From Teichococcus aerophilus (GTDB lineage Bacteria; Pseudomonadota; Alphaproteobacteria; Acetobacterales; Acetobacteraceae): 64,000 nucleotides of DNA. This document shows positions 1-64,000 of this stretch, in pieces. The notes under the pieces were generated by a model. The model was not told the origin of the DNA. It searched no databases and worked only from the letters and a program-made list of their open reading frames with translations. Each line of letters begins with the position of its first letter. Positions within the stretch are counted from its first letter, which is position 1. The translations under genes were made by a program, and so were the position numbers. The stretch lies in assembly GCF_014490485.1 (NCBI RefSeq), contig NZ_JACTVA010000005.1:62001-126000 (forward strand), written 5' to 3'.

Positions 1-2
1 TG

Positions 3-668
3 AGCATGGCGCTGGAGCGCAGTGTTCGTTACGACGCCAAGCAGTTCACCTTCCTGGCCAATGTCGTCGATGATCCCGGCGGGCTCTGGGTGATCAAGGA
101 ATCGCGGGTCAAGACCCTGGCCGAGCTCATTGAGAAGGGGAAGTCGGATCGGGGTGCGGTGTCCATCGGCACGACCGGGGTGGGCTCGGATGACCACCTG
201 ATGATCGCGGCGCTTTCCCAGGCCACCGGCGCGCAGTTCAACCACGTGCCCTTCAACGGCTTCGCACCGTTGCAGACCGCGGTGCTGGGCGGCCATGTCG
301 ATATCGGTTGCTTCAACATGAGCGAGGGCCTGCCGGGCTTGCGCGATGGCCGCCTGCGGTGCCTCGGCCTTGCTTCCGCGCAGCGCCTGCCGGTGGTGCA
401 CGATGTGCCGACCTTCAACGAGCAGGGCTTCCAGCTTCAGGCCGGTTCGCAGCGCGGCATCATTGGCCCGCCCGGCCTGCCGGACGATATCAGGAACCGG
501 CTGGTCGGCGCCTTCGAAGCAGCGCTTGCTTCCGCCGCCTTCAAGGCCGAGGCGGAGCGGGTGGACATGCCGATTTCGGCCAAGGTGGGCGATGCCTACC
601 GGCAATCGGTGTTCGCCACCGAGGGCCAGTTGCAGCAGATGTGGGAACGCAGCCCCTGGCGTGACTAA
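3..668 (+). CDS. TctC/Bug-family periplasmic substrate-binding protein, 5' end cut by window
   Basis: The reading frame is already open at the first complete codon, so the N-terminal third with the signal peptide lies outside the window. About 221 residues remain of a family that usually has 310-330. The visible part has the Bug (TctC) fold hallmarks: a GTTGVGSDDHL stretch, an HVPFNG motif that contacts the ligand carboxylate in this family, a GHVDIG strand, and the ASAQRLP...DVPTFNEQGF segment. Family knowledge: these proteins bind small organic acids for tripartite tricarboxylate transporters, but most are orphans without TctA/TctB nearby, and none is seen here. The ligand is unknown. Confidence 0.88.
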   Translation, partial: SMALERSVRYDAKQFTFLANVVDDPGGLWVIKESRVKTLAELIEKGKSDRGAVSIGTTGVGSDDHLMIAALSQATGAQFNHVPFNGFAPLQTAVLGGHVDIGCFNMSEGLPGLRDGRLRCLGLASAQRLPVVHDVPTFNEQGFQLQAGSQRGIIGPPGLPDDIRNRLVGAFEAALASAAFKAEAERVDMPISAKVGDAYRQSVFATEGQLQQMWERSPWRD

Positions 669-678
669 GACATGAGCA

Positions 679-699
679 GGGACCGCCGCCGGCGGTCCC
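679..699 (+). terminator. GC-rich hairpin after the Bug gene
   Basis: GGGACCGCC (679-687) pairs perfectly with GGCGGTCCC (691-699) across a 3-base loop, starting 10 bases after the stop codon. No T-run follows, so termination is inferred from position and stem strength only. Confidence 0.45.
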
Positions 700-766
700 C
701 GCCCAGGCCTTCAGCCGCCACAGCCATGCGGCTTGCATCCCTTTCCCGGAACAATGGATATCAGCG

Positions 767-1477
767 ATGCACACAGAGACCTCGGGCCACGGCCTGCACA
801 TCATGTCCGGCCTTGCGGTCCGGGCAGCGTTCGACAGCGTGATCGTGCCCAGCTTCGAGGCCCGTACCGGCACCAAGCTGCGCGTGGACTGGCTGCCGAC
901 GACGCTGATCATGGAGAAGGTGCCGGCGGGCGAGGGTGCCGATATCCTGGTGCTGGTGAAGGCGGCGATGGACAAGCTGGTGGAGCAGGGCTTCATCGAT
1001 GCGTCCAGCCGCTTGGAACTGGTGCATTCGCGCGTCGGGCTAGCCGTACGCGCGGGGGCGCCACGGCCGGATATCTCCAGCCTCGAGGCCTTCAAGGCGG
1101 CGTTGCTGAATGCGCGGTCCGTCGTCTATTCGCGCGCCGGCGCCAGCGGGATCCACTTCGAGCAGGTGGTGGAGAAGCTGGGCATTGCCGAGGCGGTGCG
1201 GGCGCGTGCCACGGTCATCCCCGCCGGCTTCACCGCCGAGAAGCTGGTGAGCGGCGAGGCCGACCTGGCCGTGCAGCAGATCAGTGAATTGATGGTGGTG
1301 CCGGGGATCGAGATTGTCGGCGCCTTTCCAGACGAAGTGCAGACGGTGACGTCGTTCTCCGCAGCGCTGATGCGCAACGCCCCGAATGCGGAGGCCGGCG
1401 CCCGCTTCCTGGCGACCTTGCAGACGCCGGAAGCGGTGCAGGCCTATCTGGCGGGCGGGGTAGAGCCGGCTTTCTGA
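767..1477 (+). CDS. ModA-like extracellular solute-binding protein without signal peptide
   Basis: This 236-residue protein resembles the molybdate/sulfate-binding ModA superfamily (PBP type II). It has an N-terminal MSGLAVRAAF strand-helix, then EGADILVLVKAAMDKLVEQGFID (ligand-cleft region), SRVGLAVRAGAPRPDISS, a GIHFEQVVEKLGI segment, and GEADLAVQQISELMVVPG near the end, all in the usual order. Family knowledge: such proteins feed ABC importers or act as ligand sensors. No permease or ATPase gene is adjacent, and the ATG at 767 gives no signal peptide, so a periplasmic role is doubtful unless the start is mis-assigned. A cytoplasmic sensor or an orphan binding protein are both possible. Confidence 0.75.
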   Translation: MHTETSGHGLHIMSGLAVRAAFDSVIVPSFEARTGTKLRVDWLPTTLIMEKVPAGEGADILVLVKAAMDKLVEQGFIDASSRLELVHSRVGLAVRAGAPRPDISSLEAFKAALLNARSVVYSRAGASGIHFEQVVEKLGIAEAVRARATVIPAGFTAEKLVSGEADLAVQQISELMVVPGIEIVGAFPDEVQTVTSFSAALMRNAPNAEAGARFLATLQTPEAVQAYLAGGVEPAF

Positions 1478-1498
1478 GGCTGGCTTTGCAGCCGCTTT

Positions 1499-1547
1499 GA
1501 CGGCCCGAGGGCGCCGCCGCCGATGGCGCGGCTTCCCCTGGGCCGTC
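1499..1547. terminator. Imperfect hairpin between convergent genes
   Basis: GACGGCCC (1499-1506) is complementary to GGGCCGTC (1540-1547), with an extra AGGG/CCCT block extending the stem inward. It sits between the plus-strand ModA-like gene and the minus-strand monooxygenase gene and could stop transcription from both sides. Confidence 0.4.
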
Positions 1548-1614
1548 GGTTGAAATGCAGAAATCGAACGGCGTGGTTGTTCTGTCCACGCCCCCTTTGC
1601 GGCAAGGCAGATCT

Positions 1615-2730
1615 TTAGCCGAGTTCGGCACCCAGGCGCTGGCCATAGGCGGCGATGGCCGCACCGGCTGGCCTGCGTTCCCGGTCATAAGCCGCCAGCG
1701 CCTGCTCCAGCGGCAGGTCGCGCAGGTGGCGGCGCAGCGCCAACGCGTCGCCGGCCGCCTTGGCCACGCCCATCGCGGTATGCGGCCGCACGACGAAGGC
1801 GGCATCGCCCAGCAGGGCCAGGGGGCCGGTGGCCATGCGCGGAGCCTCGTAATCGAAAATGGCCTGGACAAAGGGGGCCTGTTCCGCTGCCACCGCGGCG
1901 GCGAAGTCAGGGGGCAGAAGACGCTGTGCATCCACCTGCAGCCCGGCCGCCCTTTGCGCCGGCATCTGCCCTGGCGCCAGGGAGAAGGGATGCGTGCGGC
2001 CCGAGCCATCCGTCAGCACCGCCGCAAGCTCTGCCTCGGCGACGCGGCGATACCAGACCCAGTTGTAGCGCCTTGCGCCGCGCTGCATCTCCCCACCCGG
2101 CCCGGTGACGGAGTAGCCGAGGATGTGGGAGCCCGGCATCATGAAAAAGGCGAAGCGGTCCAGCAGCGCGTCCGCCGCGGACTGCGGCAACGCGGCCTCC
2201 GGCACCAGGCCGCGCCAGGCGACGTAGCCGGCGTAGCGGGTGGGGGAGGGCTGTGCCGTCACCACCGGCCGCAGCACGGAGCCGATGCCATCGGCGCCCA
2301 GCACCAGCTCCGCATCCTCGCTGCTGCCATCGGCAAAGTGCAGCGCCGCGCCGGTGTCCGTTCGCGCGGCACCGCTGACGGACCGGCCCAGGCGGTAATC
2401 CGCGTCCCCCAGCCGGGCGCGCACGGCGCTGTAAAGGTAGTCCCAGGACAGTTGCATCTGCGGCGTGACCTGGCGGTGGACGATGCCGCCGGCCCGGTCC
2501 AGCGTGATGCGGTCCCGCGCCACGACGCCGACCTTGACCACATCCTCGGCGCCGATGGCGCGCAGGACATCGAACACTTCCCGCTGCGGCACCAGCCCGG
2601 CGCCACGGCCTTCCAGCCCACCGGCCGAACGTTCAAACACCTGGACCTCGTGCCCATCCTGCCGCAGCAGGATGGCGGCGAACAGGCCCCCGAGGGAGCC
2701 GCCCGCGATGGCGATGCGCAGCTTTCTCAC
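1615..2730 (-). CDS. FAD-dependent aromatic-type monooxygenase
   Basis: The 371-residue product belongs to the p-hydroxybenzoate-hydroxylase-like flavoprotein monooxygenases. It starts with a Rossmann dinucleotide motif ([14 protein letters not shown]), has the DG motif [14 protein letters not shown] in the middle and the GD motif [19 protein letters not shown] near residue 315. The preferred start is a GTG at 2730, which overlaps the stop of the upstream MFS gene as GTGA and puts the Rossmann motif directly at the N-terminus; a longer in-frame ORF upstream adds only arginine-rich sequence. Translational coupling to the transporter suggests joint uptake or efflux and hydroxylation of the same small molecule. 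The substrate is not deducible. Confidence 0.85.
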
Positions 2731-3986
2731 CGGACCGGCTCCCTGCTGTTGCGGGCCAGGACTTCCAGCAGCAGCGCCAGACCGGCCAGGGCGCCGCCGA
2801 AGGCGCAGACAGCGGCCCAGCCGCCAAGGTCCCACGCCATCATCGCGCCAGCGGAGCCCGCGGCACCGCCGAGGAACATGCCCGTCATGAACACGGTGTT
2901 AAGACGGCTGCGGGCTTCGGGCTGCAGCGCGTAAATGACGTGCTGGTTGGAGACGAGCGCGCTCTGCACACCGAAGTCGAGGATGATGACGCCGACGACC
3001 AGCCCGGCGAGCCCCGGCCAGGCGCCAAACACCAGCCAGGAGGCAAGGCTGAGCAGGGCGCCGAGGCCGATGACCAGGCGAGGGCCGCGCCGGTCGGCCA
3101 GCTTGCCGGCCAAGGGCGCCGCCGCGATGCCCACCGCGCCGATGACGCCGAACAAGCCAGCCACCTCCGCCCCCAGGGCGAAAGGCGGCTGTTCCAGCCG
3201 CAGCGCCAGCACCGTCCAGAAGGCGGAGAAGGAGGCGAACAAGGCAGCCTGCATCAACGTCGCCTGCCGGAGCGCCCGGTGGGCGCGCCACAGTTGCAGC
3301 AGGGAGCGCAGGGCGGCGCCGTAGCTGATGGCGGCCACCGCCGGGCGGCGGGGCAGGGCCGCCGCCATCAGCGCGGCGGCGCCGAGTGCCATAGGCACGG
3401 CCAGCCAGAACATCGCCCGCCAGCCACCATGGGCTGAGACGAAGCCGCCCAGCGTGCGGCTGAGCAGGATGCCGGCCAGCACGCCGCCCATGACGGTGCC
3501 GACCGTGGCGCCGCGCCGTGACGGGGCCGCCAGATGCGCGGCGAAGGGCACGATCTGCTGCGCCACCGTGGCGGCCATGCCGACCAGCAGCGAGGCCAGC
3601 ACCAGCACCGGCGCGCTTGGCGCCATGGCCGCCAGGGCCAGCGCGCCGGCCAGCACCAGGAACTGGCCGACGATGAGCCGCTTCTGATCCAGCAGATCGC
3701 CCAGGGGCAGCAGCAGGAACAGGCTGGCGGCGTAGCCCAATTGCGTGGCGGTGGGGATCAGCGCCGTGGCGCCGGAGCCGGCGAAATCCTGCCCGATGAT
3801 GCCGAGCATGGGCTGGTTGTAGTAGATGTTGGCGACGGCGACGCCGGCCGCTGCCGCCATGGCGAAGGTCAGCCCGGCGCCGAGGCCGGGGTGCTGCCCG
3901 GCACTCTCCCGCGGCGTATCCGGCGGCGTGCGCGGCTCGATGGAACCAGGGGGCGTCCGGAGGTTGGCGATGGGGACATTCAGCAC
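2727..3986 (-). CDS. MFS transporter
   Basis: A 12-helix major facilitator permease of about 419 residues. Helix 1 ([22 protein letters not shown]) is followed by the loop-2/3 signature [14 protein letters not shown] and by [15 protein letters not shown] in the second half, which is the repeat of that signature. It resembles the drug/metabolite MFS group that carries a YYNQP motif in helix 1. GTG at 3986 is chosen because AAAGGA lies 9 bases upstream; another GTG at 4013 would add nine residues. It is the first gene of a two-gene operon with the flavin monooxygenase and diverges from a LysR gene that probably controls it. Confidence 0.85.
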
Positions 3987-4065
3987 GACGGGGTTTCCTT
4001 TCGCTGTGCCCACAAGCTGGAAGCATAACGTCCGCCGATGTAGATGCTGATCTGGTTAAGGCGGT

Positions 4066-4082
4066 ATAACACTTTCGGTTAT
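4066..4082. promoter_or_regulatory. LysR-type operator candidate
   Basis: ATAAC (4066-4070) and GTTAT (4078-4082) form a perfect inverted repeat with a 7-base spacer, which gives the T-N11-A layout typical of LysR sites. It overlaps the start codon of the LysR gene and lies in the shared divergent region with the MFS gene, so autoregulation plus control of the transporter is a reasonable inference. Confidence 0.45.
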
Positions 4083-4962
4083 GATCGATCTCACCCACGT
4101 CGCTGTCCTGGTCGAGGCCGTGCAAGGCGGCAGCCTGGCCGCCGCTGCACGCCGCCTGCGCATCACGCCCATGCTGGCCTCCCGCCGCCTGGCCGAGTTG
4201 GAGGAGGAAGTGGGCGTGCGGCTGGTGCACCGGACCACGCGGTCCCTGGCACTGACGGCGGAGGGCGAGGCGTTCTTCCCCCATGCCCAAGCATTGCTGG
4301 AGGAGGAGGCAACAGCGCGCGCGGTGGTGCGCCCGGTCTCGGCCGGAGTGTCGGGGCTGCTGCGGATGACGGCTTCGGTGCCCTTCGGCCGCAAGGTCGT
4401 GGCACCGCTGGTGCCCGAGGTGCTGCGCGAGCATCCGGGCCTGCAGATCGACCTGCTGTTGAGCGACAGTATCGTCGACATCGTGGCGCAGGGGCTGGAC
4501 CTTGCCATTCGAATCGCGCCGCTGCGGGACAATGCGCTGGTGGCCCGGCGCGTGGCGGACAATCCGCGGGGGCTGTATGCCGCGCCGGCCTACCTGGCCG
4601 AGCACGGCGCGCTGGCGACGCTGGCGGACCTGGCCCGGCACCGTTGCCTGGCACTGACGGGAACCGGCCACTGGTCGTTCCTGGTGGAGGGCAAGGTGGT
4701 GCGCCAGCGCATCTCCGGGCCATTCACCTCCAGCTCGGTCGAGGCGTTGCACCAGGCCTGTCTGGGCGGGCTCGGCATCGCGTTGCTATCGGGCTGGGAT
4801 GTGAGGGAGGAGGTCGCGATCGGCCACCTGCTGCCCTTGCCACTGGATGTGGCGGAGCCGGAGCCACTCTCGATCTGGGCGGTCTATCCCACGGCACGGC
4901 TGGTGCCGCCGAAGGTACGGCTGTTCGTCGCGGCGCTGGAAGCGCGCCTGCGGGCGGGGTGA
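4081..4962 (+). CDS. LysR-family transcriptional regulator
   Basis: 293 residues, normal for the family. The N-terminal winged HTH (about residues 1-60) reads as FVEAVQGGSLAAAA-like helix, then SRRLAELEEEVGVRL and HRTTRSLALTAEGEAF, all classic LysR positions. The rest is the periplasmic-binding-protein-like effector domain, with the family segment FGRKVVAPLVPEVLREHPGL at the start and PGL/ALLSGWDV near the end. It is transcribed away from the MFS/monooxygenase operon across a gap of under 100 bases, the usual arrangement for a LysR regulator and its target. The effector is unknown. Confidence 0.92.
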   Translation: MIDLTHVAVLVEAVQGGSLAAAARRLRITPMLASRRLAELEEEVGVRLVHRTTRSLALTAEGEAFFPHAQALLEEEATARAVVRPVSAGVSGLLRMTASVPFGRKVVAPLVPEVLREHPGLQIDLLLSDSIVDIVAQGLDLAIRIAPLRDNALVARRVADNPRGLYAAPAYLAEHGALATLADLARHRCLALTGTGHWSFLVEGKVVRQRISGPFTSSSVEALHQACLGGLGIALLSGWDVREEVAIGHLLPLPLDVAEPEPLSIWAVYPTARLVPPKVRLFVAALEARLRAG

Positions 4963-5066
4963 CCCTGGTATACCAGCCACGTCACCGTGTTTAATTTGAC
5001 ATAAGATATGTTATGCGTCTTGACTGGTAGCGAGGGAACCGGCGCCTGACGGGCCGGCCCCCCGCC

Positions 5067-6230
5067 TCAATACGAGCGCGGCATGCCCAGGACGTGTTCG
5101 CCCAGATAGGACAGGATCAGGTTGGTGCTGATCGGCGCCACCTGGTACAGCCGCGTCTCGCGGAACTTGCGCTCCACGTCGTATTCCTCAGCGAAGCCGA
5201 AGCCGCCGAAGGTTTGCACGCAGGCCTCGCCGGCCGCCCAGCTCGCCTCCGCGGCCAGCATCTTGCCCATATTGGCTTCTTCGCCTGGCCGCTCGCCGCG
5301 CTCGAATTTCTCCAGTCCCTTTTGGACGATAGCCTCGGCGGCGCGCATCTGGGCGTAGGCGCGCGCGATGGGGAACTGCACGCCCTGGTTCTGCCCGATC
5401 GGCCGGCCGAACAGGACACGTTCCTTGGCGTAGTTCACGGCCTTCTCGATGAACCACTTGGCATCGCCGATGCACTCGCTGGCGATCAGCAGGCGCTCGG
5501 CATTCATGCCGTCCAGGATGTAGCGGAACCCCTTCCCTTCCTCACCGACCAGGTTCTCCGCCGGCACCTCCATGTTGTCGAAGAAGACCTCGCAGGAATT
5601 GTGGTTCATCATCGTGCGGATGGGGCGGATGGTCAGGCCCTTGCCCAGCACCGTGCGCATATCGACGATGAAGGTGGAGAGGCCTTCGGTCTTTTTCGCC
5701 ACCTGGTCGCGCGGCGTGGTGCGCGCCAGCAGCAGCATCAGGTCCGAGTGCTCGGCCCGGCTGGTCCAGATCTTCTGGCCGTTGACGATGTAGGTGCTGC
5801 CTTGCTTCTTCGCGAAGGTGCGCAGCGACGTCGTGTCGGTGCCGCTGGTGGGCTCGGTTACGCCGAAGGCCTGCAGGCGCAGCTCGCCACTGGCGATCTT
5901 GGGCAGGTATTCCGCCTTCTGCTGCGCGCTGCCGTGCCGCAGGATGGTGCCCATGATGTACATCTGCGCGTGGCAGGCGGCGCCGTTGCAGCCCTGGCGC
6001 TGCACTTCTTCCAGGATGGCAGCGGCGGCGGAAAGCCCCAGCCCGGCGCCGCCATACTCCTCGGGGATCAGCGCGGCGAGATAGCCGGCCTCCGTCAGCG
6101 CCTGCACGAACTCGGTCGGGTAGCCGCGGACTTCGTCCAGCTTGCGCCAGTATTCGCCAGGAAAGCGCGCGCAGAGCTTGGCGACTTCCTCCCGGACCTC
6201 GGCGTGAGAATCGGCTTGAGACTCTGTCAT
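5067..6230 (-). CDS. Acyl-CoA dehydrogenase family protein
   Basis: 387 residues covering the three ACAD domains: an N-terminal helical domain to about residue 115, a beta domain with the FAD/substrate signature FGVTEPTSGTDT, and a C-terminal helical domain with RVLFGRPIGQNQGVQ and the flavin-contacting QTFGGFGFAEEYDVER. The start at 6230 (MTESQ) is preferred over an upstream ATG that would add 25 non-conserved residues. Oddity: the usual C-terminal catalytic Glu (in YEGT) is replaced by a VAPIST stretch. A glutamate in GMNAERLL sits where isovaleryl-CoA dehydrogenases carry their base, so it may serve instead. The gene stands alone, convergent with the LysR gene upstream in the window. Confidence 0.88.
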   Translation of the reverse strand: MTESQADSHAEVREEVAKLCARFPGEYWRKLDEVRGYPTEFVQALTEAGYLAALIPEEYGGAGLGLSAAAAILEEVQRQGCNGAACHAQMYIMGTILRHGSAQQKAEYLPKIASGELRLQAFGVTEPTSGTDTTSLRTFAKKQGSTYIVNGQKIWTSRAEHSDLMLLLARTTPRDQVAKKTEGLSTFIVDMRTVLGKGLTIRPIRTMMNHNSCEVFFDNMEVPAENLVGEEGKGFRYILDGMNAERLLIASECIGDAKWFIEKAVNYAKERVLFGRPIGQNQGVQFPIARAYAQMRAAEAIVQKGLEKFERGERPGEEANMGKMLAAEASWAAGEACVQTFGGFGFAEEYDVERKFRETRLYQVAPISTNLILSYLGEHVLGMPRSY

Positions 6231-6332
6231 GGCTTGGCCGTTGTGCTCCCTGGCGCTTCTTCGTGGCTGTGGACCGCCGGGCATGTTGCCCCGTGGCGGG
6301 AGCATGCGCCATCGACAATCCCGGTCTAGCTC

Positions 6333-7277
6333 CTATGCCGGGCCGCTAACGCTGCCGAGCAATTTTCCGTCCCACACCCCTTCCCGCACCATGTCCGTCA
6401 CTTCCTGATACAGGATGGCCTCGAAGCGCTGGACGGCGAGCGAAGCCTTGCGGCCCATGGGCCGGGCGATGACCAGCTTACGCGACAGATGCGGGTCCAC
6501 CACCGAACAGGCGGTCAGGATGCCGGCGGCAATGTCCTGGTGCACCGCTGGCATGGGCAGCACCGTAGCGCCCAGGCCGCGCGCCACCAGCCCCTTGAGG
6601 ATCTGCAGCGCATCAGCCTCGACTGGAATCTTGAGGGTGATGCCACGGCGGCGCGCCTCGTTCTCGATCAGGATGCGCAGGCCGTGCTGCGGGCCGGGGA
6701 GGATCAGGTTCTGTGCCGCCATCTCATCGAAGGAAATGGCATCGTGCGGGCCGCGCCTCGATTGCGCGGAGGCGATGAAGTAGAGGTTCTCGACCAGCAG
6801 GGGGGAGAAGCGGATATTCGCCCCCTGCTCCGACCCGTAGATCACCGCGATGTCGATCTCGCCGCTATGTAGCCATTCCAGCAGGTAGCCGCTGAAGGCG
6901 GTGGCCACGCGCAGGCGGACTTCCGGGTAGCGTTGCAGGAAGCGCTCGACCAGCCTTGTGGCCAGCACGTCGCCCACCGTGGGCGGCACGCCGAGGATGA
7001 CCTGGCCGCGCACTACGCCGGCTTCCAGGCTGAGGTCGGCGCGTGTCTCCTCGATCTGACGGAGGATGCTGCCCGCGCGCACCCGCAGCAATTCGCCGGC
7101 ATGGGTCAGCACCATGCCCCTGCCATGCCGGGTGAACAGCGTGACCTTCAGGTCCTCTTCCAGCATGCGGATCTGCCGGCTCAACGCCGGCTGGACGATG
7201 CGCAGGCGGTCAGAGGCCTTGCTCAGGCTGCCGAGCTCCGCGACCTGGACGAAGGTGTTGAGCTGCTTGAGGTCCAT
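6333..7277 (-). CDS. LysR-family transcriptional regulator
   Basis: 314 residues. The start MDLKQLNTFVQVAELGSL, followed by ASDRLRIVQPALSRQIRMLE and FTRHGRGMVLTHAGE, is a textbook LysR winged HTH. The effector domain begins at about residue 90 with VRGQVILGVPPTVG. It resembles the CbbR/Nac-like group in the residues around the HTH, which is common for regulators of organic-acid use. It diverges from the ThDP-decarboxylase/cupin operon starting at 7378 and probably regulates it; the 100-base gap contains an AT-rich promoter-like patch. Confidence 0.92.
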   Translation of the reverse strand: MDLKQLNTFVQVAELGSLSKASDRLRIVQPALSRQIRMLEEDLKVTLFTRHGRGMVLTHAGELLRVRAGSILRQIEETRADLSLEAGVVRGQVILGVPPTVGDVLATRLVERFLQRYPEVRLRVATAFSGYLLEWLHSGEIDIAVIYGSEQGANIRFSPLLVENLYFIASAQSRRGPHDAISFDEMAAQNLILPGPQHGLRILIENEARRRGITLKIPVEADALQILKGLVARGLGATVLPMPAVHQDIAAGILTACSVVDPHLSRKLVIARPMGRKASLAVQRFEAILYQEVTDMVREGVWDGKLLGSVSGPA

Positions 7278-7314
7278 GTACCATCTAATTTCGGCATAGC
7301 TCGTTGCGCAATAT

Positions 7315-7320
7315 TATAAT
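7315..7320 (+). promoter_or_regulatory. Consensus -10 element for the decarboxylase operon
   Basis: TATAAT occurs in the divergent region 58 bases before the decarboxylase start codon, in an otherwise GC-rich context. No good -35 box lies 17 bases upstream, which fits an activator-dependent promoter; a TTGCGCAA palindrome (7304-7311) overlaps the expected activator position. Confidence 0.4.
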
Positions 7321-7377
7321 TCCGCAGCCGACGCCACGTTCGTAAAGCTCCTCCTGTTCCGAACCGAGAGGAAGCGC

Positions 7378-7917
7378 ATGGCACCGGATCTCGCGGGCGC
7401 AACCGCGCCGGGCTGGCAGAGGGACGTGTTCGACGTTCTGAAAGCCGCCCAGGTCAAGCACGTCGTGTATGTGCCAGATGCCGGCCATTCCACGGCGATC
7501 CGGCTGGCGGAGGCCGATCCCTCCATCACCTCCGTCGTGCTGACGACCGAACAGGAAGGCATCGGCTACCTCGCCGGCGCCTGGCTGGGCGGAGAGCGGG
7601 GCGCGCTGCTGATGCAGTCCAGCGGCGTCGGCAATTGCATCAACACGCTGGCGCTGCAGGCATGTACCCGGTTTCCGCTGTTGATGGTGGTCACCATGCG
7701 TGGGGACTGGGCGGAGTTCAACCAGTGGCAGAACCCGATGGGCCAGGCGGCGGAAGCCGCGTTGCGGCTGATGGGCGTGCTCACCTGGCGCGCGGATGAC
7801 CCGAAGGACGTCGCGCCCCTGCTGCGTGGCGCCGCGACCATGGCGTTCGATGGCGATGCCGCTTGCGCGGTGCTGCTCGGCCAGCGGCTGATCGGTGAGA
7901 AGGAGTGGCTGAAATGA
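7378..7917 (+). CDS. ThDP-dependent decarboxylase, PYR-domain (alpha) subunit
   Basis: 179 residues corresponding to the N-terminal PYR domain of ThDP enzymes (TPP_enzyme_N). VVLTTEQEGIGYLAGAW carries the conserved glutamate that activates the cofactor, followed by LLMQSSGVGNCINTLAL, which closely matches ComD-type sulfopyruvate and phosphonopyruvate decarboxylase alpha chains. The following gene supplies the pyrophosphate-binding half, so this is a split alpha/beta decarboxylase of a short 2-oxo acid. GAGAGGAAG lies 5-10 bases before the ATG. It is probably co-transcribed with the next two genes under the divergent LysR. The exact substrate (sulfopyruvate, phosphonopyruvate or another oxo acid) cannot be read from the sequence. 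Confidence 0.85.
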   Translation: MAPDLAGATAPGWQRDVFDVLKAAQVKHVVYVPDAGHSTAIRLAEADPSITSVVLTTEQEGIGYLAGAWLGGERGALLMQSSGVGNCINTLALQACTRFPLLMVVTMRGDWAEFNQWQNPMGQAAEAALRLMGVLTWRADDPKDVAPLLRGAATMAFDGDAACAVLLGQRLIGEKEWLK

Positions 7918-8501
7918 CCGCGGGCGGCACTCTCGACCGGCGCGCCGTCGTTGCCGGATTGCTGCGGGACCGGGGCGAGCTGCTCGTCATCACCGGTCTT
8001 GGCTCTCCGTCCTACGACGTGATGGCGGCGGGCGACCATGACGGGAATTTCTATCTCTGGGCCGCCATGGGCAGCGCGGCGATGGTGGGGCTGGGCCTTG
8101 CTCTGGCGCGGCCCGATCGGCCCGTCATGGTGGTGACAGGCGATGGCGAGCAACTGATGGGCTTCGGCGCCCTGGCGACCATCGCGCTGCGGGCGCCGCG
8201 CAACCTGAGCATCGTCATCCTCGACAACGGGCATTTCGGCGAGACCGGCATGCAGCCGAGCCATGCGGGCCAGGGGCTGGAGTTCAGCCGAGTGGCCGAG
8301 GCGATCGGCTTTCCCAAGGTCGATCTCGTCACCGACATGCAGGGCGTCCCGCCGCTGCGGCAGCGCGTGCAGGCCTGCGAAAGCCTGAACCTGGCGGTGG
8401 TGAAGATCGCGGCGGAGAACCTGCCGCGCGCCCTGCCGCCGCGTGACGGCGTCCATGTGAAGAACCGCTTCCGCATGGCCCTCGGCCACGCACCTGCCTG
8501 A
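7914..8501 (+). CDS. ThDP-dependent decarboxylase, PP-domain (beta) subunit
   Basis: 195 residues. The ThDP/Mg-binding motif is clear: VVTGDGEQLMGFGALATI followed about 25 residues later by VILDNGHFG, the GDG...N signature. MGSAAMVGLGLALARPDRPV precedes it as in ComE and other split beta chains. The ATG at 7914 overlaps the alpha-subunit stop as ATGA and has AGGAG 8 bases upstream; a GTG at 7905 is less likely. Coupled translation supports a stoichiometric alpha/beta complex. Confidence 0.87.
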   Translation: MTAGGTLDRRAVVAGLLRDRGELLVITGLGSPSYDVMAAGDHDGNFYLWAAMGSAAMVGLGLALARPDRPVMVVTGDGEQLMGFGALATIALRAPRNLSIVILDNGHFGETGMQPSHAGQGLEFSRVAEAIGFPKVDLVTDMQGVPPLRQRVQACESLNLAVVKIAAENLPRALPPRDGVHVKNRFRMALGHAPA

Positions 8502-8514
8502 GGATGACGCTGCC

Positions 8515-8886
8515 ATGACGCAAGCCGACGAGTTCCACCATCTGGACGCCACGACCAGCGGTATCGAGCGTGAGCTGGCGCCCGGCCTCGCCGCGCGGAT
8601 CTTCGCCGGTGAGCACGCCATGCTTTCCATCGTGACCATCGCGCCGAATGCCGAAGGCCGGGTCCATGCACATCCGGAAGAACAATGGGGCGTGCTGCTG
8701 GAAGGCAGCGCCACCCGCGTGCAGGGCGACGAGGAGATCGCGGTCCGGAAGGGCGATTTCTGGCGGACGCCCGGCGGCGTGCCGCACACCATGCGGGCGG
8801 GGCCGGAAGGCGCGCGGGTGCTGGACATCTTCAGCCCGCCGCGGCCGGAATACCGTGTGCCGGGCTCCGGCTTCGGCATTGCGTGA
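8515..8886 (+). CDS. Cupin-domain protein
   Basis: 123 residues forming a single cupin barrel. The first metal motif is VHAHPEEQWGVLLEG (two His and a Glu), the second is GDFWRTPGGVPHTMRAG (His). Such small cupins act as isomerases, dioxygenases or sugar/oxo-acid binders; no specific class can be given. It follows the decarboxylase beta gene by 13 bases and is likely part of the same operon, so it may process the aldehyde or the oxo acid of that reaction. Confidence 0.82.
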   Translation: MTQADEFHHLDATTSGIERELAPGLAARIFAGEHAMLSIVTIAPNAEGRVHAHPEEQWGVLLEGSATRVQGDEEIAVRKGDFWRTPGGVPHTMRAGPEGARVLDIFSPPRPEYRVPGSGFGIA

Positions 8887-8937
8887 TTCCGCCCCTGCCC
8901 TGTGTTGCCTGCAGCACGTAACCACACGGAATCACGC
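8881..8937. repeat. 11-bp perfect inverted repeat, related to the 21.5-kb element
   Basis: GCGTGATTCCG (8881-8891), overlapping the cupin stop codon, is the exact reverse complement of CGGAATCACGC (8927-8937). The right arm and its flank (GAATCACGCG then TCAACAC) resemble bases 21532-21549 after the glpD gene, suggesting two degenerate members of one intergenic repeat family. Confidence 0.45.
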
Positions 8938-9105
8938 GTTCAACACGATCTTTTCGGAGGCGTTGCGAATTCGTTCGTTCTAGGCTTGCCATGGTGCCAT
9001 CGGCCGGGATGCAGGCAGCAAGACCTGACCCGCCGCTGATCATGCCGCGCAGCGCCCTGGCGCCCAGCGCGGCATTGTTGGTCGAGAAACAGACAGGGAA
9101 GAAAC

Positions 9106-10092
9106 ATGCTTGAAATCAACAGGCGAACATTGTGGCAGCTCGCGGCCGGGTTGGTAGCGTCCGGCCCCGCCTCCGCTGCGGCGGACCAGGCCTGGCCCAA
9201 TCAGGCGGTGCGCTTCATTTGCCCGTTTGCGGCAGGCGGTCCGACCGATGTCGCGGCCCGGCTGGTGGCGGATGGCATGACGAATGCCCTGCCCCAGCGG
9301 GTGATCGTCGAGAACCGGACCGGCTCCGGCGTGGTGGTCGGCACCGAGGCCGTGGCGAAGTCCGCGCGCGATGGCTACACGGTACTGTACAGCACAGTTG
9401 CCCATGCGGTGCTGCGGCCACTTTTCGCCAACCTGAATTTCAATCCGGTCAGTGATTTCCAGCCGGTGGCGCTGGTGGGCACCATCCCCATGCTTCTGAT
9501 GGTCAACAACGATGTTCCGGCCAAGGACCTCCAGCAACTGGTGGCGATGTTCCGCAGTAAGCCAGGGCAGTACAATTACGGCAGTTCCGGTGCCGGCGGC
9601 GCCGTGCATCTGGCGACCGAGCTGTTCCTGAAGCAGGCCGGCGACTTGAAGGTCAACCACATCCCCTATCGCGGCTCGGCACCGGCCATACCGGACCTGC
9701 TGAACGGCAACCTGACCATGTTCCTCAACGTCGCCTCGGATGGCATCACCAGCGTGCAGCGCGGCACCACGCGGGCGCTGGCGGTCAGCTCCGCCCAGCG
9801 CCTGCCGCAACTGCCCGATGTGCCGACCTTCGCCGAAGCCGGGCTGCCGGGCTACGAGGCCTATACCTGGCATATGCTGTTCGTGCCGGCCGGCACGCCG
9901 GATGCCATCGTCACCCAGCTGAACCAGGCAGTGAACAAGGCCATGCGCCAGCCGGGCGTGACGCAGCGCTTCACCGACATGTCCATCCAGCCCAACGCCG
10001 AAAGCACGCCAGCATCCGCCGCCGCTTGGCTGAAGGCGGAGATGGAGAAGTGGGAGCCGCTGGTGCGTGCCAGCGGCATCACCGCGCAGTAG
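9106..10092 (+). CDS. TctC/Bug-family periplasmic substrate-binding protein
   Basis: 328 residues, full family length. The N-terminus has RR followed by a hydrophobic stretch ending ASAAA (about residue 25), which reads as a Sec or Tat-like signal peptide. Family blocks follow in order: RFICPFAAGGPTDVAAR, VENRTGSGVVVGTEAVAKS, GYTVLYST, YNYGSSGAGGAVHLATELF, HIPYRGSAPAIPDLL, ALAVSSAQRLPQLPDVPTF. RBS-like GGGAAG precedes the ATG. No TctA/TctB genes are near; its distance from the decarboxylase operon and the adjacent CitE-like gene suggests a role in carboxylate uptake or sensing. Confidence 0.92.
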   Translation: MLEINRRTLWQLAAGLVASGPASAAADQAWPNQAVRFICPFAAGGPTDVAARLVADGMTNALPQRVIVENRTGSGVVVGTEAVAKSARDGYTVLYSTVAHAVLRPLFANLNFNPVSDFQPVALVGTIPMLLMVNNDVPAKDLQQLVAMFRSKPGQYNYGSSGAGGAVHLATELFLKQAGDLKVNHIPYRGSAPAIPDLLNGNLTMFLNVASDGITSVQRGTTRALAVSSAQRLPQLPDVPTFAEAGLPGYEAYTWHMLFVPAGTPDAIVTQLNQAVNKAMRQPGVTQRFTDMSIQPNAESTPASAAAWLKAEMEKWEPLVRASGITAQ

Positions 10093-10107
10093 CGGCTGCG
10101 GCCATCA

Positions 10108-10130
10108 GGAAGGTGCCTGAGGCGCCTTCC
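10108..10130 (+). terminator. Hairpin after the Bug gene
   Basis: GGAAGGTGCC (10108-10117) pairs with GGCGCCTTCC (10121-10130) with one U-G wobble and a 3-base loop, 16 bases after the stop codon. No U-tract follows. Confidence 0.45.
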
Positions 10131-10248
10131 CTCTCACGGTAATGCGGCGTGGCCGTGCATGTGTGCATGGCTTGCCCCGGCGGAGTCTAGACTGCAATCT
10201 GCCGGGCGACACCACGCCCTATGACAGCTTGAGATGGACTGACGCCGC

Positions 10249-11121
10249 ATGACCGCCTCTTCCTCCCCCGCCCGGTGGCGTTCGCTGTTGTTCGTGCCGG
10301 CGCATGTTGAACGCTTCATCGCCCGCGCCAATGAACGGGGCGCCGACGGCGTCATCCTGGACCTGGAGGACGCCGTGCCCGCCACCGAGAAGCAGGCGGC
10401 GCGGGATCGGCTGGCCGAGACCATCCAACGTGTCGGCAGCAACGGCACGCTGGCGATGGTGCGGGTCAATCACGGCCTCCGCCACCTGGCCCGGGACCTG
10501 GAAGCCGCAGTGCGGCCCGGCCTGCAGGCGCTGGTGCTGCCGAAGGTGGAGAATGCCGGCTTCGTCCGCGAAGTCGTGGACGCGGTGGCGGAGCTGGAAC
10601 TGGAACGCGGGCTGCCGGCCGGCGGCATCAGGCTGATCCTGCAGATCGAGACGCCGGCGGCGTTGTTCGTGCTGCCCAGCCTCGCGGCCGCGCATCCGCG
10701 CGTCGCCGCCATGACTGTCGGGCCGGAAGACTACTCGGCCGCCATGGGCGGTGTGCCGGATGCGGACACGCTGTTCACCCCCAACTATGCCGTGCTGTGC
10801 GCCGCCCGCGCGGCGGGCATCACGCCGCTGGGCTTCGTCGGCAGCATCGGCGCCTATGCCGATATCGACGCCTTCGCGGAGACTGCCCGCAAGGCCCGGC
10901 GCATGGGCTTCCGTGGTGCCCTGATCGTGCACCCGGCGCAGGTCGCCCCGCTCAACGCCGCCTTCACGCCAAGCGAGGCGGAGACCGACTGGGCCCGCCG
11001 CGTCATTGCCGGGGACAAGGAGGCACGGGCGCAGGGCCGTGGCGCCTTCCAGCTGGATGGCCGCATGGTGGACCTGCCGGTGGTGCGCCGTGCCGAGGAG
11101 ATCCTGGCCATGGCGGGCTGA
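10249..11121 (+). CDS. CitE/HpcH-type acyl-CoA lyase (citryl/malyl/citramalyl-CoA lyase family)
   Basis: 290 residues of the HpcH/HpaI aldolase superfamily, CitE branch. SLLFVPAHVERFIARANERGADGVILDLEDAV contains the strand-1 arginine region and the Asp/Glu pair; LILQIETPAALFVL supplies a metal-ligand Glu; VGPEDYSAAMGG carries the second metal ligand. The C-terminal FRGALIVHPAQVAPLNAAFTPS is typical of malyl-, citramalyl- and beta-methylmalyl-CoA lyases, which cleave a hydroxyacyl-CoA into acetyl-CoA plus an oxo acid. It is convergent with a CoA-transferase gene 31 bases away, so a route acid to acyl-CoA to cleavage products is plausible. Confidence 0.88.
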   Translation: MTASSSPARWRSLLFVPAHVERFIARANERGADGVILDLEDAVPATEKQAARDRLAETIQRVGSNGTLAMVRVNHGLRHLARDLEAAVRPGLQALVLPKVENAGFVREVVDAVAELELERGLPAGGIRLILQIETPAALFVLPSLAAAHPRVAAMTVGPEDYSAAMGGVPDADTLFTPNYAVLCAARAAGITPLGFVGSIGAYADIDAFAETARKARRMGFRGALIVHPAQVAPLNAAFTPSEAETDWARRVIAGDKEARAQGRGAFQLDGRMVDLPVVRRAEEILAMAG

Positions 11122-11152
11122 TGCCACGGCTGACGCGGCCGCGAACAACCCT

Positions 11153-12400
11153 TCAGATCACGCCAGCATCCTTCAGCGCCGCGATCTCCCGCGGCGTCTT
11201 GCCCAGCAGTTCGCCCAGCACCGCCGCGTTGTCGGCGCCGATATCGGGGCCGGTGGAGCGGGGCGGCGGTACGGCGCCGTCCACGCGCGGCACCACGCCA
11301 GGGTGCAGCACCGGGCCGTGCAGCGGGTCCTGCACCTCCCGGACCATGCCGCGTGCCAGGAACTGCGGATCGGTAGCGCAATCGGCCACGGTGAAGGCGC
11401 GGGTGGAGGGGATGCCGGCCTCGTCCAGGCGCCGCTCCAGGTCTAGCCCATCCATTGTCGCCGTCCAGGCGGTGATGATGGCGTCGAGGTCCGCGACGTT
11501 GCGCACGCGCTGCTGGTTGCCGACGAAGCGCGGGTCTTCCACCAGCCCCGGTTGCCCCATCAGGGCCGTGAGCCGGCGGAACAGCGGCTCCGAATTTGCG
11601 GCGATCAGTACCCAGATGCCGTCCCGCGCCCGGTAGGCATTGGTCGGCGCCGCAGTGGCGATGCCGCCGCCGGCCGGCTGGCGGATGCTGCCCAGCGTGC
11701 CGTATTCCGGCAGCGCACCTTCCAGCAGGCTGAAGACGCTCTCCGTCAGAGCGACATCCACCTCCCCGCCACGCCCGGTGCCGGCCTGCCGGTTGTCCCG
11801 CCGCCACAGGGCGGCAACCACGCCCAGCGCGGCGTAGATGCCGGCCACGGAATCCCCCAGGCTGATGCCGACCCGCACGGGCGGCAGGTCCGAGGTGCCC
11901 GGCGGTTGGTCGGTCAGGTAGCGCAGGCCGCCAATCGCCTCGCCGATCACGCCGAAGGCGGGCTTGTCCCGGTACGGACCGTCCTGGCCGTAGCCGGAGA
12001 TGCGGCCGATCACCAGGCCAGGGCGGGCCGCCAGCAGGGCGTCCCGGCCCAGGCCCATCTTCTCCAACTGGCCGGGACGGAAATTCTCCACCAGCGCGTC
12101 GCAATGCTGCACCAGGTCCAGCACGATCTGCCGTGCCTCGGGTTGCTTCAGATCCAGCGTGATGCAGCGCTTGTTGCGGGCATGGACCGACCACCAGGGT
12201 GCGTGGCCCTGGTGGCGCGCGCCCCATTGCCGCACCGGGTCGCCTCCCGGTGGCTCCACCTTGATGATCTCGGCGCCGAGATCGCCCAGCAGACGGGTAG
12301 CGAAGGGCGCCGCGACGAAATGCCCGAGTTCGAGGATGCGCAGCCCGGCGAGTGGGCCCAGGCTGGCATCGGCCTGCGGGTGGGGCAGGGTATCGGGCAT
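11153..12400 (-). CDS. Family III CoA-transferase (CaiB/BaiF/Frc)
   Basis: 415 residues, typical length. The N-terminus GPLAGLRILELGHFVAAPFATRLLGDLGAEIIKVEPP is the hallmark of the family, and RNKRCITLDLKQPEAR follows. The expected catalytic Asp is in GISLGDSVAGIYAALG at about residue 185. Enzymes of this group transfer CoA between carboxylates (for example succinyl-CoA to a dicarboxylate). The Bug gene lies 7 bases downstream of the ORF's 5' side, reading in the same direction, so the two are probably one operon: Bug first, transferase second. Confidence 0.9.
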   Translation of the reverse strand: MPDTLPHPQADASLGPLAGLRILELGHFVAAPFATRLLGDLGAEIIKVEPPGGDPVRQWGARHQGHAPWWSVHARNKRCITLDLKQPEARQIVLDLVQHCDALVENFRPGQLEKMGLGRDALLAARPGLVIGRISGYGQDGPYRDKPAFGVIGEAIGGLRYLTDQPPGTSDLPPVRVGISLGDSVAGIYAALGVVAALWRRDNRQAGTGRGGEVDVALTESVFSLLEGALPEYGTLGSIRQPAGGGIATAAPTNAYRARDGIWVLIAANSEPLFRRLTALMGQPGLVEDPRFVGNQQRVRNVADLDAIITAWTATMDGLDLERRLDEAGIPSTRAFTVADCATDPQFLARGMVREVQDPLHGPVLHPGVVPRVDGAVPPPRSTGPDIGADNAAVLGELLGKTPREIAALKDAGVI

Positions 12401-12407
12401 AGGCGTC

Positions 12408-13409
12408 TCACTCCGGCTTGATGTTGGCCGCCTGGGCCAGGCGGGTCCATTCGGTCAGTTCGGTATCTACCCGCCGCGCCAATTCCTCCGGCGTCTGCTT
12501 GCGGATGATGGCGCCCTGCTCCTCCGCCTTGCGGCGGAACTCGGGCTCGTCCACCACGGCTTGCACCGCTTCCGTCAGTCGCGCCAGCGTGGCCGGCGGG
12601 GTTCCGGAGGGGGCGAAGACGGCAAACCAGGCCAGCAGCACGAAATCCGGCTGGCCGGCCTCGGCCATGGTTGGCACGTCCGGCAAGGCGGGTGCCCGCT
12701 GGGCCGAGGTGATGGCCAGCGCCTTCAGCGAACCATCGCGCACATAGGGCATCAGCGGTGGCGGGGTGGTCATGAAGATCTGCACGCGGCCGGTCAGCAG
12801 GTCCTGCGTCGCCGGGCCGGTGCCGCGATAAGGCACGTGGGCGATGTCGATCCCGGCCTTCTGCTTCCACAACTCGGTGCCTAGATGCTGGATCGAGCCA
12901 TTGCCGGAGGAGGCGTAGTTCAACTGGCCCGGGCGCTCCTTGGCATAGGCCACCAGTTCCGCGACCGTGCGGGCGGGGATGGAGGGGTGCAGGAACAGCA
13001 CCTGCGGGCTGTCCATCAACAGGCCTATCGGTGCGAAATCCTTGCGGACGTCGTAGCCGATATTGGGAATGATGGCGGGTGAGCCGACATGGTAGCCGGA
13101 ATACTGCACCAGCAGCGTCGTGCCATCCGGCTTGGCGCGCGCCACGGCGCCGGTGCCGATGGCGCCATTGGCCCCGGCGCGGTTCTCCACCACGACCGAT
13201 TGCCGCAGGCGGCGGGACAGCGGTTCCGCCAGCAGGCGGGCGGCGAAGTCCGTCGTGCCGGCCGGCGCGGTCGGCACGATCAGGGTGATGGGCCCGGCGG
13301 TGCCGGTCGCCTGGGCGCTGGCCTGGCCCGGATGGCCCAGCGCGGCGGCGAGGCCGGCGGGTGCGGCAGCCAGGATGGCCCGGCGCCGCAGCATGATCTC
13401 GGTGGTCAT
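12408..13409 (-). CDS. TctC/Bug-family periplasmic substrate-binding protein
   Basis: 333 residues from the start at 13409, chosen because it places LRRRAILAAAPAGLAAALG and the cleavage site ASAQA right at the N-terminus as a Tat-like signal; a longer in-frame ORF only adds arginine-rich sequence. Family blocks: ITLIVPTAPAGTTDFAAR, VENRAGANGAIGTGAVARA, LNYASSGNGSIQHLGTEL, HVPYRGTGPATQDLL, ALAITSAQRAPALPDVPTM. It precedes the CoA-transferase gene by 7 bases, which suggests the ligand is the acid activated by that enzyme. It is divergent from the HMG-CoA-lyase-like gene. Confidence 0.92.
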   Translation of the reverse strand: MTTEIMLRRRAILAAAPAGLAAALGHPGQASAQATGTAGPITLIVPTAPAGTTDFAARLLAEPLSRRLRQSVVVENRAGANGAIGTGAVARAKPDGTTLLVQYSGYHVGSPAIIPNIGYDVRKDFAPIGLLMDSPQVLFLHPSIPARTVAELVAYAKERPGQLNYASSGNGSIQHLGTELWKQKAGIDIAHVPYRGTGPATQDLLTGRVQIFMTTPPPLMPYVRDGSLKALAITSAQRAPALPDVPTMAEAGQPDFVLLAWFAVFAPSGTPPATLARLTEAVQAVVDEPEFRRKAEEQGAIIRKQTPEELARRVDTELTEWTRLAQAANIKPE

Positions 13410-13602
13410 TCGTGGCGTTCCTGTTGCTTGTTCTTGCGTGGAGCATGGCCGCTTCGCCGCGCGGCGCGAAGCAGGATTCCGCATGGCGAGCCATCGCAAG
13501 CAGGGAAGCGCCGGCCTATCGTGCCACGATGCCTCCGCGCGGCCACCGGCACTGGTCCGGCGCCGCGCCCGGGCCCATCTGCTGCGGGAGAAGGAAGCGC
13601 CC

Positions 13603-14511
13603 ATGTCCCAGGTCGAAATCGTCGAGGTCGGGCCGCGTGACGGCTTTCAGCCGATCGGGCCGTTCATCCCCACGGCACGGAAGCTCGACATCATCGGCGG
13701 CTGCGTCGCGGCCGGCCTGCGCCGGATCGAGGCCGGGGCCTTCGTCGGCGCCGCGGCGGTGCCGCAAATGGCCGATGCGCAGGAGATCTTGGCGGGCACC
13801 GCCGCGCTGCCGGGGGTGGACCCGCAGATGCTGGTGCCCAACCCGCGCCATGCCCGCCGCGCCATCCAGGCCGGGGCACAACATCTCTGCTACGTCATCT
13901 CGGTCTCGGACGCGCACAACGCCAACAATGTGCGCCGCAGCGTCCGTGAGTCCGTAGCGGATTTTACCGAGTTGTTGCCGGACCTGCAGGGCATCGCGCT
14001 CCGCATGAACATCGCCACGGCCTTCGATTGCCCCTTCGAGGGCCGGGTGGACGAAGCGGCGACGATGGCGCTGGTCGGCCAACTGGTGGCGCTGCGGGCG
14101 GAGGCCGAATACTGCCTGTGCGATACCACTGGCCGTGCCGACCCGGCGCATGTCGCCGCGCTGTTCGCCGCCTGTGCCGCAGCGTTCCCGCAGGTGCGGA
14201 AATGGGCCTTTCATGGCCACGACACCTACGGGCTGGGCCTGGCCAATGTGCAGGCCGCCTATGGTGCCGGGGTCCGGGTGTTCGACGCCGCCATCGCGGG
14301 CCTGGGCGGTTGCCCCTTCGCGCCCGGTGCCACCGGCAACGTGGCGACGGAGGATGTAGTGTGGATGTTCGAGCGCATGGGCGTCCAAACCGGTGTCGAC
14401 CTGGAGAAGCTGCTGCCCGTCGCATTGGGCGCGGCCGCCCTGCCGGGTGGCATGCCCGGCGGGCGGGTGCGGGAGGCCTTGGCGGCAGCGAGGCCCGCTG
14501 CGGCGCAGTGA
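13603..14511 (+). CDS. Hydroxymethylglutaryl-CoA lyase family protein
   Basis: 302 residues, the usual size. The start VEIVEVGPRDGFQ holds the Asp/Arg of the TIM-barrel active site, FHGHDTYGLGLANVQAAY holds the metal-binding histidines, and GLGGCPFAPGATGNVATED is the HMGL signature with the catalytic cysteine (about residue 237). GGGAGAAGGAAG precedes ATG 13603; an upstream extension in frame is rejected. Reaction in the family: cleavage of a 3-hydroxy-3-methylacyl-CoA to acetyl-CoA plus a keto product. Next to a CoA-transferase, a CitE-like lyase and a Bug protein it could act on a branched dicarboxylic acyl-CoA rather than on leucine breakdown, since no other leucine genes are near. Confidence 0.9.
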   Translation: MSQVEIVEVGPRDGFQPIGPFIPTARKLDIIGGCVAAGLRRIEAGAFVGAAAVPQMADAQEILAGTAALPGVDPQMLVPNPRHARRAIQAGAQHLCYVISVSDAHNANNVRRSVRESVADFTELLPDLQGIALRMNIATAFDCPFEGRVDEAATMALVGQLVALRAEAEYCLCDTTGRADPAHVAALFAACAAAFPQVRKWAFHGHDTYGLGLANVQAAYGAGVRVFDAAIAGLGGCPFAPGATGNVATEDVVWMFERMGVQTGVDLEKLLPVALGAAALPGGMPGGRVREALAAARPAAAQ

Positions 14512-14797
14512 GCTGAGGCTGGCCTTCTTCCCGCCCGGCAGCCGGAGATGGGGCTGGGGCGGGACAGGATGCTGTACAAGACGGCCAGGGCCCCGTCAGG
14601 CGACACAAGGACCGTGCGGCACCTGAGCAGCGGCCTCCTCTCCGATGCGGGACCGGAAGCTGGACCTTGCTTCGCTCGCCTCCTGTTGAGTTCGGCGGAG
14701 GCCGGCAGCGTCGACGCCTCGCCTTGATCGCGGCCACCGCTTCCCCGTCATGACGGAAGCCCTTGCAGACGACCGGGAATGTGGCACTTTGCAACCT

Positions 14798-15589
14798 ATG
14801 GCCCGACGCAACACACAGGCCCTGGGGAAAGCGGCGCGCCATACCGCCATTCTCGAGGCGCTTTCCACAGACCCGACCGTGCGCATCAGCACATTGGCAG
14901 AGGATTTCGGCGTCTCCACCGAGACGGTGCGGCGGGATATCGAAGAGCTCTCGGCCAAGGGCGTGGTGCGCCGGACGTATGGCGGCGCTTCCGCTTCCCA
15001 CCCTGCCAGCCAGCCCCGCCTTTCGGAGCGGGAGCAGGTGCTGGTGGCCGAGCGCCGGCGGATCGGCCACGCCGCCGCCGCGTTGGTCGAGGACGGCGCG
15101 GTGGTGATGCTGGATGCCGGCAGCACCACCACCCATTTCGCCCGCGCCCTGGCCGCGCGCGGCACCCGCGCCACGCTGCTGACCAACAGCCTGGATGCCG
15201 CCTTGGCCGCCGGGGATAGCGAGGCGCTGCGCGTGCTGGTGGCACCGGGGGAGCTGAGCGCGGTGGAGCGCGGCCTGTATGGGCCGGAGACCGCCTCTTT
15301 CCTGCGCCGGTTCCACGTGGACATGGCCGTGATCGGCGCTTCCGGCCTGACCGAGGAAGGTCCCTGCGAGGCGGAAAGCCGCGCCGCCTGGGTGAAGCGC
15401 GCGATGCTGGAGCGGGCGCCGCGTCGGCTTCTGCTGGTCGATTCCTCCAAGTTCGGCCGCGTCTTCCTGGAGCAGGTCTGCCCAGCCGAACTGATCACCG
15501 ACCTAGTGACGGACGCTTCGCCGCCCGTGCCGATGGCGGCCGCGCTGGGCCAGCATGGGCTGCGGCTGACGATTGCAACAGAACTGTAA
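14798..15589 (+). CDS. DeoR/GlpR-family transcriptional regulator
   Basis: 263 residues. The HTH region ISTLAEDFGVSTETVRRDIE, followed by KGVVRRTYGGA, is the DeoR signature. The C-terminal DeoR sensor domain (ribose-isomerase-like fold) shows VVMLDAGSTTTHFARAL and later SSKFGRVFLEQV. The ATG at 14798 gives the short N-terminus normal for the family; ATG 14750 would add 16 residues. Members such as GlpR respond to phosphorylated sugars or glycerol-3-phosphate. Here it directly precedes a phosphatase/ABC-transporter/GlpD operon, so control of that operon by a phosphorylated C3 compound is inferred. Confidence 0.9.
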   Translation: MARRNTQALGKAARHTAILEALSTDPTVRISTLAEDFGVSTETVRRDIEELSAKGVVRRTYGGASASHPASQPRLSEREQVLVAERRRIGHAAAALVEDGAVVMLDAGSTTTHFARALAARGTRATLLTNSLDAALAAGDSEALRVLVAPGELSAVERGLYGPETASFLRRFHVDMAVIGASGLTEEGPCEAESRAAWVKRAMLERAPRRLLLVDSSKFGRVFLEQVCPAELITDLVTDASPPVPMAAALGQHGLRLTIATEL

Positions 15590-15592
15590 AAA

Positions 15593-15636
15593 ACATGTTT
15601 GACCTGCCACATGACGTGGTGGCAAGTTCAACATGT
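15593..15636 (+). promoter_or_regulatory. Inverted repeat, candidate DeoR/GlpR operator of the phn-glpD operon
   Basis: CATGTTTGACCTGCCAC (15594-15610) and GTGGCAAGTTCAACATG (15619-15635) match as reverse complements at 14 of 17 positions around an 8-base centre; the outer ACATGTT/AACATGT blocks are perfect. It fills the 43-base gap between the regulator stop and the phosphatase start. A partial copy, GTGGCACTTTGCAAC, lies at 14781-14795 just before the regulator start, hinting at autoregulation. Confidence 0.55.
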
Positions 15637-16475
15637 ATATGACACAAGAATCCGCCCCTCCCCTGCCCCTCGTCGACGCGAGTCCGGCCCGGCTCGCCCG
15701 GCTGCGCTGGGTGCTGACCGATATCGACGATACCCTGACCCTGGATGGACGGCTGCCCGCCGCCACCTACACGGCGCTGGAGGCCCTGGACGCCGCCGGC
15801 ATCGCCGTTATTCCCGTCACCGGCCGCCCCGCCGGCTGGTGCGATGCCATCGCCCGCCACTGGCCGGTTGCGGCCGTGGTCGGCGAGAATGGCGCGCTGT
15901 GGTACGCGCTGGACCGCCAGGCCCGCCGCATGCTGCGTTGGCAGGCCCAGCCCGAGGCGGAGCGCCGCGCCAACCGCGCCCGCCTGCATACGTTGGCCGA
16001 GCAGGCGCTACACGACGTGCCGGGCAGCGCCATCGCCGCTGACCAGGCGTTCCGCCTGTTCGATGTCGCCGTCGATTTCTGCGAGGACGCCGGCCCGCTG
16101 GGCTTCGATGCCGCCGAGCGCATCGCCGCCATCTTTCAAGCAGGCGGCGCTGCGGCGAAGGTGTCCTCCATTCACGTCAATGCCTGGATCGGCGACTGGG
16201 ACAAGCGCGCCGGGATCGAGGCACTGTTCGCCGCCCGCTTCCAGCCTTTCGCCGCCGTGCGGGACCAGGTCGCCTTCGTGGGCGACAGCGCCAATGACGC
16301 ACCGCTCTTCGCCGCCGTGCCATGCTCCGTGGGGGTCGCCAATGTCGCGCCCTTCCTGCCCGGCATGGCGACGCCGCCGGCCTACATCACCCGTGCCGAA
16401 GGCGGTGCGGGCTTTGCTGAATTCGCCGACGCGTTGCTCAAGGCGCGCGGCACCGTGGAGGAGAACGCCGCATGA
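15633..16475 (+). CDS. HAD-superfamily (type IIB) phosphatase
   Basis: 280 residues. Motif I is VLTDIDDTLTLDG (nucleophile Asp30, acid/base Asp32), motif II IPVTGRPAGWC, and motif IV GDSANDAPLF, with a C2B-type cap between, as in sucrose-phosphate, trehalose-phosphate and mannosyl-3-phosphoglycerate phosphatases. It is the first gene of the transporter operon and its stop overlaps the PhnD start as ATGA. In this context it may remove phosphate from an imported phosphorylated glycerol or sugar-glycerol compound. ATG 15639 is an alternative start. Substrate unknown. Confidence 0.87.
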   Translation: MYMTQESAPPLPLVDASPARLARLRWVLTDIDDTLTLDGRLPAATYTALEALDAAGIAVIPVTGRPAGWCDAIARHWPVAAVVGENGALWYALDRQARRMLRWQAQPEAERRANRARLHTLAEQALHDVPGSAIAADQAFRLFDVAVDFCEDAGPLGFDAAERIAAIFQAGGAAAKVSSIHVNAWIGDWDKRAGIEALFAARFQPFAAVRDQVAFVGDSANDAPLFAAVPCSVGVANVAPFLPGMATPPAYITRAEGGAGFAEFADALLKARGTVEENAA

Positions 16476-17575
16476 AAACCCTGTTCCTGGCAGGCACCGC
16501 CCTGGCCCTCACGCTCGGCGCCGGCTTCGCGCTGGCCCCGGCCGCCGCGCAGCAGGCCGCCGCCTGCGCCTTCCGCGGCGCGCTGGACGAAGCCTATTGC
16601 GACGCCAACCGGGACATGGTGGCCGATGCGCCGACCGACCCCGCCCGCCTGCGTGACCCCTCCACCATCGTCTTCACCTACACCCCGGTGGAGGACCCAG
16701 CGCTGTATGCCAGCCAGTTCAAGCCGTTCCTGGACCACCTGACGCAGTGCACCGGCAAGCGCGCCGTGTACTTCCAGGTGACGTCCAACGCCGCGCAGGT
16801 GGAAGCCATGCGCTCCGGCCGCCTGCATGTCGCCGGCTTCTCCACCGGCCCGACGGCCTTCGCCGTCAACCTTGCCGGCGCCGTACCCTTCGCGGTGAAG
16901 GGCAATGCGGAGGGCTTCGAGAGCTACCGCGTCGCCATGATCGTGCGCGCCGACAGTCCGTACCGGACCCTGGCGGACCTTCGCGGCAAGCGCGTGGCGC
17001 ACACCTCCGCCACCTCCAATTCCGGCAACCTGGCGCCGCGCGCCTTCTTCCCCGCGCTGGGCCTGACGCCGGATACCGACTACCAGGTGGTGTATTCCGG
17101 CGGGCATGACCGCAGCGTCATGGGCGTCAACGCGGGCGACTACGATGCCGCGCCCGTCGCCTCCGACGTCTGGACCCGCATGGTCGCGCGTGGCCAGGTG
17201 AAGCGCGAGAATTTCCGCGTGATCTGGGAGAGCGAGCCCTTCCCGACCAGCGGCTTCGCCGTGGCGCACGACCTGCGGCCGGAACTGGCGCAGAAGATCC
17301 GCGATTGCTTCCTCTCCTACCGCTTCCCGGAATCGATGGCGCGTGACCTGGGCGGCAACGATCGCTTCTGGCCCGCCACCTACGCGGAACAGTGGGCCCC
17401 GGTGCGCGCCGTGGCCGATGCAGTGAACGCCCCCTACAACCGCGCCGCCTTCGATGCCGAGAGCCGGCGTGAGCTGGAGGCCGAGGCACGCCGCCGGGCG
17501 CAGCAGCAGCAGCCCTCCGCCCCCACCCATGTCGCGCCCACCGGCGCCCAGCCCGGCGCCGCGCCGGCCCGCTGA
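16472..17575 (+). CDS. phnD: PhnD-like phosphate/phosphonate ABC transporter substrate-binding protein
   Basis: 367 residues with a clear signal peptide (KTLFLAGTALALTLGAGFALAPAAAQQ). The mature part is the PhnD fold: IVFTYTPVEDPALYASQFKPF, a mid-protein GFSTGPTAFAVN, DLRGKRVAHTSATSNSG (the phosphonate-loop region) and GDYDAAPVASDVW. A Gln- and Pro-rich tail ends the protein. Family knowledge: PhnD-type proteins bind phosphonates, phosphite or phosphate esters in the periplasm. Gene order phnD-phnC-phnE-phnE is conserved here, but C-P lyase genes are absent. Confidence 0.9.
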   Translation: MKTLFLAGTALALTLGAGFALAPAAAQQAAACAFRGALDEAYCDANRDMVADAPTDPARLRDPSTIVFTYTPVEDPALYASQFKPFLDHLTQCTGKRAVYFQVTSNAAQVEAMRSGRLHVAGFSTGPTAFAVNLAGAVPFAVKGNAEGFESYRVAMIVRADSPYRTLADLRGKRVAHTSATSNSGNLAPRAFFPALGLTPDTDYQVVYSGGHDRSVMGVNAGDYDAAPVASDVWTRMVARGQVKRENFRVIWESEPFPTSGFAVAHDLRPELAQKIRDCFLSYRFPESMARDLGGNDRFWPATYAEQWAPVRAVADAVNAPYNRAAFDAESRRELEAEARRRAQQQQPSAPTHVAPTGAQPGAAPAR

Positions 17576-17587
17576 CAAAGGCACACC

Positions 17588-18400
17588 ATGTCCGCCACTA
17601 TGACAGCCGCACACCAGGGCGCACCGAACGGTGCGGCCCTGGCCTCCGCCACGGTCCTCGAGATCAAGGGACTGGTGAAGGAGTACTCCGCCGGCAAACC
17701 CGTTCTGAAAGGCATCGACGTCGCCGTGCCGGCCGAGGGCATCACCGCCATCATCGGCCCTTCCGGCACCGGCAAGTCGACGCTGATCCGCTGCATCAAC
17801 CGGTTGGTGGAGCCCACCAGCGGCTCCATCCGCCTGCATGGCGCGGAGCTGACCGGGCTGCGCGGGCGGAACCTGCGGCTGGCACGGCGGCGCATCGGCA
17901 TGGTGTTCCAGGAGTACAACCTGGTCGAGCGCCTGACGGTGATGGAGAACGTGCTCAGCGGGCGCCTCGGCTACGTTCCGCTCTGGCGCGCCTGGCTGCG
18001 CAAGTATCCGGAAGAGGACATCCAGCGCGCCTTCATGCTGCTGGATGCCGTGGGCCTGCCGGAGCACGCGACGCGGCGTGCCGACGCACTCTCCGGCGGC
18101 CAGCGCCAGCGCGTGGGCATTGCCCGCGCGCTGATGCAGCGGCCGGAGATCCTGCTGGCGGATGAGCCGACGTCCTCGCTGGACCCCCGCACGGCGGTGG
18201 AAGTGCTGGAACTGCTGACGCGCCTGACGGCGGCGGAGGGCGTTCCCGTCATCATCAACATCCACAATGTCGATCTCGCCAAGCGCTTCGCCCGCCGCAT
18301 CATTGGCATGTCCGGTGGCAGCGTGATCTTCGACGGGCCGCCGGAGGAGCTGGAGCAGCACCACCTGCGCGCCATCTACGGCGGCGAGGACTGGCTGTGA
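17588..18400 (+). CDS. phnC: PhnC-like phosphonate ABC transporter ATPase
   Basis: 270 residues. Walker [21 protein letters not shown]-loop [12 protein letters not shown], signature [15 protein letters not shown], Walker [13 protein letters not shown] and the H-switch region NIHNVDLA are all intact and ordered as in PhnC. The QEYNLV/RLT block and [17 protein letters not shown] linker are typical of phosphonate importers. It is the energising subunit for the two permeases that follow; its stop overlaps the first permease start as GTGA. Confidence 0.94.
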
Positions 18401-19185
18401 GCGCCACAACCTCCCCCCGCCGCCTGGCCTTCGCGCCCAACTGGCCGATGCGCCTGGCGCTGCTGGCGCTGGCTGTCTACACCGTCTGGGCCAGCACGCG
18501 GCTGGGCCTGACCTGGGACCGTGTGGCGCATGGCATGGGCGAAGGCGCCAAGCTGCTGGGCCGCATGGTGCCGCCGAATTTCGAACGCTGGCAGCTGCTG
18601 CTGGAAGGCCTGCTGGAAAGCCTGCAGATCGCCGTGCTGGCCTCCGCGCTCGGCATCCTCATCTCGTTGCCGCTCAGCATCCTGGCGGCACGCAACCTCT
18701 CCCCGCTATGGATTGCCGGGCCGGTGCGCGGCGTCATCGCGGTCTGCCGTTCGCTGCACTACGTCATCGTCGCCATCCTGTTCGTGAAGGCCATTGGCTT
18801 CGGCGCGCTGGCGGGCACGGCGGCGCTGGTGGTGGCCTCGGTCGGTTTCATCGCCAAGCTGTTCGCCGAAGCCATCGAGGAAATCTCGATGAAGCAGGTC
18901 GAGGCGATCCGCGCGACCGGCGCGGGCGTGATGAAGGTCATCGCCTATGCGGTGCTGCCGCAGGTGGCATCCCGCTTCATCGGCTTCTGCCTGTATCAGC
19001 TGGACAGCAACCTGCGGAATTCCACCCTGGTCGGCATCGTCGGTGCCGGTGGCATCGGCGGCACGTTGTTCGCAGCGTTCAAGCGCTTCGACTATGATTT
19101 CGTCGCCGCCATCCTGCTTTCCATCATCGCCCTCATCTTCCTGGCCGAGATCATCTCCGGCCGTGTCCGGGCCGCCCTGCGATGA
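18397..19185 (+). CDS. phnE: PhnE-like phosphonate ABC transporter permease 1
   Basis: 262 residues with about six membrane segments, the first at residues 13-30 and the last at the C-terminus ([21 protein letters not shown]). The BPD-type coupling loop [33 protein letters not shown] carries the EAA motif that docks on the ATPase. Start is GTG overlapping the phnC stop. Together with the next gene it forms the heterodimeric channel. Confidence 0.92.
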
Positions 19186-20003
19186 ACAGCATGACCCATG
19201 ATCCTGTCGCGCCGCTGCGGCGCGAGTGGCAGCGCCACACGCCCGCGCAGCGCATCTCCCGCTGGATGGTCTGGCTGGTCTGCGTCGCCGCCGTCGTCTG
19301 GGCGGTGCGCAGCATCGACATCATTCCGGAATTCCTCGCGGATGCGCCGGAGCAGATGGCCGACATGCTGGTGCGGATGTGGCCGCCCGATATCGCCCAC
19401 TACTACCCGGCCGTGCACAACGCGATGATCGAGACGCTGCATATCGCGACGCTCGGCACCGTGTTCTGCTTCGTGCTGGCCATCCCTCTGGCGCTGATGG
19501 CGGCCCGCAATGTCTGCACCATCAAGCCGCTGAACGTGCTGGCGCAGTTGGGCCTGGTGGCATCCCGTTCGGTGAACTCGCTGGTCTGGGCGCTGCTGTT
19601 CGTGGCCATCTTCGGCCCGGGCGCGGCGGCGGGCGTCTTCGCCATCGCCTTCCGCTCTGTCGGCTTCGTCGGCAAGCTGCTGGCGGAAGCGCTGGAGGAA
19701 ACCAATCCCGGCCCGCGGGAAGCGCTGCGCGCCGCCGGTGCACCCTGGGGCGCCGAGTTGCTGAAGGGCGTCTGGCCGCAGGTGCAGCCGGCCTTCTGGG
19801 GCATCGCGCTGTTCCGCTGGGACATCAACGTGCGTGAAAGCGCCGTGCTGGGCCTGGTCGGCGCCGGCGGCATCGGCCTGGTGCTCGATGACGCCATCAA
19901 CTTCTTCCAGTGGGAGCGCGTGGCGACGGTGCTGCTCGCCATCCTGGTGGTGGTGCTGCTGGCCGAGATCGTCGTCACCCGCATCCGGGCGAGGCTGATT
20001 TGA
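19182..20003 (+). CDS. phnE: PhnE-like phosphonate ABC transporter permease 2
   Basis: 273 residues, homologous in layout to the preceding permease, with a longer basic N-terminus (LRREWQRHTPAQRISRW) before helix 1. EAA loop: EALEETNPGPREALRAAGAPWGAELLKGVWPQV. The end VLLAILVVVLLAEIVVTRIRARLI is the last helix and a basic tail. ATG overlaps the upstream stop as ATGA, and its own stop overlaps the glpD start as TGATG, so the unit is translationally coupled from phosphatase to dehydrogenase. Confidence 0.92.
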   Translation: MNSMTHDPVAPLRREWQRHTPAQRISRWMVWLVCVAAVVWAVRSIDIIPEFLADAPEQMADMLVRMWPPDIAHYYPAVHNAMIETLHIATLGTVFCFVLAIPLALMAARNVCTIKPLNVLAQLGLVASRSVNSLVWALLFVAIFGPGAAAGVFAIAFRSVGFVGKLLAEALEETNPGPREALRAAGAPWGAELLKGVWPQVQPAFWGIALFRWDINVRESAVLGLVGAGGIGLVLDDAINFFQWERVATVLLAILVVVLLAEIVVTRIRARLI

Positions 20004-21496
20004 TGCGTGAGATGGTTGACCTGCTGGTCATCGGCGGCGGCGTCAACGGCGCCGGCATCGCGCGGGATGCGGCGGGGCGCGGCCTCTCCGTCACCCTGGT
20101 GGAGCGGGGCGATCTGGGCGGCGCCACCTCCTCCAACTCCTCCAAGCTGGTGCATGGCGGGTTGCGCTACCTGGAGCATCGCGAATTTCGGCTGGTGCGC
20201 GAAGCGCTGGCGGAGCGCGAAGTGCTGCTGCGGCTGGCCCCGCACATCGTCTGGCCCATGCGTTTTGTACTGCCGCATGTGCCGGAGATGCGGGCGCGCT
20301 GGATGCTCCGCGCCGGCCTGTTCCTCTACGACCACCTGGCCAAGCGGGTTACGCTGCCGGGCAGCGAGGCGCTGGATCTGCGCCGCCACCCCTGGGGTGC
20401 ACCGCTGAACGGACATGCCACGCACGGCTTCGCCTATTCCGACGCCTGGGTGGAGGATTCCCGCCTCGTCGTGCTGAATGCGCGGGACGCCGCCGCACGC
20501 GGCGCCGAGATCCGCGTCCGCACCACCTTCACCGGCGCCAGGCGCGATGCCGAGGGCTGGACGGTGACGGTGGAGGCCGAGGACGGCCGCACCGAGACGC
20601 TGCGTGCCCGCGCCATCGCCAACGCCGCCGGCCCCTGGGTGATGCAGGCGTTGGATGGCACCGGCGTGCAGGCACCGGACCGCATCCGGCTGGTGCGCGG
20701 CAGCCACATCGTGGTGCCGGCGCTGTATGCGGGGAACCAGGCTTACATCCTGCAGAATGACGACCGCCGCGTCGTGTTCGTCATTCCCTATCAGGGCCGC
20801 TTCACCCTGATCGGCACCACGGACGTGCCGCACGACCCGGCCAGCGGCCCGCCGCGCTGCACGCCGGAAGAAGCCGCCTATCTCTGCGCCGCCGTCTCCC
20901 GCCAGTTCCGCAAGCCGGTGACGCCGGAGGACATCGTCTGGACCTATTCCGGCGTCCGCCCGCTGCACGACGACGGGGCGGAGAACCCCTCCGCCGTGAC
21001 GCGCGACTACGTACTGAAGCTGGACCGTTCCGCTGCCCCGCTGCTTTCCATCTTCGGCGGCAAGATCACCACCTTCCGCCGCCTGGCAGAGGATGCGACG
21101 ACCCAGCTTTGCGATGCGCTGGGCCGGCCGGGCGGTGCCTGGACCGCGGGCTCCACCCTACCAGGCGGCGACCTCGGCGGCCGGACGCCGGAGGCCTTCC
21201 TGAAGGAGGCGGCACGCCGCTACCCGTTCCTGCAGGACGCCACCTTGCAGCGACTGTTCCACTGCTATGGCGGGGAGCTGGACCGGGTGCTGGGCGAGGC
21301 ACGTGACGCCGCGGAGCTGGGCCATGACCTGGGCGGCGGCATTACCGAACGGGAATTGTCCTGGATGGTGCAGCAGGAATGGGTAAGGCGGCCGGAGGAT
21401 GCACTGTGGCGCCGCACCAAACGCGGCCTGCACATGACCGAGGACGAACGCCAAGCTTTTGCCCACGCCTTCAGCGGCGTGGCACAGGCGGCCTAG
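20003..21496 (+). CDS. glpD: FAD-dependent glycerol-3-phosphate dehydrogenase (GlpD family)
   Basis: 497 residues, right for aerobic GlpD. N-terminal FAD motif DLLVIGGGVNGAGIARDAAGRG, then GATSSNSSKLVHGGLRYLE (the GlpD signature around the flavin), VRGSHIVVP, GRFTLIGTTDVPHDP, and YSGVRPLHDDG. The C-terminal helical domain holds ITERELSWMVQQEWVRRPEDALWRRTKRG, all family hallmarks. It oxidises glycerol-3-phosphate to dihydroxyacetone phosphate at the membrane, passing electrons to quinone. Its place as the last coupled gene of a phosphonate-type importer operon under a GlpR-like regulator is the strongest clue that the imported ligand yields glycerol-3-phosphate. Confidence 0.93.
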   Translation: MREMVDLLVIGGGVNGAGIARDAAGRGLSVTLVERGDLGGATSSNSSKLVHGGLRYLEHREFRLVREALAEREVLLRLAPHIVWPMRFVLPHVPEMRARWMLRAGLFLYDHLAKRVTLPGSEALDLRRHPWGAPLNGHATHGFAYSDAWVEDSRLVVLNARDAAARGAEIRVRTTFTGARRDAEGWTVTVEAEDGRTETLRARAIANAAGPWVMQALDGTGVQAPDRIRLVRGSHIVVPALYAGNQAYILQNDDRRVVFVIPYQGRFTLIGTTDVPHDPASGPPRCTPEEAAYLCAAVSRQFRKPVTPEDIVWTYSGVRPLHDDGAENPSAVTRDYVLKLDRSAAPLLSIFGGKITTFRRLAEDATTQLCDALGRPGGAWTAGSTLPGGDLGGRTPEAFLKEAARRYPFLQDATLQRLFHCYGGELDRVLGEARDAAELGHDLGGGITERELSWMVQQEWVRRPEDALWRRTKRGLHMTEDERQAFAHAFSGVAQAA

Positions 21497-21600
21497 AACG
21501 TGATGGCTTGAGGTGGAATCACCGAAAGCCTGAATCACGCGATCAAACACAGGCACAGAGCATGGTGCGTCAACGAATGTGACGCATTATGCTCTAGTCA
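21497..21600. repeat. Two-hairpin palindromic intergenic element
   Basis: Immediately after glpD, CGTGATGGCTT (21499-21509) pairs with AAGCC (21526-21530) and ATCACG (21534-21539), enclosing a GGTG/CACC stem (21512-21523). A second hairpin follows: AGAGCATGGTGCGTC (21557-21571) with GACGCATTATGCTCT (21581-21595), 13 of 15 Watson-Crick plus two G-U pairs, 9-base loop. This looks like a dispersed palindromic element rather than a simple terminator, since no T-run follows; it may still end transcription from both sides. Confidence 0.5.
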
Positions 21601-21678
21601 CCATCAAACTCGCCGCAGCTTGAAAGGCATGGTGGGCGCTTTCCAGCGCTGGCCATGCCCTTGCCGCTTCAGGAAGGC

Positions 21679-21915
21679 TCAGCCTGGCGGGGCTTCCGCC
21701 TGCTGGGTGCGGCCGGCGGTGGCCGCCTGCCACTGGCGCTGCACATCCGCGTTCACGGAGTCAGCCGACTGGCCGGGCTGTACCACCGTGGTGGCGCCAT
21801 TCAGGCTGAAACGGTACGGGCGTTGGTGCCGGCCGGCCTTCTCGACACAGCGGGCGATGACGTGGGGAAGATAGTCGTCGATCCGGGTGGGATAGTCCTC
21901 GATCTCACTGCCCAT
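21679..21915 (-). CDS. Small hypothetical protein
   Basis: 78 residues from ATG 21915, which has AGGAGGAA 6-8 bases upstream, a near-perfect ribosome-binding site that decides the start. The sequence is soluble and acidic at the N-terminus (GSEIEDYPTRIDDYLPHVIARCVEK) and Gln/Ala-rich at the end. No known domain is recognised. It reads away from the histidine kinase gene that ends at 21971 (56 bases upstream) and could be the last gene of that operon. Confidence 0.65.
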   Translation of the reverse strand: MGSEIEDYPTRIDDYLPHVIARCVEKAGRHQRPYRFSLNGATTVVQPGQSADSVNADVQRQWQAATAGRTQQAEAPPG

Positions 21916-21970
21916 GTCGGTTCCTCCTTGTCGTTGGATCCAGACTAGGCGTGGCCGCGCCGGCCTGCGA

Positions 21971-23554
21971 TCACAACATCTCGATCCCATCTGCCAGGGC
22001 CGCGCTCTCCGCCGCCGGCAGCGTGACCCGGAAGGCGGCGCCCCGCGCGGCAGGGATCAGGGCCATGCTGCCGCCCGCGCCTTCCACCAGCGACCGGGCG
22101 ATGGGGAGGCCTAGCCCGGTGCCGCCCTGCTCCCGCGCCGTGGTGAAAAAGGGGTCGAAGGCACGGGCGGCGTTGGCGGCGGAGAGGCCCGGGCCGTCAT
22201 CGGCCACCTCCATCACCGCGGCCGCGCCGGCCTGCACCAGCGTGATGTGGACGTGGCTGCCGGGCCCGGCATGCGCCAGGGTATTGCCCAGCAGACTGTC
22301 CAGCACCGTCGCCGCCGCTTCCGGTGGAAAGGCGGCCAGGGCATCCCCAGCCACCGTCACGCGCAGCGCCGGGAACCGTGTGGCGGCGGCTTCCGCCAGC
22401 GGGCACAGCGCGGACCGGCCGCCGCCTGCCGCCATGTCCGCCCGCGCCAGCTCCAGCAGGCCGCTCACCAGCCGGTCCAGCCGCGCCACGCCGTCCTCGA
22501 TGCGCGCGGCGAAGCGGGCGCGTTCCTCGGGCGTCATCGCCTCGCCGTGCTCGGACAGCAATTCGGCCGCGCCGCGCATCGCCGCCAGCGGCGTCTTGAA
22601 CTCGTGGCTGACATGGGCCGCCAGGCTGCGGACATAGGTGGCCCGGCCCTCCAGCGTCGCCGTCATGCGGGCGATGGCATCGGCGAGGTCCACCGCCTCC
22701 CGCACCGCGGTGGCCGGCAGGGTCGGCAGCGGCCCCTGCCCGCCGGCTGCGACCTGCCGCGCCGCGCGCACGACAGCGGCCAGTGGTTGCGTGATCAGGC
22801 GGGAAGCCAGCGCCGCCAGCGCGGCCACCAGCAACAACAGCAGCAACCCGACTGCCGCGATCTGCGGCGCCTTGCCCACCACCGTCTGCCGGACCGTCGC
22901 GGGCGTGCGAGAGAGCAGCACCACCGCCTCCACCTGCGGGCCGTTCAGTACCGGCATGGCGAGATGCACCCGCAGGCCGGCGGTGCGGCTGATGCCTTCC
23001 GGCACATCGGTCGCGATCTTCTCCCGCTGGCGCAGCACGGCGCGGGGCTGGCCGGCGCGCGCGGCCTCCACCTCCTCCAGCCCCGCCAGGGACAGGCCGG
23101 TGTCGTTGCCGGTGGAGGCAACGACGGTGCCGGCGGCATCCAACAACCGCAACGCCGCCAGCGTTACCGCCTGGGTATCCCGCAACACCGGCAGCAGCCG
23201 CGCGCCGGCCTCGGCCGCCAGCGGGATCGGCGGGGGGCCGGGGTGCGGATCGGGGGCGAAAGGCAGCACCGGGTCGTCGGCCAGATCGAGGCCGCGCCGC
23301 CGCGCCGTCTCCAACGCCCGGGTGGTCAGGCCATCGGCCAGGCTTTCCGCCTGGATGCCGCGCGTGGCCCGCCAGGCTCCGGCCAGGACCGCCGCCTGCG
23401 CCCGCAGCTCCGATTCCGTTTGCCGGACCAGCGCGCTTTCATACAGCCGCAGCGCCCAGAGCGCGGAGAGCGGCAGCGCCAGCACGACGACGTTGCTGAG
23501 CAGCAGCAACGTCCGCAAGCGGGGCCGCCGGAAGCGGCGCAGGCCTATTCGCAT
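21971..23554 (-). CDS. creC: Sensor histidine kinase, CreC-like
   Basis: 527 residues. Membrane segments at about 17-38 and 232-255 frame a 190-residue periplasmic sensor region; a HAMP linker follows (SRLITQPLAAVVRAARQVAAGG). HisKA is LAAHVSHEFKTPLAAMRGAAELL with phospho-acceptor His317, and the ATPase domain has a degenerate N-box LDSLLGNTLAHAG, G1 EVADDGPGLS and G2 EQGGTGLGLPIARSLVEGAGG. The gene starts 10 bases inside the response-regulator gene. The creC name rests on pairing with a divergent creD gene; the sensed signal is unknown. Confidence 0.85.
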   Translation of the reverse strand: MRIGLRRFRRPRLRTLLLLSNVVVLALPLSALWALRLYESALVRQTESELRAQAAVLAGAWRATRGIQAESLADGLTTRALETARRRGLDLADDPVLPFAPDPHPGPPPIPLAAEAGARLLPVLRDTQAVTLAALRLLDAAGTVVASTGNDTGLSLAGLEEVEAARAGQPRAVLRQREKIATDVPEGISRTAGLRVHLAMPVLNGPQVEAVVLLSRTPATVRQTVVGKAPQIAAVGLLLLLLVAALAALASRLITQPLAAVVRAARQVAAGGQGPLPTLPATAVREAVDLADAIARMTATLEGRATYVRSLAAHVSHEFKTPLAAMRGAAELLSEHGEAMTPEERARFAARIEDGVARLDRLVSGLLELARADMAAGGGRSALCPLAEAAATRFPALRVTVAGDALAAFPPEAAATVLDSLLGNTLAHAGPGSHVHITLVQAGAAAVMEVADDGPGLSAANAARAFDPFFTTAREQGGTGLGLPIARSLVEGAGGSMALIPAARGAAFRVTLPAAESAALADGIEML

Positions 23555-24267
23555 GAGCCGAGGCGATAGCCAAAGCCCGGCAGAGTTTCGACCGGCGTGG
23601 CGCCGAGCGCGGCGAACTTGGCCCGCAGCCGCCTGATATGGCTGTCGATCGTGCGGTCGGAGACCACGCGCTCCACCACATAGGCGCCATCCATCAGCGC
23701 GTCCCGGGTGAAGACGCGGCCGGGGCGGCGCAGCAGGGTGCGGAGCAGGCCGAATTCGGTGGCGGTCAGCACCACGTCCCGCCCATCCCAGGTGACGCGG
23801 GCGGTGCCGCTGTCCAGCGCCAGGCGGCCATGGTGCAGCGCCTCCCCGGCAGGTGGCGGAGCCGGTGCGGGCGCCGGGACCGGCGGCGCTGCCGGGGCCC
23901 CACGGCGCAGCACAGCGCGGATTCGTGCCACAAGTTCCCGCGGGCTGAAGGGCTTGGTCAGGTAGTCGTCACCGCCGATCTCCAGCCCCACCACGCGGTC
24001 CACCTCATCGTCGCGGGAGGAGAGGAACAGGATCGGCACCGAAGCCGCCGGGCCGGGCGTGGCGCGCAGCGCGCGGCAGACCTCGGTGCCTTCCATCTCC
24101 GGCAGCATCACGTCCAGCACCATCAGGTCGGGGGCCTGCGCGCGGGCCAGCGCCAGGCCGGCGGCGCCGTCGGCGGCCTCCAGCACCTCGAACCCTGCGC
24201 GGGAGAGTGCGAAGCGCACGATGTCCCGGATCGCCGCATCGTCGTCCACGATCAGGATGCGCGGCAT
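23545..24267 (-). CDS. creB: OmpR-family response regulator, CreB-like
   Basis: 240 residues. Receiver domain: acidic triad in ILIVDDDAAIRD, phospho-acceptor Asp52 in LMVLDVMLPEMEG, Lys in YLTKPFSPRELVARI. A Pro/Ala-rich linker (PAAPPVPAPAPAPPP) leads to the OmpR winged HTH (VVLTATEFGLLRTLLRRPGRVFTRDALMDGAY; DSHIRRLRAKF). GGGAGGAC lies just before ATG 24267. It forms an operon with the kinase gene and is divergent from creD, its likely target as in the E. coli CreBC regulon. Confidence 0.88.
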   Translation of the reverse strand: MPRILIVDDDAAIRDIVRFALSRAGFEVLEAADGAAGLALARAQAPDLMVLDVMLPEMEGTEVCRALRATPGPAASVPILFLSSRDDEVDRVVGLEIGGDDYLTKPFSPRELVARIRAVLRRGAPAAPPVPAPAPAPPPAGEALHHGRLALDSGTARVTWDGRDVVLTATEFGLLRTLLRRPGRVFTRDALMDGAYVVERVVSDRTIDSHIRRLRAKFAALGATPVETLPGFGYRLGSCE

Positions 24268-24361
24268 CCGTCCTCCCGTTGCGTGGTGTCGTTCCGTACG
24301 TGTCGCCGCCTGCGGGGCGGCGCAACGGTGGTGGCCCTGCTCACGGCGCCTCTGCACCGGA

Positions 24362-24378
24362 TTTGCACAGGTTTGGCA
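24362..24378. promoter_or_regulatory. Direct-repeat pair in the creB-creD divergent region
   Basis: TTTGCAC (24362-24368) and TTTGGCA (24372-24378) repeat with a 10-base period, the spacing OmpR-type regulators bind. The classical E. coli CreB box is not present. This is a weak candidate. Confidence 0.3.
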
Positions 24379-24455
24379 AGGCATTTCCCAGCGAGCGTCA
24401 TCCGCCCGGCACGGCGGGCGGCGAGGATGGCGTGGTGTTTGAGGAAGACCCGCGC

Positions 24456-25808
24456 ATGAACGATGTCCCTGCCCCGCCCCCGCTGCCTGCCGCGCCGCGG
24501 CCGCCATTCCGCCTGGGCCGTGCCGGCAAGCTCGGCCTTGTCGGCGGCCTGTTGTTGCTGCTGCTGGTGCCGCATCTGATGATCGAGGCCGTCATCGGCG
24601 AGCGCGAATCCTACAGCGAGGAGGTCCGCAGAGGCGTCGCGCAGAGCTGGGGGCAGCCGCAATCCCTGCTGGGCCCTGTGCTGGTGGTGCCGACCCGCAC
24701 CGCCGCCCCCCGCCCCGGCGTCACCGCAACGATGGAGCCGCTGCGTTGGGACACCGGCTATATCGCTGTGCTGCCCACCCAGTTGGATGCCGAGGTACGG
24801 CTGGCACCGGAACGCCGCCGCCGCGGGTTGTTCGAGGCCGTGGTCTATGAGGCGGAGGCCGCGCTCTCCGCCACCCTCGCTATCCCGGCCATCAAGGTGC
24901 CGGATGGGACCGAGCTGCTGTGGCCGCAGGCCTTCCTGGTGACCGGGGCCTCCGACCTACGTGCTGCCGCCGGCGGTGCGCGGCTTTCCGCCGACGGGCG
25001 GGAGCTGGTCGCGGGCGATGCCTCGGATGCCAGTTGCGTCGGCGCCGAGCTGATCCGCTGGGAACTGGGCCTGGCGGGCCCGCCAGCACCGGACCAGCGC
25101 CTGGCGTTGCAGGGAAGCCTGGCGCTGCGCGGCACCGGCAGCTTCAGCCTTATGCCGCTGGCGCGCCATGCCAACCTGACCGTGGCAGCGCCCTGGCCGA
25201 CGCCGAGCTTCCAGGGCGCCGGGTTGCCGGTGCGTGCGGATATCACCGATAGCGGCTTCAACGCCAGTTGGCGGGAAGGCACCGGCCAGGCGCTGGTGCG
25301 CAACCTCAGCGCCAATTGGTGCCAGGGCCTGGCGCAGGCCGGCATGCCGGTGGGTGTCGAGTTGCTGGAAGCAGTGCCGACTTACCGCATGGTCACCCGC
25401 GCCTCGAAATACGCGGCGATGTTCCTGGCGCTCGCCTTCCTGACCTATGTGCTGTTCGAGCTGGTGGCGGCGGTCCGCATCCATCTGGTGCAGTACGGGC
25501 TGCTGGGACTTTCCGTGGTGCTGTTCCCGCTGTTGCTGGTGGCCTTCGGCGAACCGCTGGGCTTCGCGGCCGCCTTTGCCATCAGCGCCGCTGCGGTGGT
25601 CATCCAGTCCTCGGCCTACACGGCGGCCGTCACCCGCAGGCCGGGGCTGACCGGGCTGTTCGCCGCCATCCTGGCCGGGCTGTTCGGCTTTCTTTACGTC
25701 GTGCTGAGCCTGGAGGCCTACGCGCTGCTGGCGGGCGCCGTGGCACTGTTCGCCGCGCTCTCGGCCGTCATGGTCGTGACCCGGCGGGTGGATTGGGCGG
25801 GAGGCTGA
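24456..25808 (+). CDS. creD: CreD-family inner-membrane protein
   Basis: 450 residues. After a Pro-rich cytoplasmic start, helix 1 (LGLVGGLLLLLLVPHLMIEAVI) leads to the CreD signature RESYSEEVRRGVAQSWGQ then LLGPVLVVP, a large periplasmic domain (about residues 60-310), and then five to six helices at the C-terminus starting YAAMFLALAFLTYVLFELV. Start ATG 24456 gives the family-like N-terminus. CreD is the main CreBC-regulated membrane protein linked to envelope integrity and beta-lactam response in other bacteria; the mechanism is unknown. Confidence 0.9.
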   Translation: MNDVPAPPPLPAAPRPPFRLGRAGKLGLVGGLLLLLLVPHLMIEAVIGERESYSEEVRRGVAQSWGQPQSLLGPVLVVPTRTAAPRPGVTATMEPLRWDTGYIAVLPTQLDAEVRLAPERRRRGLFEAVVYEAEAALSATLAIPAIKVPDGTELLWPQAFLVTGASDLRAAAGGARLSADGRELVAGDASDASCVGAELIRWELGLAGPPAPDQRLALQGSLALRGTGSFSLMPLARHANLTVAAPWPTPSFQGAGLPVRADITDSGFNASWREGTGQALVRNLSANWCQGLAQAGMPVGVELLEAVPTYRMVTRASKYAAMFLALAFLTYVLFELVAAVRIHLVQYGLLGLSVVLFPLLLVAFGEPLGFAAAFAISAAAVVIQSSAYTAAVTRRPGLTGLFAAILAGLFGFLYVVLSLEAYALLAGAVALFAALSAVMVVTRRVDWAGG

Positions 25809-25849
25809 AGCAGGCGGGTACGGGGCCGGCCTTGAAGTGAGCCTCGATG

Positions 25850-25887
25850 CCATCCATCTACCATCCACACGGATGGTATATGGATGG
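25850..25887 (+). promoter_or_regulatory. Nested inverted repeat, candidate CopG-family operator
   Basis: CCATCCATCTACCATCC (25850-25866) and GGATGGTATATGGATGG (25871-25887) are reverse complements at 16 of 17 positions around an ACAC centre. Each arm itself contains two half-sites (ATGGATGG and GGATGGTA), giving four tandem half-sites, the arrangement expected for cooperative ribbon-helix-helix dimers. It ends 6 bases before the regulator start codon, so binding would block its own promoter or ribosome-binding site. Confidence 0.6.
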
Positions 25888-25893
25888 CGCATC

Positions 25894-26313
25894 ATGACGG
25901 ATAACGTGACCGAGTTGCGCCCCAAAGGCGGTGACAGCGAGAAGATCACCATCAATCTCGGCTATGTCGATCTCGGCCATATCGACCTGCTGGTACAGGA
26001 CGGCTTCTACGCCAACCGGACCGATTTCATCCGCACCGCCATCCGTAACCAGATCGAACGCCATGCCGAGGCCGCGCGGCAATCCGTCGCACGGCGAAGC
26101 CTCGATCTCGGCATGCGGCACTTCACCCGCGCGGACCTGGAGCAGGTCCAGGCGGCAGGCGAGATGCTGGATATCCGCGTCCTCGGCCTCGCCAGCATTG
26201 CCCCCGATGTCACGGCGGAACTAGCCCGCGCCACTATCCGCTCGCTCTCCGTGCTGGGCGCGCTGCAAGCGAGTGCCGCGGTGAAGGCAGCCCTTGCCGA
26301 ACGGCTTCGCTGA
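25894..26313 (+). CDS. CopG-type ribbon-helix-helix regulator
   Basis: 139 residues. The N-terminal part EKITINLGYVDLGHIDLLVQDG, then YANRTDFIRTAIRNQIERH, is a ribbon-helix-helix strand plus two helices (about residues 18-60). The rest (SLDLGMRHFTRADLEQVQAAG and RVLGLASIAPDVTAELARATI) is a C-terminal domain of unknown fold found in CopG-like proteins next to PHB-depolymerase genes. Start ATG 25894 follows the operator palindrome; an upstream in-frame ATG at 25837 would place the palindrome inside the gene. Probable autorepressor that also controls the downstream esterase. Confidence 0.8.
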   Translation: MTDNVTELRPKGGDSEKITINLGYVDLGHIDLLVQDGFYANRTDFIRTAIRNQIERHAEAARQSVARRSLDLGMRHFTRADLEQVQAAGEMLDIRVLGLASIAPDVTAELARATIRSLSVLGALQASAAVKAALAERLR

Positions 26314-26385
26314 GCCACCACGGCCAGCGGCCCAGCGTGCCCCCTCGATGCGCCGTGCCTTGATCCTTTTCAGAAGGCTGGACCC

Positions 26386-27510
26386 ATGAATTTCCCGCGC
26401 CTCCAAGGCATGACCGAAGCGCTCCGCCTGACCCAGGCGGGCCAATTGAACGATGCGACCCAGTTGCTGCAGCAGCTTTGCCAGGGGCAGGCGGCGACAG
26501 GCCCGAGGGACGCGACAGTGCGACCGCGGCGCGTGATCGACCTGGCGCGGGCACTACCGAAAGCGATTGCGTCCGGCGTTGTCAGCCCGGGCCCTGCGGC
26601 CCCTCGCGCCACTGTCTTCAACGGCACCGCCGCCAGGCCAGCCAATTCGCCCATGCCAGCCGGTGCCGCCTTCCATGCCCTGACCTATAGCGGCCCAACA
26701 GGGACCCGCGCCTATCGGCTCTACGTCCCCGCCAGCTATCGCGGCGCGGCAGTGCCGCTGATCGTCATGCTGCATGGCTGCACCCAGTCGCCCGAGGACT
26801 TCGCCACGGGCACCGGGATGAACGTGCTGGCGGAGGCGGAGGGGTGCCTTGTCGCCTATCCGGCCCAGCCGGCCTCGGCCAATCCGCAAAAATGCTGGAA
26901 CTGGTTCAACGCCAACGACCAGCAACGGGACCAGGGCGAGCCGGCGATCCTGGCCGGGCTGACGCGGCAGATCATGCGGGACTACGCCGTTGACGCCCGC
27001 CGTGTTTATGTCGCCGGGCTTTCCGCCGGCGGTGCGGCGGCAGCCATTCTAGGCGCGGTCTATCCGGACCTCTACGCCGCCATCGGCGTGCATTCGGGCC
27101 TGGCGTGTGGTGCGGCGCGGGACATGCCCTCCGCCTTCGCCGCCATGCGGCAGGGCGGTGCGGCGCCCAGCCGCGCTGCCGCCGGCCAGCGCACGCCACC
27201 CGCCATCGTCTTCCATGCCGACCGGGACGGCACGGTGCATCCGCGCAATGGCGACCAGGTCCTGGCGCAATTCGGCGCCGGCCTGGGCATGAAGCCGGAG
27301 CGCCAGGATGGGCAGGTGCCGGGCGGCCACCGCTACACCATCAGCCGCTACCGCAACGGCCAGGGTGAGCCGCAGCTTGAGCATTGGTTGATCCAAGGCG
27401 GCGGCCACGCCTGGGCCGGTGGACATGCGCCGGGCAGCTATACCGACCCACGTGGTCCGGACGCATCCCGTGAAATACTGCGGTTTTTCCTACAGCACCG
27501 GATGGCCTAA
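26386..27510 (+). CDS. PHB depolymerase family esterase
   Basis: 374 residues, alpha/beta hydrolase. After an amphipathic N-terminus (MTEALRLTQAGQLNDATQLLQ) common to this cytoplasmic subgroup, the core has oxyanion motif MLHGCTQSPEDFA, lipase box VAGLSAGGAAAA (Ser213), Asp in FHADRDGTVHP (about 279) and His in IQGGGHAWAGG (about 345). The CW motif NPQKCWNWFNANDQQR is family-typical. No signal peptide is seen, so it may hydrolyse intracellular polyhydroxybutyrate oligomers or a different ester. AGAAGG precedes the ATG. It lies 72 bases after the CopG-type gene and is probably in the same regulon. Confidence 0.88.
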   Translation: MNFPRLQGMTEALRLTQAGQLNDATQLLQQLCQGQAATGPRDATVRPRRVIDLARALPKAIASGVVSPGPAAPRATVFNGTAARPANSPMPAGAAFHALTYSGPTGTRAYRLYVPASYRGAAVPLIVMLHGCTQSPEDFATGTGMNVLAEAEGCLVAYPAQPASANPQKCWNWFNANDQQRDQGEPAILAGLTRQIMRDYAVDARRVYVAGLSAGGAAAAILGAVYPDLYAAIGVHSGLACGAARDMPSAFAAMRQGGAAPSRAAAGQRTPPAIVFHADRDGTVHPRNGDQVLAQFGAGLGMKPERQDGQVPGGHRYTISRYRNGQGEPQLEHWLIQGGGHAWAGGHAPGSYTDPRGPDASREILRFFLQHRMA

Positions 27511-27708
27511 GGCGAAACGCAGTCTGAGGGTTGGGAGTGGTATCGCCGTGACGGCACGCGGGGAAAGGTCGGGGAACGAATTCGCCGGACCCGATCTTTC
27601 CTTTGGCCGCCAGCCGTCGCTACGACCGGCGGCTGAGGAGGCGGGCTTGTCTGCGGCAACAGGACACGCCCCCTGTAGAGCGCAAGGACAGGGCCGCAGC
27701 GGCCAGTC

Positions 27709-29796
27709 CTAAGCCCTGGAATCGATCAGCGTCTTGATCCGGTTCGCCAGTGCATCCATCGCGAAAGGCTTGGTCAGGACATGCATGCCGGGATGCAGGC
27801 TGCCCTGGCCGAGCACCGCGTTCTCCGCGTAACCGGTGATGAACAAGATCCGCAGATCGGGGCGCAGCAATCGCGCCGCATCGGCCAGCTGCCGGCCATT
27901 CATGCCGCCCGGCAGGCCGACATCCGTTACCAGCAAATCGATATGCAGGTCAGATTGCAGGATTCGCAAGCCGGCATGGCCGTCCGCGGCCTCGACCGCC
28001 GCATAGCCCAGATCCTCAAGCACCTCGGTGACGATCATGCGCACGGTGGCCTCGTCATCCACCACGAGTACCGTCTCGCCCTTCTCCGCGCGCGGTGCGT
28101 CCGCCAGGCCGGATTGCGCATCCATGCGGACGAGGTAGCCGTCATGGCGCGGCAGATAGAGGCGTATGGTGGTGCCGTGGCCGACTTCGGACTGGATCCT
28201 AATATGCCCCTCCGATTGCCGGACGAAGCCATAGATCATGGAGAGGCCCAGGCCGGTACCCTGGCCCAGCGGCTTGGTGGTGAAGAACGGGTCAAAAGCA
28301 CGCGCCATGACATCCGGCGTCATGCCCACGCCACTATCCGTGACGGTGAGGACGACGTACTGGCCAGCCGGCAGGTCGTGGTCCTGCCCAGCCTGATGGT
28401 CCACCTTGGCGTTCGAGGCGTGGATGATCAGCCGGCCGCCATCGGGCATGGCGTCGCGCGCGTTGATGCAAAGATTGAGCAGGGCGTTCTCAAGCTGCGG
28501 CGGGTCCACGAGGGTGAGCCACAGATTATCCGCCCGCGCGACTTCCAGCGAAATCTCCGGCCCGACGGTACGGCGGACCAGGTCCTCCATTCCCGCCACC
28601 AGCTGGCTGACATCGGTGGTCTTGGGATCCAGCGTCTGCCGGCGGGAAAAGGCAAGCAGGCGGTGCGTTAACGCCGCCGCGCGCGCGGCGGCTTCCTGCG
28701 CCGAGTTGACGAACCGGGCGATCTCATGCACCCGGCCCTGCGCGATGCGAAGCTGCAGCAGCTCCAGGCTTCCCGTGATGCCAGCGAGCAGATTGTTGAA
28801 ATCATGCGCCAGGCCACCGGTGAGCTGGCCGACCGCCTCCATCTTCTGGGACTGGCGCAGCTGCTCCTCAGTCCGCTCGCGCTGCGCGATTTCCGCCAGC
28901 ACGACGTCGTGCGCCAGGCTGAGTTCGGCCGTACGGGAAGCAACGCGGTCTTCCAGCGTCTCGTTCAGGCGGCGGAGTTGATCTTCCGCCGTCTTGCGAT
29001 CGGTGACATCCGAGGAGACGCCGACGAGCCTGGTCTTGCCGGCCTGGCGGTTCCGCACCAGACGCGCACGCAACTCCGCCCAGTGCACGGTGCCGTCCGG
29101 CCAGAGGGTGCGGAACTCGGTGGCGAAGTCGCTACCGGTCTCGGCGCTGGCACGGATACGGGCGAGCACCTCGGCCCGGTCCTCTGGATGGATGCTGTCG
29201 ACCAGGTCGTCGTAGCCGAAATCCGCGTCCTGCCTGCGGCCAAACACTGTCCTGCAGGTGGTGGACGCGGCCAGGACACGGGCTTCGACATCAAGTTCCC
29301 AAGGGCCGAGCCGGCCGGCCTGCAGCGCGGTCGCCAGCCTGCTCTCGCCCTCATGCAGCGCCTCGATCCGCGCCCGCGCGTCATACTGACGCTGCCGTCC
29401 GCGTAAGGCGGAGCGGGCGAGGCTGATGAAGGTCGTCGGGTGGAACGGGCGCTCCAGGAAGGTGACGTTGCCCAGGATGTCGAGCAGACGCACGGCGGCC
29501 GGATTCCGCTCCAATCCACCGCCGCTGCGGGTCAGCACGATGAAAGAGAAGTCGGACCACGCCGGCTGGCGCGCCAGCCGGGCGGAGAGGCCGCGGAGAT
29601 CGGCGCTCTGGAGCGCTTCCTCCGTCACCACGCCGAAGCCCGCCTCATCGTCCAGCGCGGCCTCGAACATGCCGAGATCCTGGCAGACGAGGCTGGAAGC
29701 TTGCGCCTCCGCCAACAGGGCCTGCGCGATGGTGGCATCCCGCCCATGCGGCATGTAGACCAAAGCCCGCGGCGACGAGACGGCTGAGTGAGGCAT
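27709..29796 (-). CDS. Hybrid histidine kinase with PAS and receiver domains
   Basis: 695 residues, no membrane segment. Residues 1-135 form a degenerate receiver-like domain ending [24 protein letters not shown] at about 150-270 ([29 protein letters not shown]), a coiled coil at 270-315, HisKA with His331 ([21 protein letters not shown]), HATPase with N-box [14 protein letters not shown] and G-boxes TDSGVGM and [11 protein letters not shown], then a C-terminal receiver with Asp625 ([11 protein letters not shown]). Its ATG overlaps the kaiC-like stop (TAATG), so it is coupled to that ATPase and is its probable output partner. Confidence 0.92.
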
Positions 29797-31298
29797 TATT
29801 CGGTGATCGTGCCGTTCATCAACGGCATCGCGGCACCAACGAAAGTCGGGACACCCCGTAGCACGCCCTGGAATTCGTCGAGCGGTATGCCAAGTTGAAG
29901 GCCCTTGGCGCTGATGCGGTACTCACGGATCGTATCCTCGTGCGACCCGGTACGCTTCTTGATGACCGAGACCGCCCGGCGAACCCTGCCCATCGCTTCG
30001 AAGTAGCGCAGCAGGATGACCGTATCCGCCAGATAGGTGATATCCACAGGTGACTTCATGTCACCCACCAGCCCATGCTGCGCCACGGTCAGGAACGTGG
30101 TCGCGCCCTGGCGGTTCAGGTACTGCAATAATTCGTGGATGTGCAGGATGAGCGATTTTTCATCCGGCATGGCTGCCTGATAGCCGTTCAGGCTGTCGAT
30201 CACCACCGTCTTGGCCTGGGCAAAATCCACCCGTTCCCGCACCCGATGCGCGAACTCGCCCGGCGAGAGCTCGGCGGCGTCGACCTGCTCGATATGCAGC
30301 ATGCCGCTGTCGCGAAGGCCCTGGAGATCGAACCCCATGGCCCGCGTCCGTTCGAACAACAAGCCGAGTTCCTCGTCGAAGACGAACATGGCCACCTTCT
30401 CGCCGCGCTTGGCAGCGGCGATCAGAAACTGCAGTACGAAAGTACTTTTGCCGGTGCCAGCCGGGCCGAGCACCAGGGCGCTCGACCCTTGCTCGACCCC
30501 GCCGCCGAGCAAATCGTCCAACTCGGGAATGTCGCTGGTCATGCGACCACGCGTGAAGCCTGTGCGATGCTCGGCGGCGACAAGCCGGGGAAACACATGG
30601 ACGCCGCCGGTCTTGACGGTGAAATCATGGAAGCCGCCACGGAACGACTGTCCGCGATACTTGGACACCCGCAGCCGCCGCCGCTCCGCCCCATAATCGG
30701 GTGCGAGCTCCTCCAGGCGGATCACGCCGTGGACGACGCTGTGCACCGTCTTGTCAAGGGACTCCGAGGTCAGATCGTCCAGCAACAGCACCGTGGCGCC
30801 CGAGCGGGCGAAATAATGCTTCATCGCCAGGATCTGCCGCCGGTACCGCAAAGAACTTTGCGCCAGCAGCCGGATCTCCGAGAGCGAATCGAGGACGACG
30901 CGGGATGGCCGCACACGCTCGAACATCTCGAAGATCTGCCGCGTCGCCTCGCCAAGCTCAAGGTCGGAGGAGTAGAGCAGGCTCTGCTGCTGGGACGCGT
31001 CCAGCAGGCTCTCCGGCGGCACCAGCTCGAAGACCTCGATACTTTCATCAAGGGTCCAGCCATGAGAGGCCGCACCACTGCGCAGCTCACGGTCGGTTTC
31101 CGAGAGGGTGATATAGAGTCCCTTCTCCCCCGCTGCAGAGCCTTCCAGCAGGAAGCGCAGGGCAATGGTGGTCTTGCCGGTGCCGGGCGTGCCCTCCAGC
31201 AGGAACAGATGGCCCTGGGCCAGTCCGCCGACCAGGATGTCATCCAGGCCGGGAACGCCGGTGCGGGCCTTGTGCGGCGGGCCTACTTCACTCTGCAT
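29796..31298 (-). CDS. KaiC-like double RecA-domain ATPase
   Basis: 500 residues from ATG 31298. CI domain: Walker A EGTPGTGKTT at about residues 35-44, catalytic acidic pair in TLSETDREL, Walker B RVVLDSLSEI. CII domain: Walker A LGPAGTGKST (about 277-286), FVFDEELGLLFER, Walker B TVVIDSLNG, and FLTVAQHGLVGD. The linker VRRAVSVIKKRTGSHEDTIREYRIS is the KaiC-family ending. The Ser/Thr pair autophosphorylated in cyanobacterial KaiC CII is not evident. The start lies 11 bases inside the HTH gene. No kaiA or kaiB is near; non-cyanobacterial KaiC homologues act in stress or timing signalling with histidine kinases. Confidence 0.9.
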   Translation of the reverse strand: MQSEVGPPHKARTGVPGLDDILVGGLAQGHLFLLEGTPGTGKTTIALRFLLEGSAAGEKGLYITLSETDRELRSGAASHGWTLDESIEVFELVPPESLLDASQQQSLLYSSDLELGEATRQIFEMFERVRPSRVVLDSLSEIRLLAQSSLRYRRQILAMKHYFARSGATVLLLDDLTSESLDKTVHSVVHGVIRLEELAPDYGAERRRLRVSKYRGQSFRGGFHDFTVKTGGVHVFPRLVAAEHRTGFTRGRMTSDIPELDDLLGGGVEQGSSALVLGPAGTGKSTFVLQFLIAAAKRGEKVAMFVFDEELGLLFERTRAMGFDLQGLRDSGMLHIEQVDAAELSPGEFAHRVRERVDFAQAKTVVIDSLNGYQAAMPDEKSLILHIHELLQYLNRQGATTFLTVAQHGLVGDMKSPVDITYLADTVILLRYFEAMGRVRRAVSVIKKRTGSHEDTIREYRISAKGLQLGIPLDEFQGVLRGVPTFVGAAMPLMNGTITE

Positions 31299-31644
31299 CG
31301 GTGGTCCCGATCTGATCCAGTACGGTCTTGGGGAGGGCATAGGCTGGGATAGCCGCGAGCACGTCGCTCATGCGGTCCCTCGCGCGCCCGGATTCATAGT
31401 CGGATTGTCTGCGAAGCCAGAACCGCGAGGGCACACCGCAGAAGCGCTCCAACCGCAGCGAGGTCTCAGCAGTGATGGCGGCCTGCCCCGCCATGATGCG
31501 ATGAAGGCTTTGCCGTGTGATCCGGAGTTCGACGGAAGCCTGACTCACGCTCAGGTTGAGCGCGGGCAGCACGTATTCGCGCAGTAATGTGCCAGGATGC
31601 GGCCAGACCTCGGGATGGGGCGCCGGGATCGGCCTGTTCTTCAT
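31288..31644 (-). CDS. HigA-like HTH protein without toxin partner
   Basis: 118 residues. The start HPGTLLREYVLPALNLSVSQASVELRITRQSLHRIMAG matches HigA antitoxins (XRE-type HTH at about 25-80), continuing AITAETSLRLERFCGVPSRFWLRRQSDYE, also HigA-typical. The tail after residue 90 (RARDRMSDVLAAIPAYALPKTVL) is an extension. The expected higB toxin would lie upstream on the same strand; 163 bases there contain no toxin-like frame. Instead the gene overlaps the kaiC-like start, so it probably works as a regulator of the KaiC/kinase operon. Confidence 0.82.
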   Translation of the reverse strand: MKNRPIPAPHPEVWPHPGTLLREYVLPALNLSVSQASVELRITRQSLHRIMAGQAAITAETSLRLERFCGVPSRFWLRRQSDYESGRARDRMSDVLAAIPAYALPKTVLDQIGTTDAE

Positions 31645-31807
31645 TCATGCGGTGTAACGCGCGGAGTGACAGGCCGCAATATCTACACGGCCGCCCTTAC
31701 GCCGGGACGCCAGGCGCAAACGGCAGCCCGGCCGACCGCGTTCAGGCCTCCAGGCTGCGCCCGCCTGACGCTTCGGACCAGAATCCGCCGCGATAGGCGA
31801 TCATCCC

Positions 31808-34800
31808 TTACCGCTCCTGCGTAGCGTGCAAGCCCAAATACGCGGCAACATGGCGGGCCAAGTCCTGCGCATAGGAACCTACGACCAACTCGTGATGCGA
31901 CCCCGCGACACCGACAATTTTTAGTTGAGACGACAGACGTTGCCAGAGCGGCAGCGAATCGCAGGTTCGCGGATCGCGACGCTCGGCATGAAATAGGATC
32001 ACCGGACCGGGGAAGGGTTGCGGCCGATAGGAGGCATAAGCCAGCTCACACCCGGCCCGCACGCGATCCAGTGGCGGCGGCAGCGGCCGCTCTGTCTCCG
32101 CCGTCGCCACAGTGTTCCGACTTGGGGTGAGGCCGGCTGCCACCCGAATGCTGTTGCCGATGTTCGCCAGCTCCTGACGAAGATAAGCCCGGCGCTCACG
32201 GGTGTTCATGCCAGCCATGGCGTCGCGATAGACCGCGAAGCGCCCGAGGCGGAATCGCAGCCAGTCGCGCAGCGACAGGTTGCGCGGATGGAAGCCTGAA
32301 TCGAGCAGCGCCAGCATATCCATGCGTTCGCCAGCTTCGGCCAATTGTCGCGCCATGTCGTAGACCACCAGGCCTCCGAAGGAGTAGCCGCATAGCGCAT
32401 AGGGACCGTGTGGCTGGACTTCGCGCAGTGCCGCAATGTAGTGCGCGGCCATGGCGGGAATATCCCGGTGCGGCAGCTTGTCCTGATCCAGGCCATAGGC
32501 CTGAAGGGCGTAGACCGGACGGCCGGACAGGGCGCCGAGATGTCCCAGGAACTGGCGCTGCTCCACGACGGTGCCGGACATCCCGTGCACCGCGAAGACC
32601 GGCCGCCCGGCGCCATCGCTGACGCGCACGAGAGAGACGTTCCGCTCCGTACCACCCGCTTCAATCAGCTGCGCTAGTTCGGCCACCGTACGGGCGTGGA
32701 ACAGCACGGACATCGGGAGATCCTGGCCGAACTCGGCCTCGATCGCGGCGAAGAGCGAAATGGCCATAATCGAGTCGCCGCCGAGAAGAAAGAAGTCATC
32801 CTCGGCGCTAACGGCGTTGAAGCCGAACAGGCGCCTCCAGATGCCGCAAAGTCGCTCTGTGACTGAAGCGGCTGGATCGGTGGTCTGGCCAGCGACGATG
32901 CCAAGAGGCGCTTGCAGGGCGGAGTGATTTGCAAGTTCCTCCAAAATCTCGGGGTTCCGCAGCGCCGCGCGATTGGCGATGGCCCGCCCATTGACCGCGT
33001 CCGACGCCGCACGTTCGGAACGCTTGCCACTATGGGTTGTCGGAAGGTCACTGACCTGGGCCAAGACGGCGGGAACATGGGCGGGCGATGTGCGCTCGCC
33101 GATCTGCCGACGTATCGCCCTGCTGAGCACATCATCGAGCAACGTCGCGTCCTGCAGAACGACGAGCAGAACGATGCGCGATGCGCCATCCGGCAACACC
33201 TGCTCGACCGCCAAGGCATCCTTGATGCCATCGATGCCTGATAACGCCGCATAAATCTCAGCAGGGCCAATGCGGATGCCACGAACGTTGAGAATGCCGT
33301 CCGAGCGGCCCCGCATGCGGAAGCCGCCGTGAGGGGATACCGAGATGAGATCCCCGTGGGTCCAGACGCCGGGGTTCTCAGCGAAATATGCGGCGCGGAA
33401 CGCTTTGCCATCCGGATCGTTGAGGAAGCCGACGGGACGGGAGGGAAACGGATTGGCGCAGATCAGCTCGCCCTCTGTTGCAGCACTCGATCCATCCTTT
33501 AGCATTGCCCGGACGTCGAGGCCGAGGCTGCGGCACTGCGCCTCTCCCCGAAACACCGGCAGGCCGGGATGGCCGAGCACGAAGCACCCGATGATATCGG
33601 TGCCACCGGAAACCGACTGCAGCGGCACCGGCTTCACCTGGCTGGCGACCCAGTCAAACTGCTCGTCCCGAAGAATGGATCCGGTGGAGAGGATGGCCCG
33701 CAACGAGGCAAGATCGGTCTGTCGCGCCGGCACATAGCCATGGTCCGCGCAGAGTTTCAGGTAGGGCGGGCTGGTGCCGAAAACCGTGACGCGATGTTCT
33801 TCGACAATACGCCACAGGGTTTCGGGCCCGGTCACGGCGCCGTCGTACAGAACAAGCGTCGTCCCAGCCGCCAGTGCCGAGAGCTGCCAGTTCCACATCA
33901 TCCAGGCGGTGGAGGTGAAAAAGAACAGCCTGTCACGCCCGCCCAGGTCACAGTGCAGGCGATGTTCCTTCAGGTGCTCGATCAAGGTACCGCCGGCGCC
34001 GTGGACGATGCATTTCGGTGCGCCCGTGGTGCCTGAAGAAAACAGAATGAAGAGTGGCTGGTTAAAATCGAAGCGTGCCCACGCCCTACCCTTGACCGAT
34101 GCCCACGGGATGTCGGACAGCAGCAGCACCGCGGGCGCCTCGGCCGGCAAGGGAACAGAGGCACGGCCCAGTAGAATCATGCCCAGGCGAGGTGCGACCT
34201 CTGCGGCAACATGATGCACGCGCAGCGGAAGTTCGGGATCGTCCCCGCTGCTGCCGTGGGAGATGATGAGATCCGGCTTCAGCCGCGCGAAGCGGGACAC
34301 GATGGCCTCCACCCCCATCTCCGGCGCCGAGGTCGAAAGGCTGGCACCGAGTGCTGCGATCGCCAGGCAGGTGATGATCGCCATGTCATCATTGCGGAAT
34401 ACGGCGCCAACGCGGTCGCCCGCCCGCAGGCCGCGTACGTGAAGCGCGAGTGCGACCTCGGTAACCCTGCTGCGCAGCTCTGCCCAGCTGGTGCTGACCG
34501 AGGATCCGTCCGCCTTGCAGCTGATCAGGGCGATGTCGTCGTCCGTCTTGTGCCGGCCACCGCCGAGGACACATTCGGCGAAGTTCAGCCGAACATCGGG
34601 AAAGAAGCAAGCGTCGGCGATTCCTTGCCCCTGCCAGGCAGGATTTGAGTTGCCACTCCAAGGAAGATCGCACCACTCAAGAAACAATTGCCAGAAGAGT
34701 TGCGACTGCTGAACCGCGAAGTCGTCGAAGGATGCGTACGTCTCGAAGCACAGGCCTGTCCGCACTGCGCAAAACTTCTGGAATGCGGCGAGTTGTGATA

Positions 34801-34897
34801 CGGCGAAGCGTGCGGGGTCGGGATTGAAGATGGGCGCAAGCTGCGCGACCGGGTCTTTCGGCAACGGCAGGGCTTGGGTATTCAGACCATCGGGCAT
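31808..34897 (-). CDS. Stand-alone adenylation-carrier-thioesterase enzyme with acetoacetyl-CoA-synthetase-type adenylation domain
   Basis: 1029 residues in three parts. Residues 1-640 look like acetoacetyl-CoA synthetase, not a typical NRPS adenylation domain: AMP-binding ILFSSGTTGAPKCIVHG (SSGTTG at 287-292), TSTAWMMWNWQLSALAAGTTLV, the GRSDGILNVRGIRIGPAEIY hinge and catalytic Lys625 in THSGKRSE. Residues about 675-755 are a phosphopantetheine carrier, FFLLGGDSIMAISL, Ser709. From about 765 to the end is a type I thioesterase: ALCGYSFGGLVVYD (Ser839) and GSHHEL (His about 1001). GAGAGGAG precedes ATG 34897. No phosphopantetheinyl transferase or other NRPS gene is adjacent. It diverges from the exopolysaccharide cluster, so its acyl product could modify the polymer; that is inference. 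Confidence 0.9.
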   Translation of the reverse strand: MPDGLNTQALPLPKDPVAQLAPIFNPDPARFAVSQLAAFQKFCAVRTGLCFETYASFDDFAVQQSQLFWQLFLEWCDLPWSGNSNPAWQGQGIADACFFPDVRLNFAECVLGGGRHKTDDDIALISCKADGSSVSTSWAELRSRVTEVALALHVRGLRAGDRVGAVFRNDDMAIITCLAIAALGASLSTSAPEMGVEAIVSRFARLKPDLIISHGSSGDDPELPLRVHHVAAEVAPRLGMILLGRASVPLPAEAPAVLLLSDIPWASVKGRAWARFDFNQPLFILFSSGTTGAPKCIVHGAGGTLIEHLKEHRLHCDLGGRDRLFFFTSTAWMMWNWQLSALAAGTTLVLYDGAVTGPETLWRIVEEHRVTVFGTSPPYLKLCADHGYVPARQTDLASLRAILSTGSILRDEQFDWVASQVKPVPLQSVSGGTDIIGCFVLGHPGLPVFRGEAQCRSLGLDVRAMLKDGSSAATEGELICANPFPSRPVGFLNDPDGKAFRAAYFAENPGVWTHGDLISVSPHGGFRMRGRSDGILNVRGIRIGPAEIYAALSGIDGIKDALAVEQVLPDGASRIVLLVVLQDATLLDDVLSRAIRRQIGERTSPAHVPAVLAQVSDLPTTHSGKRSERAASDAVNGRAIANRAALRNPEILEELANHSALQAPLGIVAGQTTDPAASVTERLCGIWRRLFGFNAVSAEDDFFLLGGDSIMAISLFAAIEAEFGQDLPMSVLFHARTVAELAQLIEAGGTERNVSLVRVSDGAGRPVFAVHGMSGTVVEQRQFLGHLGALSGRPVYALQAYGLDQDKLPHRDIPAMAAHYIAALREVQPHGPYALCGYSFGGLVVYDMARQLAEAGERMDMLALLDSGFHPRNLSLRDWLRFRLGRFAVYRDAMAGMNTRERRAYLRQELANIGNSIRVAAGLTPSRNTVATAETERPLPPPLDRVRAGCELAYASYRPQPFPGPVILFHAERRDPRTCDSLPLWQRLSSQLKIVGVAGSHHELVVGSYAQDLARHVAAYLGLHATQER

Positions 34898-35266
34898 GCT
34901 CCGCGCTCCTCTCTTAGGGCACCTAAAGCTTATGCGTGGAAGGACGGCGCGGAATTCTGCGTTGCAGCATATCGTTGCATCCAATCAACAAAACTTGATC
35001 ACGCTGCAGTGCGGCAGACTGGCTGCGGAGTCCGTGAGAAATAGCGCAAAAATATTTCTTTTAGAGAGAATATAGCTATCTGAAATCTAGCCAGGTGGCT
35101 TTTCCTGCGCGCAACGAAATTTGTTCGTGTCTTTGTTACTTCAGCAAAACATCTTGCACTGCAACCAAAGCCAAGCCTTACCTCACCTCTGAAGCTTTCC
35201 ATTCGGTCACCTTCCAGCGAGCGGACAGAGCCGTGGCCTGGATGAGCCCGAGACATGAGGGGCCAG
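34898..35266. other. AT-rich divergent intergenic region, 369 bases
   Basis: Separates the adenylation-carrier-thioesterase gene from the first glycosyltransferase gene. Bases 35030-35220 are clearly more AT-rich than the flanks (runs such as AAAAATATTTC and TATAGCTATC), as expected for a shared promoter region. No convincing -35/-10 pair, operator or small ORF was recognised; a 94-codon frame at 34999-35283 minus overlaps the transferase start and lacks a ribosome-binding site. Confidence 0.5.
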
Positions 35267-36457
35267 ATGAAGGTAGCCATCATCCACTACTGGCTGGTTG
35301 GCATGCGGGGAGGCGAGAAGGTTCTCGAATCGCTCTGCGAGCTCTTCCCCGAGGCGGATATCTTCACCCATGTCTATAGGCCGGAGGCGATCTCGGACAC
35401 GATCCGGGCGCACCGGGTTTCGACGACGTTCATCGCGAGGTTGCCCTTCGCCGCCCGGCTGTATCAGGCGTACCTGCCGCTGATGCCGCTCGCGCTCGAG
35501 CAGCTCGATCTCCGAAAGTATGATCTGGTGATCAGCAGCGAGTCAGGGCCGGCGAAAGGGGTGCTGACGCGTCCGGATGCCTTGCATGTCTGCTATTGCC
35601 ATACGCCGATGCGATACATCTGGAATATGTACCAGGAGTATCGGCAGCAGGTGCCGCTTCCACTCCGGCCGCTTGTCTCTCTCCTGGCACACCGGCTGCG
35701 GCAGTGGGACCAGACGGCATCCGCCCGGGTCGATTTCTTCGTTGCCAATTCACGCAACATTTCGGATCAGATCCGGAAATTCTATCGGCGCCCATCCGAA
35801 GTCGTTTACCCGCCGGTGGACCTCGACCTTTTCAACGGGGCGATGGCGGCTGGGACAACGGCCGGAGATTTCTATCTATATGCGGGGCAGCTGATTCCCT
35901 ACAAACGCGTCGATCTCGCCATCGACGCCTGCAAAGCGCTTGGCCGCCGGCTGGTTATCATTGGCGGCGGCAGCGAGAAGGAACGCCTTGCCCGCCAGGC
36001 CGGACCGCTGGTGGCCTTTCTGGGGCATGTCGACGACGCCACGCTGCGCTCCCACTATGCGCGTTGCCGCGCTTTGCTGTTCACGGGCGAGGAAGATTTC
36101 GGAATCGTTCCGCTGGAAGCGATGGCCTGTGGCCGACCTGTCATCGCCTATGGGCGCGGAGGCGCACTGGAAACCGTCACGCCGGTTTCCGGCCTGCATT
36201 TCTCCGAGCAATCGATCCCGTCCCTGACGGATGCCATGCGGCGCTTCGAAGCCACCGAGCACAGCTTCGACCCACAGGCGATCGCGCAGCATGCGGGAAA
36301 CTTCTCCAAGGCGCGCTTTCGCGAAGGTTTCCTGGCTGCCCTCGACATGGCCTTGGCCGAGCAGGGCCCGGCAAGGCGTTGGCGCAGCGTCGCCGATTTG
36401 CCGCTGCCGTTTCAGCCGACTGTCACCGCCATTGCGGTAGCGGGGGAGGCGGCGTGA
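35267..36457 (+). CDS. Glycosyltransferase family 4
   Basis: 396 residues, GT-B fold. N-terminal MKVAIIHYWLVGMRGGEKVLESLCELFP and VCYCHTPMRYIWNMY are typical of the WbaZ/mannosyltransferase-like GT4 group. The C-terminal nucleotide-sugar domain starts at FYLYAGQLIPYKRVDLAIDA and has FTGEEDFGIVPLEAMACGRPVIAYGRGG, whose EX7E motif contacts the donor. ATG 35267 with GAGGGG upstream is preferred to 35255. First gene of the exopolysaccharide operon; likely adds one sugar of the repeat unit on the cytoplasmic side. Confidence 0.92.
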   Translation: MKVAIIHYWLVGMRGGEKVLESLCELFPEADIFTHVYRPEAISDTIRAHRVSTTFIARLPFAARLYQAYLPLMPLALEQLDLRKYDLVISSESGPAKGVLTRPDALHVCYCHTPMRYIWNMYQEYRQQVPLPLRPLVSLLAHRLRQWDQTASARVDFFVANSRNISDQIRKFYRRPSEVVYPPVDLDLFNGAMAAGTTAGDFYLYAGQLIPYKRVDLAIDACKALGRRLVIIGGGSEKERLARQAGPLVAFLGHVDDATLRSHYARCRALLFTGEEDFGIVPLEAMACGRPVIAYGRGGALETVTPVSGLHFSEQSIPSLTDAMRRFEATEHSFDPQAIAQHAGNFSKARFREGFLAALDMALAEQGPARRWRSVADLPLPFQPTVTAIAVAGEAA

Positions 36458-37572
36458 TGTCGGTCTCAGTTCTCCAGGTCATCGGCGATGGCAGGATGGG
36501 TGGCGGCACCACGGCGGTTCTGCAACTGGCGTCCGGGCTGCGGCATCACAGCGTCTCCGTCAGTATAGCCACCCAGCAGGGAACGGAGCTGGTCAGCACC
36601 GCCAGGTCGCTCGGCATCGTGGTGCATGAGCTGGATTTCTCGCGGCGCGCCGCCTCCCTGTTCACCTCGCGCAAAGTGCAGGCGGTCATTCGGGCGACGA
36701 AGCCCAGTATCGTTCATGCTCACGGCGCCAGGGCGGGGCTTCCCTGTGCCTTGTTGCCACGTGGGCTTGGTCCGGCCATCGCCTATACCGTGCATGGCTT
36801 CCACTACGGCAACAAAGCCATCGGCGTCCGGACCTTCGCGCGGTGGAGCGAATGGCTCTGCATCGCCGCCGCGCAGGCCGTCGTCTTCGTGTCCCAAAGC
36901 GATGCCGCGTTGGCCTCGAAGGACGGGCTGCTCGGTGGCACGACAACAAGCCATGTCATCTACAATGGCGCTGCGCAGCCCGGCGCCGAGGGCCCTCCGC
37001 GCGCGCCGGACCACGACGTGGCCTTCATCGGCAGGCTGCATCACCAGAAAAATCCGCTTCTACTGGCGGAAATCGCTCGGCTTGCTCCTGCCCTGCGGTT
37101 TCTCATCGTCGGCGATGGCGAGTTGGGCCCGGCGCTGCGCCAGCGGGTACGTGAACTGTCCTTGCAGGACCGCTTCACCTTCCTTGGCAGCCTGCCGCAC
37201 GCGGATGCGCTGCGTGCCCTCACCAGGGCCCGCTGCATGGTGCTGCCCTCGCTCTGGGAAGGCCTGCCGATGGCGGTGATTGAGGCGATGCATCTCGGCC
37301 TGCCCGTGGTCGCCACGGACATGCCCGGCCTGCGGGAGATGGTGGTGGAGAATGTCACCGGCCATCTGGTGCCGTCCGGCAACGCCGCGCTCTTCGCGAA
37401 AAGGCTCAGCGGGCTGGCGGCCGACCGGGCGAGGAGCAGCGCCATGCATGCGGCCGCCAGAAGCCGCGCCGCTGAACTGTTCTCTCTCGAACAGCAGATC
37501 GGACGGCACGCTGCCCTGTATCGCGGCATGGTGGCCGCGGCGAGATCCCGCATCGCGGAGCTCGCGGCATGA
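36457..37572 (+). CDS. Glycosyltransferase family 4
   Basis: 371 residues, ATG overlapping the previous stop (TGATG). N-terminal LQVIGDGRMGGGTTAVLQLASGL binds the acceptor side; C-terminal DVAFIGRLHHQKNPLLLAEI, FLGSLPHADALRAL and LPSLWEGLPMAVIEAMHLGLPVVATD give the GT4 EX7E pattern. A much longer in-frame ORF starting at 35596 is only the extension into the previous gene. Probably a second repeat-unit transferase. Confidence 0.92.
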   Translation: MSVSVLQVIGDGRMGGGTTAVLQLASGLRHHSVSVSIATQQGTELVSTARSLGIVVHELDFSRRAASLFTSRKVQAVIRATKPSIVHAHGARAGLPCALLPRGLGPAIAYTVHGFHYGNKAIGVRTFARWSEWLCIAAAQAVVFVSQSDAALASKDGLLGGTTTSHVIYNGAAQPGAEGPPRAPDHDVAFIGRLHHQKNPLLLAEIARLAPALRFLIVGDGELGPALRQRVRELSLQDRFTFLGSLPHADALRALTRARCMVLPSLWEGLPMAVIEAMHLGLPVVATDMPGLREMVVENVTGHLVPSGNAALFAKRLSGLAADRARSSAMHAAARSRAAELFSLEQQIGRHAALYRGMVAAARSRIAELAA

Positions 37573-38951
37573 CCGGCCGGCAGGGGCGCCATCGCGGCCT
37601 GCATCTGGTCCTTCGTGGCCTCGGCGCGTTGCTGGGCGGTACGCTAATGGCGTCCCTGTTGTCACTGCTGACCCAGACGTTCCTGGCGCGCTCGCTCACC
37701 GCGGTCGAGTACGGCCAGTTGGCCGCGATCCTGACGGTGGCCAACCTGCTGTCCTCCGTTGCCTGCGCCGGGGTTAACTGGCTGCTGCTGCAAATCTTCG
37801 GTGATGAAGGCCGGCAGGCCTATCGCTGGACACCGGCTCTCGGCCGGTTGCTGGCGCTGAGCGGCGCCTTCGCAACGGTGCTGCTGGGCGCGTATACGCT
37901 GGTGGGCAGCAGCGTCTCCGGGCAGGCGCAATGGCTGGCCTTCCTGGCTGGTCTGGCCATTGTCGCCGGCCAGGCCGCGGTCGATTTGGGTTCCGCGCGG
38001 CTGCAGCTGGAACGGCGCTATGGCGCGCTGTCGCTTTGGCAGGCGGCGACGCAGGCACTGCGGTTGCTGCTGCTCTGCCTGATGGTACTGCCGCGTGACG
38101 CCCCGCCGTCGCTGGAAGAAGTGTTGCTGTTGTACGGCCTTACCGGAATGGCGGTTGCTGCCGCCGGCGCGTGGCTGCTGCGTCCGCTCTGGTCCGCCAG
38201 CCTCGCCTTGCCGCCGGATGGCCCTGCCAGCCTTGTAGACCGCACAGCCCCGTCGCTGGTGTCCGTGGCGAAACTGGCGATGCCCTTCGCGTTGATGACC
38301 GTCTTCTACGTGCTGTACTTCCAGTGGGCCGTCGTGCTGCTCGATTGGCAGGTCGGCGGCGCCGCGGCGGCCTCCTACAGCGCGGCATTATTGCTGATTG
38401 CGGCGGCCTCCATGCTGCCGCAGGTCGTCTACATGAAATTCCTCACGCCGATCATCTGCCGCTGGGCGGTGCATGACCGCGCGCGGTTCGGCGCGGTGTT
38501 CCACCTGGGTGTCATTGCCATGTTGGCGACGGGCGTGGCCGGCATGCTGGTGCTTGGGCTCGGCAGCCCGATCCTGATCCCGCTACTGTTCGGCGATGGA
38601 TTGCCGGATGCGGTGATGGTGCTGTCCATCCTCTCCCTCGCCCTGCCGATCCGCTTCGTGCACGCATCCTTCAGCGCCACCTTTGTCAGCCCGGCCGAAG
38701 TCGCGCAAAAGGTTGGTTACCTGGGTTGGGCCGCATTGTGCGGCATCCTGGCGAATCTGGCCCTGGTGCCGGTACTAGGTTTGGCGGGCGCGCCCATCGC
38801 CGCCGTGCTGAGCGAGGCCGTGCTGCTGGCCCTGCATGTGCGCGGGATGCACCGGTTGATCCACGGCGTCTCCATCCGGGCGACGTTCCGCCCAGCGACC
38901 TCGGTCTCGTCGCTGCGCCTCCTCATGGAGCACGGCCGCCATGCGGATTGA
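37569..38951 (+). CDS. Polysaccharide flippase (Wzx-like)
   Basis: 460 residues with about 12 to 14 hydrophobic helices, starting GLGALLGGTLMASLLSLLTQTFLARSLTAVEYGQLA, the N-terminal signature of the MATE/MOP polysaccharide-transporter family. Later helices such as LAMPFALMTVFYVLYFQWAVVLLDWQVG and VGYLGWAALCGILANLALVPVLGLAGAPIAAVLSEAVLL fit Wzx. It would flip undecaprenyl-linked repeat units across the inner membrane. ATGA overlap with the upstream transferase and an 11-base overlap with the hydrolase gene downstream show tight coupling. Confidence 0.88.
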   Translation: MTGRQGRHRGLHLVLRGLGALLGGTLMASLLSLLTQTFLARSLTAVEYGQLAAILTVANLLSSVACAGVNWLLLQIFGDEGRQAYRWTPALGRLLALSGAFATVLLGAYTLVGSSVSGQAQWLAFLAGLAIVAGQAAVDLGSARLQLERRYGALSLWQAATQALRLLLLCLMVLPRDAPPSLEEVLLLYGLTGMAVAAAGAWLLRPLWSASLALPPDGPASLVDRTAPSLVSVAKLAMPFALMTVFYVLYFQWAVVLLDWQVGGAAAASYSAALLLIAAASMLPQVVYMKFLTPIICRWAVHDRARFGAVFHLGVIAMLATGVAGMLVLGLGSPILIPLLFGDGLPDAVMVLSILSLALPIRFVHASFSATFVSPAEVAQKVGYLGWAALCGILANLALVPVLGLAGAPIAAVLSEAVLLALHVRGMHRLIHGVSIRATFRPATSVSSLRLLMEHGRHAD

Positions 38952-40257
38952 CCGGCTGGCCATGGCCATGTTGCTGGCAGGCTCGATGGGCGCGCACGCC
39001 CAGCCGGCTGGCCGCATCCAGGCCTGGCTGGGCGAAGGCGGCGTTACGGCGGGCCTCGGCGTCAATGTCCACTTTCCGCCCGGGCGCCCGCGGGATCTGC
39101 CACGCATCCGGCAACTCGGCTTCCAGGTGGTGCGGACGGATCTGCTCTGGGCGCAGGTCGAGACTGGGCGAGGGCGCTATGACTGGGCGGCGGCCGATGT
39201 GCTGTTGGGCGACCTGGAAGCCAACGGCCTGCAGGCCCTGTTCATCCTCGCCTACTCCAACCCGCTTTATGCGGAGAGGGTACCGGGGCGGCCGGATTCA
39301 CCTTCGCTTGGTTACGCCGCGCCCCAGCATGGCGAAGCGCGGACCGCGTTCATGGCCTTCGTGCGCCTGGCGGCCGCGCGTTACCAGGGCCGCGTCGCGT
39401 GGGAAGTGTGGAACGAGCCCGACCATAATTTCGGCATGCCGGTCGACCTGCGCACCTATATCGGCTTCGCCGCCGAGGCCTGTGGCGCCGTGCGCGCACA
39501 GGATGCCGGCGCCGTCGTTCTAGGGCCGGCCGCGTCCGGTTTCCTGCGCTGGTTCCTGGAGGATTTCGCCGAGGCCGACCGCGCCGGATGCTTCGACGCT
39601 GTCAGCGTGCACCCCTATCGCGACCGCGCGCCGGAAGACGTGCTGGAAGACTGGGCGAGGCTGCAAGGCGTGGTACAGCGGGTCGCGCAGGCGCAGGGCC
39701 GCACGCCGCCGGCGATCGTCAACAGCGAGTGGGGCTATTCCTCCACCGGCGGCGCCTGGACCCGGCAGCGGCAGGCGGATTACGTCGCCAGGCTCTGGCT
39801 GTTGGATCGGATGGCCGGCATTCCCCTGACCATCATCTACGATTGGTGGGACGACGGCCCGGATGCCAGCCAGAAGGAAGCGAGCTTCGGCATCGTCGAT
39901 CACTGGGGGCAGCCGAAGCCGGTCCATACGGCGCTGGCGCGCATCGCCGGGGCACTGCGCGGCCTGGAGTACCAGGGCCGGGTGGAGACGTTCCGGACCG
40001 GCGAGTTCCTGCTGGCTTTCGGCGCGGCGGAGGGCCCAACCAGCGTCCTGGTCGGGTGGAACACCGAGGCCCAGGGCAGCATGATCGTCGCCCCCAGGCG
40101 CCTGTGCCTGGCGGGCCAGCCCGCGCCACTCTCCCCTGGCTGTGCGCCGGATGGCACGCAGTTCGTGGTGGCAGAGAGCCTGCGGCTGGACACGGCGCCG
40201 CGTATCTTCTCGGTCGGCGGGGATGGCTCGCTGCGGCCGGCGGGGCCGGCGCGATGA
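38941..40257 (+). CDS. Secreted glycoside hydrolase, PslG-like (GH39-type)
   Basis: 438 residues with a signal peptide (RLAMAMLLAGSMGAHAQ). A TIM-barrel clan-A hydrolase: acid/base Glu159 in VAWEVWNEPDHNF and nucleophile Glu263 in AIVNSEWGYS, spaced as in PslG-type endoglycosidases. HFPPGRPRDLPRIRQLGFQVVRTDLLW is the barrel start, and a small beta domain ends the protein. In Pseudomonas a PslG-like hydrolase inside the biosynthesis cluster trims the polymer in the periplasm; the same is inferred here from its place after wzx. GH5-like cellulase is a less likely label. Confidence 0.82.
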   Translation: MRIDRLAMAMLLAGSMGAHAQPAGRIQAWLGEGGVTAGLGVNVHFPPGRPRDLPRIRQLGFQVVRTDLLWAQVETGRGRYDWAAADVLLGDLEANGLQALFILAYSNPLYAERVPGRPDSPSLGYAAPQHGEARTAFMAFVRLAAARYQGRVAWEVWNEPDHNFGMPVDLRTYIGFAAEACGAVRAQDAGAVVLGPAASGFLRWFLEDFAEADRAGCFDAVSVHPYRDRAPEDVLEDWARLQGVVQRVAQAQGRTPPAIVNSEWGYSSTGGAWTRQRQADYVARLWLLDRMAGIPLTIIYDWWDDGPDASQKEASFGIVDHWGQPKPVHTALARIAGALRGLEYQGRVETFRTGEFLLAFGAAEGPTSVLVGWNTEAQGSMIVAPRRLCLAGQPAPLSPGCAPDGTQFVVAESLRLDTAPRIFSVGGDGSLRPAGPAR

Positions 40258-40277
40258 GAGCCATCCCTGCCCTCGGC

Positions 40278-41624
40278 TCAGGCGAAGATGAAGTCGCTCT
40301 GGCTCAGTGCCTGCAGGTGATCCAGCGTCAGGGTATCGCCCCCGGCGAAGGTCACCAGCATGGCATCGGCGCCCTGCCGCGTGGTCGCCTGCCAGCTCAC
40401 GTCGCTGGCGGAAACGCCGACCAGTTCGATCCTGTCGGTGCCACGGGTGAAGTCGGTGATGATGTCATCGCCTTCATTGCCGTGGGTGGAGAAGATGTCG
40501 GCGCCTTCGTCCCCGGCCATGCGGTCGTTGCCGGCGCCGCCATAGATGCGGTCGTCGCCCTGCCCGCCGAGGATGACGTCGTCTCCGGCATCGCCGTAGA
40601 TCGTATCGTTGCCGTTCTGGCCCCACAGATGGTCGTTGCCGGCACCGCCGGAGAGGCCATCATCGCCGTCATGGCCGGTCAGGGTGTCATTGCCACCGCC
40701 GCCTTGCAGCCAGTCATCGCCGGCGTGGCCCACCAGCTTGTCGTCCCCATCCGCGCCGTTCAGGTACACCGGCGTCGTGCTCAGCAGGATCGGGTCCACG
40801 CCCGGCCTGGCAGGCGTGGCCGGCGTCTCCGCCTCGATCGGCGCACCGGCGGCGTCCTCCTCGTAGACGCGGATGTAGTCCACCTTCATCTCGGCGGGGA
40901 ACGGCGTCGTGCTGTCCGGGTTGCCGCCCCAGTCGCCGCCGACGGCCAGGTTGACCACCAGGAAAGAAGGCCCGAAGTCGCGGAAGGCGGCGCCGTCCAG
41001 ATGCGTGGTCAGTTGGCCGTCGAAGTAGAAGTCCAGGGCGTCCTCGGTCCATTCCAGTCCATAGGTATGGAAGCCGGCCGAGACATCGGTGCCCACCGCT
41101 GCCGCGTTCGTCGTGTGCTGGGCGGGGTTGCCGCGGAAATCGTGGGTGGAGTTGTGGACGACCCAGGGGTCGTGGCCCAGCACCTCCATGATATCGATCT
41201 CGCCCATGCCGACCAGCCAGAAGGCCGGCCACAGCCCCTGCCCTTGCGGCAGCTCGGCCCGCATCTCCCAGTAGCCGTATTGCTGCCAGAAGCCGTCCGG
41301 CTGCGTCCCTTCCGAAGCCGGCCCCCCCGAGGTCTCCAGCACACCGGACACGTAGGGGGTCGAGACGTCGTCCTTCAGGTTCTCCGGCGTCGGGACAGCG
41401 GTGATCGTCAGCACGCCGTCGGCGACGCTGAAGGGATTATAGGCATCGGCCCCGCCGAACCCGGCATCCACGTAGGTCTGCTGCTCGTGGTTATCCGCGA
41501 AGGTCCGCAGGTTTTCCCAATGCGCCAGGGTGGGAGAAAAGGCGCCCCCCTGGTCCAGGAAGAGTGGCTGCTGGGGGTCATTGAATTCGGCGTCGAAGGT
41601 CAGGCGGAAATTACCAGCTGGCAT
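40278..41624 (-). CDS. GH16 endo-glycanase with C-terminal RTX repeats
   Basis: 448 residues. GH16 domain at about 8-255: catalytic MGEIDIMEVLGHD with Glu142, Asp144, Glu147; YGYWEMRAELPQGQGLWPAFWL upstream. Residues 290-375 hold about eight GGxGxDxLxG calcium-binding repeats (GHAGDDWLQGG, GGAGNDHLWG, GGQGDDRIYG). There is no signal peptide, as expected for type I secretion, and it resembles rhizobial ExsH/PlyA. ATG 41624 has GAGGG upstream; the TTG before it is rejected. It sits between the two halves of the exopolysaccharide operon on the opposite strand and probably shortens the secreted polymer. No type I secretion genes are in the window. Confidence 0.9.
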   Translation of the reverse strand: MPAGNFRLTFDAEFNDPQQPLFLDQGGAFSPTLAHWENLRTFADNHEQQTYVDAGFGGADAYNPFSVADGVLTITAVPTPENLKDDVSTPYVSGVLETSGGPASEGTQPDGFWQQYGYWEMRAELPQGQGLWPAFWLVGMGEIDIMEVLGHDPWVVHNSTHDFRGNPAQHTTNAAAVGTDVSAGFHTYGLEWTEDALDFYFDGQLTTHLDGAAFRDFGPSFLVVNLAVGGDWGGNPDSTTPFPAEMKVDYIRVYEEDAAGAPIEAETPATPARPGVDPILLSTTPVYLNGADGDDKLVGHAGDDWLQGGGGNDTLTGHDGDDGLSGGAGNDHLWGQNGNDTIYGDAGDDVILGGQGDDRIYGGAGNDRMAGDEGADIFSTHGNEGDDIITDFTRGTDRIELVGVSASDVSWQATTRQGADAMLVTFAGGDTLTLDHLQALSQSDFIFA

Positions 41625-41730
41625 CAAGATCCCTCATACGTGGCGACATCAGTCAGAAGTGCCCAATCGGCTACGTTAAGTGTAATTCTCAAGCAATACA
41701 TGCCATCTTGGAAATCATAATTCCTTACGT

Positions 41731-41769
41731 TTGAATCATGAACCGATCGATAATCGCATTATGATTCAA
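41731..41769. promoter_or_regulatory. Long inverted repeat between GH16 and wzc genes
   Basis: TTGAATCAT (41731-41739) and ATGATTCAA (41761-41769) are perfect complements around a 21-base AT-rich centre containing CGATCGAT. A second local palindrome TGATTCAATCA overlaps the right arm (41762-41772). It lies in the 295-base divergent gap and may bind a regulator of both genes. A TATACT sequence (41865-41870) further down could be a -10 box for the wzc operon. Confidence 0.45.
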
Positions 41770-41919
41770 TCATTCGGGCTCTCTATGCGCGAATCTGAAT
41801 ACTATCGATGAATCTCCTATAATTTGACTCGTTCGATTTTGTGGATTCTTCGATTCGATACCGATATACTTAATTCAATCGCAAATCCTGGCCTGCCCAC
41901 CCCAAAGGAGCTCTCTGCG

Positions 41920-44229
41920 ATGAACCGCCTGCCCGCTGTCGATGCCTCCATGGCCCTCCTGATGGATGATGCGGTCCGGCAATCCGGGCCCGCGCAGGCC
42001 ATCGACCAGCTGCTGCGCGCCGCGCGGCGCGAGTGGAAGATGTTGCTGCTGATCTCCGGCCTGACCGCCGCGGTCGCCGGCGCATATCTCCAGCTGGCCG
42101 AGCCCCGCTACACGGCGGAGGCGATCATCATGGCGGCCCCCCGGCAGTCGGACATCGCCAATACCGATGCCGTCTCGCGCACCGGCGAGACCCAGTTGCC
42201 CGATGTGGAGGGCGAGCTGCAGATCATGAATTCACCCGCCTCACTCTCCCGCGTGGTGCAGGAACTCGGCCTGGCACGGCGGGCGGAGCGGTTGGCAGCA
42301 GCGGGAGATGCGCCGCAGGACAGGCTGGCGGCATTCACTGCCACACTTTCCCGCCGGGTCAGCCCCGCGGCGCTGGACCTGGATGCGGCGGTGGGCAACG
42401 AGGCCGGGCGCAGCACGGAAGACCGGCTGGTGGACCAGCTGGGCAGCGCGGTGCAGGTGACGCCGATCGGCCGGTCCACCCTGGCGCGGATCCGGCTCTC
42501 GGCCGCCGACCCGGCCCTGGCGGCGGAGGCCGCCAACGCGGTGGCCGAGAATTACCTGGCCAACCGCGTGCGCGGCCGCCAGGAAGCCGCCGAGCGGGCG
42601 GCCGAATGGCTGCAGCGCCGCGCGCAGGAGTTGCGGGCGCATGTGCTGGAGGCCGACCAGCGCATGGCGGCGCTGCGCCTTGCCTTGCAGGTGGATGGCC
42701 GCGACCTGCCGCAGATCAATGCCGAGATGGCCGGGCTGGGCGAGCGCATCCTGCAGGCGCGCGTGGAGAAGGAGCGCGCCACCAACCGGCTCGCCTCGGC
42801 CGAGGCACTGGTGCAGCGCACCGGCATCCTGTCGCTGCTGGACTGGGAAACGGCGGCGGGCGGCGACCGGCATATCGACCGGCTGCGCACCACGGCGGCG
42901 GAGGCCAACCAGGAAGTCGGCCGCCTTTCCATCGAGCTTGGCAGCGAGAGCCTGGCGCTGCGGCGCGCCCAGGCGCAGCGCCGCGTTACCCAGGGGCAGA
43001 TGGAGGCCGAGGCGCGGGCGCGGCTGGCGGCCTTGCAGGCCGATGTGGCCGCCGCCACAACCCTGAGTGGCGCGTTGGAGGGCCGCTTGCAGGCGCTCCG
43101 CCGCCAGGCCAACGACCTGACGGTGCGGCAGACGCAGCTGGAGGCGGCGCAGCTGGAGGGCAACGCCAACCGGGCGGTCTACGAGACCTTCCTCTCCCGC
43201 CTGCGGACGACGGAACAGGTGGGCTTCAACGACACCGATGGCTGGCTGGTCTCCCCCGCGACCGTGCCGGCGCGGCCGACCTGGCCGCAGGTGCCGCTGG
43301 TGCTTGCCGCCGCCTTCATCGCCGGCCTCGGCCTGTGCATGACCGCCATTGGCTTCCGTGAGTTCCGGAAGAGCCGCACCCTGCGGAGCCAGGATGACGT
43401 GACCCGGCAATTCGCCGCCAGCGTCCGCTATCTCGGCCATATTCCAGAGCTGCGCGGGCGGCCGGACCGGGCTGTGAAGGCCATCCTCGCCGGCAAGCCG
43501 CGCGACTTCGTCGAAGCCGTGCTGGGCCTGCAGGACAAGCTGGGCCCGGCCAGAGCGGAAGGCGCGGAGGCGCCGCGCCGTGGCAGCGTCATCGCCATCA
43601 TCTCCGCCCTGCCGCAGGAGGGGAAATCCACCACCCTGGCCTGCCTGGCCGCCGCTGCGGCAGCGGGGCAGCGTGTGGTCGTGGTGGATTGCGACCTGCA
43701 TTCCTCCTGGCAGCAGGGCGCCTTCGATATCGGGGCCTGTCCGGGCGTGGCGGGCTATCTGGCCGGGCGCGTCGACAACCCACGCGACGCCGGCCGGCTG
43801 CATGAGGCCAGCGGCGTGTTCGTGCTGCCGGCCGGGCGGTGGGAAGCGCAGCTGCATGCCTTCTCCCGCTCCCCCCGCCTGCCGGCCCTGCTGTGCCAGC
43901 TGCGGAGCGAGTTCGACCTGATCCTGATCGATACGCCGCCGCTGCTGGTGGCCAGCGATGCGCGGGCGCTGTGCGGCCTGGCCGATGCCGCCGTGCTGGT
44001 GGCGCGCTGGGGCCGCACGCCGGCCGCGCTAGCGCGGCACACCCAGCAGCAGATCCAGGAGACCGGCACGGCCCTGGCCGGCGTCGTGCTGACCCGCGTC
44101 GATATGGCGCGGTTCGCGACCTTCGACTTCCCCGCCGCCGGGGCCATTCGCCGGGGCCGCCCCGCCCTGGCCGCCGCCGCCACGCAGCAACTGCCGGCCC
44201 CGGCGGGCATCGGAGGCCAGCGGGCATGA
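41920..44229 (+). CDS. Wzc-like polysaccharide co-polymerase / BY-kinase lacking a tyrosine tail
   Basis: 769 residues. Wzz-type domain with TM1 at about 40-58, a long periplasmic coiled coil with AERAAEWLQRRAQELRAHVLEAD, and TM2 at about 455-480. The kinase domain has Walker A SALPQEGKSTT (about 563-572), A' VVVVDCDLHS and Walker B LILIDTPPLL. AAAGGAG precedes ATG 41920; the upstream 32 in-frame codons are rejected. The C-terminal tail (GRPALAAAATQQLPAPAG) has no tyrosine cluster, which Wzc needs for autophosphorylation. It controls polymer length together with the short Wza lipoprotein encoded at 48.7 kb. Confidence 0.87.
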   Translation: MNRLPAVDASMALLMDDAVRQSGPAQAIDQLLRAARREWKMLLLISGLTAAVAGAYLQLAEPRYTAEAIIMAAPRQSDIANTDAVSRTGETQLPDVEGELQIMNSPASLSRVVQELGLARRAERLAAAGDAPQDRLAAFTATLSRRVSPAALDLDAAVGNEAGRSTEDRLVDQLGSAVQVTPIGRSTLARIRLSAADPALAAEAANAVAENYLANRVRGRQEAAERAAEWLQRRAQELRAHVLEADQRMAALRLALQVDGRDLPQINAEMAGLGERILQARVEKERATNRLASAEALVQRTGILSLLDWETAAGGDRHIDRLRTTAAEANQEVGRLSIELGSESLALRRAQAQRRVTQGQMEAEARARLAALQADVAAATTLSGALEGRLQALRRQANDLTVRQTQLEAAQLEGNANRAVYETFLSRLRTTEQVGFNDTDGWLVSPATVPARPTWPQVPLVLAAAFIAGLGLCMTAIGFREFRKSRTLRSQDDVTRQFAASVRYLGHIPELRGRPDRAVKAILAGKPRDFVEAVLGLQDKLGPARAEGAEAPRRGSVIAIISALPQEGKSTTLACLAAAAAAGQRVVVVDCDLHSSWQQGAFDIGACPGVAGYLAGRVDNPRDAGRLHEASGVFVLPAGRWEAQLHAFSRSPRLPALLCQLRSEFDLILIDTPPLLVASDARALCGLADAAVLVARWGRTPAALARHTQQQIQETGTALAGVVLTRVDMARFATFDFPAAGAIRRGRPALAAAATQQLPAPAGIGGQRA

Positions 44230-45599
44230 ATACGGCCCCGCAGCCCCTGCCCAGCGCGCCGCGCGGCGAGCCATTCGACATCGGCCTGGGCGTGGTGAGC
44301 ATCCTGCTGATCGGCAGCATCCTGCCGGCCATGATCGGCGGCCAGCCGGTGGGCCAGCCCTCGCAAAGCGACGTCGCCAGCATCCAAGAATCCGGTGACG
44401 CCGCCCGGCAGGCGGTGATGCTGGCGCTGTACGGCATGCATCTGGCCCTGCTGGCCTGGACGGTACGGCCGCGCGCCTTCCTGCTGATTGGCTTTCCGCT
44501 GATCGGCTTCATGGCATGGTGCGCGCTCTCCGCCTTCTGGTCACCGCTGCCGGAGCCGACGCTTCGCCGCGTCTTCGCCATGGTGGGCACGCTGGCGGCA
44601 GGGCTGTGCCTGGGGTTGCGCCTGGGGCCAAAGGGCCTGGTGGATGCGATGCGGATCTCCGCCGGCATCGCCCTGGTGGGCTCCATCCTGCACGCGGCGG
44701 TCAACCCGCTGCTGGGCTTCGACCATAACGGCTATCTGCGCGGCCTGTTCTCCCACAAGAACCTGTTTGGCTCGTTCATGGCCATGTCCATCCTGGCGGT
44801 GATCCACCACATGGCCAGCGGCGACGGCGGACGCTGGAACCGGTTGGCAGACAAGGCACTGCTGGTGGGCTGCGCGGTCGGGCTGGGCGCGGCGCATTCG
44901 GCCACGCCGCTGCTGGCACTGCTGGCCGGCATCGGGCTGTTCTGCAGTGCCGCGCTGGCGGCCTCCGGCCGTGGCCTGATCAGCGTGGCCGCGCCGGCCG
45001 TACTGGGCTGCGGCGCCGCCATCATCCTGGCCTTCGGTGGCGAGATCATGCCCCTGGTCGCCGCCGCGCTGGGCCGGGACCCAAGTTTCTCCGGCCGCGG
45101 CACCGTGTGGGCCTTCGTGCTCGGCGCCGTCGCGCAGCGCCCCTGGGCCGGCTTCGGCTACGGCATCTTCTGGCTGGGCGAGGCCGCGCCCGGCGCCGTT
45201 TTCTGGTACTGGTCCCGCCAGTACGAACTGCATGCCCATAACGGCTACCTGCAGTTGCTGCTGGATGCCGGCATCATCGGCAGCGCGCTGTTCCTGGCCA
45301 GCCTGGCAGTGCTGCTCAACCGCCTGCTGGCGCTGGTGCATGCGCGGCACGGCACGGATGGCCTGGTCGGCTGGGCCGCCATGGTGCTGGGCTTCTTCCT
45401 GGCCTGCAACCTGAGTGAATCGCGTATCCTGCAGGGCAACGACCTGCTCACCTTGCTGTTCGTCTGGAGCATCGTACGCGTCAACCTGGAGTGCTGGCGG
45501 GTGCGCGTCGCCGGTCTCGTCGCACGGCAGATCGCCTGGCAGAATCAGGCTGCGTCCTGGCCCAGGCCCGCCCCCACGCTCATGCCGCAGGAGCGCTGA
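44226..45599 (+). CDS. O-antigen ligase/polymerase family protein (Wzy-like)
   Basis: 457 residues, about ten membrane helices. The large periplasmic loop region NGYLRGLFSHKNLFGSFMAMSIL and the later motif RDPSFSGRGTVWAFVLGAV, with ELHAHNGYLQLLLDAGIIG, are hallmarks of the Wzy_C/O-antigen ligase family. ATG overlaps the wzc stop (ATGA). In a cluster with Wzx, Wzc and Wza it is most likely the polymerase that links repeat units. Ligase activity cannot be excluded. Confidence 0.87.
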   Translation: MNTAPQPLPSAPRGEPFDIGLGVVSILLIGSILPAMIGGQPVGQPSQSDVASIQESGDAARQAVMLALYGMHLALLAWTVRPRAFLLIGFPLIGFMAWCALSAFWSPLPEPTLRRVFAMVGTLAAGLCLGLRLGPKGLVDAMRISAGIALVGSILHAAVNPLLGFDHNGYLRGLFSHKNLFGSFMAMSILAVIHHMASGDGGRWNRLADKALLVGCAVGLGAAHSATPLLALLAGIGLFCSAALAASGRGLISVAAPAVLGCGAAIILAFGGEIMPLVAAALGRDPSFSGRGTVWAFVLGAVAQRPWAGFGYGIFWLGEAAPGAVFWYWSRQYELHAHNGYLQLLLDAGIIGSALFLASLAVLLNRLLALVHARHGTDGLVGWAAMVLGFFLACNLSESRILQGNDLLTLLFVWSIVRVNLECWRVRVAGLVARQIAWQNQAASWPRPAPTLMPQER

Positions 45600-45603
45600 C
45601 ACC

Positions 45604-46875
45604 ATGCCCGACGCCACGCCAGCCCCGGCGACTCTGTTCGTCACCGACGAGCCCTTCCTGCCGCCCGGCAATGGTTCCTCCCAGGTCTATCTCTCCGTCG
45701 CGGAGGAGTATCGCCGCCAGGGTAGCCGGATCTTCTGCCTGTCCTTCTACAAGGACGCCGGCAAGGCGCTGTCGCCAGCCTCCGCCGCGGCCTATGCGGA
45801 AATTTCCTGCGGCCATCTGATGCTGCCGGGGTGGAACAATGGCGGCAGCCCCCTGGGGCGCGCGGGCCAGGCGGTGCGGGAAGCCCATCGCTGGATCAGC
45901 GGCGACGTCTTCGTCGGCCACCCGTTCCTGCAAAGCCGCCGGCCGGCCATGGCGCGGCTAGTGGCGGACTGGATTCGGCAGCAGGGCATCGCCCATATCT
46001 ACTGCCACAAGATTCATGCCCTGCTGCTGATGCAGCCGATCCTGGCGTTGCTGCCGGGCATCCGCATCTCGCTCGACCTGCACGACGATTTCGTCCGCAA
46101 GGCGTTGGATTACGACATGGCATATGGCGACCTGTTCCGCGAGCTCTCCCCGCGCGAAATCCTGCGCGATCATGGCGCGGCTTGGCTGCGGCACAGGTTC
46201 CGTCGTACCAACCCGGACCGTTCCCGGGCAGCGGAACTGGCGGCCCTGTCGCGATGCGACCGCATCCTGGCCGCCTCGAGCGAGGAGGCTTCGCGCTATG
46301 CCGCCTTTCCACAGTTGGTTGGCAAGGTGCGCCATCAGCCATGGCGCTACACCGTGCCGGATGCGGCAGAAACCCCGCCCAGCGCGGCAGAGCCCTACGA
46401 CATCGGCTTCATCGGCTCCGAGGACGTCATGAACCTCGATGCGGTGCGTTATCTGCGCGACGACATCCTTCCCTTGCTGCGTGGCCAGATGCCCGGTCTA
46501 CGGGTCCTGCTGGCGGGAACATTGTCGCAGAAGGTGCATTCGCTGGTCGGCCACGTATCAGACATCCATGTGAAGCCGAGGCTGGAACAGGTCGGGCATT
46601 TCTACCGCGACGTCGCGGTGCCGGTCGTGCCGCTGCGCTATGGTACCGGCGTCAGCATCAAGGTGATGGAGGCGCTGGCCTTCGGCAAGCCGATGGTCAG
46701 CACGCGCATCGGCATCCGTGGCCTGCCGCCAAGTATGCGGCAGGGCATCGTCGTTGCCGATACGGCGCAGGATTTCGCCGCCGCCGTCGTGCAGCAACTT
46801 CTCCGCCGGGGCGGACAGGCCGCCCATGCGGGCCCATCGACAACAGCGCAACCAACATCCATGGCGAGGCACTGA
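45604..46875 (+). CDS. Glycosyltransferase (GT4-like)
   Basis: 423 residues. The N-terminus TLFVTDEPFLPPGNGSSQVYLSVAEEYRRQG is a Rossmann-like acceptor domain, and the C-terminal half (YDIGFIGSEDVMNLDAVRYL; VLLAGTLSQKVHSL; VPVVPLRYGTGVSIKVMEALAFGKPMVSTRIGIRGLP) is a GT-B donor domain of the Glyco_trans_1_4 type with EX7E-like spacing. ATG 45604 lies 4 bases after the wzy stop. Likely the third repeat-unit transferase. Confidence 0.85.
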   Translation: MPDATPAPATLFVTDEPFLPPGNGSSQVYLSVAEEYRRQGSRIFCLSFYKDAGKALSPASAAAYAEISCGHLMLPGWNNGGSPLGRAGQAVREAHRWISGDVFVGHPFLQSRRPAMARLVADWIRQQGIAHIYCHKIHALLLMQPILALLPGIRISLDLHDDFVRKALDYDMAYGDLFRELSPREILRDHGAAWLRHRFRRTNPDRSRAAELAALSRCDRILAASSEEASRYAAFPQLVGKVRHQPWRYTVPDAAETPPSAAEPYDIGFIGSEDVMNLDAVRYLRDDILPLLRGQMPGLRVLLAGTLSQKVHSLVGHVSDIHVKPRLEQVGHFYRDVAVPVVPLRYGTGVSIKVMEALAFGKPMVSTRIGIRGLPPSMRQGIVVADTAQDFAAAVVQQLLRRGGQAAHAGPSTTAQPTSMARH

Positions 46876-46876
46876 G

Positions 46877-47920
46877 ATGGCACGCTTCCTGGTCACCGGC
46901 GGCGCTGGCTATGTCGGCAGCCATGTCGTCCTGGCCCTGCGCGAACGCGGGGACGACGTCGTGGTTTTGGACGATCTGCGCCAGGGGCACCGCCAGGCGG
47001 TGGCAGCCGGAGCGGAGCTGGTGGTCGCGGATGTCGGGGACCGCAAGAACCTCACCGAGATATTCGCAAACTGGAAGTTCGATGGGGTGCTGCACTTCGC
47101 CGCGCTCTCCCTGGTCGGCGAAAGCATGCGGGAGCCGCTGCGCTACATGGCGGAGAACCTCAGCAATACGCTCTGGCTGGCCGAGGCGGCGGTCAAAGCC
47201 GGCTGCGATCGCTTCGTGCTGTCCTCGACCGCCGCCTTGTTCGGATTGCCCGAGATCATCCCCATCGAGGAAGACGCTGGCTTCGCGCCTGTCTCTGCCT
47301 ATGGCGAGTCCAAGCTAATGGCCGAGCGTGGATTGGAGTGGGCCGACAGGGTCCACGGCCTACGCTCGGCCTGCCTGCGCTACTTCAACGCGGCGGGCGC
47401 CGACCCGCAAGGCCGGCTGGGCGAGGACCATACGCCGGAGACGCACCTGATTCCGCTGGCGATCGACGCGGCGCTTGGCATCCGGCCGCCGCTGACCGTG
47501 TTCGGTACGGATTACGACACGCCGGACGGCACCGCCATCCGCGACTATGTGCACGTCACCGACCTGGCCGACGCCCATCTGCGCGCGTTGGATGTGCTGA
47601 AGCAGGGTCGCAGCGTCCGGTACAATGTGGGCAACGGCAACGGCTACTCGGTGCTGGATGTCATCAGGATGGTGGGCGAAGTCAGTGGAAGGCCCGTGCC
47701 CTATGCCGAGGGACCCCGCCGGGCAGGAGACCCGGCGGTGCTCGTCGCCGCGAATGCAAGGCTGCGCCGGGACACCGGATGGAGCCCGCGTTACGGTTCG
47801 TTGGAGCAGGTGGTGCGCACCGCCTGGACCTGGCGCCAGAAGCACCCGCATGGCTTTGATGGCGTTGCTGCCACGATGAGCGCAACGCCTGTTGCCGAAA
47901 GCGCAATGGCCTCGCCCTGA
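46877..47920 (+). CDS. galE: UDP-glucose 4-epimerase
   Basis: 347 residues, extended SDR. NAD motif VTGGAGYVGSHV (residues 6-17), catalytic Ser/Thr in SSTAALFG (116-118) and YGESK with Tyr142 and Lys146. NLSNTLWLAEA and VHVTDLADAHLRAL are GalE blocks. GalE interconverts UDP-glucose and UDP-galactose, supplying galactose for the repeat unit, which fits the cluster. The A-L-F-G after the Ser is slightly unlike the usual A-V-Y-G. It starts 1 base after the glycosyltransferase stop. Confidence 0.9.
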   Translation: MARFLVTGGAGYVGSHVVLALRERGDDVVVLDDLRQGHRQAVAAGAELVVADVGDRKNLTEIFANWKFDGVLHFAALSLVGESMREPLRYMAENLSNTLWLAEAAVKAGCDRFVLSSTAALFGLPEIIPIEEDAGFAPVSAYGESKLMAERGLEWADRVHGLRSACLRYFNAAGADPQGRLGEDHTPETHLIPLAIDAALGIRPPLTVFGTDYDTPDGTAIRDYVHVTDLADAHLRALDVLKQGRSVRYNVGNGNGYSVLDVIRMVGEVSGRPVPYAEGPRRAGDPAVLVAANARLRRDTGWSPRYGSLEQVVRTAWTWRQKHPHGFDGVAATMSATPVAESAMASP

Positions 47921-47963
47921 GCAGGGTATCCACCGCCGGCATGCCAGGCGGGCCGGTTGCCGG

Positions 47964-48722
47964 TCAGCGCATGGATGGCGGGGAGGCGGGCAATCGCGTG
48001 GCGCTGCCGCCCCGTGTCCAGGCATCGGCCATCATGGCCAGGGGATCGAGTGTGGAGCGGGTCCTGCCGACCGGGGCGGCGGCACGCAGCACCATTCCCG
48101 TACCACCCGCCGTCCAGGCATTGGCCAGATCTTCCCGACGTTGTGCCGCACGGTCAATCTGCGGGGCAGCCGGCGCGCGCCCCGCCCAGGCAGCCAGGAC
48201 ACGCATGCGATAGAGATCCGCGCGGCTCGTGGTCTGTGAGTGATAGTGGCCGGCGGCAACCATCCAGTCCCCCGAGATGGCATGCAGCCGCTTCAGGAAG
48301 CCGGCGGCATACCGCGCGTTGGCGAGCGGATCGAACGCCTCGTCCAGCGAGGCGAAGGCATCGGGATGATGGAACAGGTTCACCTGCAGGCAGCCGGTAT
48401 CAATCAACTTCACGCCCCGCTCCAGCAACTGCCGTGCCGCGGCCACGGCTTCCGGCTGGCTGCCGAAGAACCGGCCCGCACCTTCCGCGTTCAGGGCCCA
48501 CGGCCAGGAGACCAGGCGGCCCGAAGCCGGATCGGCGCGGCCTGATTCGACGGTGGCAATGGCGCTGAGCAGGTTCGGCGGCAAACGCGCCTCACGCTCC
48601 ACCACGGCGATGGCTGCCCGGCACAACTCACCCGGCCGCAGCGCTGGCGGCTGCGGGTTCCCCCAGGCGGCGGGCACGGAACTGGCCACAAATGCGCCCG
48701 TCAGCAAAAGACCGCGCAACAT
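47964..48722 (-). CDS. Lytic transglycosylase (SLT domain)
   Basis: 252 residues with a signal peptide (LLLTGAFVASSVPAAWG). Family 1-type SLT domain: catalytic Glu59 in LLSAIATVESGR, then DTGCLQVNLFHHPDAF and NARYAAGFLKRLHAISGDWMVAAGHYHS. It cuts glycan strands of peptidoglycan in the periplasm. The start overlaps the Wza stop (TGATG), so it is coupled to the export lipoprotein and likely opens peptidoglycan for the export complex. The C-terminal 70 residues are low-complexity. Confidence 0.85.
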   Translation of the reverse strand: MLRGLLLTGAFVASSVPAAWGNPQPPALRPGELCRAAIAVVEREARLPPNLLSAIATVESGRADPASGRLVSWPWALNAEGAGRFFGSQPEAVAAARQLLERGVKLIDTGCLQVNLFHHPDAFASLDEAFDPLANARYAAGFLKRLHAISGDWMVAAGHYHSQTTSRADLYRMRVLAAWAGRAPAAPQIDRAAQRREDLANAWTAGGTGMVLRAAAPVGRTRSTLDPLAMMADAWTRGGSATRLPASPPSMR

Positions 48723-49303
48723 CAGAAGCGGCGCTCGAATACGGTGACGACATCGCCCGGCTGCAACAGCGAGCGTCGCGTGCCGAGATACTCGCGCGGA
48801 ACACCTCCGGGATCAGCGCGGGTCACTGAGACGACATCGGTCACCGCGCGGTAGTTGAAACCACCGACAACGGCCACCGCTGAGAGCACGCTCATGCCCG
48901 GCTGGTACGGCGTCTGCCCGCCGCGCTCCACCATCCCTAGCACGAAGACCGGCCGGTACTGCGTGACCTCGACCGCGACGGACGGTTCGTTGAACAGGTT
49001 TCGCTCCCGTAGCAGCTGTTCCACCGAGCGCTCAAACTGCGTGGTGGTGCGGCCAGCGGCAGGAATGGCGCCCAGTAGCGGCAGCGCGACCGTCCCTGTG
49101 TCGGTGATGCGGAACTCACCGGTCAGGCGTGGGTCGTTGAAGACGGTAACGCGCAACTGGTCCCCCGCCCCCAGCGCATAGGCGGCCGGCGTTACCTCCG
49201 GCAAAAGCGGCAGGCCCGCACCCGGTGCAGCGCATGCCGAAAGCAGCAACGCGCCGCACAGGACCATGCGTCGCGTCAGGGAGCAGCGTGGAGAGTGGAG
49301 CAT
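48722..49303 (-). CDS. Short polysaccharide export lipoprotein (Wza/KpsD-type)
   Basis: 193 residues, about half of E. coli Wza. Lipobox LLLSACAAPG with Cys24. Poly_export domain YALGAGDQLRVTVFNDPRLTGEFRITDTGTVALPLLG, then one SLBB domain (VTQYRPVFVLGMVERGGQTPYQPGMSVLSAVAVVGGF). Short versions with a single SLBB domain are common in Alphaproteobacteria. AGGAACAGGA precedes ATG 49303. It forms the outer-membrane or periplasmic part of the Wzc-Wza export path. Confidence 0.88.
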   Translation of the reverse strand: MLHSPRCSLTRRMVLCGALLLSACAAPGAGLPLLPEVTPAAYALGAGDQLRVTVFNDPRLTGEFRITDTGTVALPLLGAIPAAGRTTTQFERSVEQLLRERNLFNEPSVAVEVTQYRPVFVLGMVERGGQTPYQPGMSVLSAVAVVGGFNYRAVTDVVSVTRADPGGVPREYLGTRRSLLQPGDVVTVFERRF

Positions 49304-49359
49304 TCCTGTTCCTTTGCCGAAGCCAGACGATTTGTTCCGGGCCAGATCAGGTCCCGGGC

Positions 49360-50667
49360 TCACAACGCGAACCGCAGCCGTATCAGGACCTGGTTGCGCC
49401 CGTATTCCTGAATGCCGGCCGGCGCGGAGAGGCGTTCGGTATGCTGGAAAGTCCCGATCAGCGTCATGCTGCGGTTCAGCATCCAGCGTGCCTCCAACAC
49501 GCCGATCGCGTCGGTGACGGTTCCGACATCCTCGGGATAATCGCGACGCTCCACCCTCGTCCCGACCGTGACGATCAGGTTGCGCAGCATCTCGTAATCC
49601 AGCGCCGCGCGCGCGGAGGTTCGCGTGTAGCTGACACTGTCCTGGCGGATCGATTCCTCGATGCTGCGCTGGATCGCGACGGTGACGGTCGCCAGCTGCG
49701 ACGGCGTCAGGACCACCTGCCCTTCGAAGGCCGGGCCGGACAGCGGCTTCAGCCCCGCTTGCTCGTAGTCCCGGCGCCGGTAACCAAGCAGCAGCCTGGC
49801 CTGCCACAGACCGTCCACGTCATATTGCGCGCCGCCCTGCACCTCCCAAGTCAACGAGTCTCGCCCGCTTTGGCCGGCACGGTCGTAGCGGATATCCTGC
49901 AGCCGGACCACGCCGAGCAAGGCCCGGCCGGGAAGAACGCTGTACTCGGCGTTCAACTCGCCCAAAGCCGACTGATGATCGTTGTTGGACAGCGGGTCAC
50001 GCACACCGGCGACCGTCACATCCTGATAGCGCAGCCAACGGTAATCCAGCGAAGCCCCCAGTCTTAGCTGGTTGAAGGCGACGGAACCGGCGGCGTGCAC
50101 GATGTCGGTGTCGTATGGCGCCGGGGTGCGCGTGCCGCTTTGCTGCACGTCCAGATCGTCGACGTCCAGGTGGCTTCGGATATGGTCGTAACGAAGCCGC
50201 AGCCAGGACGCGCGGCCAATGTCGTAGCGGCCTGCTACACCAATGGCGTAGTCGTTCCAGTTCAGATTGCTGTCCCGTACATGCTGCCGGGTGATTTGTG
50301 TGGCGGTAGCTTCGATGCCGTGCCGCGTCCACATGCTGGCGCCGGTGACCGATAAGGCTTCCTCGGCGAAGCTGCCGGACCGGCGGCGCCCCTGCCCCGG
50401 GAGCAGATTGTCGTCATAGCCCACACCACCTTCCAACGATGCATCCAGCCGATAGCCTGGCAGCCGAACGCCCAGTGGATCGAAATCGGGCCGTGGGCGA
50501 TTGAGGACGGTGACACCGCGTGCTGTCGCCTCCGGGCCAATGAACTGCGCCAGGGCTGCCGACGGCCAGACCACGGCCAGCGTGGCGGCAAGGCCCAGGC
50601 AACGCGGAAGCAAAACTCGCGGTGGTCTCGGGCGGTGACGTCGATGATCCGGGCGACAGCACTTCAT
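49360..50667 (-). CDS. Outer-membrane beta-barrel protein in the exopolysaccharide cluster
   Basis: 435 residues from ATG 50667 with a long basic signal peptide ending AALAQ (about residue 41). The mature part is a run of amphipathic beta strands (YRLDASLEGGVGYDDNL, WLRLRYDHIRSHLDVDDL, TVTVAIQRSIEESIRQDS), ending RNQVLIRLRFAL, matching the BBP2/OMP_b-brl_2-type barrels seen beside polysaccharide export genes. It precedes the Wza gene by 56 bases on the same strand and may form the outer-membrane pore that the short Wza lacks. GTG 50700 would add eleven residues. Confidence 0.82.
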   Translation of the reverse strand: MKCCRPDHRRHRPRPPRVLLPRCLGLAATLAVVWPSAALAQFIGPEATARGVTVLNRPRPDFDPLGVRLPGYRLDASLEGGVGYDDNLLPGQGRRRSGSFAEEALSVTGASMWTRHGIEATATQITRQHVRDSNLNWNDYAIGVAGRYDIGRASWLRLRYDHIRSHLDVDDLDVQQSGTRTPAPYDTDIVHAAGSVAFNQLRLGASLDYRWLRYQDVTVAGVRDPLSNNDHQSALGELNAEYSVLPGRALLGVVRLQDIRYDRAGQSGRDSLTWEVQGGAQYDVDGLWQARLLLGYRRRDYEQAGLKPLSGPAFEGQVVLTPSQLATVTVAIQRSIEESIRQDSVSYTRTSARAALDYEMLRNLIVTVGTRVERRDYPEDVGTVTDAIGVLEARWMLNRSMTLIGTFQHTERLSAPAGIQEYGRNQVLIRLRFAL

Positions 50668-50796
50668 TGCGAAATCGTAAAATATTATGCCGCACCGCAC
50701 CAGAGTTCTTTGACGGTTTTTACAAAGTATAGGCGGAGCGTTGTACCGCGAGGGCGGATATAGGTCGGCCCACCACCAGCGCGCCGGCTCGTCGCT

Positions 50797-50892
50797 TTAG
50801 AAGACCAGCATGGCCAATACCAGCCAGAACAGCAACGCAATGATCAATCCCAGAACGATACCAAAGGCAGCGCCTCGGTTTCTCGATCCCAT
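50797..50892 (-). CDS. 31-residue single-helix membrane protein
   Basis: The frame begins MGSRNRGAAF and continues with a hydrophobic helix (GIVLGLIIALLFWLVLAML), ending VF and TAA at 50797. Positive residues before the helix and none after suggest an N-in orientation. A weak GTAGGC ribosome site lies upstream. It sits between the beta-barrel and the priming transferase genes on the same strand, about 130 bases before the barrel start. No homolog is recognised. A codon-conservation test would decide whether it is translated. Confidence 0.5.
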   Translation of the reverse strand: MGSRNRGAAFGIVLGLIIALLFWLVLAMLVF

Positions 50893-51150
50893 AAGCAGCC
50901 TACTTCATCTATATCTGGCGTTGCACGTTATGGCGAAGAACAGGTTGAAAGCCATTCTTCACACCTTCGCTTTCTTCATTGAATGGCAGCCGAACGCTAC
51001 TCTCCTCCGCTTTGTCACGGTGAAGGTTGCCACTATTCATTTTCGTGTTCAATGGAATTGACCGTAAACGCACTTCAAGCCAAAGCTTAACGAATCGCGG
51101 CCAAAGCAGTGTTTGCTCTCACCAGTAAAGACGGCTTCATAGGCTCGGCC

Positions 51151-51864
51151 TCAACGGGCGCCCTTGCGCAGCAGCACCGCCGGGACTGTCTTGGCCAGGA
51201 TCTTGAGGTCGGTCCGCAAAGACAGTTGCTGCACGTACAGAGTATCGAGAGCGACGCGTTGCTCGTAGCTGGTATCGCTCCGGCCGCTTACCTGCCACAA
51301 GCCGGTGATTCCGGGGCGCACGGAGAGATACGCGGCCGCGTTGGGCCCGTACTGCTCTTCCAACTCGGCATGCACGACGGGCCGGGGGCCAACCAGGCTC
51401 ATGTCCCCACGCAGAACGTTATAAAGCTGCGGCAGCTCATCGAGGCTCGTGGCCCTCAGGAAGTTTCCTACCAAGGTGACACGGGGGTCCCGATCGAGCT
51501 TCCGATGCGTCTTCCACATTTCAGCCGCTCTGGCATCCCGTTCGAGCAATGCCGACAGCGCCTGCTCCGCATTCGGCACCATGCTGCGGAACTTCAGGCA
51601 ATGGAACACCTTGCCACCCCGTCCGATCCTCGCATGGCCGAACAGCACCTTGCCGCCGTCGCTCCACACCACCAGCGCAATGGCGAGCAGGACCGGGACG
51701 AGAATCATCAGCATCGTGCCGGATAGAACGAGATCGAGGATGCGTTTGGAAGCCCGCTTCCAGGAGTAGCGGTCGCGCAGATCCGGGACCAGCAAGGCCG
51801 CTTGCAGCAGCGCCTCGCCTCCCGGCGCACGGACACCAGGCGAATTGAAATTCATGTCGCTCAC
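51151..51864 (-). CDS. Undecaprenyl-phosphate sugar-1-phosphate transferase (WcaJ/ExoY type)
   Basis: 237 residues, bacterial sugar transferase domain. Re-entrant membrane helix KRILDLVLSGTMLMILVPVLLAIALVVW, then the catalytic Asp/Glu region VLFGHARIGRGGKVFHCLKFRSM, RATSLDELPQLYNVLRGDMSLVGPRPV, and RPGITGLWQVSGR. It lacks the long N-terminal membrane domain of WbaP/WcaJ, like ExoY. GTG 51864 with GGAGG 7 bases upstream is chosen over ATG 51855. It transfers the first sugar-phosphate to undecaprenyl phosphate and so starts repeat-unit assembly. Confidence 0.92.
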   Translation of the reverse strand: MSDMNFNSPGVRAPGGEALLQAALLVPDLRDRYSWKRASKRILDLVLSGTMLMILVPVLLAIALVVWSDGGKVLFGHARIGRGGKVFHCLKFRSMVPNAEQALSALLERDARAAEMWKTHRKLDRDPRVTLVGNFLRATSLDELPQLYNVLRGDMSLVGPRPVVHAELEEQYGPNAAAYLSVRPGITGLWQVSGRSDTSYEQRVALDTLYVQQLSLRTDLKILAKTVPAVLLRKGAR

Positions 51865-52250
51865 GGGCTCACCTCCTGCAGCAACAAATCCCTTTTGCGT
51901 CCGCCCTCAAGCGTGTCGGGCCGCCCCAAGCAGGATCTTGGCCACGACTATGCTGCAACTGCTCACATAGTTTCAATACGATTCGGTAATGTGCCGGATT
52001 TTACTTAAGATACTTTAATTCAATCTTTCTGATATTATCACGCGGCCTGACGCCATGTTGAACCGGTGTCTTTCTCAAAGCGTGATTATTGCAAGCTCAC
52101 GCACACGCATTCCGGAACGTAAGATTTTTCACGGCAGGCGCTTCGAGAAGGCGCGTGATCTCGCCACGCCGCCAGCGGCCTACCCACTCCCTGGCGTGTG
52201 AGCCCGCCGCGGTGCAAAGACAACCGGTGGCTTCAGGCGTGGATCAGGCG
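51865..52250. other. AT-rich divergent intergenic region, 386 bases
   Basis: Between the priming transferase (minus) and the flavoprotein (plus). Bases 51960-52060 are AT-rich (TTTTACTTAAGATACTTTAATTC). No promoter pair could be matched with confidence; a long in-frame extension of the flavoprotein ORF upstream to 52089 lacks a ribosome site and domain content, so it is treated as non-coding. Confidence 0.5.
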
Positions 52251-53864
52251 ATGACAGGTTATGCGACCGATGTGTTGGTGCTGGGCTCCGGTTCGGCAGG
52301 GCTGACGGCAGCCTTGGCAGCCGCGAAGCGCGGACTCTCTGTGACTGTGCTGGAAAAGACCGATCGGCTGGGCGGCACCACGGCCATGTCCGGCGCCGGT
52401 ACCTGGATTCCCGCAAACCATCTGGCGGCGGAAGCCGGTATCGACGACAACGCCGAGGATGCACTCGCCTATATCCGCGCCGCCGCGCCTTCGGGCTGGG
52501 CGCAAACGGAGGAGTTGCTCTGGCAGGCCTTCGTCCACGCCGCGCCGGAGATGCTGCGCTTCGTCGAAGCCAACACCCCGCTGCGCTTCGCCCTGACCAC
52601 CGAGCCTGATCCACTCCGCACCCTGCCAGGCGCGAAAGCGCGCGGCCGCATGATGTCGCCTTTGCCCTTGAGCCGCTGGCGGGCGGGGCGGTTCGCCTTC
52701 CGAATCCGCAAGTCCACCATCCCGGAGATCTTCACCTATCATGAGGCGGTCACCACCGACCTCTACCACAAGCCCTACCGGACGGTGCTCGAACTGTGGC
52801 CGCAATTGCTCTGGCGATTGCTGACCAACACGCGCGGCAAGGGCACCGCGTTGGTCACCGGCCTGTTGCGCGGTTGCCTGGACGCCGGGGTGAAGGTGGT
52901 GCTGAACGCGCGTGCCGTCGCGCTGACGCAAGACGAGACCGGCGCCGTGACCGGCGCCGTCGTCGAGCACCAGGGGCGGCCTGAGACCTGGGCAACCCGC
53001 GCCGGCGTCGTCATCGCGACCGGCGGCTTCGAATGGGACACCGTGCGGATGCGCCGCCATTTCCCCGGCCCGGTCGACTTTCGCGGTAGCCCGGGCGCGC
53101 ATGAAGGTGACGGCCAGCGCATGGCCGAGGCCGCCGGCGCCGCGCTCGACCACATGGACCAGGCGACTATCACCCCCGCCATCCCGGTCCGCTACAAGGG
53201 CGAGGTTCTGGCACAGCCTGTGCCCTTCCATACCGAGCCCTATGCCATGCTGGTGAACCGCCATGGCGAGCGCTTCACTAATGAGCTCACCTTCAACATC
53301 GGCGAGGTACTGGACAGGCGCGATCCGGTGAGTGGCGAGCCCGTGAATCTGCCAGCCTGGGTCATCACCGATTCCCGCATGGTGAGCGAGGTGCCACCGG
53401 TCCGCTGGGCCGCCAAGGCTGATCCTGGCTGGATGCGCCAAGCGCCGGACGTGGCCGGGCTGGCAGGGCAAATCGGCGTGCCGCCGGATGCATTGGCGGC
53501 CAGCGTCGCTCGCTTCAACGCCTTTGCCACGGCCGGGCTGGACGAGGACTACGCCCGCCCCGCGCGGGCCGATGCCGCTTCGGCCGGCGACAGGCGGCGG
53601 CGGGCCGGCATCAAGCCGATCGTCCAGGCGCCCTTTCTGGCCATGCCATTTAGCCGCTCCATCCTTGGCACCAAGGGCGGCGCGCGCACCAACGAACATG
53701 CCGAAGTGCTGCGCCCGGACGGCAGTATCATTCCGGGACTCTTCGCCGCCGGCCTGGCCATGGCCAACCCGATCGGCACCCGCAATGTCGGCACCGGCAC
53801 GACCATCGGCCCCAACATGGCGTGGGGCTATATCGCCGGTCAGCGCCTGGGCCGTCGCAACTGA
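52251..53864 (+). CDS. FAD-dependent oxidoreductase, KstD/fumarate-reductase-like
   Basis: 537 residues. FAD motif VLVLGSGSAGLTAALAAAKRG and EKTDRLGGTTAMSGAGTWIPAN, then GVVIATGGFEWD, and a C-terminal GARTNEHAEVLRPDGSIIPGLFAAG with GTRNVGTGTTIGPNMAWGY, as in 3-ketosteroid-1-dehydrogenase and flavocytochrome c fumarate-reductase families. No signal peptide and no heme motif, so a soluble dehydrogenase of a 3-oxo steroid or similar cyclic ketone is more likely than a respiratory reductase. Substrate unknown. It is convergent with the hydrolase gene downstream. Confidence 0.85.
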   Translation: MTGYATDVLVLGSGSAGLTAALAAAKRGLSVTVLEKTDRLGGTTAMSGAGTWIPANHLAAEAGIDDNAEDALAYIRAAAPSGWAQTEELLWQAFVHAAPEMLRFVEANTPLRFALTTEPDPLRTLPGAKARGRMMSPLPLSRWRAGRFAFRIRKSTIPEIFTYHEAVTTDLYHKPYRTVLELWPQLLWRLLTNTRGKGTALVTGLLRGCLDAGVKVVLNARAVALTQDETGAVTGAVVEHQGRPETWATRAGVVIATGGFEWDTVRMRRHFPGPVDFRGSPGAHEGDGQRMAEAAGAALDHMDQATITPAIPVRYKGEVLAQPVPFHTEPYAMLVNRHGERFTNELTFNIGEVLDRRDPVSGEPVNLPAWVITDSRMVSEVPPVRWAAKADPGWMRQAPDVAGLAGQIGVPPDALAASVARFNAFATAGLDEDYARPARADAASAGDRRRRAGIKPIVQAPFLAMPFSRSILGTKGGARTNEHAEVLRPDGSIIPGLFAAGLAMANPIGTRNVGTGTTIGPNMAWGYIAGQRLGRRN

Positions 53865-53923
53865 CGAGATCTAAGGAAAAGGACGGGCAAATTCCTTCTT
53901 CGCCCTCCTTCCTCAGTCCCCCC

Positions 53924-54535
53924 TCAGTTCCGCGCCATAATCGCCGTGCTATCCATCAAGTCCGCGTATTTCTGTTGCATGTCGAACAGGTTTGCCTGGT
54001 GCGGCCCCATGGCGCGGTCACCAACGCAATCCTGCACGACAATGGTGCGCATGTTGTGGGAGACCGCGTCCACCACGGTCGCCCGCACGCAGCCGGATGT
54101 GGTACAGCCCGTCACCAGCAGCGTGTCGGCACGGCGCCATTGCAACCAGCCGGCCAGTTCGGTGCCGAAGAAGCCGGAAGCCTGGCGTTTGCGGATCACC
54201 AGTTCGCCCGGCAGTGGCTGTAGCTCTGGCACGATCTGGCTGAGCGGACTCGTCTCGGTCAGTTTCAGCAGGCCTGTGGCCTTGCGGGTAAAGGCACCGG
54301 CATCCGCGCCGTCATCGGCATAGACCACGCGGGTATGCACCACGGGCCAGCCGCGCTGCCGCGCATGCGCCAGTAACGGAACGGTGCAGGCAATGGCATC
54401 GGTGATGTTGCCGCCACCAAAATGCGCTGGGTCGGTGAAGCCAACGACGAAGTCCACCATGATCAGCGCGGGGCTCTCGCCCATGCCGATGGAGGCGCCC
54501 ATGCCCTGCCGGCTATAGATATCCAACTCGTTCAT
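53924..54535 (-). CDS. Isochorismatase-fold cysteine hydrolase
   Basis: 203 residues. Catalytic Asp28 in LIMVDFVVGFTDP, Lys in VIRKRQASGFFGTEL and Cys149 in VTGCTTSGCVRATVVDA form the triad of the N-carbamoylsarcosine amidase/maleamate amidase branch. The start ATG 54535 lies 14 bases after the next gene's stop, so the two are co-transcribed (the isomerase-like gene first). Together they resemble NicF/NicE of nicotinate degradation, but the partner's missing cysteines weaken that match. Confidence 0.85.
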   Translation of the reverse strand: MNELDIYSRQGMGASIGMGESPALIMVDFVVGFTDPAHFGGGNITDAIACTVPLLAHARQRGWPVVHTRVVYADDGADAGAFTRKATGLLKLTETSPLSQIVPELQPLPGELVIRKRQASGFFGTELAGWLQWRRADTLLVTGCTTSGCVRATVVDAVSHNMRTIVVQDCVGDRAMGPHQANLFDMQQKYADLMDSTAIMARN

Positions 54536-54549
54536 GCCATCGGCCCCGC

Positions 54550-55296
54550 TCAGAACTCGGCCATCAGGGGGCCGAAGCCGTCCATCTGGTCGTGGATGTT
54601 GTTGCTGCGCAGCGCGTGCCAGTAGGTCGCGGTGTTGATGGCGATGACGGGCTTGCCAAGCCACAATTCTGCCGCCGCGGCCAGCCGCATCATGGACAGG
54701 TTGGTGCCGACCTGCACGATGGCATCGATGTCATCGCCATCCAGTTCCCGCAGCGTATTCCGCAGCGTCTCCGGCGTCACCTCGGCAATAGCGATCCAGG
54801 ATGGGCACTGCAGGGCCACATCGCGCACAACGCTGAAGCCCATGTCGCCAAAGTAGCGCGAGACCTCGCTGTTCATCGAAGGCCAGTAGGGCGAGAGGAC
54901 GGCCAACCGCCGGATGCCGCCATGACGGTTCAGCGCCGCCGTACAGGCGTGGCTGCCGACACTGATGCGCAGGCCGGACTCGTCCTCCACCTGCTTCACG
55001 AAGCGATCCGCGCCTTTGACGCCGTCGAAGAATGTCACGGCGGACATGCCCATCACCAGATGGTCCGGCTTGCAGGTCATGACGCTGCGGACAGCGTCCA
55101 GCGTGTTGCCGGCAATCACCTCTGCACCGGCGCGGAAGCTTTCGTTGCTGATGGCCTGGGCATTCGGCGTGAAGATGCGGCTGTAATGGTTGGTGACACC
55201 GCGCGGGCGCAGCGCATCGAAATCCGGCTGGACGATGGTGTTGGTCGACGGACCCAGCACGCCGAACTTGGCGCGCCAGCCTTGAGCGTCTGGCAT
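54550..55296 (-). CDS. Maleate-isomerase/arylmalonate-decarboxylase-like protein lacking both catalytic cysteines
   Basis: 248 residues of the Asp/Glu racemase superfamily: VLGPSTNTIVQPDFDALRP start, GMSAVTFFDG where maleate isomerase has its first active Cys (about residue 84), and VQVGTNLSMMRLA where the second would be (about 198). A Cys in GSHACTAAL is elsewhere in the fold. ATG 55296 with GAGGAGAG upstream. Loss of both cysteines argues for a changed reaction or a binding role, although the fold and the pairing with an amidase-like hydrolase are kept. Confidence 0.8.
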   Translation of the reverse strand: MPDAQGWRAKFGVLGPSTNTIVQPDFDALRPRGVTNHYSRIFTPNAQAISNESFRAGAEVIAGNTLDAVRSVMTCKPDHLVMGMSAVTFFDGVKGADRFVKQVEDESGLRISVGSHACTAALNRHGGIRRLAVLSPYWPSMNSEVSRYFGDMGFSVVRDVALQCPSWIAIAEVTPETLRNTLRELDGDDIDAIVQVGTNLSMMRLAAAAELWLGKPVIAINTATYWHALRSNNIHDQMDGFGPLMAEF

Positions 55297-55414
55297 TCCC
55301 GATTCTCTCCTCATGGATGATGAATCCAACCAGGCTTCATCATGGAACTTGATGTGTGGGCATCCTGGCATGCATCCTGCATCCCGCAAAACACCAAAAC
55401 ATCGAGGTCAGCTG

Positions 55415-56398
55415 ATGCGCCCTGCATTTTCGCTTTGTCGCCGCTCGCTGCTTGCGGCGATTCCATCGCTGGCCCTCCCCGGCATCGCCCGTGCGCAAGG
55501 TGGATGGCCAGCGCGCACCATCCGATTCGTCAATCCCGGCCCAGCCGGTGGCTCTGGCGATGTCGTCGCCCGCATCGTCATGGAGCGTGTTGGTGCCTTG
55601 CTCGGCCAGACCATCATCATCGACAACCGCCCGGGCGCTGGCACCAATATCGGCATGGCGCAGGTGGCGCAGTCAGCACCCGATGGATACACGATGGGCC
55701 TGGCATCCATCGCGGCGAACGCGGTCAACCAATGGATCTACAAGACACTGCCCTTTGATCCCGAGCGGGATTTCGCCGCCGTGTCACTAATGGTTCTGAT
55801 GCCAAATATCATGGTCGTGCCATCATCCTTGCCGGCCGGCAACGTCGCGGAGTTCATTGCCTACGCAAAGCAGCGTCGGTCGATCGACTACGGCTCCGTC
55901 GGTGCCGGCTCGTCGCAGCATCTGGCCGGCGTGCAGTTTGCCCTCTCGACGGGGCTGGATATGCAGCATGTGCCTTACACAAACTCCGGGCAGCTCAACA
56001 GCGACCTGATCGAAGGCCGCACGACTGTTCTGTTTCAGTCCGTCTCCGCTGTCGCGGAAATGGTACGGGCGGGCCGGATGAAAGCGCTTGCCGTGACCGG
56101 CACCCAGCGCCTTTCAGCTTTCCCCGATGTACCGACGCTGGTGGAAGCCGGTGTCGACATCACCTCGACAGGTTGGTTCGGCGTTGTCACCCCGGCGAAT
56201 GTCCCGGCTCCCATTCTGGATGCTATGCATAAGGCCACCGTTACCGCGATTGCCGATCCTGGCGTCCAGAAGAAGCTGACCGAGCTGGGCGCAATCCCGC
56301 GCAGCAGTGAAAGCCGGGATTCGTTTGCGGCATTCATGCAAACGGAAACGCTGAAGTATCGCGACATCATCAAGGCGTCCGGCGCGACCGCCAACTGA
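55415..56398 (+). CDS. TctC/Bug-family periplasmic substrate-binding protein
   Basis: 327 residues with signal peptide (RRSLLAAIPSLALPGIARAQ). Blocks: RTIRFVNPGPAGGSGDVVAR, DNRPGAGTNIGMAQVAQS, YGSVGAGSSQHLAGVQF, HVPYTNSGQLNSDLI, ALAVTGTQRLSAFPDVPTL. ATG 55415 with GAGGT upstream; the 34-codon extension to 55313 overlaps the divergent start region and is rejected. It is divergent from the isomerase/hydrolase pair, suggesting uptake of their substrate. The ligand is not known. Confidence 0.92.
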   Translation: MRPAFSLCRRSLLAAIPSLALPGIARAQGGWPARTIRFVNPGPAGGSGDVVARIVMERVGALLGQTIIIDNRPGAGTNIGMAQVAQSAPDGYTMGLASIAANAVNQWIYKTLPFDPERDFAAVSLMVLMPNIMVVPSSLPAGNVAEFIAYAKQRRSIDYGSVGAGSSQHLAGVQFALSTGLDMQHVPYTNSGQLNSDLIEGRTTVLFQSVSAVAEMVRAGRMKALAVTGTQRLSAFPDVPTLVEAGVDITSTGWFGVVTPANVPAPILDAMHKATVTAIADPGVQKKLTELGAIPRSSESRDSFAAFMQTETLKYRDIIKASGATAN

Positions 56399-56441
56399 AG
56401 CCAGGTCCGGGGCATGGCCTGCGCCATGCCCCGTGGCGTTG

Positions 56442-57680
56442 TCAGGCCACCTCGTCCAAGGCGCGCAGGGAGGCGATCATCGAAGTCCGCATCAGGTAAT
56501 CCTTGTGTCTGGCGGCATCATCCGCAGTCGCTCGCAGGTCGTCGAGCGACGCACGCCGCACCGCCGGGTCGCGCTGGTTCAGCGTGGCTCGGTTCCGCAA
56601 GGCCTGCTGCTGCACGACATCCAGCGCCACCTTGCGGCGCTGCCGTTCATATCGGCCCAGCACGGCCGGGTCGGCCCCTTGCCAGACCCGCGTCAGCTTC
56701 TCGGCCAGGTTGAAGGCGTCATGGATGCCGCCATTCATGCCCATGCCACCGAGCGGATTGTTCACATGCGCCGCGTCCCCGGCCAGCAGCACGCGGCCAG
56801 TGACGTAGCGCTCCGCCACCCGCTCATTCACCCGGTAGGCGGTGCGATGGCGGATCTCGTAGTCGCCCGCCTTCGGCAGCACCGCCTGCATCCGGGCCTG
56901 GATACGCGCGTCGGAGAGCATGACATCCTCCGGCTCCGCCGGATCGGTCGGCAGCAGCAGGCGCCAGACGCTGGTGGTGCGTAGCAGAACGAACCATTCG
57001 TCGGGGTCGGAGATATAAGCGATGTTGGTCAGCACGGGCATCACCTCCTGATACTGGAAGGTGGTGGAGCACGTCAGGTAGAGCTCCGGGATGGTCTGCC
57101 CTTGGAAGCCGATCTGCATCGCCTTACGCACGGCGCTGCGCGCGCCGTCCGCGCCGATCAGCCAGCTGCCGCGCAGCGATTCCGCGCTGCCATCCTCCCG
57201 CTCGATTCGCAGGATCACGCCGTCGGCATCCTGCGTCACGCCGGCCGCGCGGGCATCGTAGACGAAGCGGACATCTGGGTTGGCTGCCAGCCTGTCGCGC
57301 AGCAGGCGGGTCAGTCGCCACTGCTCGCATTGCAGCCGGTAGGGGTGTGCCGTCTCATCCCGCAGCAGGCCAAGGTCGAACGTGGCGACGGGACCGTCGC
57401 GCCGGTCACGGAACTGCCATTGCGGGCAGATCAGCCCCTGGTCCACCAGAATCTCCGAGACCCCGAAGCGGTCGAGCATATCCAGCGTCGGCGGATGGAA
57501 CGTGGAAGCCCGCAAGCCGTCCGGCAGGTCCCGCTCGGCCTCGACGACGGTGACTGGAATGCCCGCCTCTGCCAGCGCGGCCGCGGCGACCAGCCCCACC
57601 GGTCCGGCGCCGGCGACCAGCACCGGTGCCCGCCCCGCCTGCCTGCTGCCCACCATGGGGGCACCCAGGTCACACGCCAT
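56442..57680 (-). CDS. FAD-dependent aromatic hydroxylase
   Basis: 412 residues. Rossmann motif VLVAGAGPVGLVAAAALAEAG and EAERDLPDGLRASTFHP at the start, DG motif GSWLIGADGARSAVRK, GD motif VLLAGDAAHVNNPLGGMGMNGGIHDAFNLAEKL. This pattern matches PHBH-fold hydroxylases of phenolics or hydroxypyridines. ATG 57680 is preferred over a GTG nine bases up. It is likely controlled by the GntR gene upstream through the TGTGTACAAT sites. Confidence 0.88.
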   Translation of the reverse strand: MACDLGAPMVGSRQAGRAPVLVAGAGPVGLVAAAALAEAGIPVTVVEAERDLPDGLRASTFHPPTLDMLDRFGVSEILVDQGLICPQWQFRDRRDGPVATFDLGLLRDETAHPYRLQCEQWRLTRLLRDRLAANPDVRFVYDARAAGVTQDADGVILRIEREDGSAESLRGSWLIGADGARSAVRKAMQIGFQGQTIPELYLTCSTTFQYQEVMPVLTNIAYISDPDEWFVLLRTTSVWRLLLPTDPAEPEDVMLSDARIQARMQAVLPKAGDYEIRHRTAYRVNERVAERYVTGRVLLAGDAAHVNNPLGGMGMNGGIHDAFNLAEKLTRVWQGADPAVLGRYERQRRKVALDVVQQQALRNRATLNQRDPAVRRASLDDLRATADDAARHKDYLMRTSMIASLRALDEVA

Positions 57681-57689
57681 GGTCGTCAC

Positions 57690-57993
57690 TCAGGCCGCCT
57701 GCCCTGTTCCGCATGACGTCTACACCATGCGCCGTCCGGAGCCGCCTCAGCCTGGGGGCCGGACAAGCTGCGCAGTGCGTATCTCCAGACCTCTGCTGCG
57801 GCCGGTAAGCCGGCCATGGCCGATCATGGCGCTGCATCCGCCTCTCCCCCTGAATAGGTCGAGGTCATTGTGTACAATTATTGGGGCGCGTCACGCACAA
57901 AATCCGGGGCGCCTCAAGTTTGGCCCGCCGTGGCTATCCGAACCGCTCCTGTTTGAAGCAGTTATCCACGGCCACTGCCCTTAGTGTGTACAA
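57690..57993. other. Intergenic region between GntR and hydroxylase genes, 304 bases
   Basis: Contains two TGTGTACAAT motifs (57869-57878 and 57985-57994, the latter overlapping the regulator's stop codon). The first lies in a 12-base palindrome-like ATTGTGTACAAT (57867-57878). No convincing sigma-70 promoter pair or ORF was recognised. Confidence 0.5.
57867..57878. promoter_or_regulatory. Candidate GntR operator
   Basis: ATTGTGTACAAT has inverted arms ATTGT/ACAAT around GT, fitting the TnGTnnnACnA pattern of FadR-type GntR regulators. It is repeated in part 115 bases away and lies about 190 bases upstream of the hydroxylase start. Confidence 0.45.
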
Positions 57994-58650
57994 TCAACCG
58001 CCCTTGGCCTCGATCTCCGCTACCAGTCTCGCTGGTCTGGTCGAATTCAGGTGGGCGCCCATCATCAGCCCCGCCCATTCGGCGTTGCGGGCCGCCAAGG
58101 CCTCGATGATCTCGCGGTGCTGGCGGTTGGAGCGGCCGATATTGATCCATTCCTGCATCCGATACTGCTTGAGCAGCACCAGCGGCACCTGCACCACCCA
58201 CCCCATCATGCCTTCCAGCCGGCGCGACCCGGCGGCGCGGACGATGGTCATGTGGAAGTCGCGGTTCAGGCCGCTGAAGCGGGCGGTGCCGGCTTCGTCC
58301 GGTGTCTCGATGGCCTCCATGGCGTCGGCCAGACGGCGCAGCTCCGCCAATTCCTCGGGCTTGATCCGCTGCGCGGCGCGGCGGGCGGCGAAGCCCTCCA
58401 GCATGGCGCGCAGCTGGTACACCTCATGCAGGTCATCGCCCGTGATCTCGGCGACGAAGGTGCCGTAGTTGCGCTCGCTCTCCACCAGCCCGTCCGCCAG
58501 CAGGCGGCGCAGCGCGTCCCGCACCGGCGTGCGGCTGACGCCAATCTCCGCCGCCAGCATCTCCTCCCGCAATGGCGAGCCCGGCGGGAAGCTGCCATCC
58601 ATGATTCGCTGCCGGATGGTCTGATAGGCGCGCTCCGCCGCGTTCGACAT
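57994..58650 (-). CDS. GntR-family regulator (FCD/FadR subfamily)
   Basis: 218 residues. N-terminal winged HTH: AYQTIRQRIMDGSFPPGSPLREEMLAAEIGVSRTPVRDALRRLLADGLVE. C-terminal FCD domain with the metal-binding Asp/His set in LNRDFHMTIVRAAGS and NRQHREIIEALAARN. ATG 58650 is preferred over an upstream extension. FCD members sense organic acids. It reads toward the hydroxylase gene and probably controls it. Confidence 0.92.
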   Translation of the reverse strand: MSNAAERAYQTIRQRIMDGSFPPGSPLREEMLAAEIGVSRTPVRDALRRLLADGLVESERNYGTFVAEITGDDLHEVYQLRAMLEGFAARRAAQRIKPEELAELRRLADAMEAIETPDEAGTARFSGLNRDFHMTIVRAAGSRRLEGMMGWVVQVPLVLLKQYRMQEWINIGRSNRQHREIIEALAARNAEWAGLMMGAHLNSTRPARLVAEIEAKGG

Positions 58651-58806
58651 GACGGGTCCGTCTCCTCCAACCTCTCCCGGGCTTTGCCGGGGGAAGCGGC
58701 CGGAGCACAAGGGGGCTATCGCGGAGCTGCCACCCGTCGCCGCCATCAAGCCCGGCCGTGGGCCCGCATCAGCGATGCGGGCACGTCAGCTTAGAATGGT
58801 GCGGCC

Positions 58807-60033
58807 TCACAGTACGGCGGGGTGCTGGCCGGCATGGCCCTCCGTCGGAAGGTCGCGCCCCACGCGCGGCACCAACAGGATCGCGGCCAGCAGCAGTAGC
58901 ACGCCGCCGGCACCGAACACGCCCGCCACGCCCCGCATCTCAAAAATCAGCCCACCCAAGGCGGCGCCCGAGGCGATGGCCAGCTGCACCGCCGCCACGA
59001 TCAGCCCGCCGGCGCTCTCCGCCTCGTCCGGCACGGTTCGCGCCACCCAGGTGGACCAGCCGACCGGCACGGCACCGAACGCCATGCCCCACAGCGCGAC
59101 CACCGCCGCCTGCAGCGGCAGCCCCACCTGCAGGTGGGCCAGCACCAGCGCCGAGCTGCCGATCAGTACCGGCATCGCGATCAAGGTCAGGCGCAGGCTG
59201 CGCTGCAGCAGAAAACCGGCCAGGAAGGTGCCGAATAAATTGGCGACGCCGAAGCCCAGCAGGATCAGGGCCATGCGCTCGATATCCACGCCAGCCGTCA
59301 GCTCCAGCATCGGGCGGATATAGGTGAACAGGGCGAAATGCCCGCCGAACACCAGCACGGTGCACAGCATGCCTAGTGCCACGCCCCGCCGCCCCAGCAC
59401 CATCGCCAGGGTGCGCAGCTTCGCCGTTCCGGTGGGCGCCAGCGGCGGCAACGTCGCGAACTGCGCCAGCAGCCCCACCACGCCGATGGCGGCGGCCAGT
59501 AGGAAGACGCTGCGCCACCCGTACATCCCGCCCAGATAGCTCCCCAGCGGCGCCGCCACGATGGTGGCCAGGGACACGCCGCTGAAGATCATGGACAGCG
59601 CCCTGGGCACCATCTCCTGCGGCACCAACCGCATCGCCATGGCGGCCGCCATGCTCCAGAAGCCGCCCAGGGCCACCCCCAGCATCACCCGCCCCAGCAG
59701 CAGCAAGCCCAGGTTGGGCGCGAACGCCACCAGCAGATTGGACCCGATCAACAGCACCGAGAACGCCATCAGCACCAGCCGCCGGTCGATGCCCCGCGTC
59801 GCGGGCGCGGCCAGCAGGCCGGCGGCCAGCGCCACCATCGCCGTCACCGTTACCGCCTGCCCCGCCACGCCTTCCGACACGCCAAGCGTCGCCGCCATCG
59901 GCGTCAGCAGGCTGGCCGGCAGGAATTCGGCCGTGACCAGGCCGAACACGCCTAAGGATAGGGAGACGACGGCCGCCCAGGCCGGAGTCTCCCGCGCGCC
60001 ATCCGGCGCTACGCCTACTCCATCGCTACTCAT
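58807..60033 (-). CDS. MFS exporter, NepI-like
   Basis: 408 residues, 12 helices. The N-terminus AWAAVVSLSLGVFGLVTAEFLPASLLTPMAATLGVSEG, then GVAGQAVTVTAMVALAAGLL, is very close to the NepI/AraJ purine-ribonucleoside and sugar exporter pattern; ATRGIDRRLVLMAFSVLLI is the loop-2/3 signature. Divergent from an AraC gene with a palindrome between them, which probably controls it. The exported compound is unknown. Confidence 0.87.
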   Translation of the reverse strand: MSSDGVGVAPDGARETPAWAAVVSLSLGVFGLVTAEFLPASLLTPMAATLGVSEGVAGQAVTVTAMVALAAGLLAAPATRGIDRRLVLMAFSVLLIGSNLLVAFAPNLGLLLLGRVMLGVALGGFWSMAAAMAMRLVPQEMVPRALSMIFSGVSLATIVAAPLGSYLGGMYGWRSVFLLAAAIGVVGLLAQFATLPPLAPTGTAKLRTLAMVLGRRGVALGMLCTVLVFGGHFALFTYIRPMLELTAGVDIERMALILLGFGVANLFGTFLAGFLLQRSLRLTLIAMPVLIGSSALVLAHLQVGLPLQAAVVALWGMAFGAVPVGWSTWVARTVPDEAESAGGLIVAAVQLAIASGAALGGLIFEMRGVAGVFGAGGVLLLLAAILLVPRVGRDLPTEGHAGQHPAVL

Positions 60034-60048
60034 GACCCATCCTCGCAT

Positions 60049-60064
60049 TGCAACCTGTGTTGCA
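60049..60064. promoter_or_regulatory. Operator-like palindrome between MFS and AraC genes
   Basis: TGCAAC (60049-60054) and GTTGCA (60059-60064) are perfect inverted arms around CTGT, 15 bases upstream of the exporter start and 80 bases upstream of the AraC start. A position this close to the exporter suggests direct control of it. Confidence 0.45.
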
Positions 60065-60143
60065 GCGCAAAGTAAGGTTGAGCTGTCGGACGATCTATGG
60101 CATCACGTCCGATATTGTTGACCGAAACGCCGGCGATCACGCC

Positions 60144-61130
60144 ATGACCCAGCCTGCTCCAGACCTGATGAGCGAATTGCTGCTCGGCATGCGGTTGCGC
60201 GGAATCCAGTGCCGCCGCATCCAGGTGACGGCGCCGTTCGGCCTGGGCTTCGGCGCTGCGGACCGGCGGGCGCAGTTCCATTTCATCGCCGCGGGCCATG
60301 TGGTGCTGCGCAGCGCCAGCGGTGTGCTGCACCCGCTGGAGGCCGGCACCGCTGTGTTCCTGCCGCATGGTGGCGCCCATCAGCTGCTCTCCAGCGCCGA
60401 GGCCCAGTGCCGCGACATCGCCAGCTTCAGCTCCGCCCCGCTTTGCGACAATGTCTGCGCCATCACCGCCTGCTGCGACGCACCGGATGCCGGCAGCACC
60501 ATCATCTTCAGCAGCGCCATGGAGTTCGAACTCGGCGGCATGCAGAGCCTGGTCGCGCTGATGCCGGAGGTGATGCTGGTCAGTACGTTGCTGGACCGCC
60601 AGCCGGAATTGCTGCCGATCCTGACTGCCATGGAGAACGAGGCCCGGCTGCAGCGCGTCGGCTTCGCCGGTATCCTTGCCCGGCTGGCGGATGTGGTCTC
60701 CGCCACCATCGTGCGTGGTTGGGTGGAATGCGGCTGCGGCGGCGCCTCAGGCCTGGTGGATGCCATTCGCGATCCCAGGCTGGCCCGCACCATCGCCGCG
60801 CTGCATCGGGACCCGGGGCGGGACTGGACGGTCGCCGCCCTGGCGGCGGAGATGGGCAGTTCCCGCTCCGTCTTCGCCGAGCGCTTCCAGGCCGTGCTGG
60901 GCATCCCGCCGCTGCGCTACATCACGGAGTTGCGGATGCGCCTTGCCGCGCAATGGATCACGCAGGACAAGGTCCCGCTCGACGCCGTCGCGCAGCGCCT
61001 GGGCTATACCTCGCTGGCGGCCTTCAGCCGGGCCTTCAAGCGTGTCACCGGGGAGCCGCCCGGGGCGCTGCGCCACCCACGAGCGGCACCTCCGCCCGCC
61101 ATGGCCGATGGCCCACGCGCGGTGGCCTGA
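60144..61130 (+). CDS. AraC-family transcriptional regulator with cupin sensor
   Basis: 328 residues. N-terminal cupin-type (Cupin_6) domain to about residue 190: RAQFHFIAAGHVVLRSASG, LEAGTAVFLPHGGAHQL. The C-terminal double HTH: DWTVAALAAEMGSSRSVFAERFQAVLGIPPLRYI and VPLDAVAQRLGYTSLAAFSRAFKRVTGEPPGALR. This subgroup often controls adjacent MFS or short-chain dehydrogenase genes. Start ATG 60144; an upstream extension to 60048 is rejected. Confidence 0.92.
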   Translation: MTQPAPDLMSELLLGMRLRGIQCRRIQVTAPFGLGFGAADRRAQFHFIAAGHVVLRSASGVLHPLEAGTAVFLPHGGAHQLLSSAEAQCRDIASFSSAPLCDNVCAITACCDAPDAGSTIIFSSAMEFELGGMQSLVALMPEVMLVSTLLDRQPELLPILTAMENEARLQRVGFAGILARLADVVSATIVRGWVECGCGGASGLVDAIRDPRLARTIAALHRDPGRDWTVAALAAEMGSSRSVFAERFQAVLGIPPLRYITELRMRLAAQWITQDKVPLDAVAQRLGYTSLAAFSRAFKRVTGEPPGALRHPRAAPPPAMADGPRAVA

Positions 61131-61179
61131 ACGGCCCCCGAACGCCAAGATCGCCCCGCCTCCGCCACGAACGGAGCAT

Positions 61180-61211
61180 AAAAAAGGCCCGGCGGATCGC
61201 TCCGCCGGGCC
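61180..61211 (-). terminator. Rho-independent terminator of the PhnA-like gene
   Basis: On the minus strand GGCCCGGCGGA (61211-61201) pairs perfectly with TCCGCCGGGCC (61196-61186) across a 4-base loop and is followed by six T's. This is the best-formed terminator in the window, 22 bases past the stop of the gene at 61233. Confidence 0.85.
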
Positions 61212-61232
61212 GTGTCCGATGCACCAAGCCTG

Positions 61233-62096
61233 TTATGTATCGCGCAGCCGTCCACCCCAACCCGCGGCGGCGGAGGCCACGAAGGCACCGATCAGCATCG
61301 ACAGCGCCGTGTAGATGGAGAACTTGGCCGCGGCCTTGCGGGCCTCGTCCACCGCCGTCTTCGCTTTCTCGGCAGCCTCACGCGCACGGGTCACCGTGGC
61401 ATCCACCCGGCTACGCGCGTCGGCCTGGGAGATCCCGGCGCGGGCGGAGACGAGCTGCGCCAGATAGGCGCGGTCGGCTTCCGGCACATCTCCATTGGCG
61501 ACACCATTGGCAATGATTCGGCCGGCCTCGGCCGAAGCATCCGCCGCGTTGGCGTTGGCATCCGGTTGCGCCCGACGGAACAGGCTGTCCATGTCGTAGC
61601 CTTCAGTCAGCTCGGACATGGCGCCGGCCGCACCCTGCGCCGCACCACCACCCACGCTCGCCGCCGCCTGCACACCGGTACCGATGGCGGACGACGCAGC
61701 CGAGGCCAGCAGCCCGACCGTCACCAGCGTCGCCAGCGACCAGGCCAGGAATCCGTGGGCGGTATCGCGGAAGAACGACTCATCCGCGTGGATGCTGCTC
61801 CACTTGGTGCGAAGGCGCCCGGCCATGTAGCCACCGACGCCGGAGGAGAACCACTGCACGATGATCAGCCAGATCACCGTCGCCACGCCCAGCGTGGTGG
61901 CCGTGTTGCCTTCACCACTCCAGGGCGAGGCGGCGGACAATCCAAGGCCGGAACCCAGGGCGATCAGGATCAGCGTGATCGCCATGGACGCCACGGCGCC
62001 ACCGATGATGGCGCCCCAGGAAATGGCCGATTGCGTGGCCTCCTGCGTGCTGGCAGCGGCTACGCTACCAACGGGGCTTCTTGCTTCCAGGGGCAT
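61233..62096 (-). CDS. PhnA-like integral membrane protein of unknown function
   Basis: 287 residues. Hydrophobic segments at about 26-50 (ISWGAIIGGAVASMAITLILIALGSGLGL), 70-90, 115-140 and 260-280 (FSIYTALSMLIGAFVASAAAGWGG), with a long soluble alanine-rich helix in between (residues 180-255, AREAAEKAKTAVDEARKAA). This is the architecture of the so-called PhnA-like membrane proteins of Alphaproteobacteria; the name is historical and no phosphonate role is implied. It is followed by a strong terminator and preceded by a tiny membrane protein gene. Confidence 0.8.
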   Translation of the reverse strand: MPLEARSPVGSVAAASTQEATQSAISWGAIIGGAVASMAITLILIALGSGLGLSAASPWSGEGNTATTLGVATVIWLIIVQWFSSGVGGYMAGRLRTKWSSIHADESFFRDTAHGFLAWSLATLVTVGLLASAASSAIGTGVQAAASVGGGAAQGAAGAMSELTEGYDMDSLFRRAQPDANANAADASAEAGRIIANGVANGDVPEADRAYLAQLVSARAGISQADARSRVDATVTRAREAAEKAKTAVDEARKAAAKFSIYTALSMLIGAFVASAAAGWGGRLRDT

Positions 62097-62114
62097 GAGG
62101 GTCTGTCCCGTGTC

Positions 62115-62192
62115 TCAGCGCCACAGCAGCGCGAGAAGGATGATCACCGGGATCGGCACCCCAAGCAGCCAAAGCAGAATTCCGCGACCCAT
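62115..62192 (-). CDS. 25-residue membrane miniprotein
   Basis: The frame runs MGRGILLWLLGVP, then a hydrophobic tail ending LLALLWR. GGAAGAGGAGA lies 7-17 bases before the ATG, a strong ribosome site. It ends 18 bases before the PhnA-like gene on the same strand, so both are probably one transcript. Tiny proteins with an MGRGIL-type start recur next to this membrane-protein family in related bacteria (from memory; should be checked). Function unknown. Confidence 0.7.
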   Translation of the reverse strand: MGRGILLWLLGVPIPVIILLALLWR

Positions 62193-62436
62193 GACCCGTC
62201 TCCTCTTCCTGGGTATCTGGGTGTAACGCCGCAGATTGTAACAGGTTGCCCGAGGCGTAAGGTCGGCCGTAAGGCCGGCGCCGCCAAGATCGCTCGCCCT
62301 GATAAGGGCCATCAGCAGTGGCCGAGCCGCTCGCTGGCGCCCGCCAAAACCATGCGCGGTTTCCAGGTGCCGGAGCCGGGGTTTCCGAAGGCCTTGGGCC
62401 CTCGGCAAAAAAGATTTGAGAAAGGCGGCGCCCCTC

Positions 62437-63378
62437 TCAAACCTCTCCGCCACCCTCCATTGCCTCGCACTCCCGCATGGCGGTCGCCAGCAGCGCCGCC
62501 GCCGCCTCCACCGCGATCGGCAGCGACGTATCGGCCCGCGCATACAGCCCTAACTCGCTGAACACCGGCCCACGCTGGTGGTGCAGCGGCACATGCACCA
62601 GCTCCCCGCGCTGCAACGCCTGCTCGACGCCGACGCGTGTCATGAAGGCGACACCCATGCCCCGCAGCACCAGTTGCTTCATCATCTCCACCGAGCCGGC
62701 CTCAAACTGTCCCCGGTCCGGCAGGCGCGACTGGAAGAACAGCGCGTGCAGCTGGTCGCGATTAGCGAAGTTCAACTTCGGCAGGATCAACGGCTGCTCC
62801 AGGCAATCACGCAGAGACACCACGGCGCGGGCCGCCAGCGGCGAGTCCGGCCGCACCACCGCACCCAGCCTGAAGCGCGCCACGGCCAGTTGCCGCAACT
62901 CCGCCCGCCGCCGGACCTCGAAGGCCAGGCCAAGATGCACGTCGCCATCCATGATCGCTGCGGGAATCTGCTCCGTTCCCATCACACCGACGCCGAAGGT
63001 CAGGCGGGGATAGGCCGCATGCGCCGCCCGCAGCGCCTCCGGCACGATCTGGTGGCACAGCCCTTCCAGTGTCGCCAGCTCGACATGCCCGACCCGAAGG
63101 CCCTTGATCGCGTCGAGCTCGGAGGATGCGCGTTCCAGGTCCCGCATCACGGTGGTCACATGGTGTGCCAGCACCTCGCCGGCCGCGGTCAGCTTCAGCC
63201 CGGCGGGCAGCCGCTCGAACAGCGGCGCGCAGAGTTCCGCCTCCAGCTTGAGGATCTGCCGATTCACGGCGGAGGACGCGACGTTCAGCCGCCGGGCGCC
63301 CTCCCGGATGGAACCGGCGCGGCGCACCGCATCGAAATACTGCAAGGCAGCGGCATGAATCCGCAGCGGCCTGGCCAT
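62437..63378 (-). CDS. LysR-family transcriptional regulator
   Basis: 313 residues. HTH: LQYFDAVRRAGSIREGARRLNVASSAVNRQILKLEAEL and PAGLKLTAAGEVLAHHV. Effector domain starts GLRVGHVELATLEGL and has RFRLGAVVRPDSPLAAR. It is divergent from the PyrK-like gene with a perfect palindrome between them, so it probably controls that operon. Confidence 0.92.
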   Translation of the reverse strand: MARPLRIHAAALQYFDAVRRAGSIREGARRLNVASSAVNRQILKLEAELCAPLFERLPAGLKLTAAGEVLAHHVTTVMRDLERASSELDAIKGLRVGHVELATLEGLCHQIVPEALRAAHAAYPRLTFGVGVMGTEQIPAAIMDGDVHLGLAFEVRRRAELRQLAVARFRLGAVVRPDSPLAARAVVSLRDCLEQPLILPKLNFANRDQLHALFFQSRLPDRGQFEAGSVEMMKQLVLRGMGVAFMTRVGVEQALQRGELVHVPLHHQRGPVFSELGLYARADTSLPIAVEAAAALLATAMRECEAMEGGGEV

Positions 63379-63396
63379 GGTCTCTGCCTTCTTTCC

Positions 63397-63413
63397 GATG
63401 CCGAACCGGCATC
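63397..63413. promoter_or_regulatory. Perfect palindrome upstream of LysR gene
   Basis: GATGCCG (63397-63403) and CGGCATC (63407-63413) are perfect inverted arms around AAC, 19 bases upstream of the LysR start in the divergent gap. Candidate LysR binding site controlling both directions. Confidence 0.45.
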
Positions 63414-63569
63414 ACCCTAGGCGAAAATCGGCACTTTGGCGAGCGGAGTGGGGATTGCAGACTGGCATCGTGCCATTGCCCGTCCCGGCTTTCGGCCAAG
63501 CGCACAAGCGGGGGCGGCCACCGCTTCCGGCTCTGGCACCGGTGGCATGGATTGGAAAGGGAGTTCCGA

Positions 63570-64000
63570 ATGCGTGACGAAGCCGGTCCCCAGCCATCCA
63601 TGGGGCTCCGCGGCCACAGCGCCTTCCAGCCTAGCGCGGTTGCGGAGAAGGCACTCATCATCTCCCACGAAGCCGTCAATGGCGAGTACCGGCACATGCG
63701 GCTGGCGTGCAACGCCGTCGCTGCCGGCGCGGCCCCCGGCCAGTTCTTCCAGCTGCTCTGCCCCGCTCCGCCTGGCGAGGCGCCCTTCCTGCGGCGGCCG
63801 ATGAGCGTCTATGGCGCCGACCCGGCAACAGGCACCGTCGAGTTCCTGTACAAGGTCACCGGTGCCGGCACCCGTGGCCTGGCCATGCTGGGGGTCGGCG
63901 ATCAGCTGGATATCCTCGGCCCGCTGGGGCAGGGCTTCACGCTCGACCCCGCCTGGCGCCACATCGTCGCGGTCGGGCGCGGCGCCGGGCTGGCGACGCT
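63570..64000 (+). CDS. PyrK-like dihydroorotate dehydrogenase electron-transfer subunit, 3' end cut
   Basis: The first 143 codons are in the window. FAD domain: FLRRPMSVYGAD (the RxxS-type flavin motif), KVTGAGTRGLAML and GPLGQGFTLD, in the order of PyrK proteins; the NAD domain and the C-terminal 2Fe-2S cysteines lie outside. AAGGGAG precedes ATG 63570. It would shuttle electrons between a dehydrogenase subunit and NAD. It diverges from a LysR regulator, which is unusual for pyrimidine synthesis and suggests a catabolic dihydropyrimidine-type or related role; the downstream gene is needed to tell. Confidence 0.8.
   Translation, partial: MRDEAGPQPSMGLRGHSAFQPSAVAEKALIISHEAVNGEYRHMRLACNAVAAGAAPGQFFQLLCPAPPGEAPFLRRPMSVYGADPATGTVEFLYKVTGAGTRGLAMLGVGDQLDILGPLGQGFTLDPAWRHIVAVGRGAGLAT

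Follow-up and report, generated by a model that had tools for sequence, protein, structure and literature searches.

An acetoacetate-CoA-ligase-type adenylation domain fused to a carrier and a thioesterase beside an exopolysaccharide operon of Teichococcus aerophilus

The adenylation domain of a protein encoded beside an exopolysaccharide operon in Teichococcus aerophilus belongs to the acetoacetate-CoA-ligase type and not to the amino-acid-adenylation type, and in the same polypeptide it is joined to a carrier and a thioesterase. The adenylation domains of such fused proteins form a single clade that arose within the stand-alone acetoacetyl-CoA synthetases (AACS). Since the fusion recurs beside genes for surface sugar polymers, the polymer or its building blocks may receive a small acid group from the enzyme, and we tentatively read it as a self-contained acyl-loading and transfer enzyme that would decorate exopolysaccharide.

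Domain layout, kinship and distribution

The window, that is, the whole stretch of DNA analysed, comprises 64,000 nt of T. aerophilus (NZ_JACTVA010000005.1, positions 62,001-126,000; assembly GCF_014490485.1). The fused gene and its parts lie as follows:

31808..34897 (-), AACS-type adenylation / carrier / thioesterase protein, 1029 aa, ATG start
32933..34837 (-), acetoacetate-CoA-ligase-type adenylation domain with the AACS C-terminal extension, residues 21-655 (TIGR01217; model best match 4wd1)
33023..33025 (-), codon of the A10 catalytic lysine, Lys625
32663..32857 (-), carrier (PP-binding) domain, residues 681-745 (PF00550, 60.9 bits)
32771..32773 (-), codon of the phosphopantetheine attachment serine, Ser709
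31835..32602 (-), thioesterase domain, about residues 766-1021 (PF00975, 69.4 bits over 766-867; the remainder from helices and strands of the model)
32381..32383 (-), codon of the thioesterase nucleophile, Ser839
32300-32302 (-), codon of the triad member Asp866
31895-31897 (-), codon of the triad member His1001

The frame remains open upstream of 34897 as far as a TTG at 34984, and the ATG at 34895-34897 is preferred as the start because AGAGGAG sits 8 nt before it. The first-pass annotation had described a single protein with SSGTTG, Lys625, Ser709 and a GYSFGG thioesterase, and this description holds: the two motifs occupy residues 287-292 and 837-842, Ser709 sits in the LGGxS motif of the carrier, the domains are matched by Pfam and TIGR models, and no condensation domain is among the Pfam matches listed for the fused protein. 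An alignment of 10 sequences, one of them the window's own, shows no variation at Lys625, at Ser709 or in the triad Ser839-Asp866-His1001, whose roles follow from the pattern of the family; in a 38-sequence alignment Lys625, Ser709 and Asp866 are again invariant, and Ser839 and His1001 are conserved in at least 90%. Homologs align over almost their full length at 40-54% identity, which excludes chance. The genome search that the same annotation had proposed for this domain order found it again and again: one genome scan yielded 80 retained loci, and 79 of them align through the thioesterase, so that the window's protein is not unique.

Equally sound was the claim that the adenylation domain resembles AACS and not an ordinary NRPS domain. 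It scores 587.8 bits against the acetoacetate-CoA ligase model TIGR01217 (cut-off 520.9; residues 22-655) and 644.8 bits against NF002937 (cut-off 639; residues 21-661), while the 99.4 bits for TIGR01733, the amino-acid adenylation type, fall far under the cut-off of 317.4. The predicted structure is closest to 4wd1, the AacS of S. lividans; no NRPS row stood among the 50 matches listed in the VIA list, which is not in itself evidence of absence. Among seven plasmid records, the two that name the fused protein call it acetoacetate--CoA ligase, and we correct this naming here, as the models for that ligase also accept proteins that continue into a carrier and a thioesterase, and the annotation follows them.

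In the enlarged tree, the 41 fused rows (out of 88 fused sequences) make up one clade nested among 46 stand-alone AACS rows with an SH-aLRT support of 100; this support was 99 in a smaller tree without L022, an outgroup row in the wrong frame. Hosts of the fused gene include Acetobacteraceae, Burkholderiaceae, Geodermatophilaceae and others, and its spread is patchy, with 11 of 299 genomes of the family and 2 of 398 of the phylum (own genome counted; two candidates scored per genome in the phylum scan). No stand-alone AACS was found in the window's own genome, and 17 of 41 fusion-bearing genomes hold at least one as well, giving 23 stand-alone genes, 20 of which were checked as frames of 659-766 aa. 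In three relatives a GNAT-like ending (a weak assignment, with two Pfam matches at or below cut-off and none for the third, and no solved relative of the L055 piece at E 1) stands in the place of the thioesterase, which is consistent with a carrier-bound acyl donor. L059 and L066 have N-terminal extensions of about 440 residues, which we dismissed as domains because Pfam is blank there and because, in GC-rich DNA, ORFs taken from their first start run too long.

Residue changes and a probable shift from CoA to carrier

Position 606 is Arg in all 71 stand-alone AACS (51 from a first set and 20 from a second) and basic in none of the 88 fused sequences, and position 600 is basic in 71/71 stand-alone versus 9/88 fused sequences, many fused rows having an Arg at 601 or 602 that possibly replaces it. 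The model places residue 606 in a C-terminal-lobe loop between helix 589-602 and strand 611-614. Lys and Arg residues of this lobe grip the CoA phosphates in CoA ligases and are absent from carrier-loading fatty acyl-AMP ligases, according to the accessible text of PMC8460268, and by analogy residues 600 and 606 would hold CoA in stand-alone AACS. The fused clade has also gained Arg487, Arg527 and Arg539, the last of them at the hinge in 67/88 fused and 0/71 stand-alone sequences, where it yields NVRG (KIRG in two of the three GNAT-like variants), as well as extra basic residues at 559, 601, 602 and 647, which narrow the case for a lost CoA grip. Given the lost Arg606 and the NRPS-like hinge, the fused adenylation domains have probably been re-tooled, with their own carrier replacing CoA as the loading target.

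The two stand-alone sets differ in origin, the first (n=51) coming from family, class and phylum searches within the window's own phylum and the second being 20 of the 23 stand-alone genes from fusion-bearing genomes, many of them from other groups. Against the first set, a loss of basic residues had appeared at six positions; the control with the 20 further sequences left two (600 and 606), the basic residues at 580, 620, 622 and 638 being conserved in the first 51 and not in the other 20 or in S. lividans AACS, and among the CoA-binding candidates the loss is clear at 606 only. This narrowing slightly lowered our estimate for exopolysaccharide decoration and for the clade-wide reading given below. 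Lys378 was likewise considered as a marker of substrate change, being present in 50/51 sequences of the first set and in no fused one, but it occurs in 1/20 of the second set and is absent in S. lividans AACS, and hence gives no evidence for an altered substrate.

Polysaccharide neighbourhood and possible functions

The other relevant features of the window are listed below; identities are to Pseudoroseomonas oryzae (L068), in which the fusion and the exopolysaccharide operon are collinear.

26386-27510, PHB-depolymerase-family esterase (domain scan)
35255..36457 (+), GT4 glycosyltransferase, first gene of the operon, divergent from the fusion (PF00534; 73%, divergent there too)
36454..37572 (+), second GT4 glycosyltransferase (58%)
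37569..38951 (+), Wzx-type flippase (Polysacc_synt; 51%)
38941..40257 (+), glycoside-hydrolase-like protein (weak GH39/GH5 matches below cut-off; 61%)
41824..44229 (+), Wzc-type chain-length determinant / tyrosine kinase (55%)
43839..45599 (+), Wzy_C (O-antigen ligase / polymerase) ORF (64% from residue 147; true start probably at about 44.3 kb)
45415..46875 (+), third GT4 glycosyltransferase ORF (57%)
46718..47920 (+), NAD-dependent sugar epimerase/dehydratase (domain scan)
51151..51864 (-), phosphoglycosyl transferase (Bac_transf), likely the polymer-initiating enzyme

No conserved site was found in the divergent promoter, which gave no convincing alignment to L068. Across genomes, 11 of 47 fused genes have a Wzz/Wzx-family marker no more than 20 kb away where 1.53 are expected (P = 2e-7; 10 of 46 once T. 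aerophilus itself is left out), as against 0 of 23 stand-alone AACS (0.78 expected). The test treats genes as uniformly placed, uses rounded genome sizes, disregards contig ends and counts second copies in the same genome. The representatives are 48 single-linkage clusters at 78% identity, among which related lineages remain; L060 was covered via the L058 genome, and L068 and L127 were left out of the marker search. Three loci show the fusion on the same strand as such genes: tightly spaced between a Wzx and a GT2 gene in L103; after a Wzx gene in L098, with UDP-galactopyranose mutase and GDP-mannose-dehydratase-type neighbours; and with Wzc, UDP-glucose dehydrogenase, an epimerase and a GT4 in L187. 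The expectation that homologs occur near polysaccharide genes is thus borne out for the 11, and the earlier idea of an acyl decoration of the polymer gains support from this enrichment and loses some from the other 36 of the 47 fused genes, which have neither marker within 20 kb. Also counted against it, no fusion was found in the 8-20 kb of DNA around three homologous GT4 loci of the family (L181-L183).

A Pfam tally of near and far genes was rejected as a polysaccharide test (GT4 in 4/140 near versus 4/147 far genes, and 4 Wzz in the far set), being uninformative because the clusters span both zones, and the distance test was used instead. The tally rests on a simple GC3-based gene caller and on randomly thinned sets (140 of 161 near and 147 of 182 far genes), without L064, L141, L144, L146 and genes below 110 or above 820 aa. 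Phosphopantetheinyl transferases account for 9 of its 140 near genes versus at most 2 of the 147 far ones; such a gene lies within 300 bp of the fusion in 25 of 85 loci, and likewise adjoins it in L057/L069, which is not among the 85. The window's genome has two members of this family, in frames of 141 and 356 aa.

In the mechanism that we propose, the enzyme would use ATP to adenylate acetoacetate or another 3-oxo or 3-hydroxy acid of similar shortness. Its own carrier, through the phosphopantetheine arm, would then receive the acyl group in place of CoA, after which Ser839 would accept the acyl and hand it to a nucleophile. Here and in those relatives whose fusion lies within a polysaccharide cluster, the acceptor would most likely be a hydroxyl of a nucleotide- or lipid-linked exopolysaccharide sugar precursor, acylated in the cytoplasm before Wzx flipping, which would make the enzyme a one-protein acyl-decoration system. 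Thioesterases mostly hydrolyse or cyclise, which counts against this reading, as does the lack of an acyl transferase among the operon genes scanned in the window, so that the thioesterase itself would have to perform the transfer. In favour, O-(3-hydroxybutanoyl) groups occur on rhizobial exopolysaccharide, as stated in the part of PMC5748678 available.

A somewhat unlikely alternative is a free-standing small-molecule synthase, whose thioesterase would condense or lactonise the acid on the carrier or simply release it, the product being a diffusible metabolite, with polysaccharide genes as incidental or co-regulated neighbours. Its domain order equals that of the aryl-pyruvate A-T-TE enzymes (PMC9047271 and PMC10316625, as far as their text is accessible), the adjacent partner in those 25 loci is a phosphopantetheinyl transferase, and no single conserved acyl-acceptor enzyme adjoins the fusion among the loci compared; however, the adenylation domain is not of the amino-acid type, the enrichment is absent from stand-alone AACS, and in L103 the fusion sits between Wzx and a glycosyltransferase gene.

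BKACE reactions yield acetoacetate, and in a Caballeronia clade of 11 loci OpuAC lies beside the fusion in 8, in 6 of these together with BKACE and a 3-hydroxyacyl-CoA dehydrogenase. This carnitine/choline catabolism setting counts against decoration and fits a metabolic activation of acetoacetate (in ketone-body, PHB or carnitine catabolism), the carrier and thioesterase serving as a relay to CoA or in proof-reading, as do the failure to find a stand-alone AACS in T. aerophilus, its PHB-depolymerase-family esterase and the fact that a loss of CoA-binding residues is clear at no more than a single position; yet the setting is confined to this one clade among the loci examined, those 17 fusion genomes already hold a stand-alone AACS, and Arg606 is gone in 88/88 fused sequences, which leaves this explanation improbable. 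There is a slim chance that the link reflects how genomes are organised, the enzyme having a function unrelated to glycans and genes of patchy inheritance gathering in the same variable regions as polysaccharide clusters, as the patchy spread and the at least seven tree changes of the linked state (over 31 labelled rows, the labels of L068, L095, L074 and L117 resting on their own locus or a close relative) would fit, but fusion and operon are collinear at 51-73% identity while L068 has no counterpart of the genes that occupy 24-31 kb of the window, and the same-strand spacing in L103 is tight.

Beyond the tentative reading of exopolysaccharide decoration, it is conceivable, if rather doubtful, that a whole clade of former acetoacetyl-CoA synthetases has abandoned CoA and become self-contained, modular acyl-decoration machines for surface polysaccharides. 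These would activate a short 3-oxo or 3-hydroxy acid, place it on the built-in carrier and deliver it through an exchangeable last domain, in which the thioesterase would make hydroxyl esters and the GNAT-like ending amino-sugar amides. If true, this would be a one-gene counterpart of Dlt in Pseudomonadota and Actinomycetota, masked by the acetoacetate--CoA ligase annotation.

Comparison with known systems

The route by which non-acetyl acyl groups reach bacterial polysaccharides is often obscure. In the well-studied Rhizobium leguminosarum, of three candidate non-sugar modifiers only the pyruvyl transferase PssM has been proved, in the available text of PMC7589315. An AACS-carrier fusion inside Wzx/Wzc clusters would supply a concrete, clonable enzyme for acyl decoration and would also exemplify a CoA ligase turned NRPS-style loading domain. 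Among the papers listed in full-text searches, mostly non-subscription, none pointed by its title, the opening of its abstract or its term counts to an AACS-type adenylation domain fused with carrier and thioesterase or placed in a polysaccharide cluster, which is not proof of absence.

With acetoacetyl-CoA synthetase (TIGR01217; S. lividans AacS, 4wd1) the fusion shares its adenylation domain, the motifs SGGTD, STG and WMMWNW and the C-terminal extension, here a linker to the carrier, but it continues into carrier and thioesterase, falls in a separate clade and has lost Arg606. NRPS-like A-T-TE synthetases of the atromentin and polyporic acid type, to which ralfuranone synthetase also belongs, have the same domain order, without a condensation domain found, and a Ser-Asp-His thioesterase; their own adenylation domains, which take aryl-pyruvates, belong to the NRPS type, whereas that of the fusion is of the AACS type. 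The NRPS termination modules EntF, AB3403 and SrfA-C align with the A-T-TE part over 953-989 columns at an rmsd of 18-25, which reflects a different arrangement of the domains, and the fusion differs from them in its adenylation family and in lacking a condensation domain. Dlt D-alanylation, in which DltA adenylates and DltC carries, is a functional analogy (the accessible part of PMC13231372) in pairing adenylation with a carrier for the acylation of an envelope polymer; unlike Dlt, the fusion is one polypeptide, AACS-type, with a thioesterase end. No MBOAT transferase partner was matched among those of the window's proteins that were scanned. Fatty acyl-AMP ligases, finally, are ANL enzymes that use a carrier and lack the CoA-holding C-terminal Lys/Arg (PMC8460268, in its available text), while the fusion represents another ANL branch with carrier and thioesterase fused to it.

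Distribution and origin of the fused form

The protein encoded at 31808-34897 on the minus strand (1029 amino acids) joins an adenylation domain of the acetoacetyl-CoA synthetase (AACS) type to a carrier and a thioesterase, an architecture reported in the first-pass annotation and confirmed by its relatives, the alignment reaching residue 1001 or beyond in 79 of the best 80 loci, which were kept from 576 confirmed relatives in the scan of genome contigs (the remaining one, L133, stops at 867). By record title, the majority of these best 80 loci of 576 belong to Caballeronia, Paraburkholderia or Cupriavidus, followed by Roseomonas-type bacteria, Geodermatophilaceae, Solirubrobacterales, a Myxococcales bin and others. 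The fused gene is also found on plasmids, with at least 80% of the query present in 7 of 111 matching records; the two of these seven that give the feature annotate it as 'acetoacetate--CoA ligase'. The genome search for the domain order and its neighbours proposed by the first-pass annotation shows that the fusion recurs, in some cases beside polysaccharide genes. The genus has it in 5 of 17 genomes, own one counted. In the family, 26 of 299 genomes matched (E 1e-100), the match running into the carrier in 11 and covering the adenylation part only in 15; eight of the carrier-bearing cases have the thioesterase (one, in G176, is broken off by its contig end) and three another ending. Across the phylum 75 of 398 genomes matched (E 1e-90), with a fused form in two, own one counted.

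When 89 adenylation domains were placed on a tree, a single branch (SH-aLRT 100) set all 41 fused domains apart; the stand-alone ones, 46 in number, form no group of their own, and the fused clade therefore arose among stand-alone enzymes. The window protein pairs with that of Pseudoroseomonas oryzae (L068; support 100), and three relatives with a GNAT-like ending in place of the thioesterase group within the fused clade (support 99). Both forms occur together in 17 of 41 genomes, so that the fusion is no mere substitute there. Paraburkholderia piptadeniae (G734) carries the fusion three times, as separate genes, along with a single stand-alone AACS. In the window's own genome (99.91% complete) no second AACS was found, the next-best match having 26% identity.

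Residue changes and probable carrier loading

The motifs WMMWNW, STG and SGGTD are retained in the fused sequences. Residues were compared between 88 fused and 71 stand-alone sequences (a first set of 51 and a control of 20). Against the first 51, the fused clade seemed to have lost six basic positions in its C-terminal lobe; only 600 and 606 survive the control. Position 606, which a structure model places in the loop joining helix 589-602 to strand 611-614, is Arg in all 71 stand-alone sequences and basic in none of the 88 fused ones, and position 600 is basic in 71/71 versus 9/88, many fused rows having Arg at 601 (59/88) or 602 (52/88) instead. Arg487 (88/88 fused, 3/71 stand-alone) and a basic residue at 527 (85/88 versus 0/71) are signatures of the fused clade, which has also gained basic residues at 559 and 647. 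The A8 motif of NRPS adenylation domains is KxRG, and the gain of Arg539 (67/88 versus 0/71) turns the hinge of the fused clade into NVRG, bringing it closer to that motif. Lys and Arg of the C-terminal domain bind the CoA phosphates in ANL enzymes and are lacking in the carrier-using fatty acyl-AMP ligases (PMC8460268). From the alignment we infer that the fused clade abandoned free CoA for its own carrier, less firmly than if all six positions had held. Taken alone, this carrier-loading reading was rated highly probable and is now rated fairly probable, because of the control with 20 further stand-alone sequences.

In 25 of 85 loci the fusion has a 4'-phosphopantetheinyl transferase gene no more than 300 bp away, and in all 25 this gene is the best match in the locus stretch examined. 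By Pfam, 9 of the 140 genes one or two positions from the fusion belong to this family, against at most 2 of 147 at positions 5-7, where it is absent from the 25 families listed. No such gene was found adjoining the window fusion; the family has two members elsewhere in that genome.

Gene neighbourhoods

Genes near the fused gene in the window:
24207-27510 (+): in a row, CreD-like membrane protein, RHH_8 regulator, PHB-depolymerase-family esterase
27709-31340 (-): protein with two KaiC domains and, immediately after it, a CckA-like hybrid histidine kinase, sharing 29796; possibly a signalling pair beside the exopolysaccharide locus
31288-31644 (-): HigA-type antitoxin, next downstream of the fusion (TIGR02607, 69.4 bits, cut-off 47.7)
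40278-41627 (-): GH16 glycanase with RTX repeats, opposite strand inside the exopolysaccharide operon

Wzz (PF02706) and the Polysacc_synt flippase family (Wzx; PF01943) were mapped as markers in 41 genomes with the fused gene, AACS-type genes being located too. At least one marker lies within 20 kb of 11/47 fused genes against 1.53 expected (P 2e-7; 10/46 with the own genome removed), within 10 kb of 10/47 (0.92 expected) and within 5 kb of 5/47 (0.58 expected); for stand-alone AACS the 20-kb count is 0/23 (0.78 expected). Wzz alone is not enriched within 5 kb (1/47, P 0.26). The interpretation in the first-pass annotation is supported in part, its idea of a link to polysaccharides faring better than the sequence alone could have told. 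Of the 47 fused genes, 36 have neither marker within 20 kb, which counts against such a link, as do three related GT4 loci of the family, where no fusion occurs in the 8-20 kb examined. The linked state changes at least seven times on the tree (31 labelled rows), and linkage has therefore been gained or lost repeatedly.

L068 shares the operon GT4-GT4-Wzx-GH-Wzc-Wzy-GT4 with the window (collinear with 35255-46875, 51-73% identity), and its fusion likewise sits in the corresponding place, divergent from the operon; the window's 24-31 kb genes have no match at that locus, and the junction matching the GH16-RTX site is only about 170 bp. In P. piptadeniae L103, Wzx, the fusion and GT2 follow on one strand, with a 58 bp gap and an 8 bp overlap by longest frames (the fusion may truly start about 120 bp further in). 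L098 has a Wzx gene 5' of the fusion in the same orientation, and UDP-galactopyranose mutase and GDP-mannose-dehydratase-type genes lie nearby; in L187, Wzc, UDP-glucose dehydrogenase, epimerase and GT4 genes begin 749 bp after the fusion on the same strand; and in L060 the fusion is preceded by Wzc, Wzy_C, GH5 and a GMC oxidoreductase. In L061 the gene immediately beside the fusion (4932-7823) encodes a protein with RTX repeats and a GH26 domain, which has relatives in L052 and L053, and a CBM60-RTX protein lies downstream of the fusion in L055. The stretch L055 2212-16276 has the appearance of a biosynthetic locus not described before: close to polysaccharide genes, it combines a fusion of adenylation domain, carrier and GNAT-like ending with a second AMP-binding enzyme, a STAND-type NTPase and a luciferase-like monooxygenase.

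A metabolic role tied to acetoacetate, a further point against the polysaccharide reading, would suit one Caballeronia clade of 11 loci, eight of which have a carnitine/choline-type OpuAC gene beside the fusion, six of them with BKACE and 3-hydroxyacyl-CoA dehydrogenase genes too:
Complete carnitine-type operon: L071, L076, L080, L081, L093, L113
Partial: L073, L097
An AraC regulator lies on the fusion's other side in the same loci, and a choline sulfatase further away.

Proposed mechanism and precedents

The fused enzyme would adenylate a short 3-oxo or 3-hydroxy acid, although no sequence feature was found that fixes the substrate, and load it on Ser709 of its own carrier, from which the acyl group would pass to the thioesterase Ser839 and then to a nucleophile. 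Inside polysaccharide clusters the simplest acceptor would be a hydroxyl group on a sugar of the not yet flipped repeat unit, and in the GNAT-like variants an amine. Decoration of the polymer with an acyl group, as judged from sequence, is a tentative reading to which we give somewhat less than even weight; it can be tested with a single gene. O-(3-hydroxybutanoyl) groups are known from rhizobial exopolysaccharide (PMC5748678), and the Dlt system acylates a polymer by adenylation plus carrier (PMC13231372), a precedent for the kind of polymer acylation proposed for the fused enzyme.
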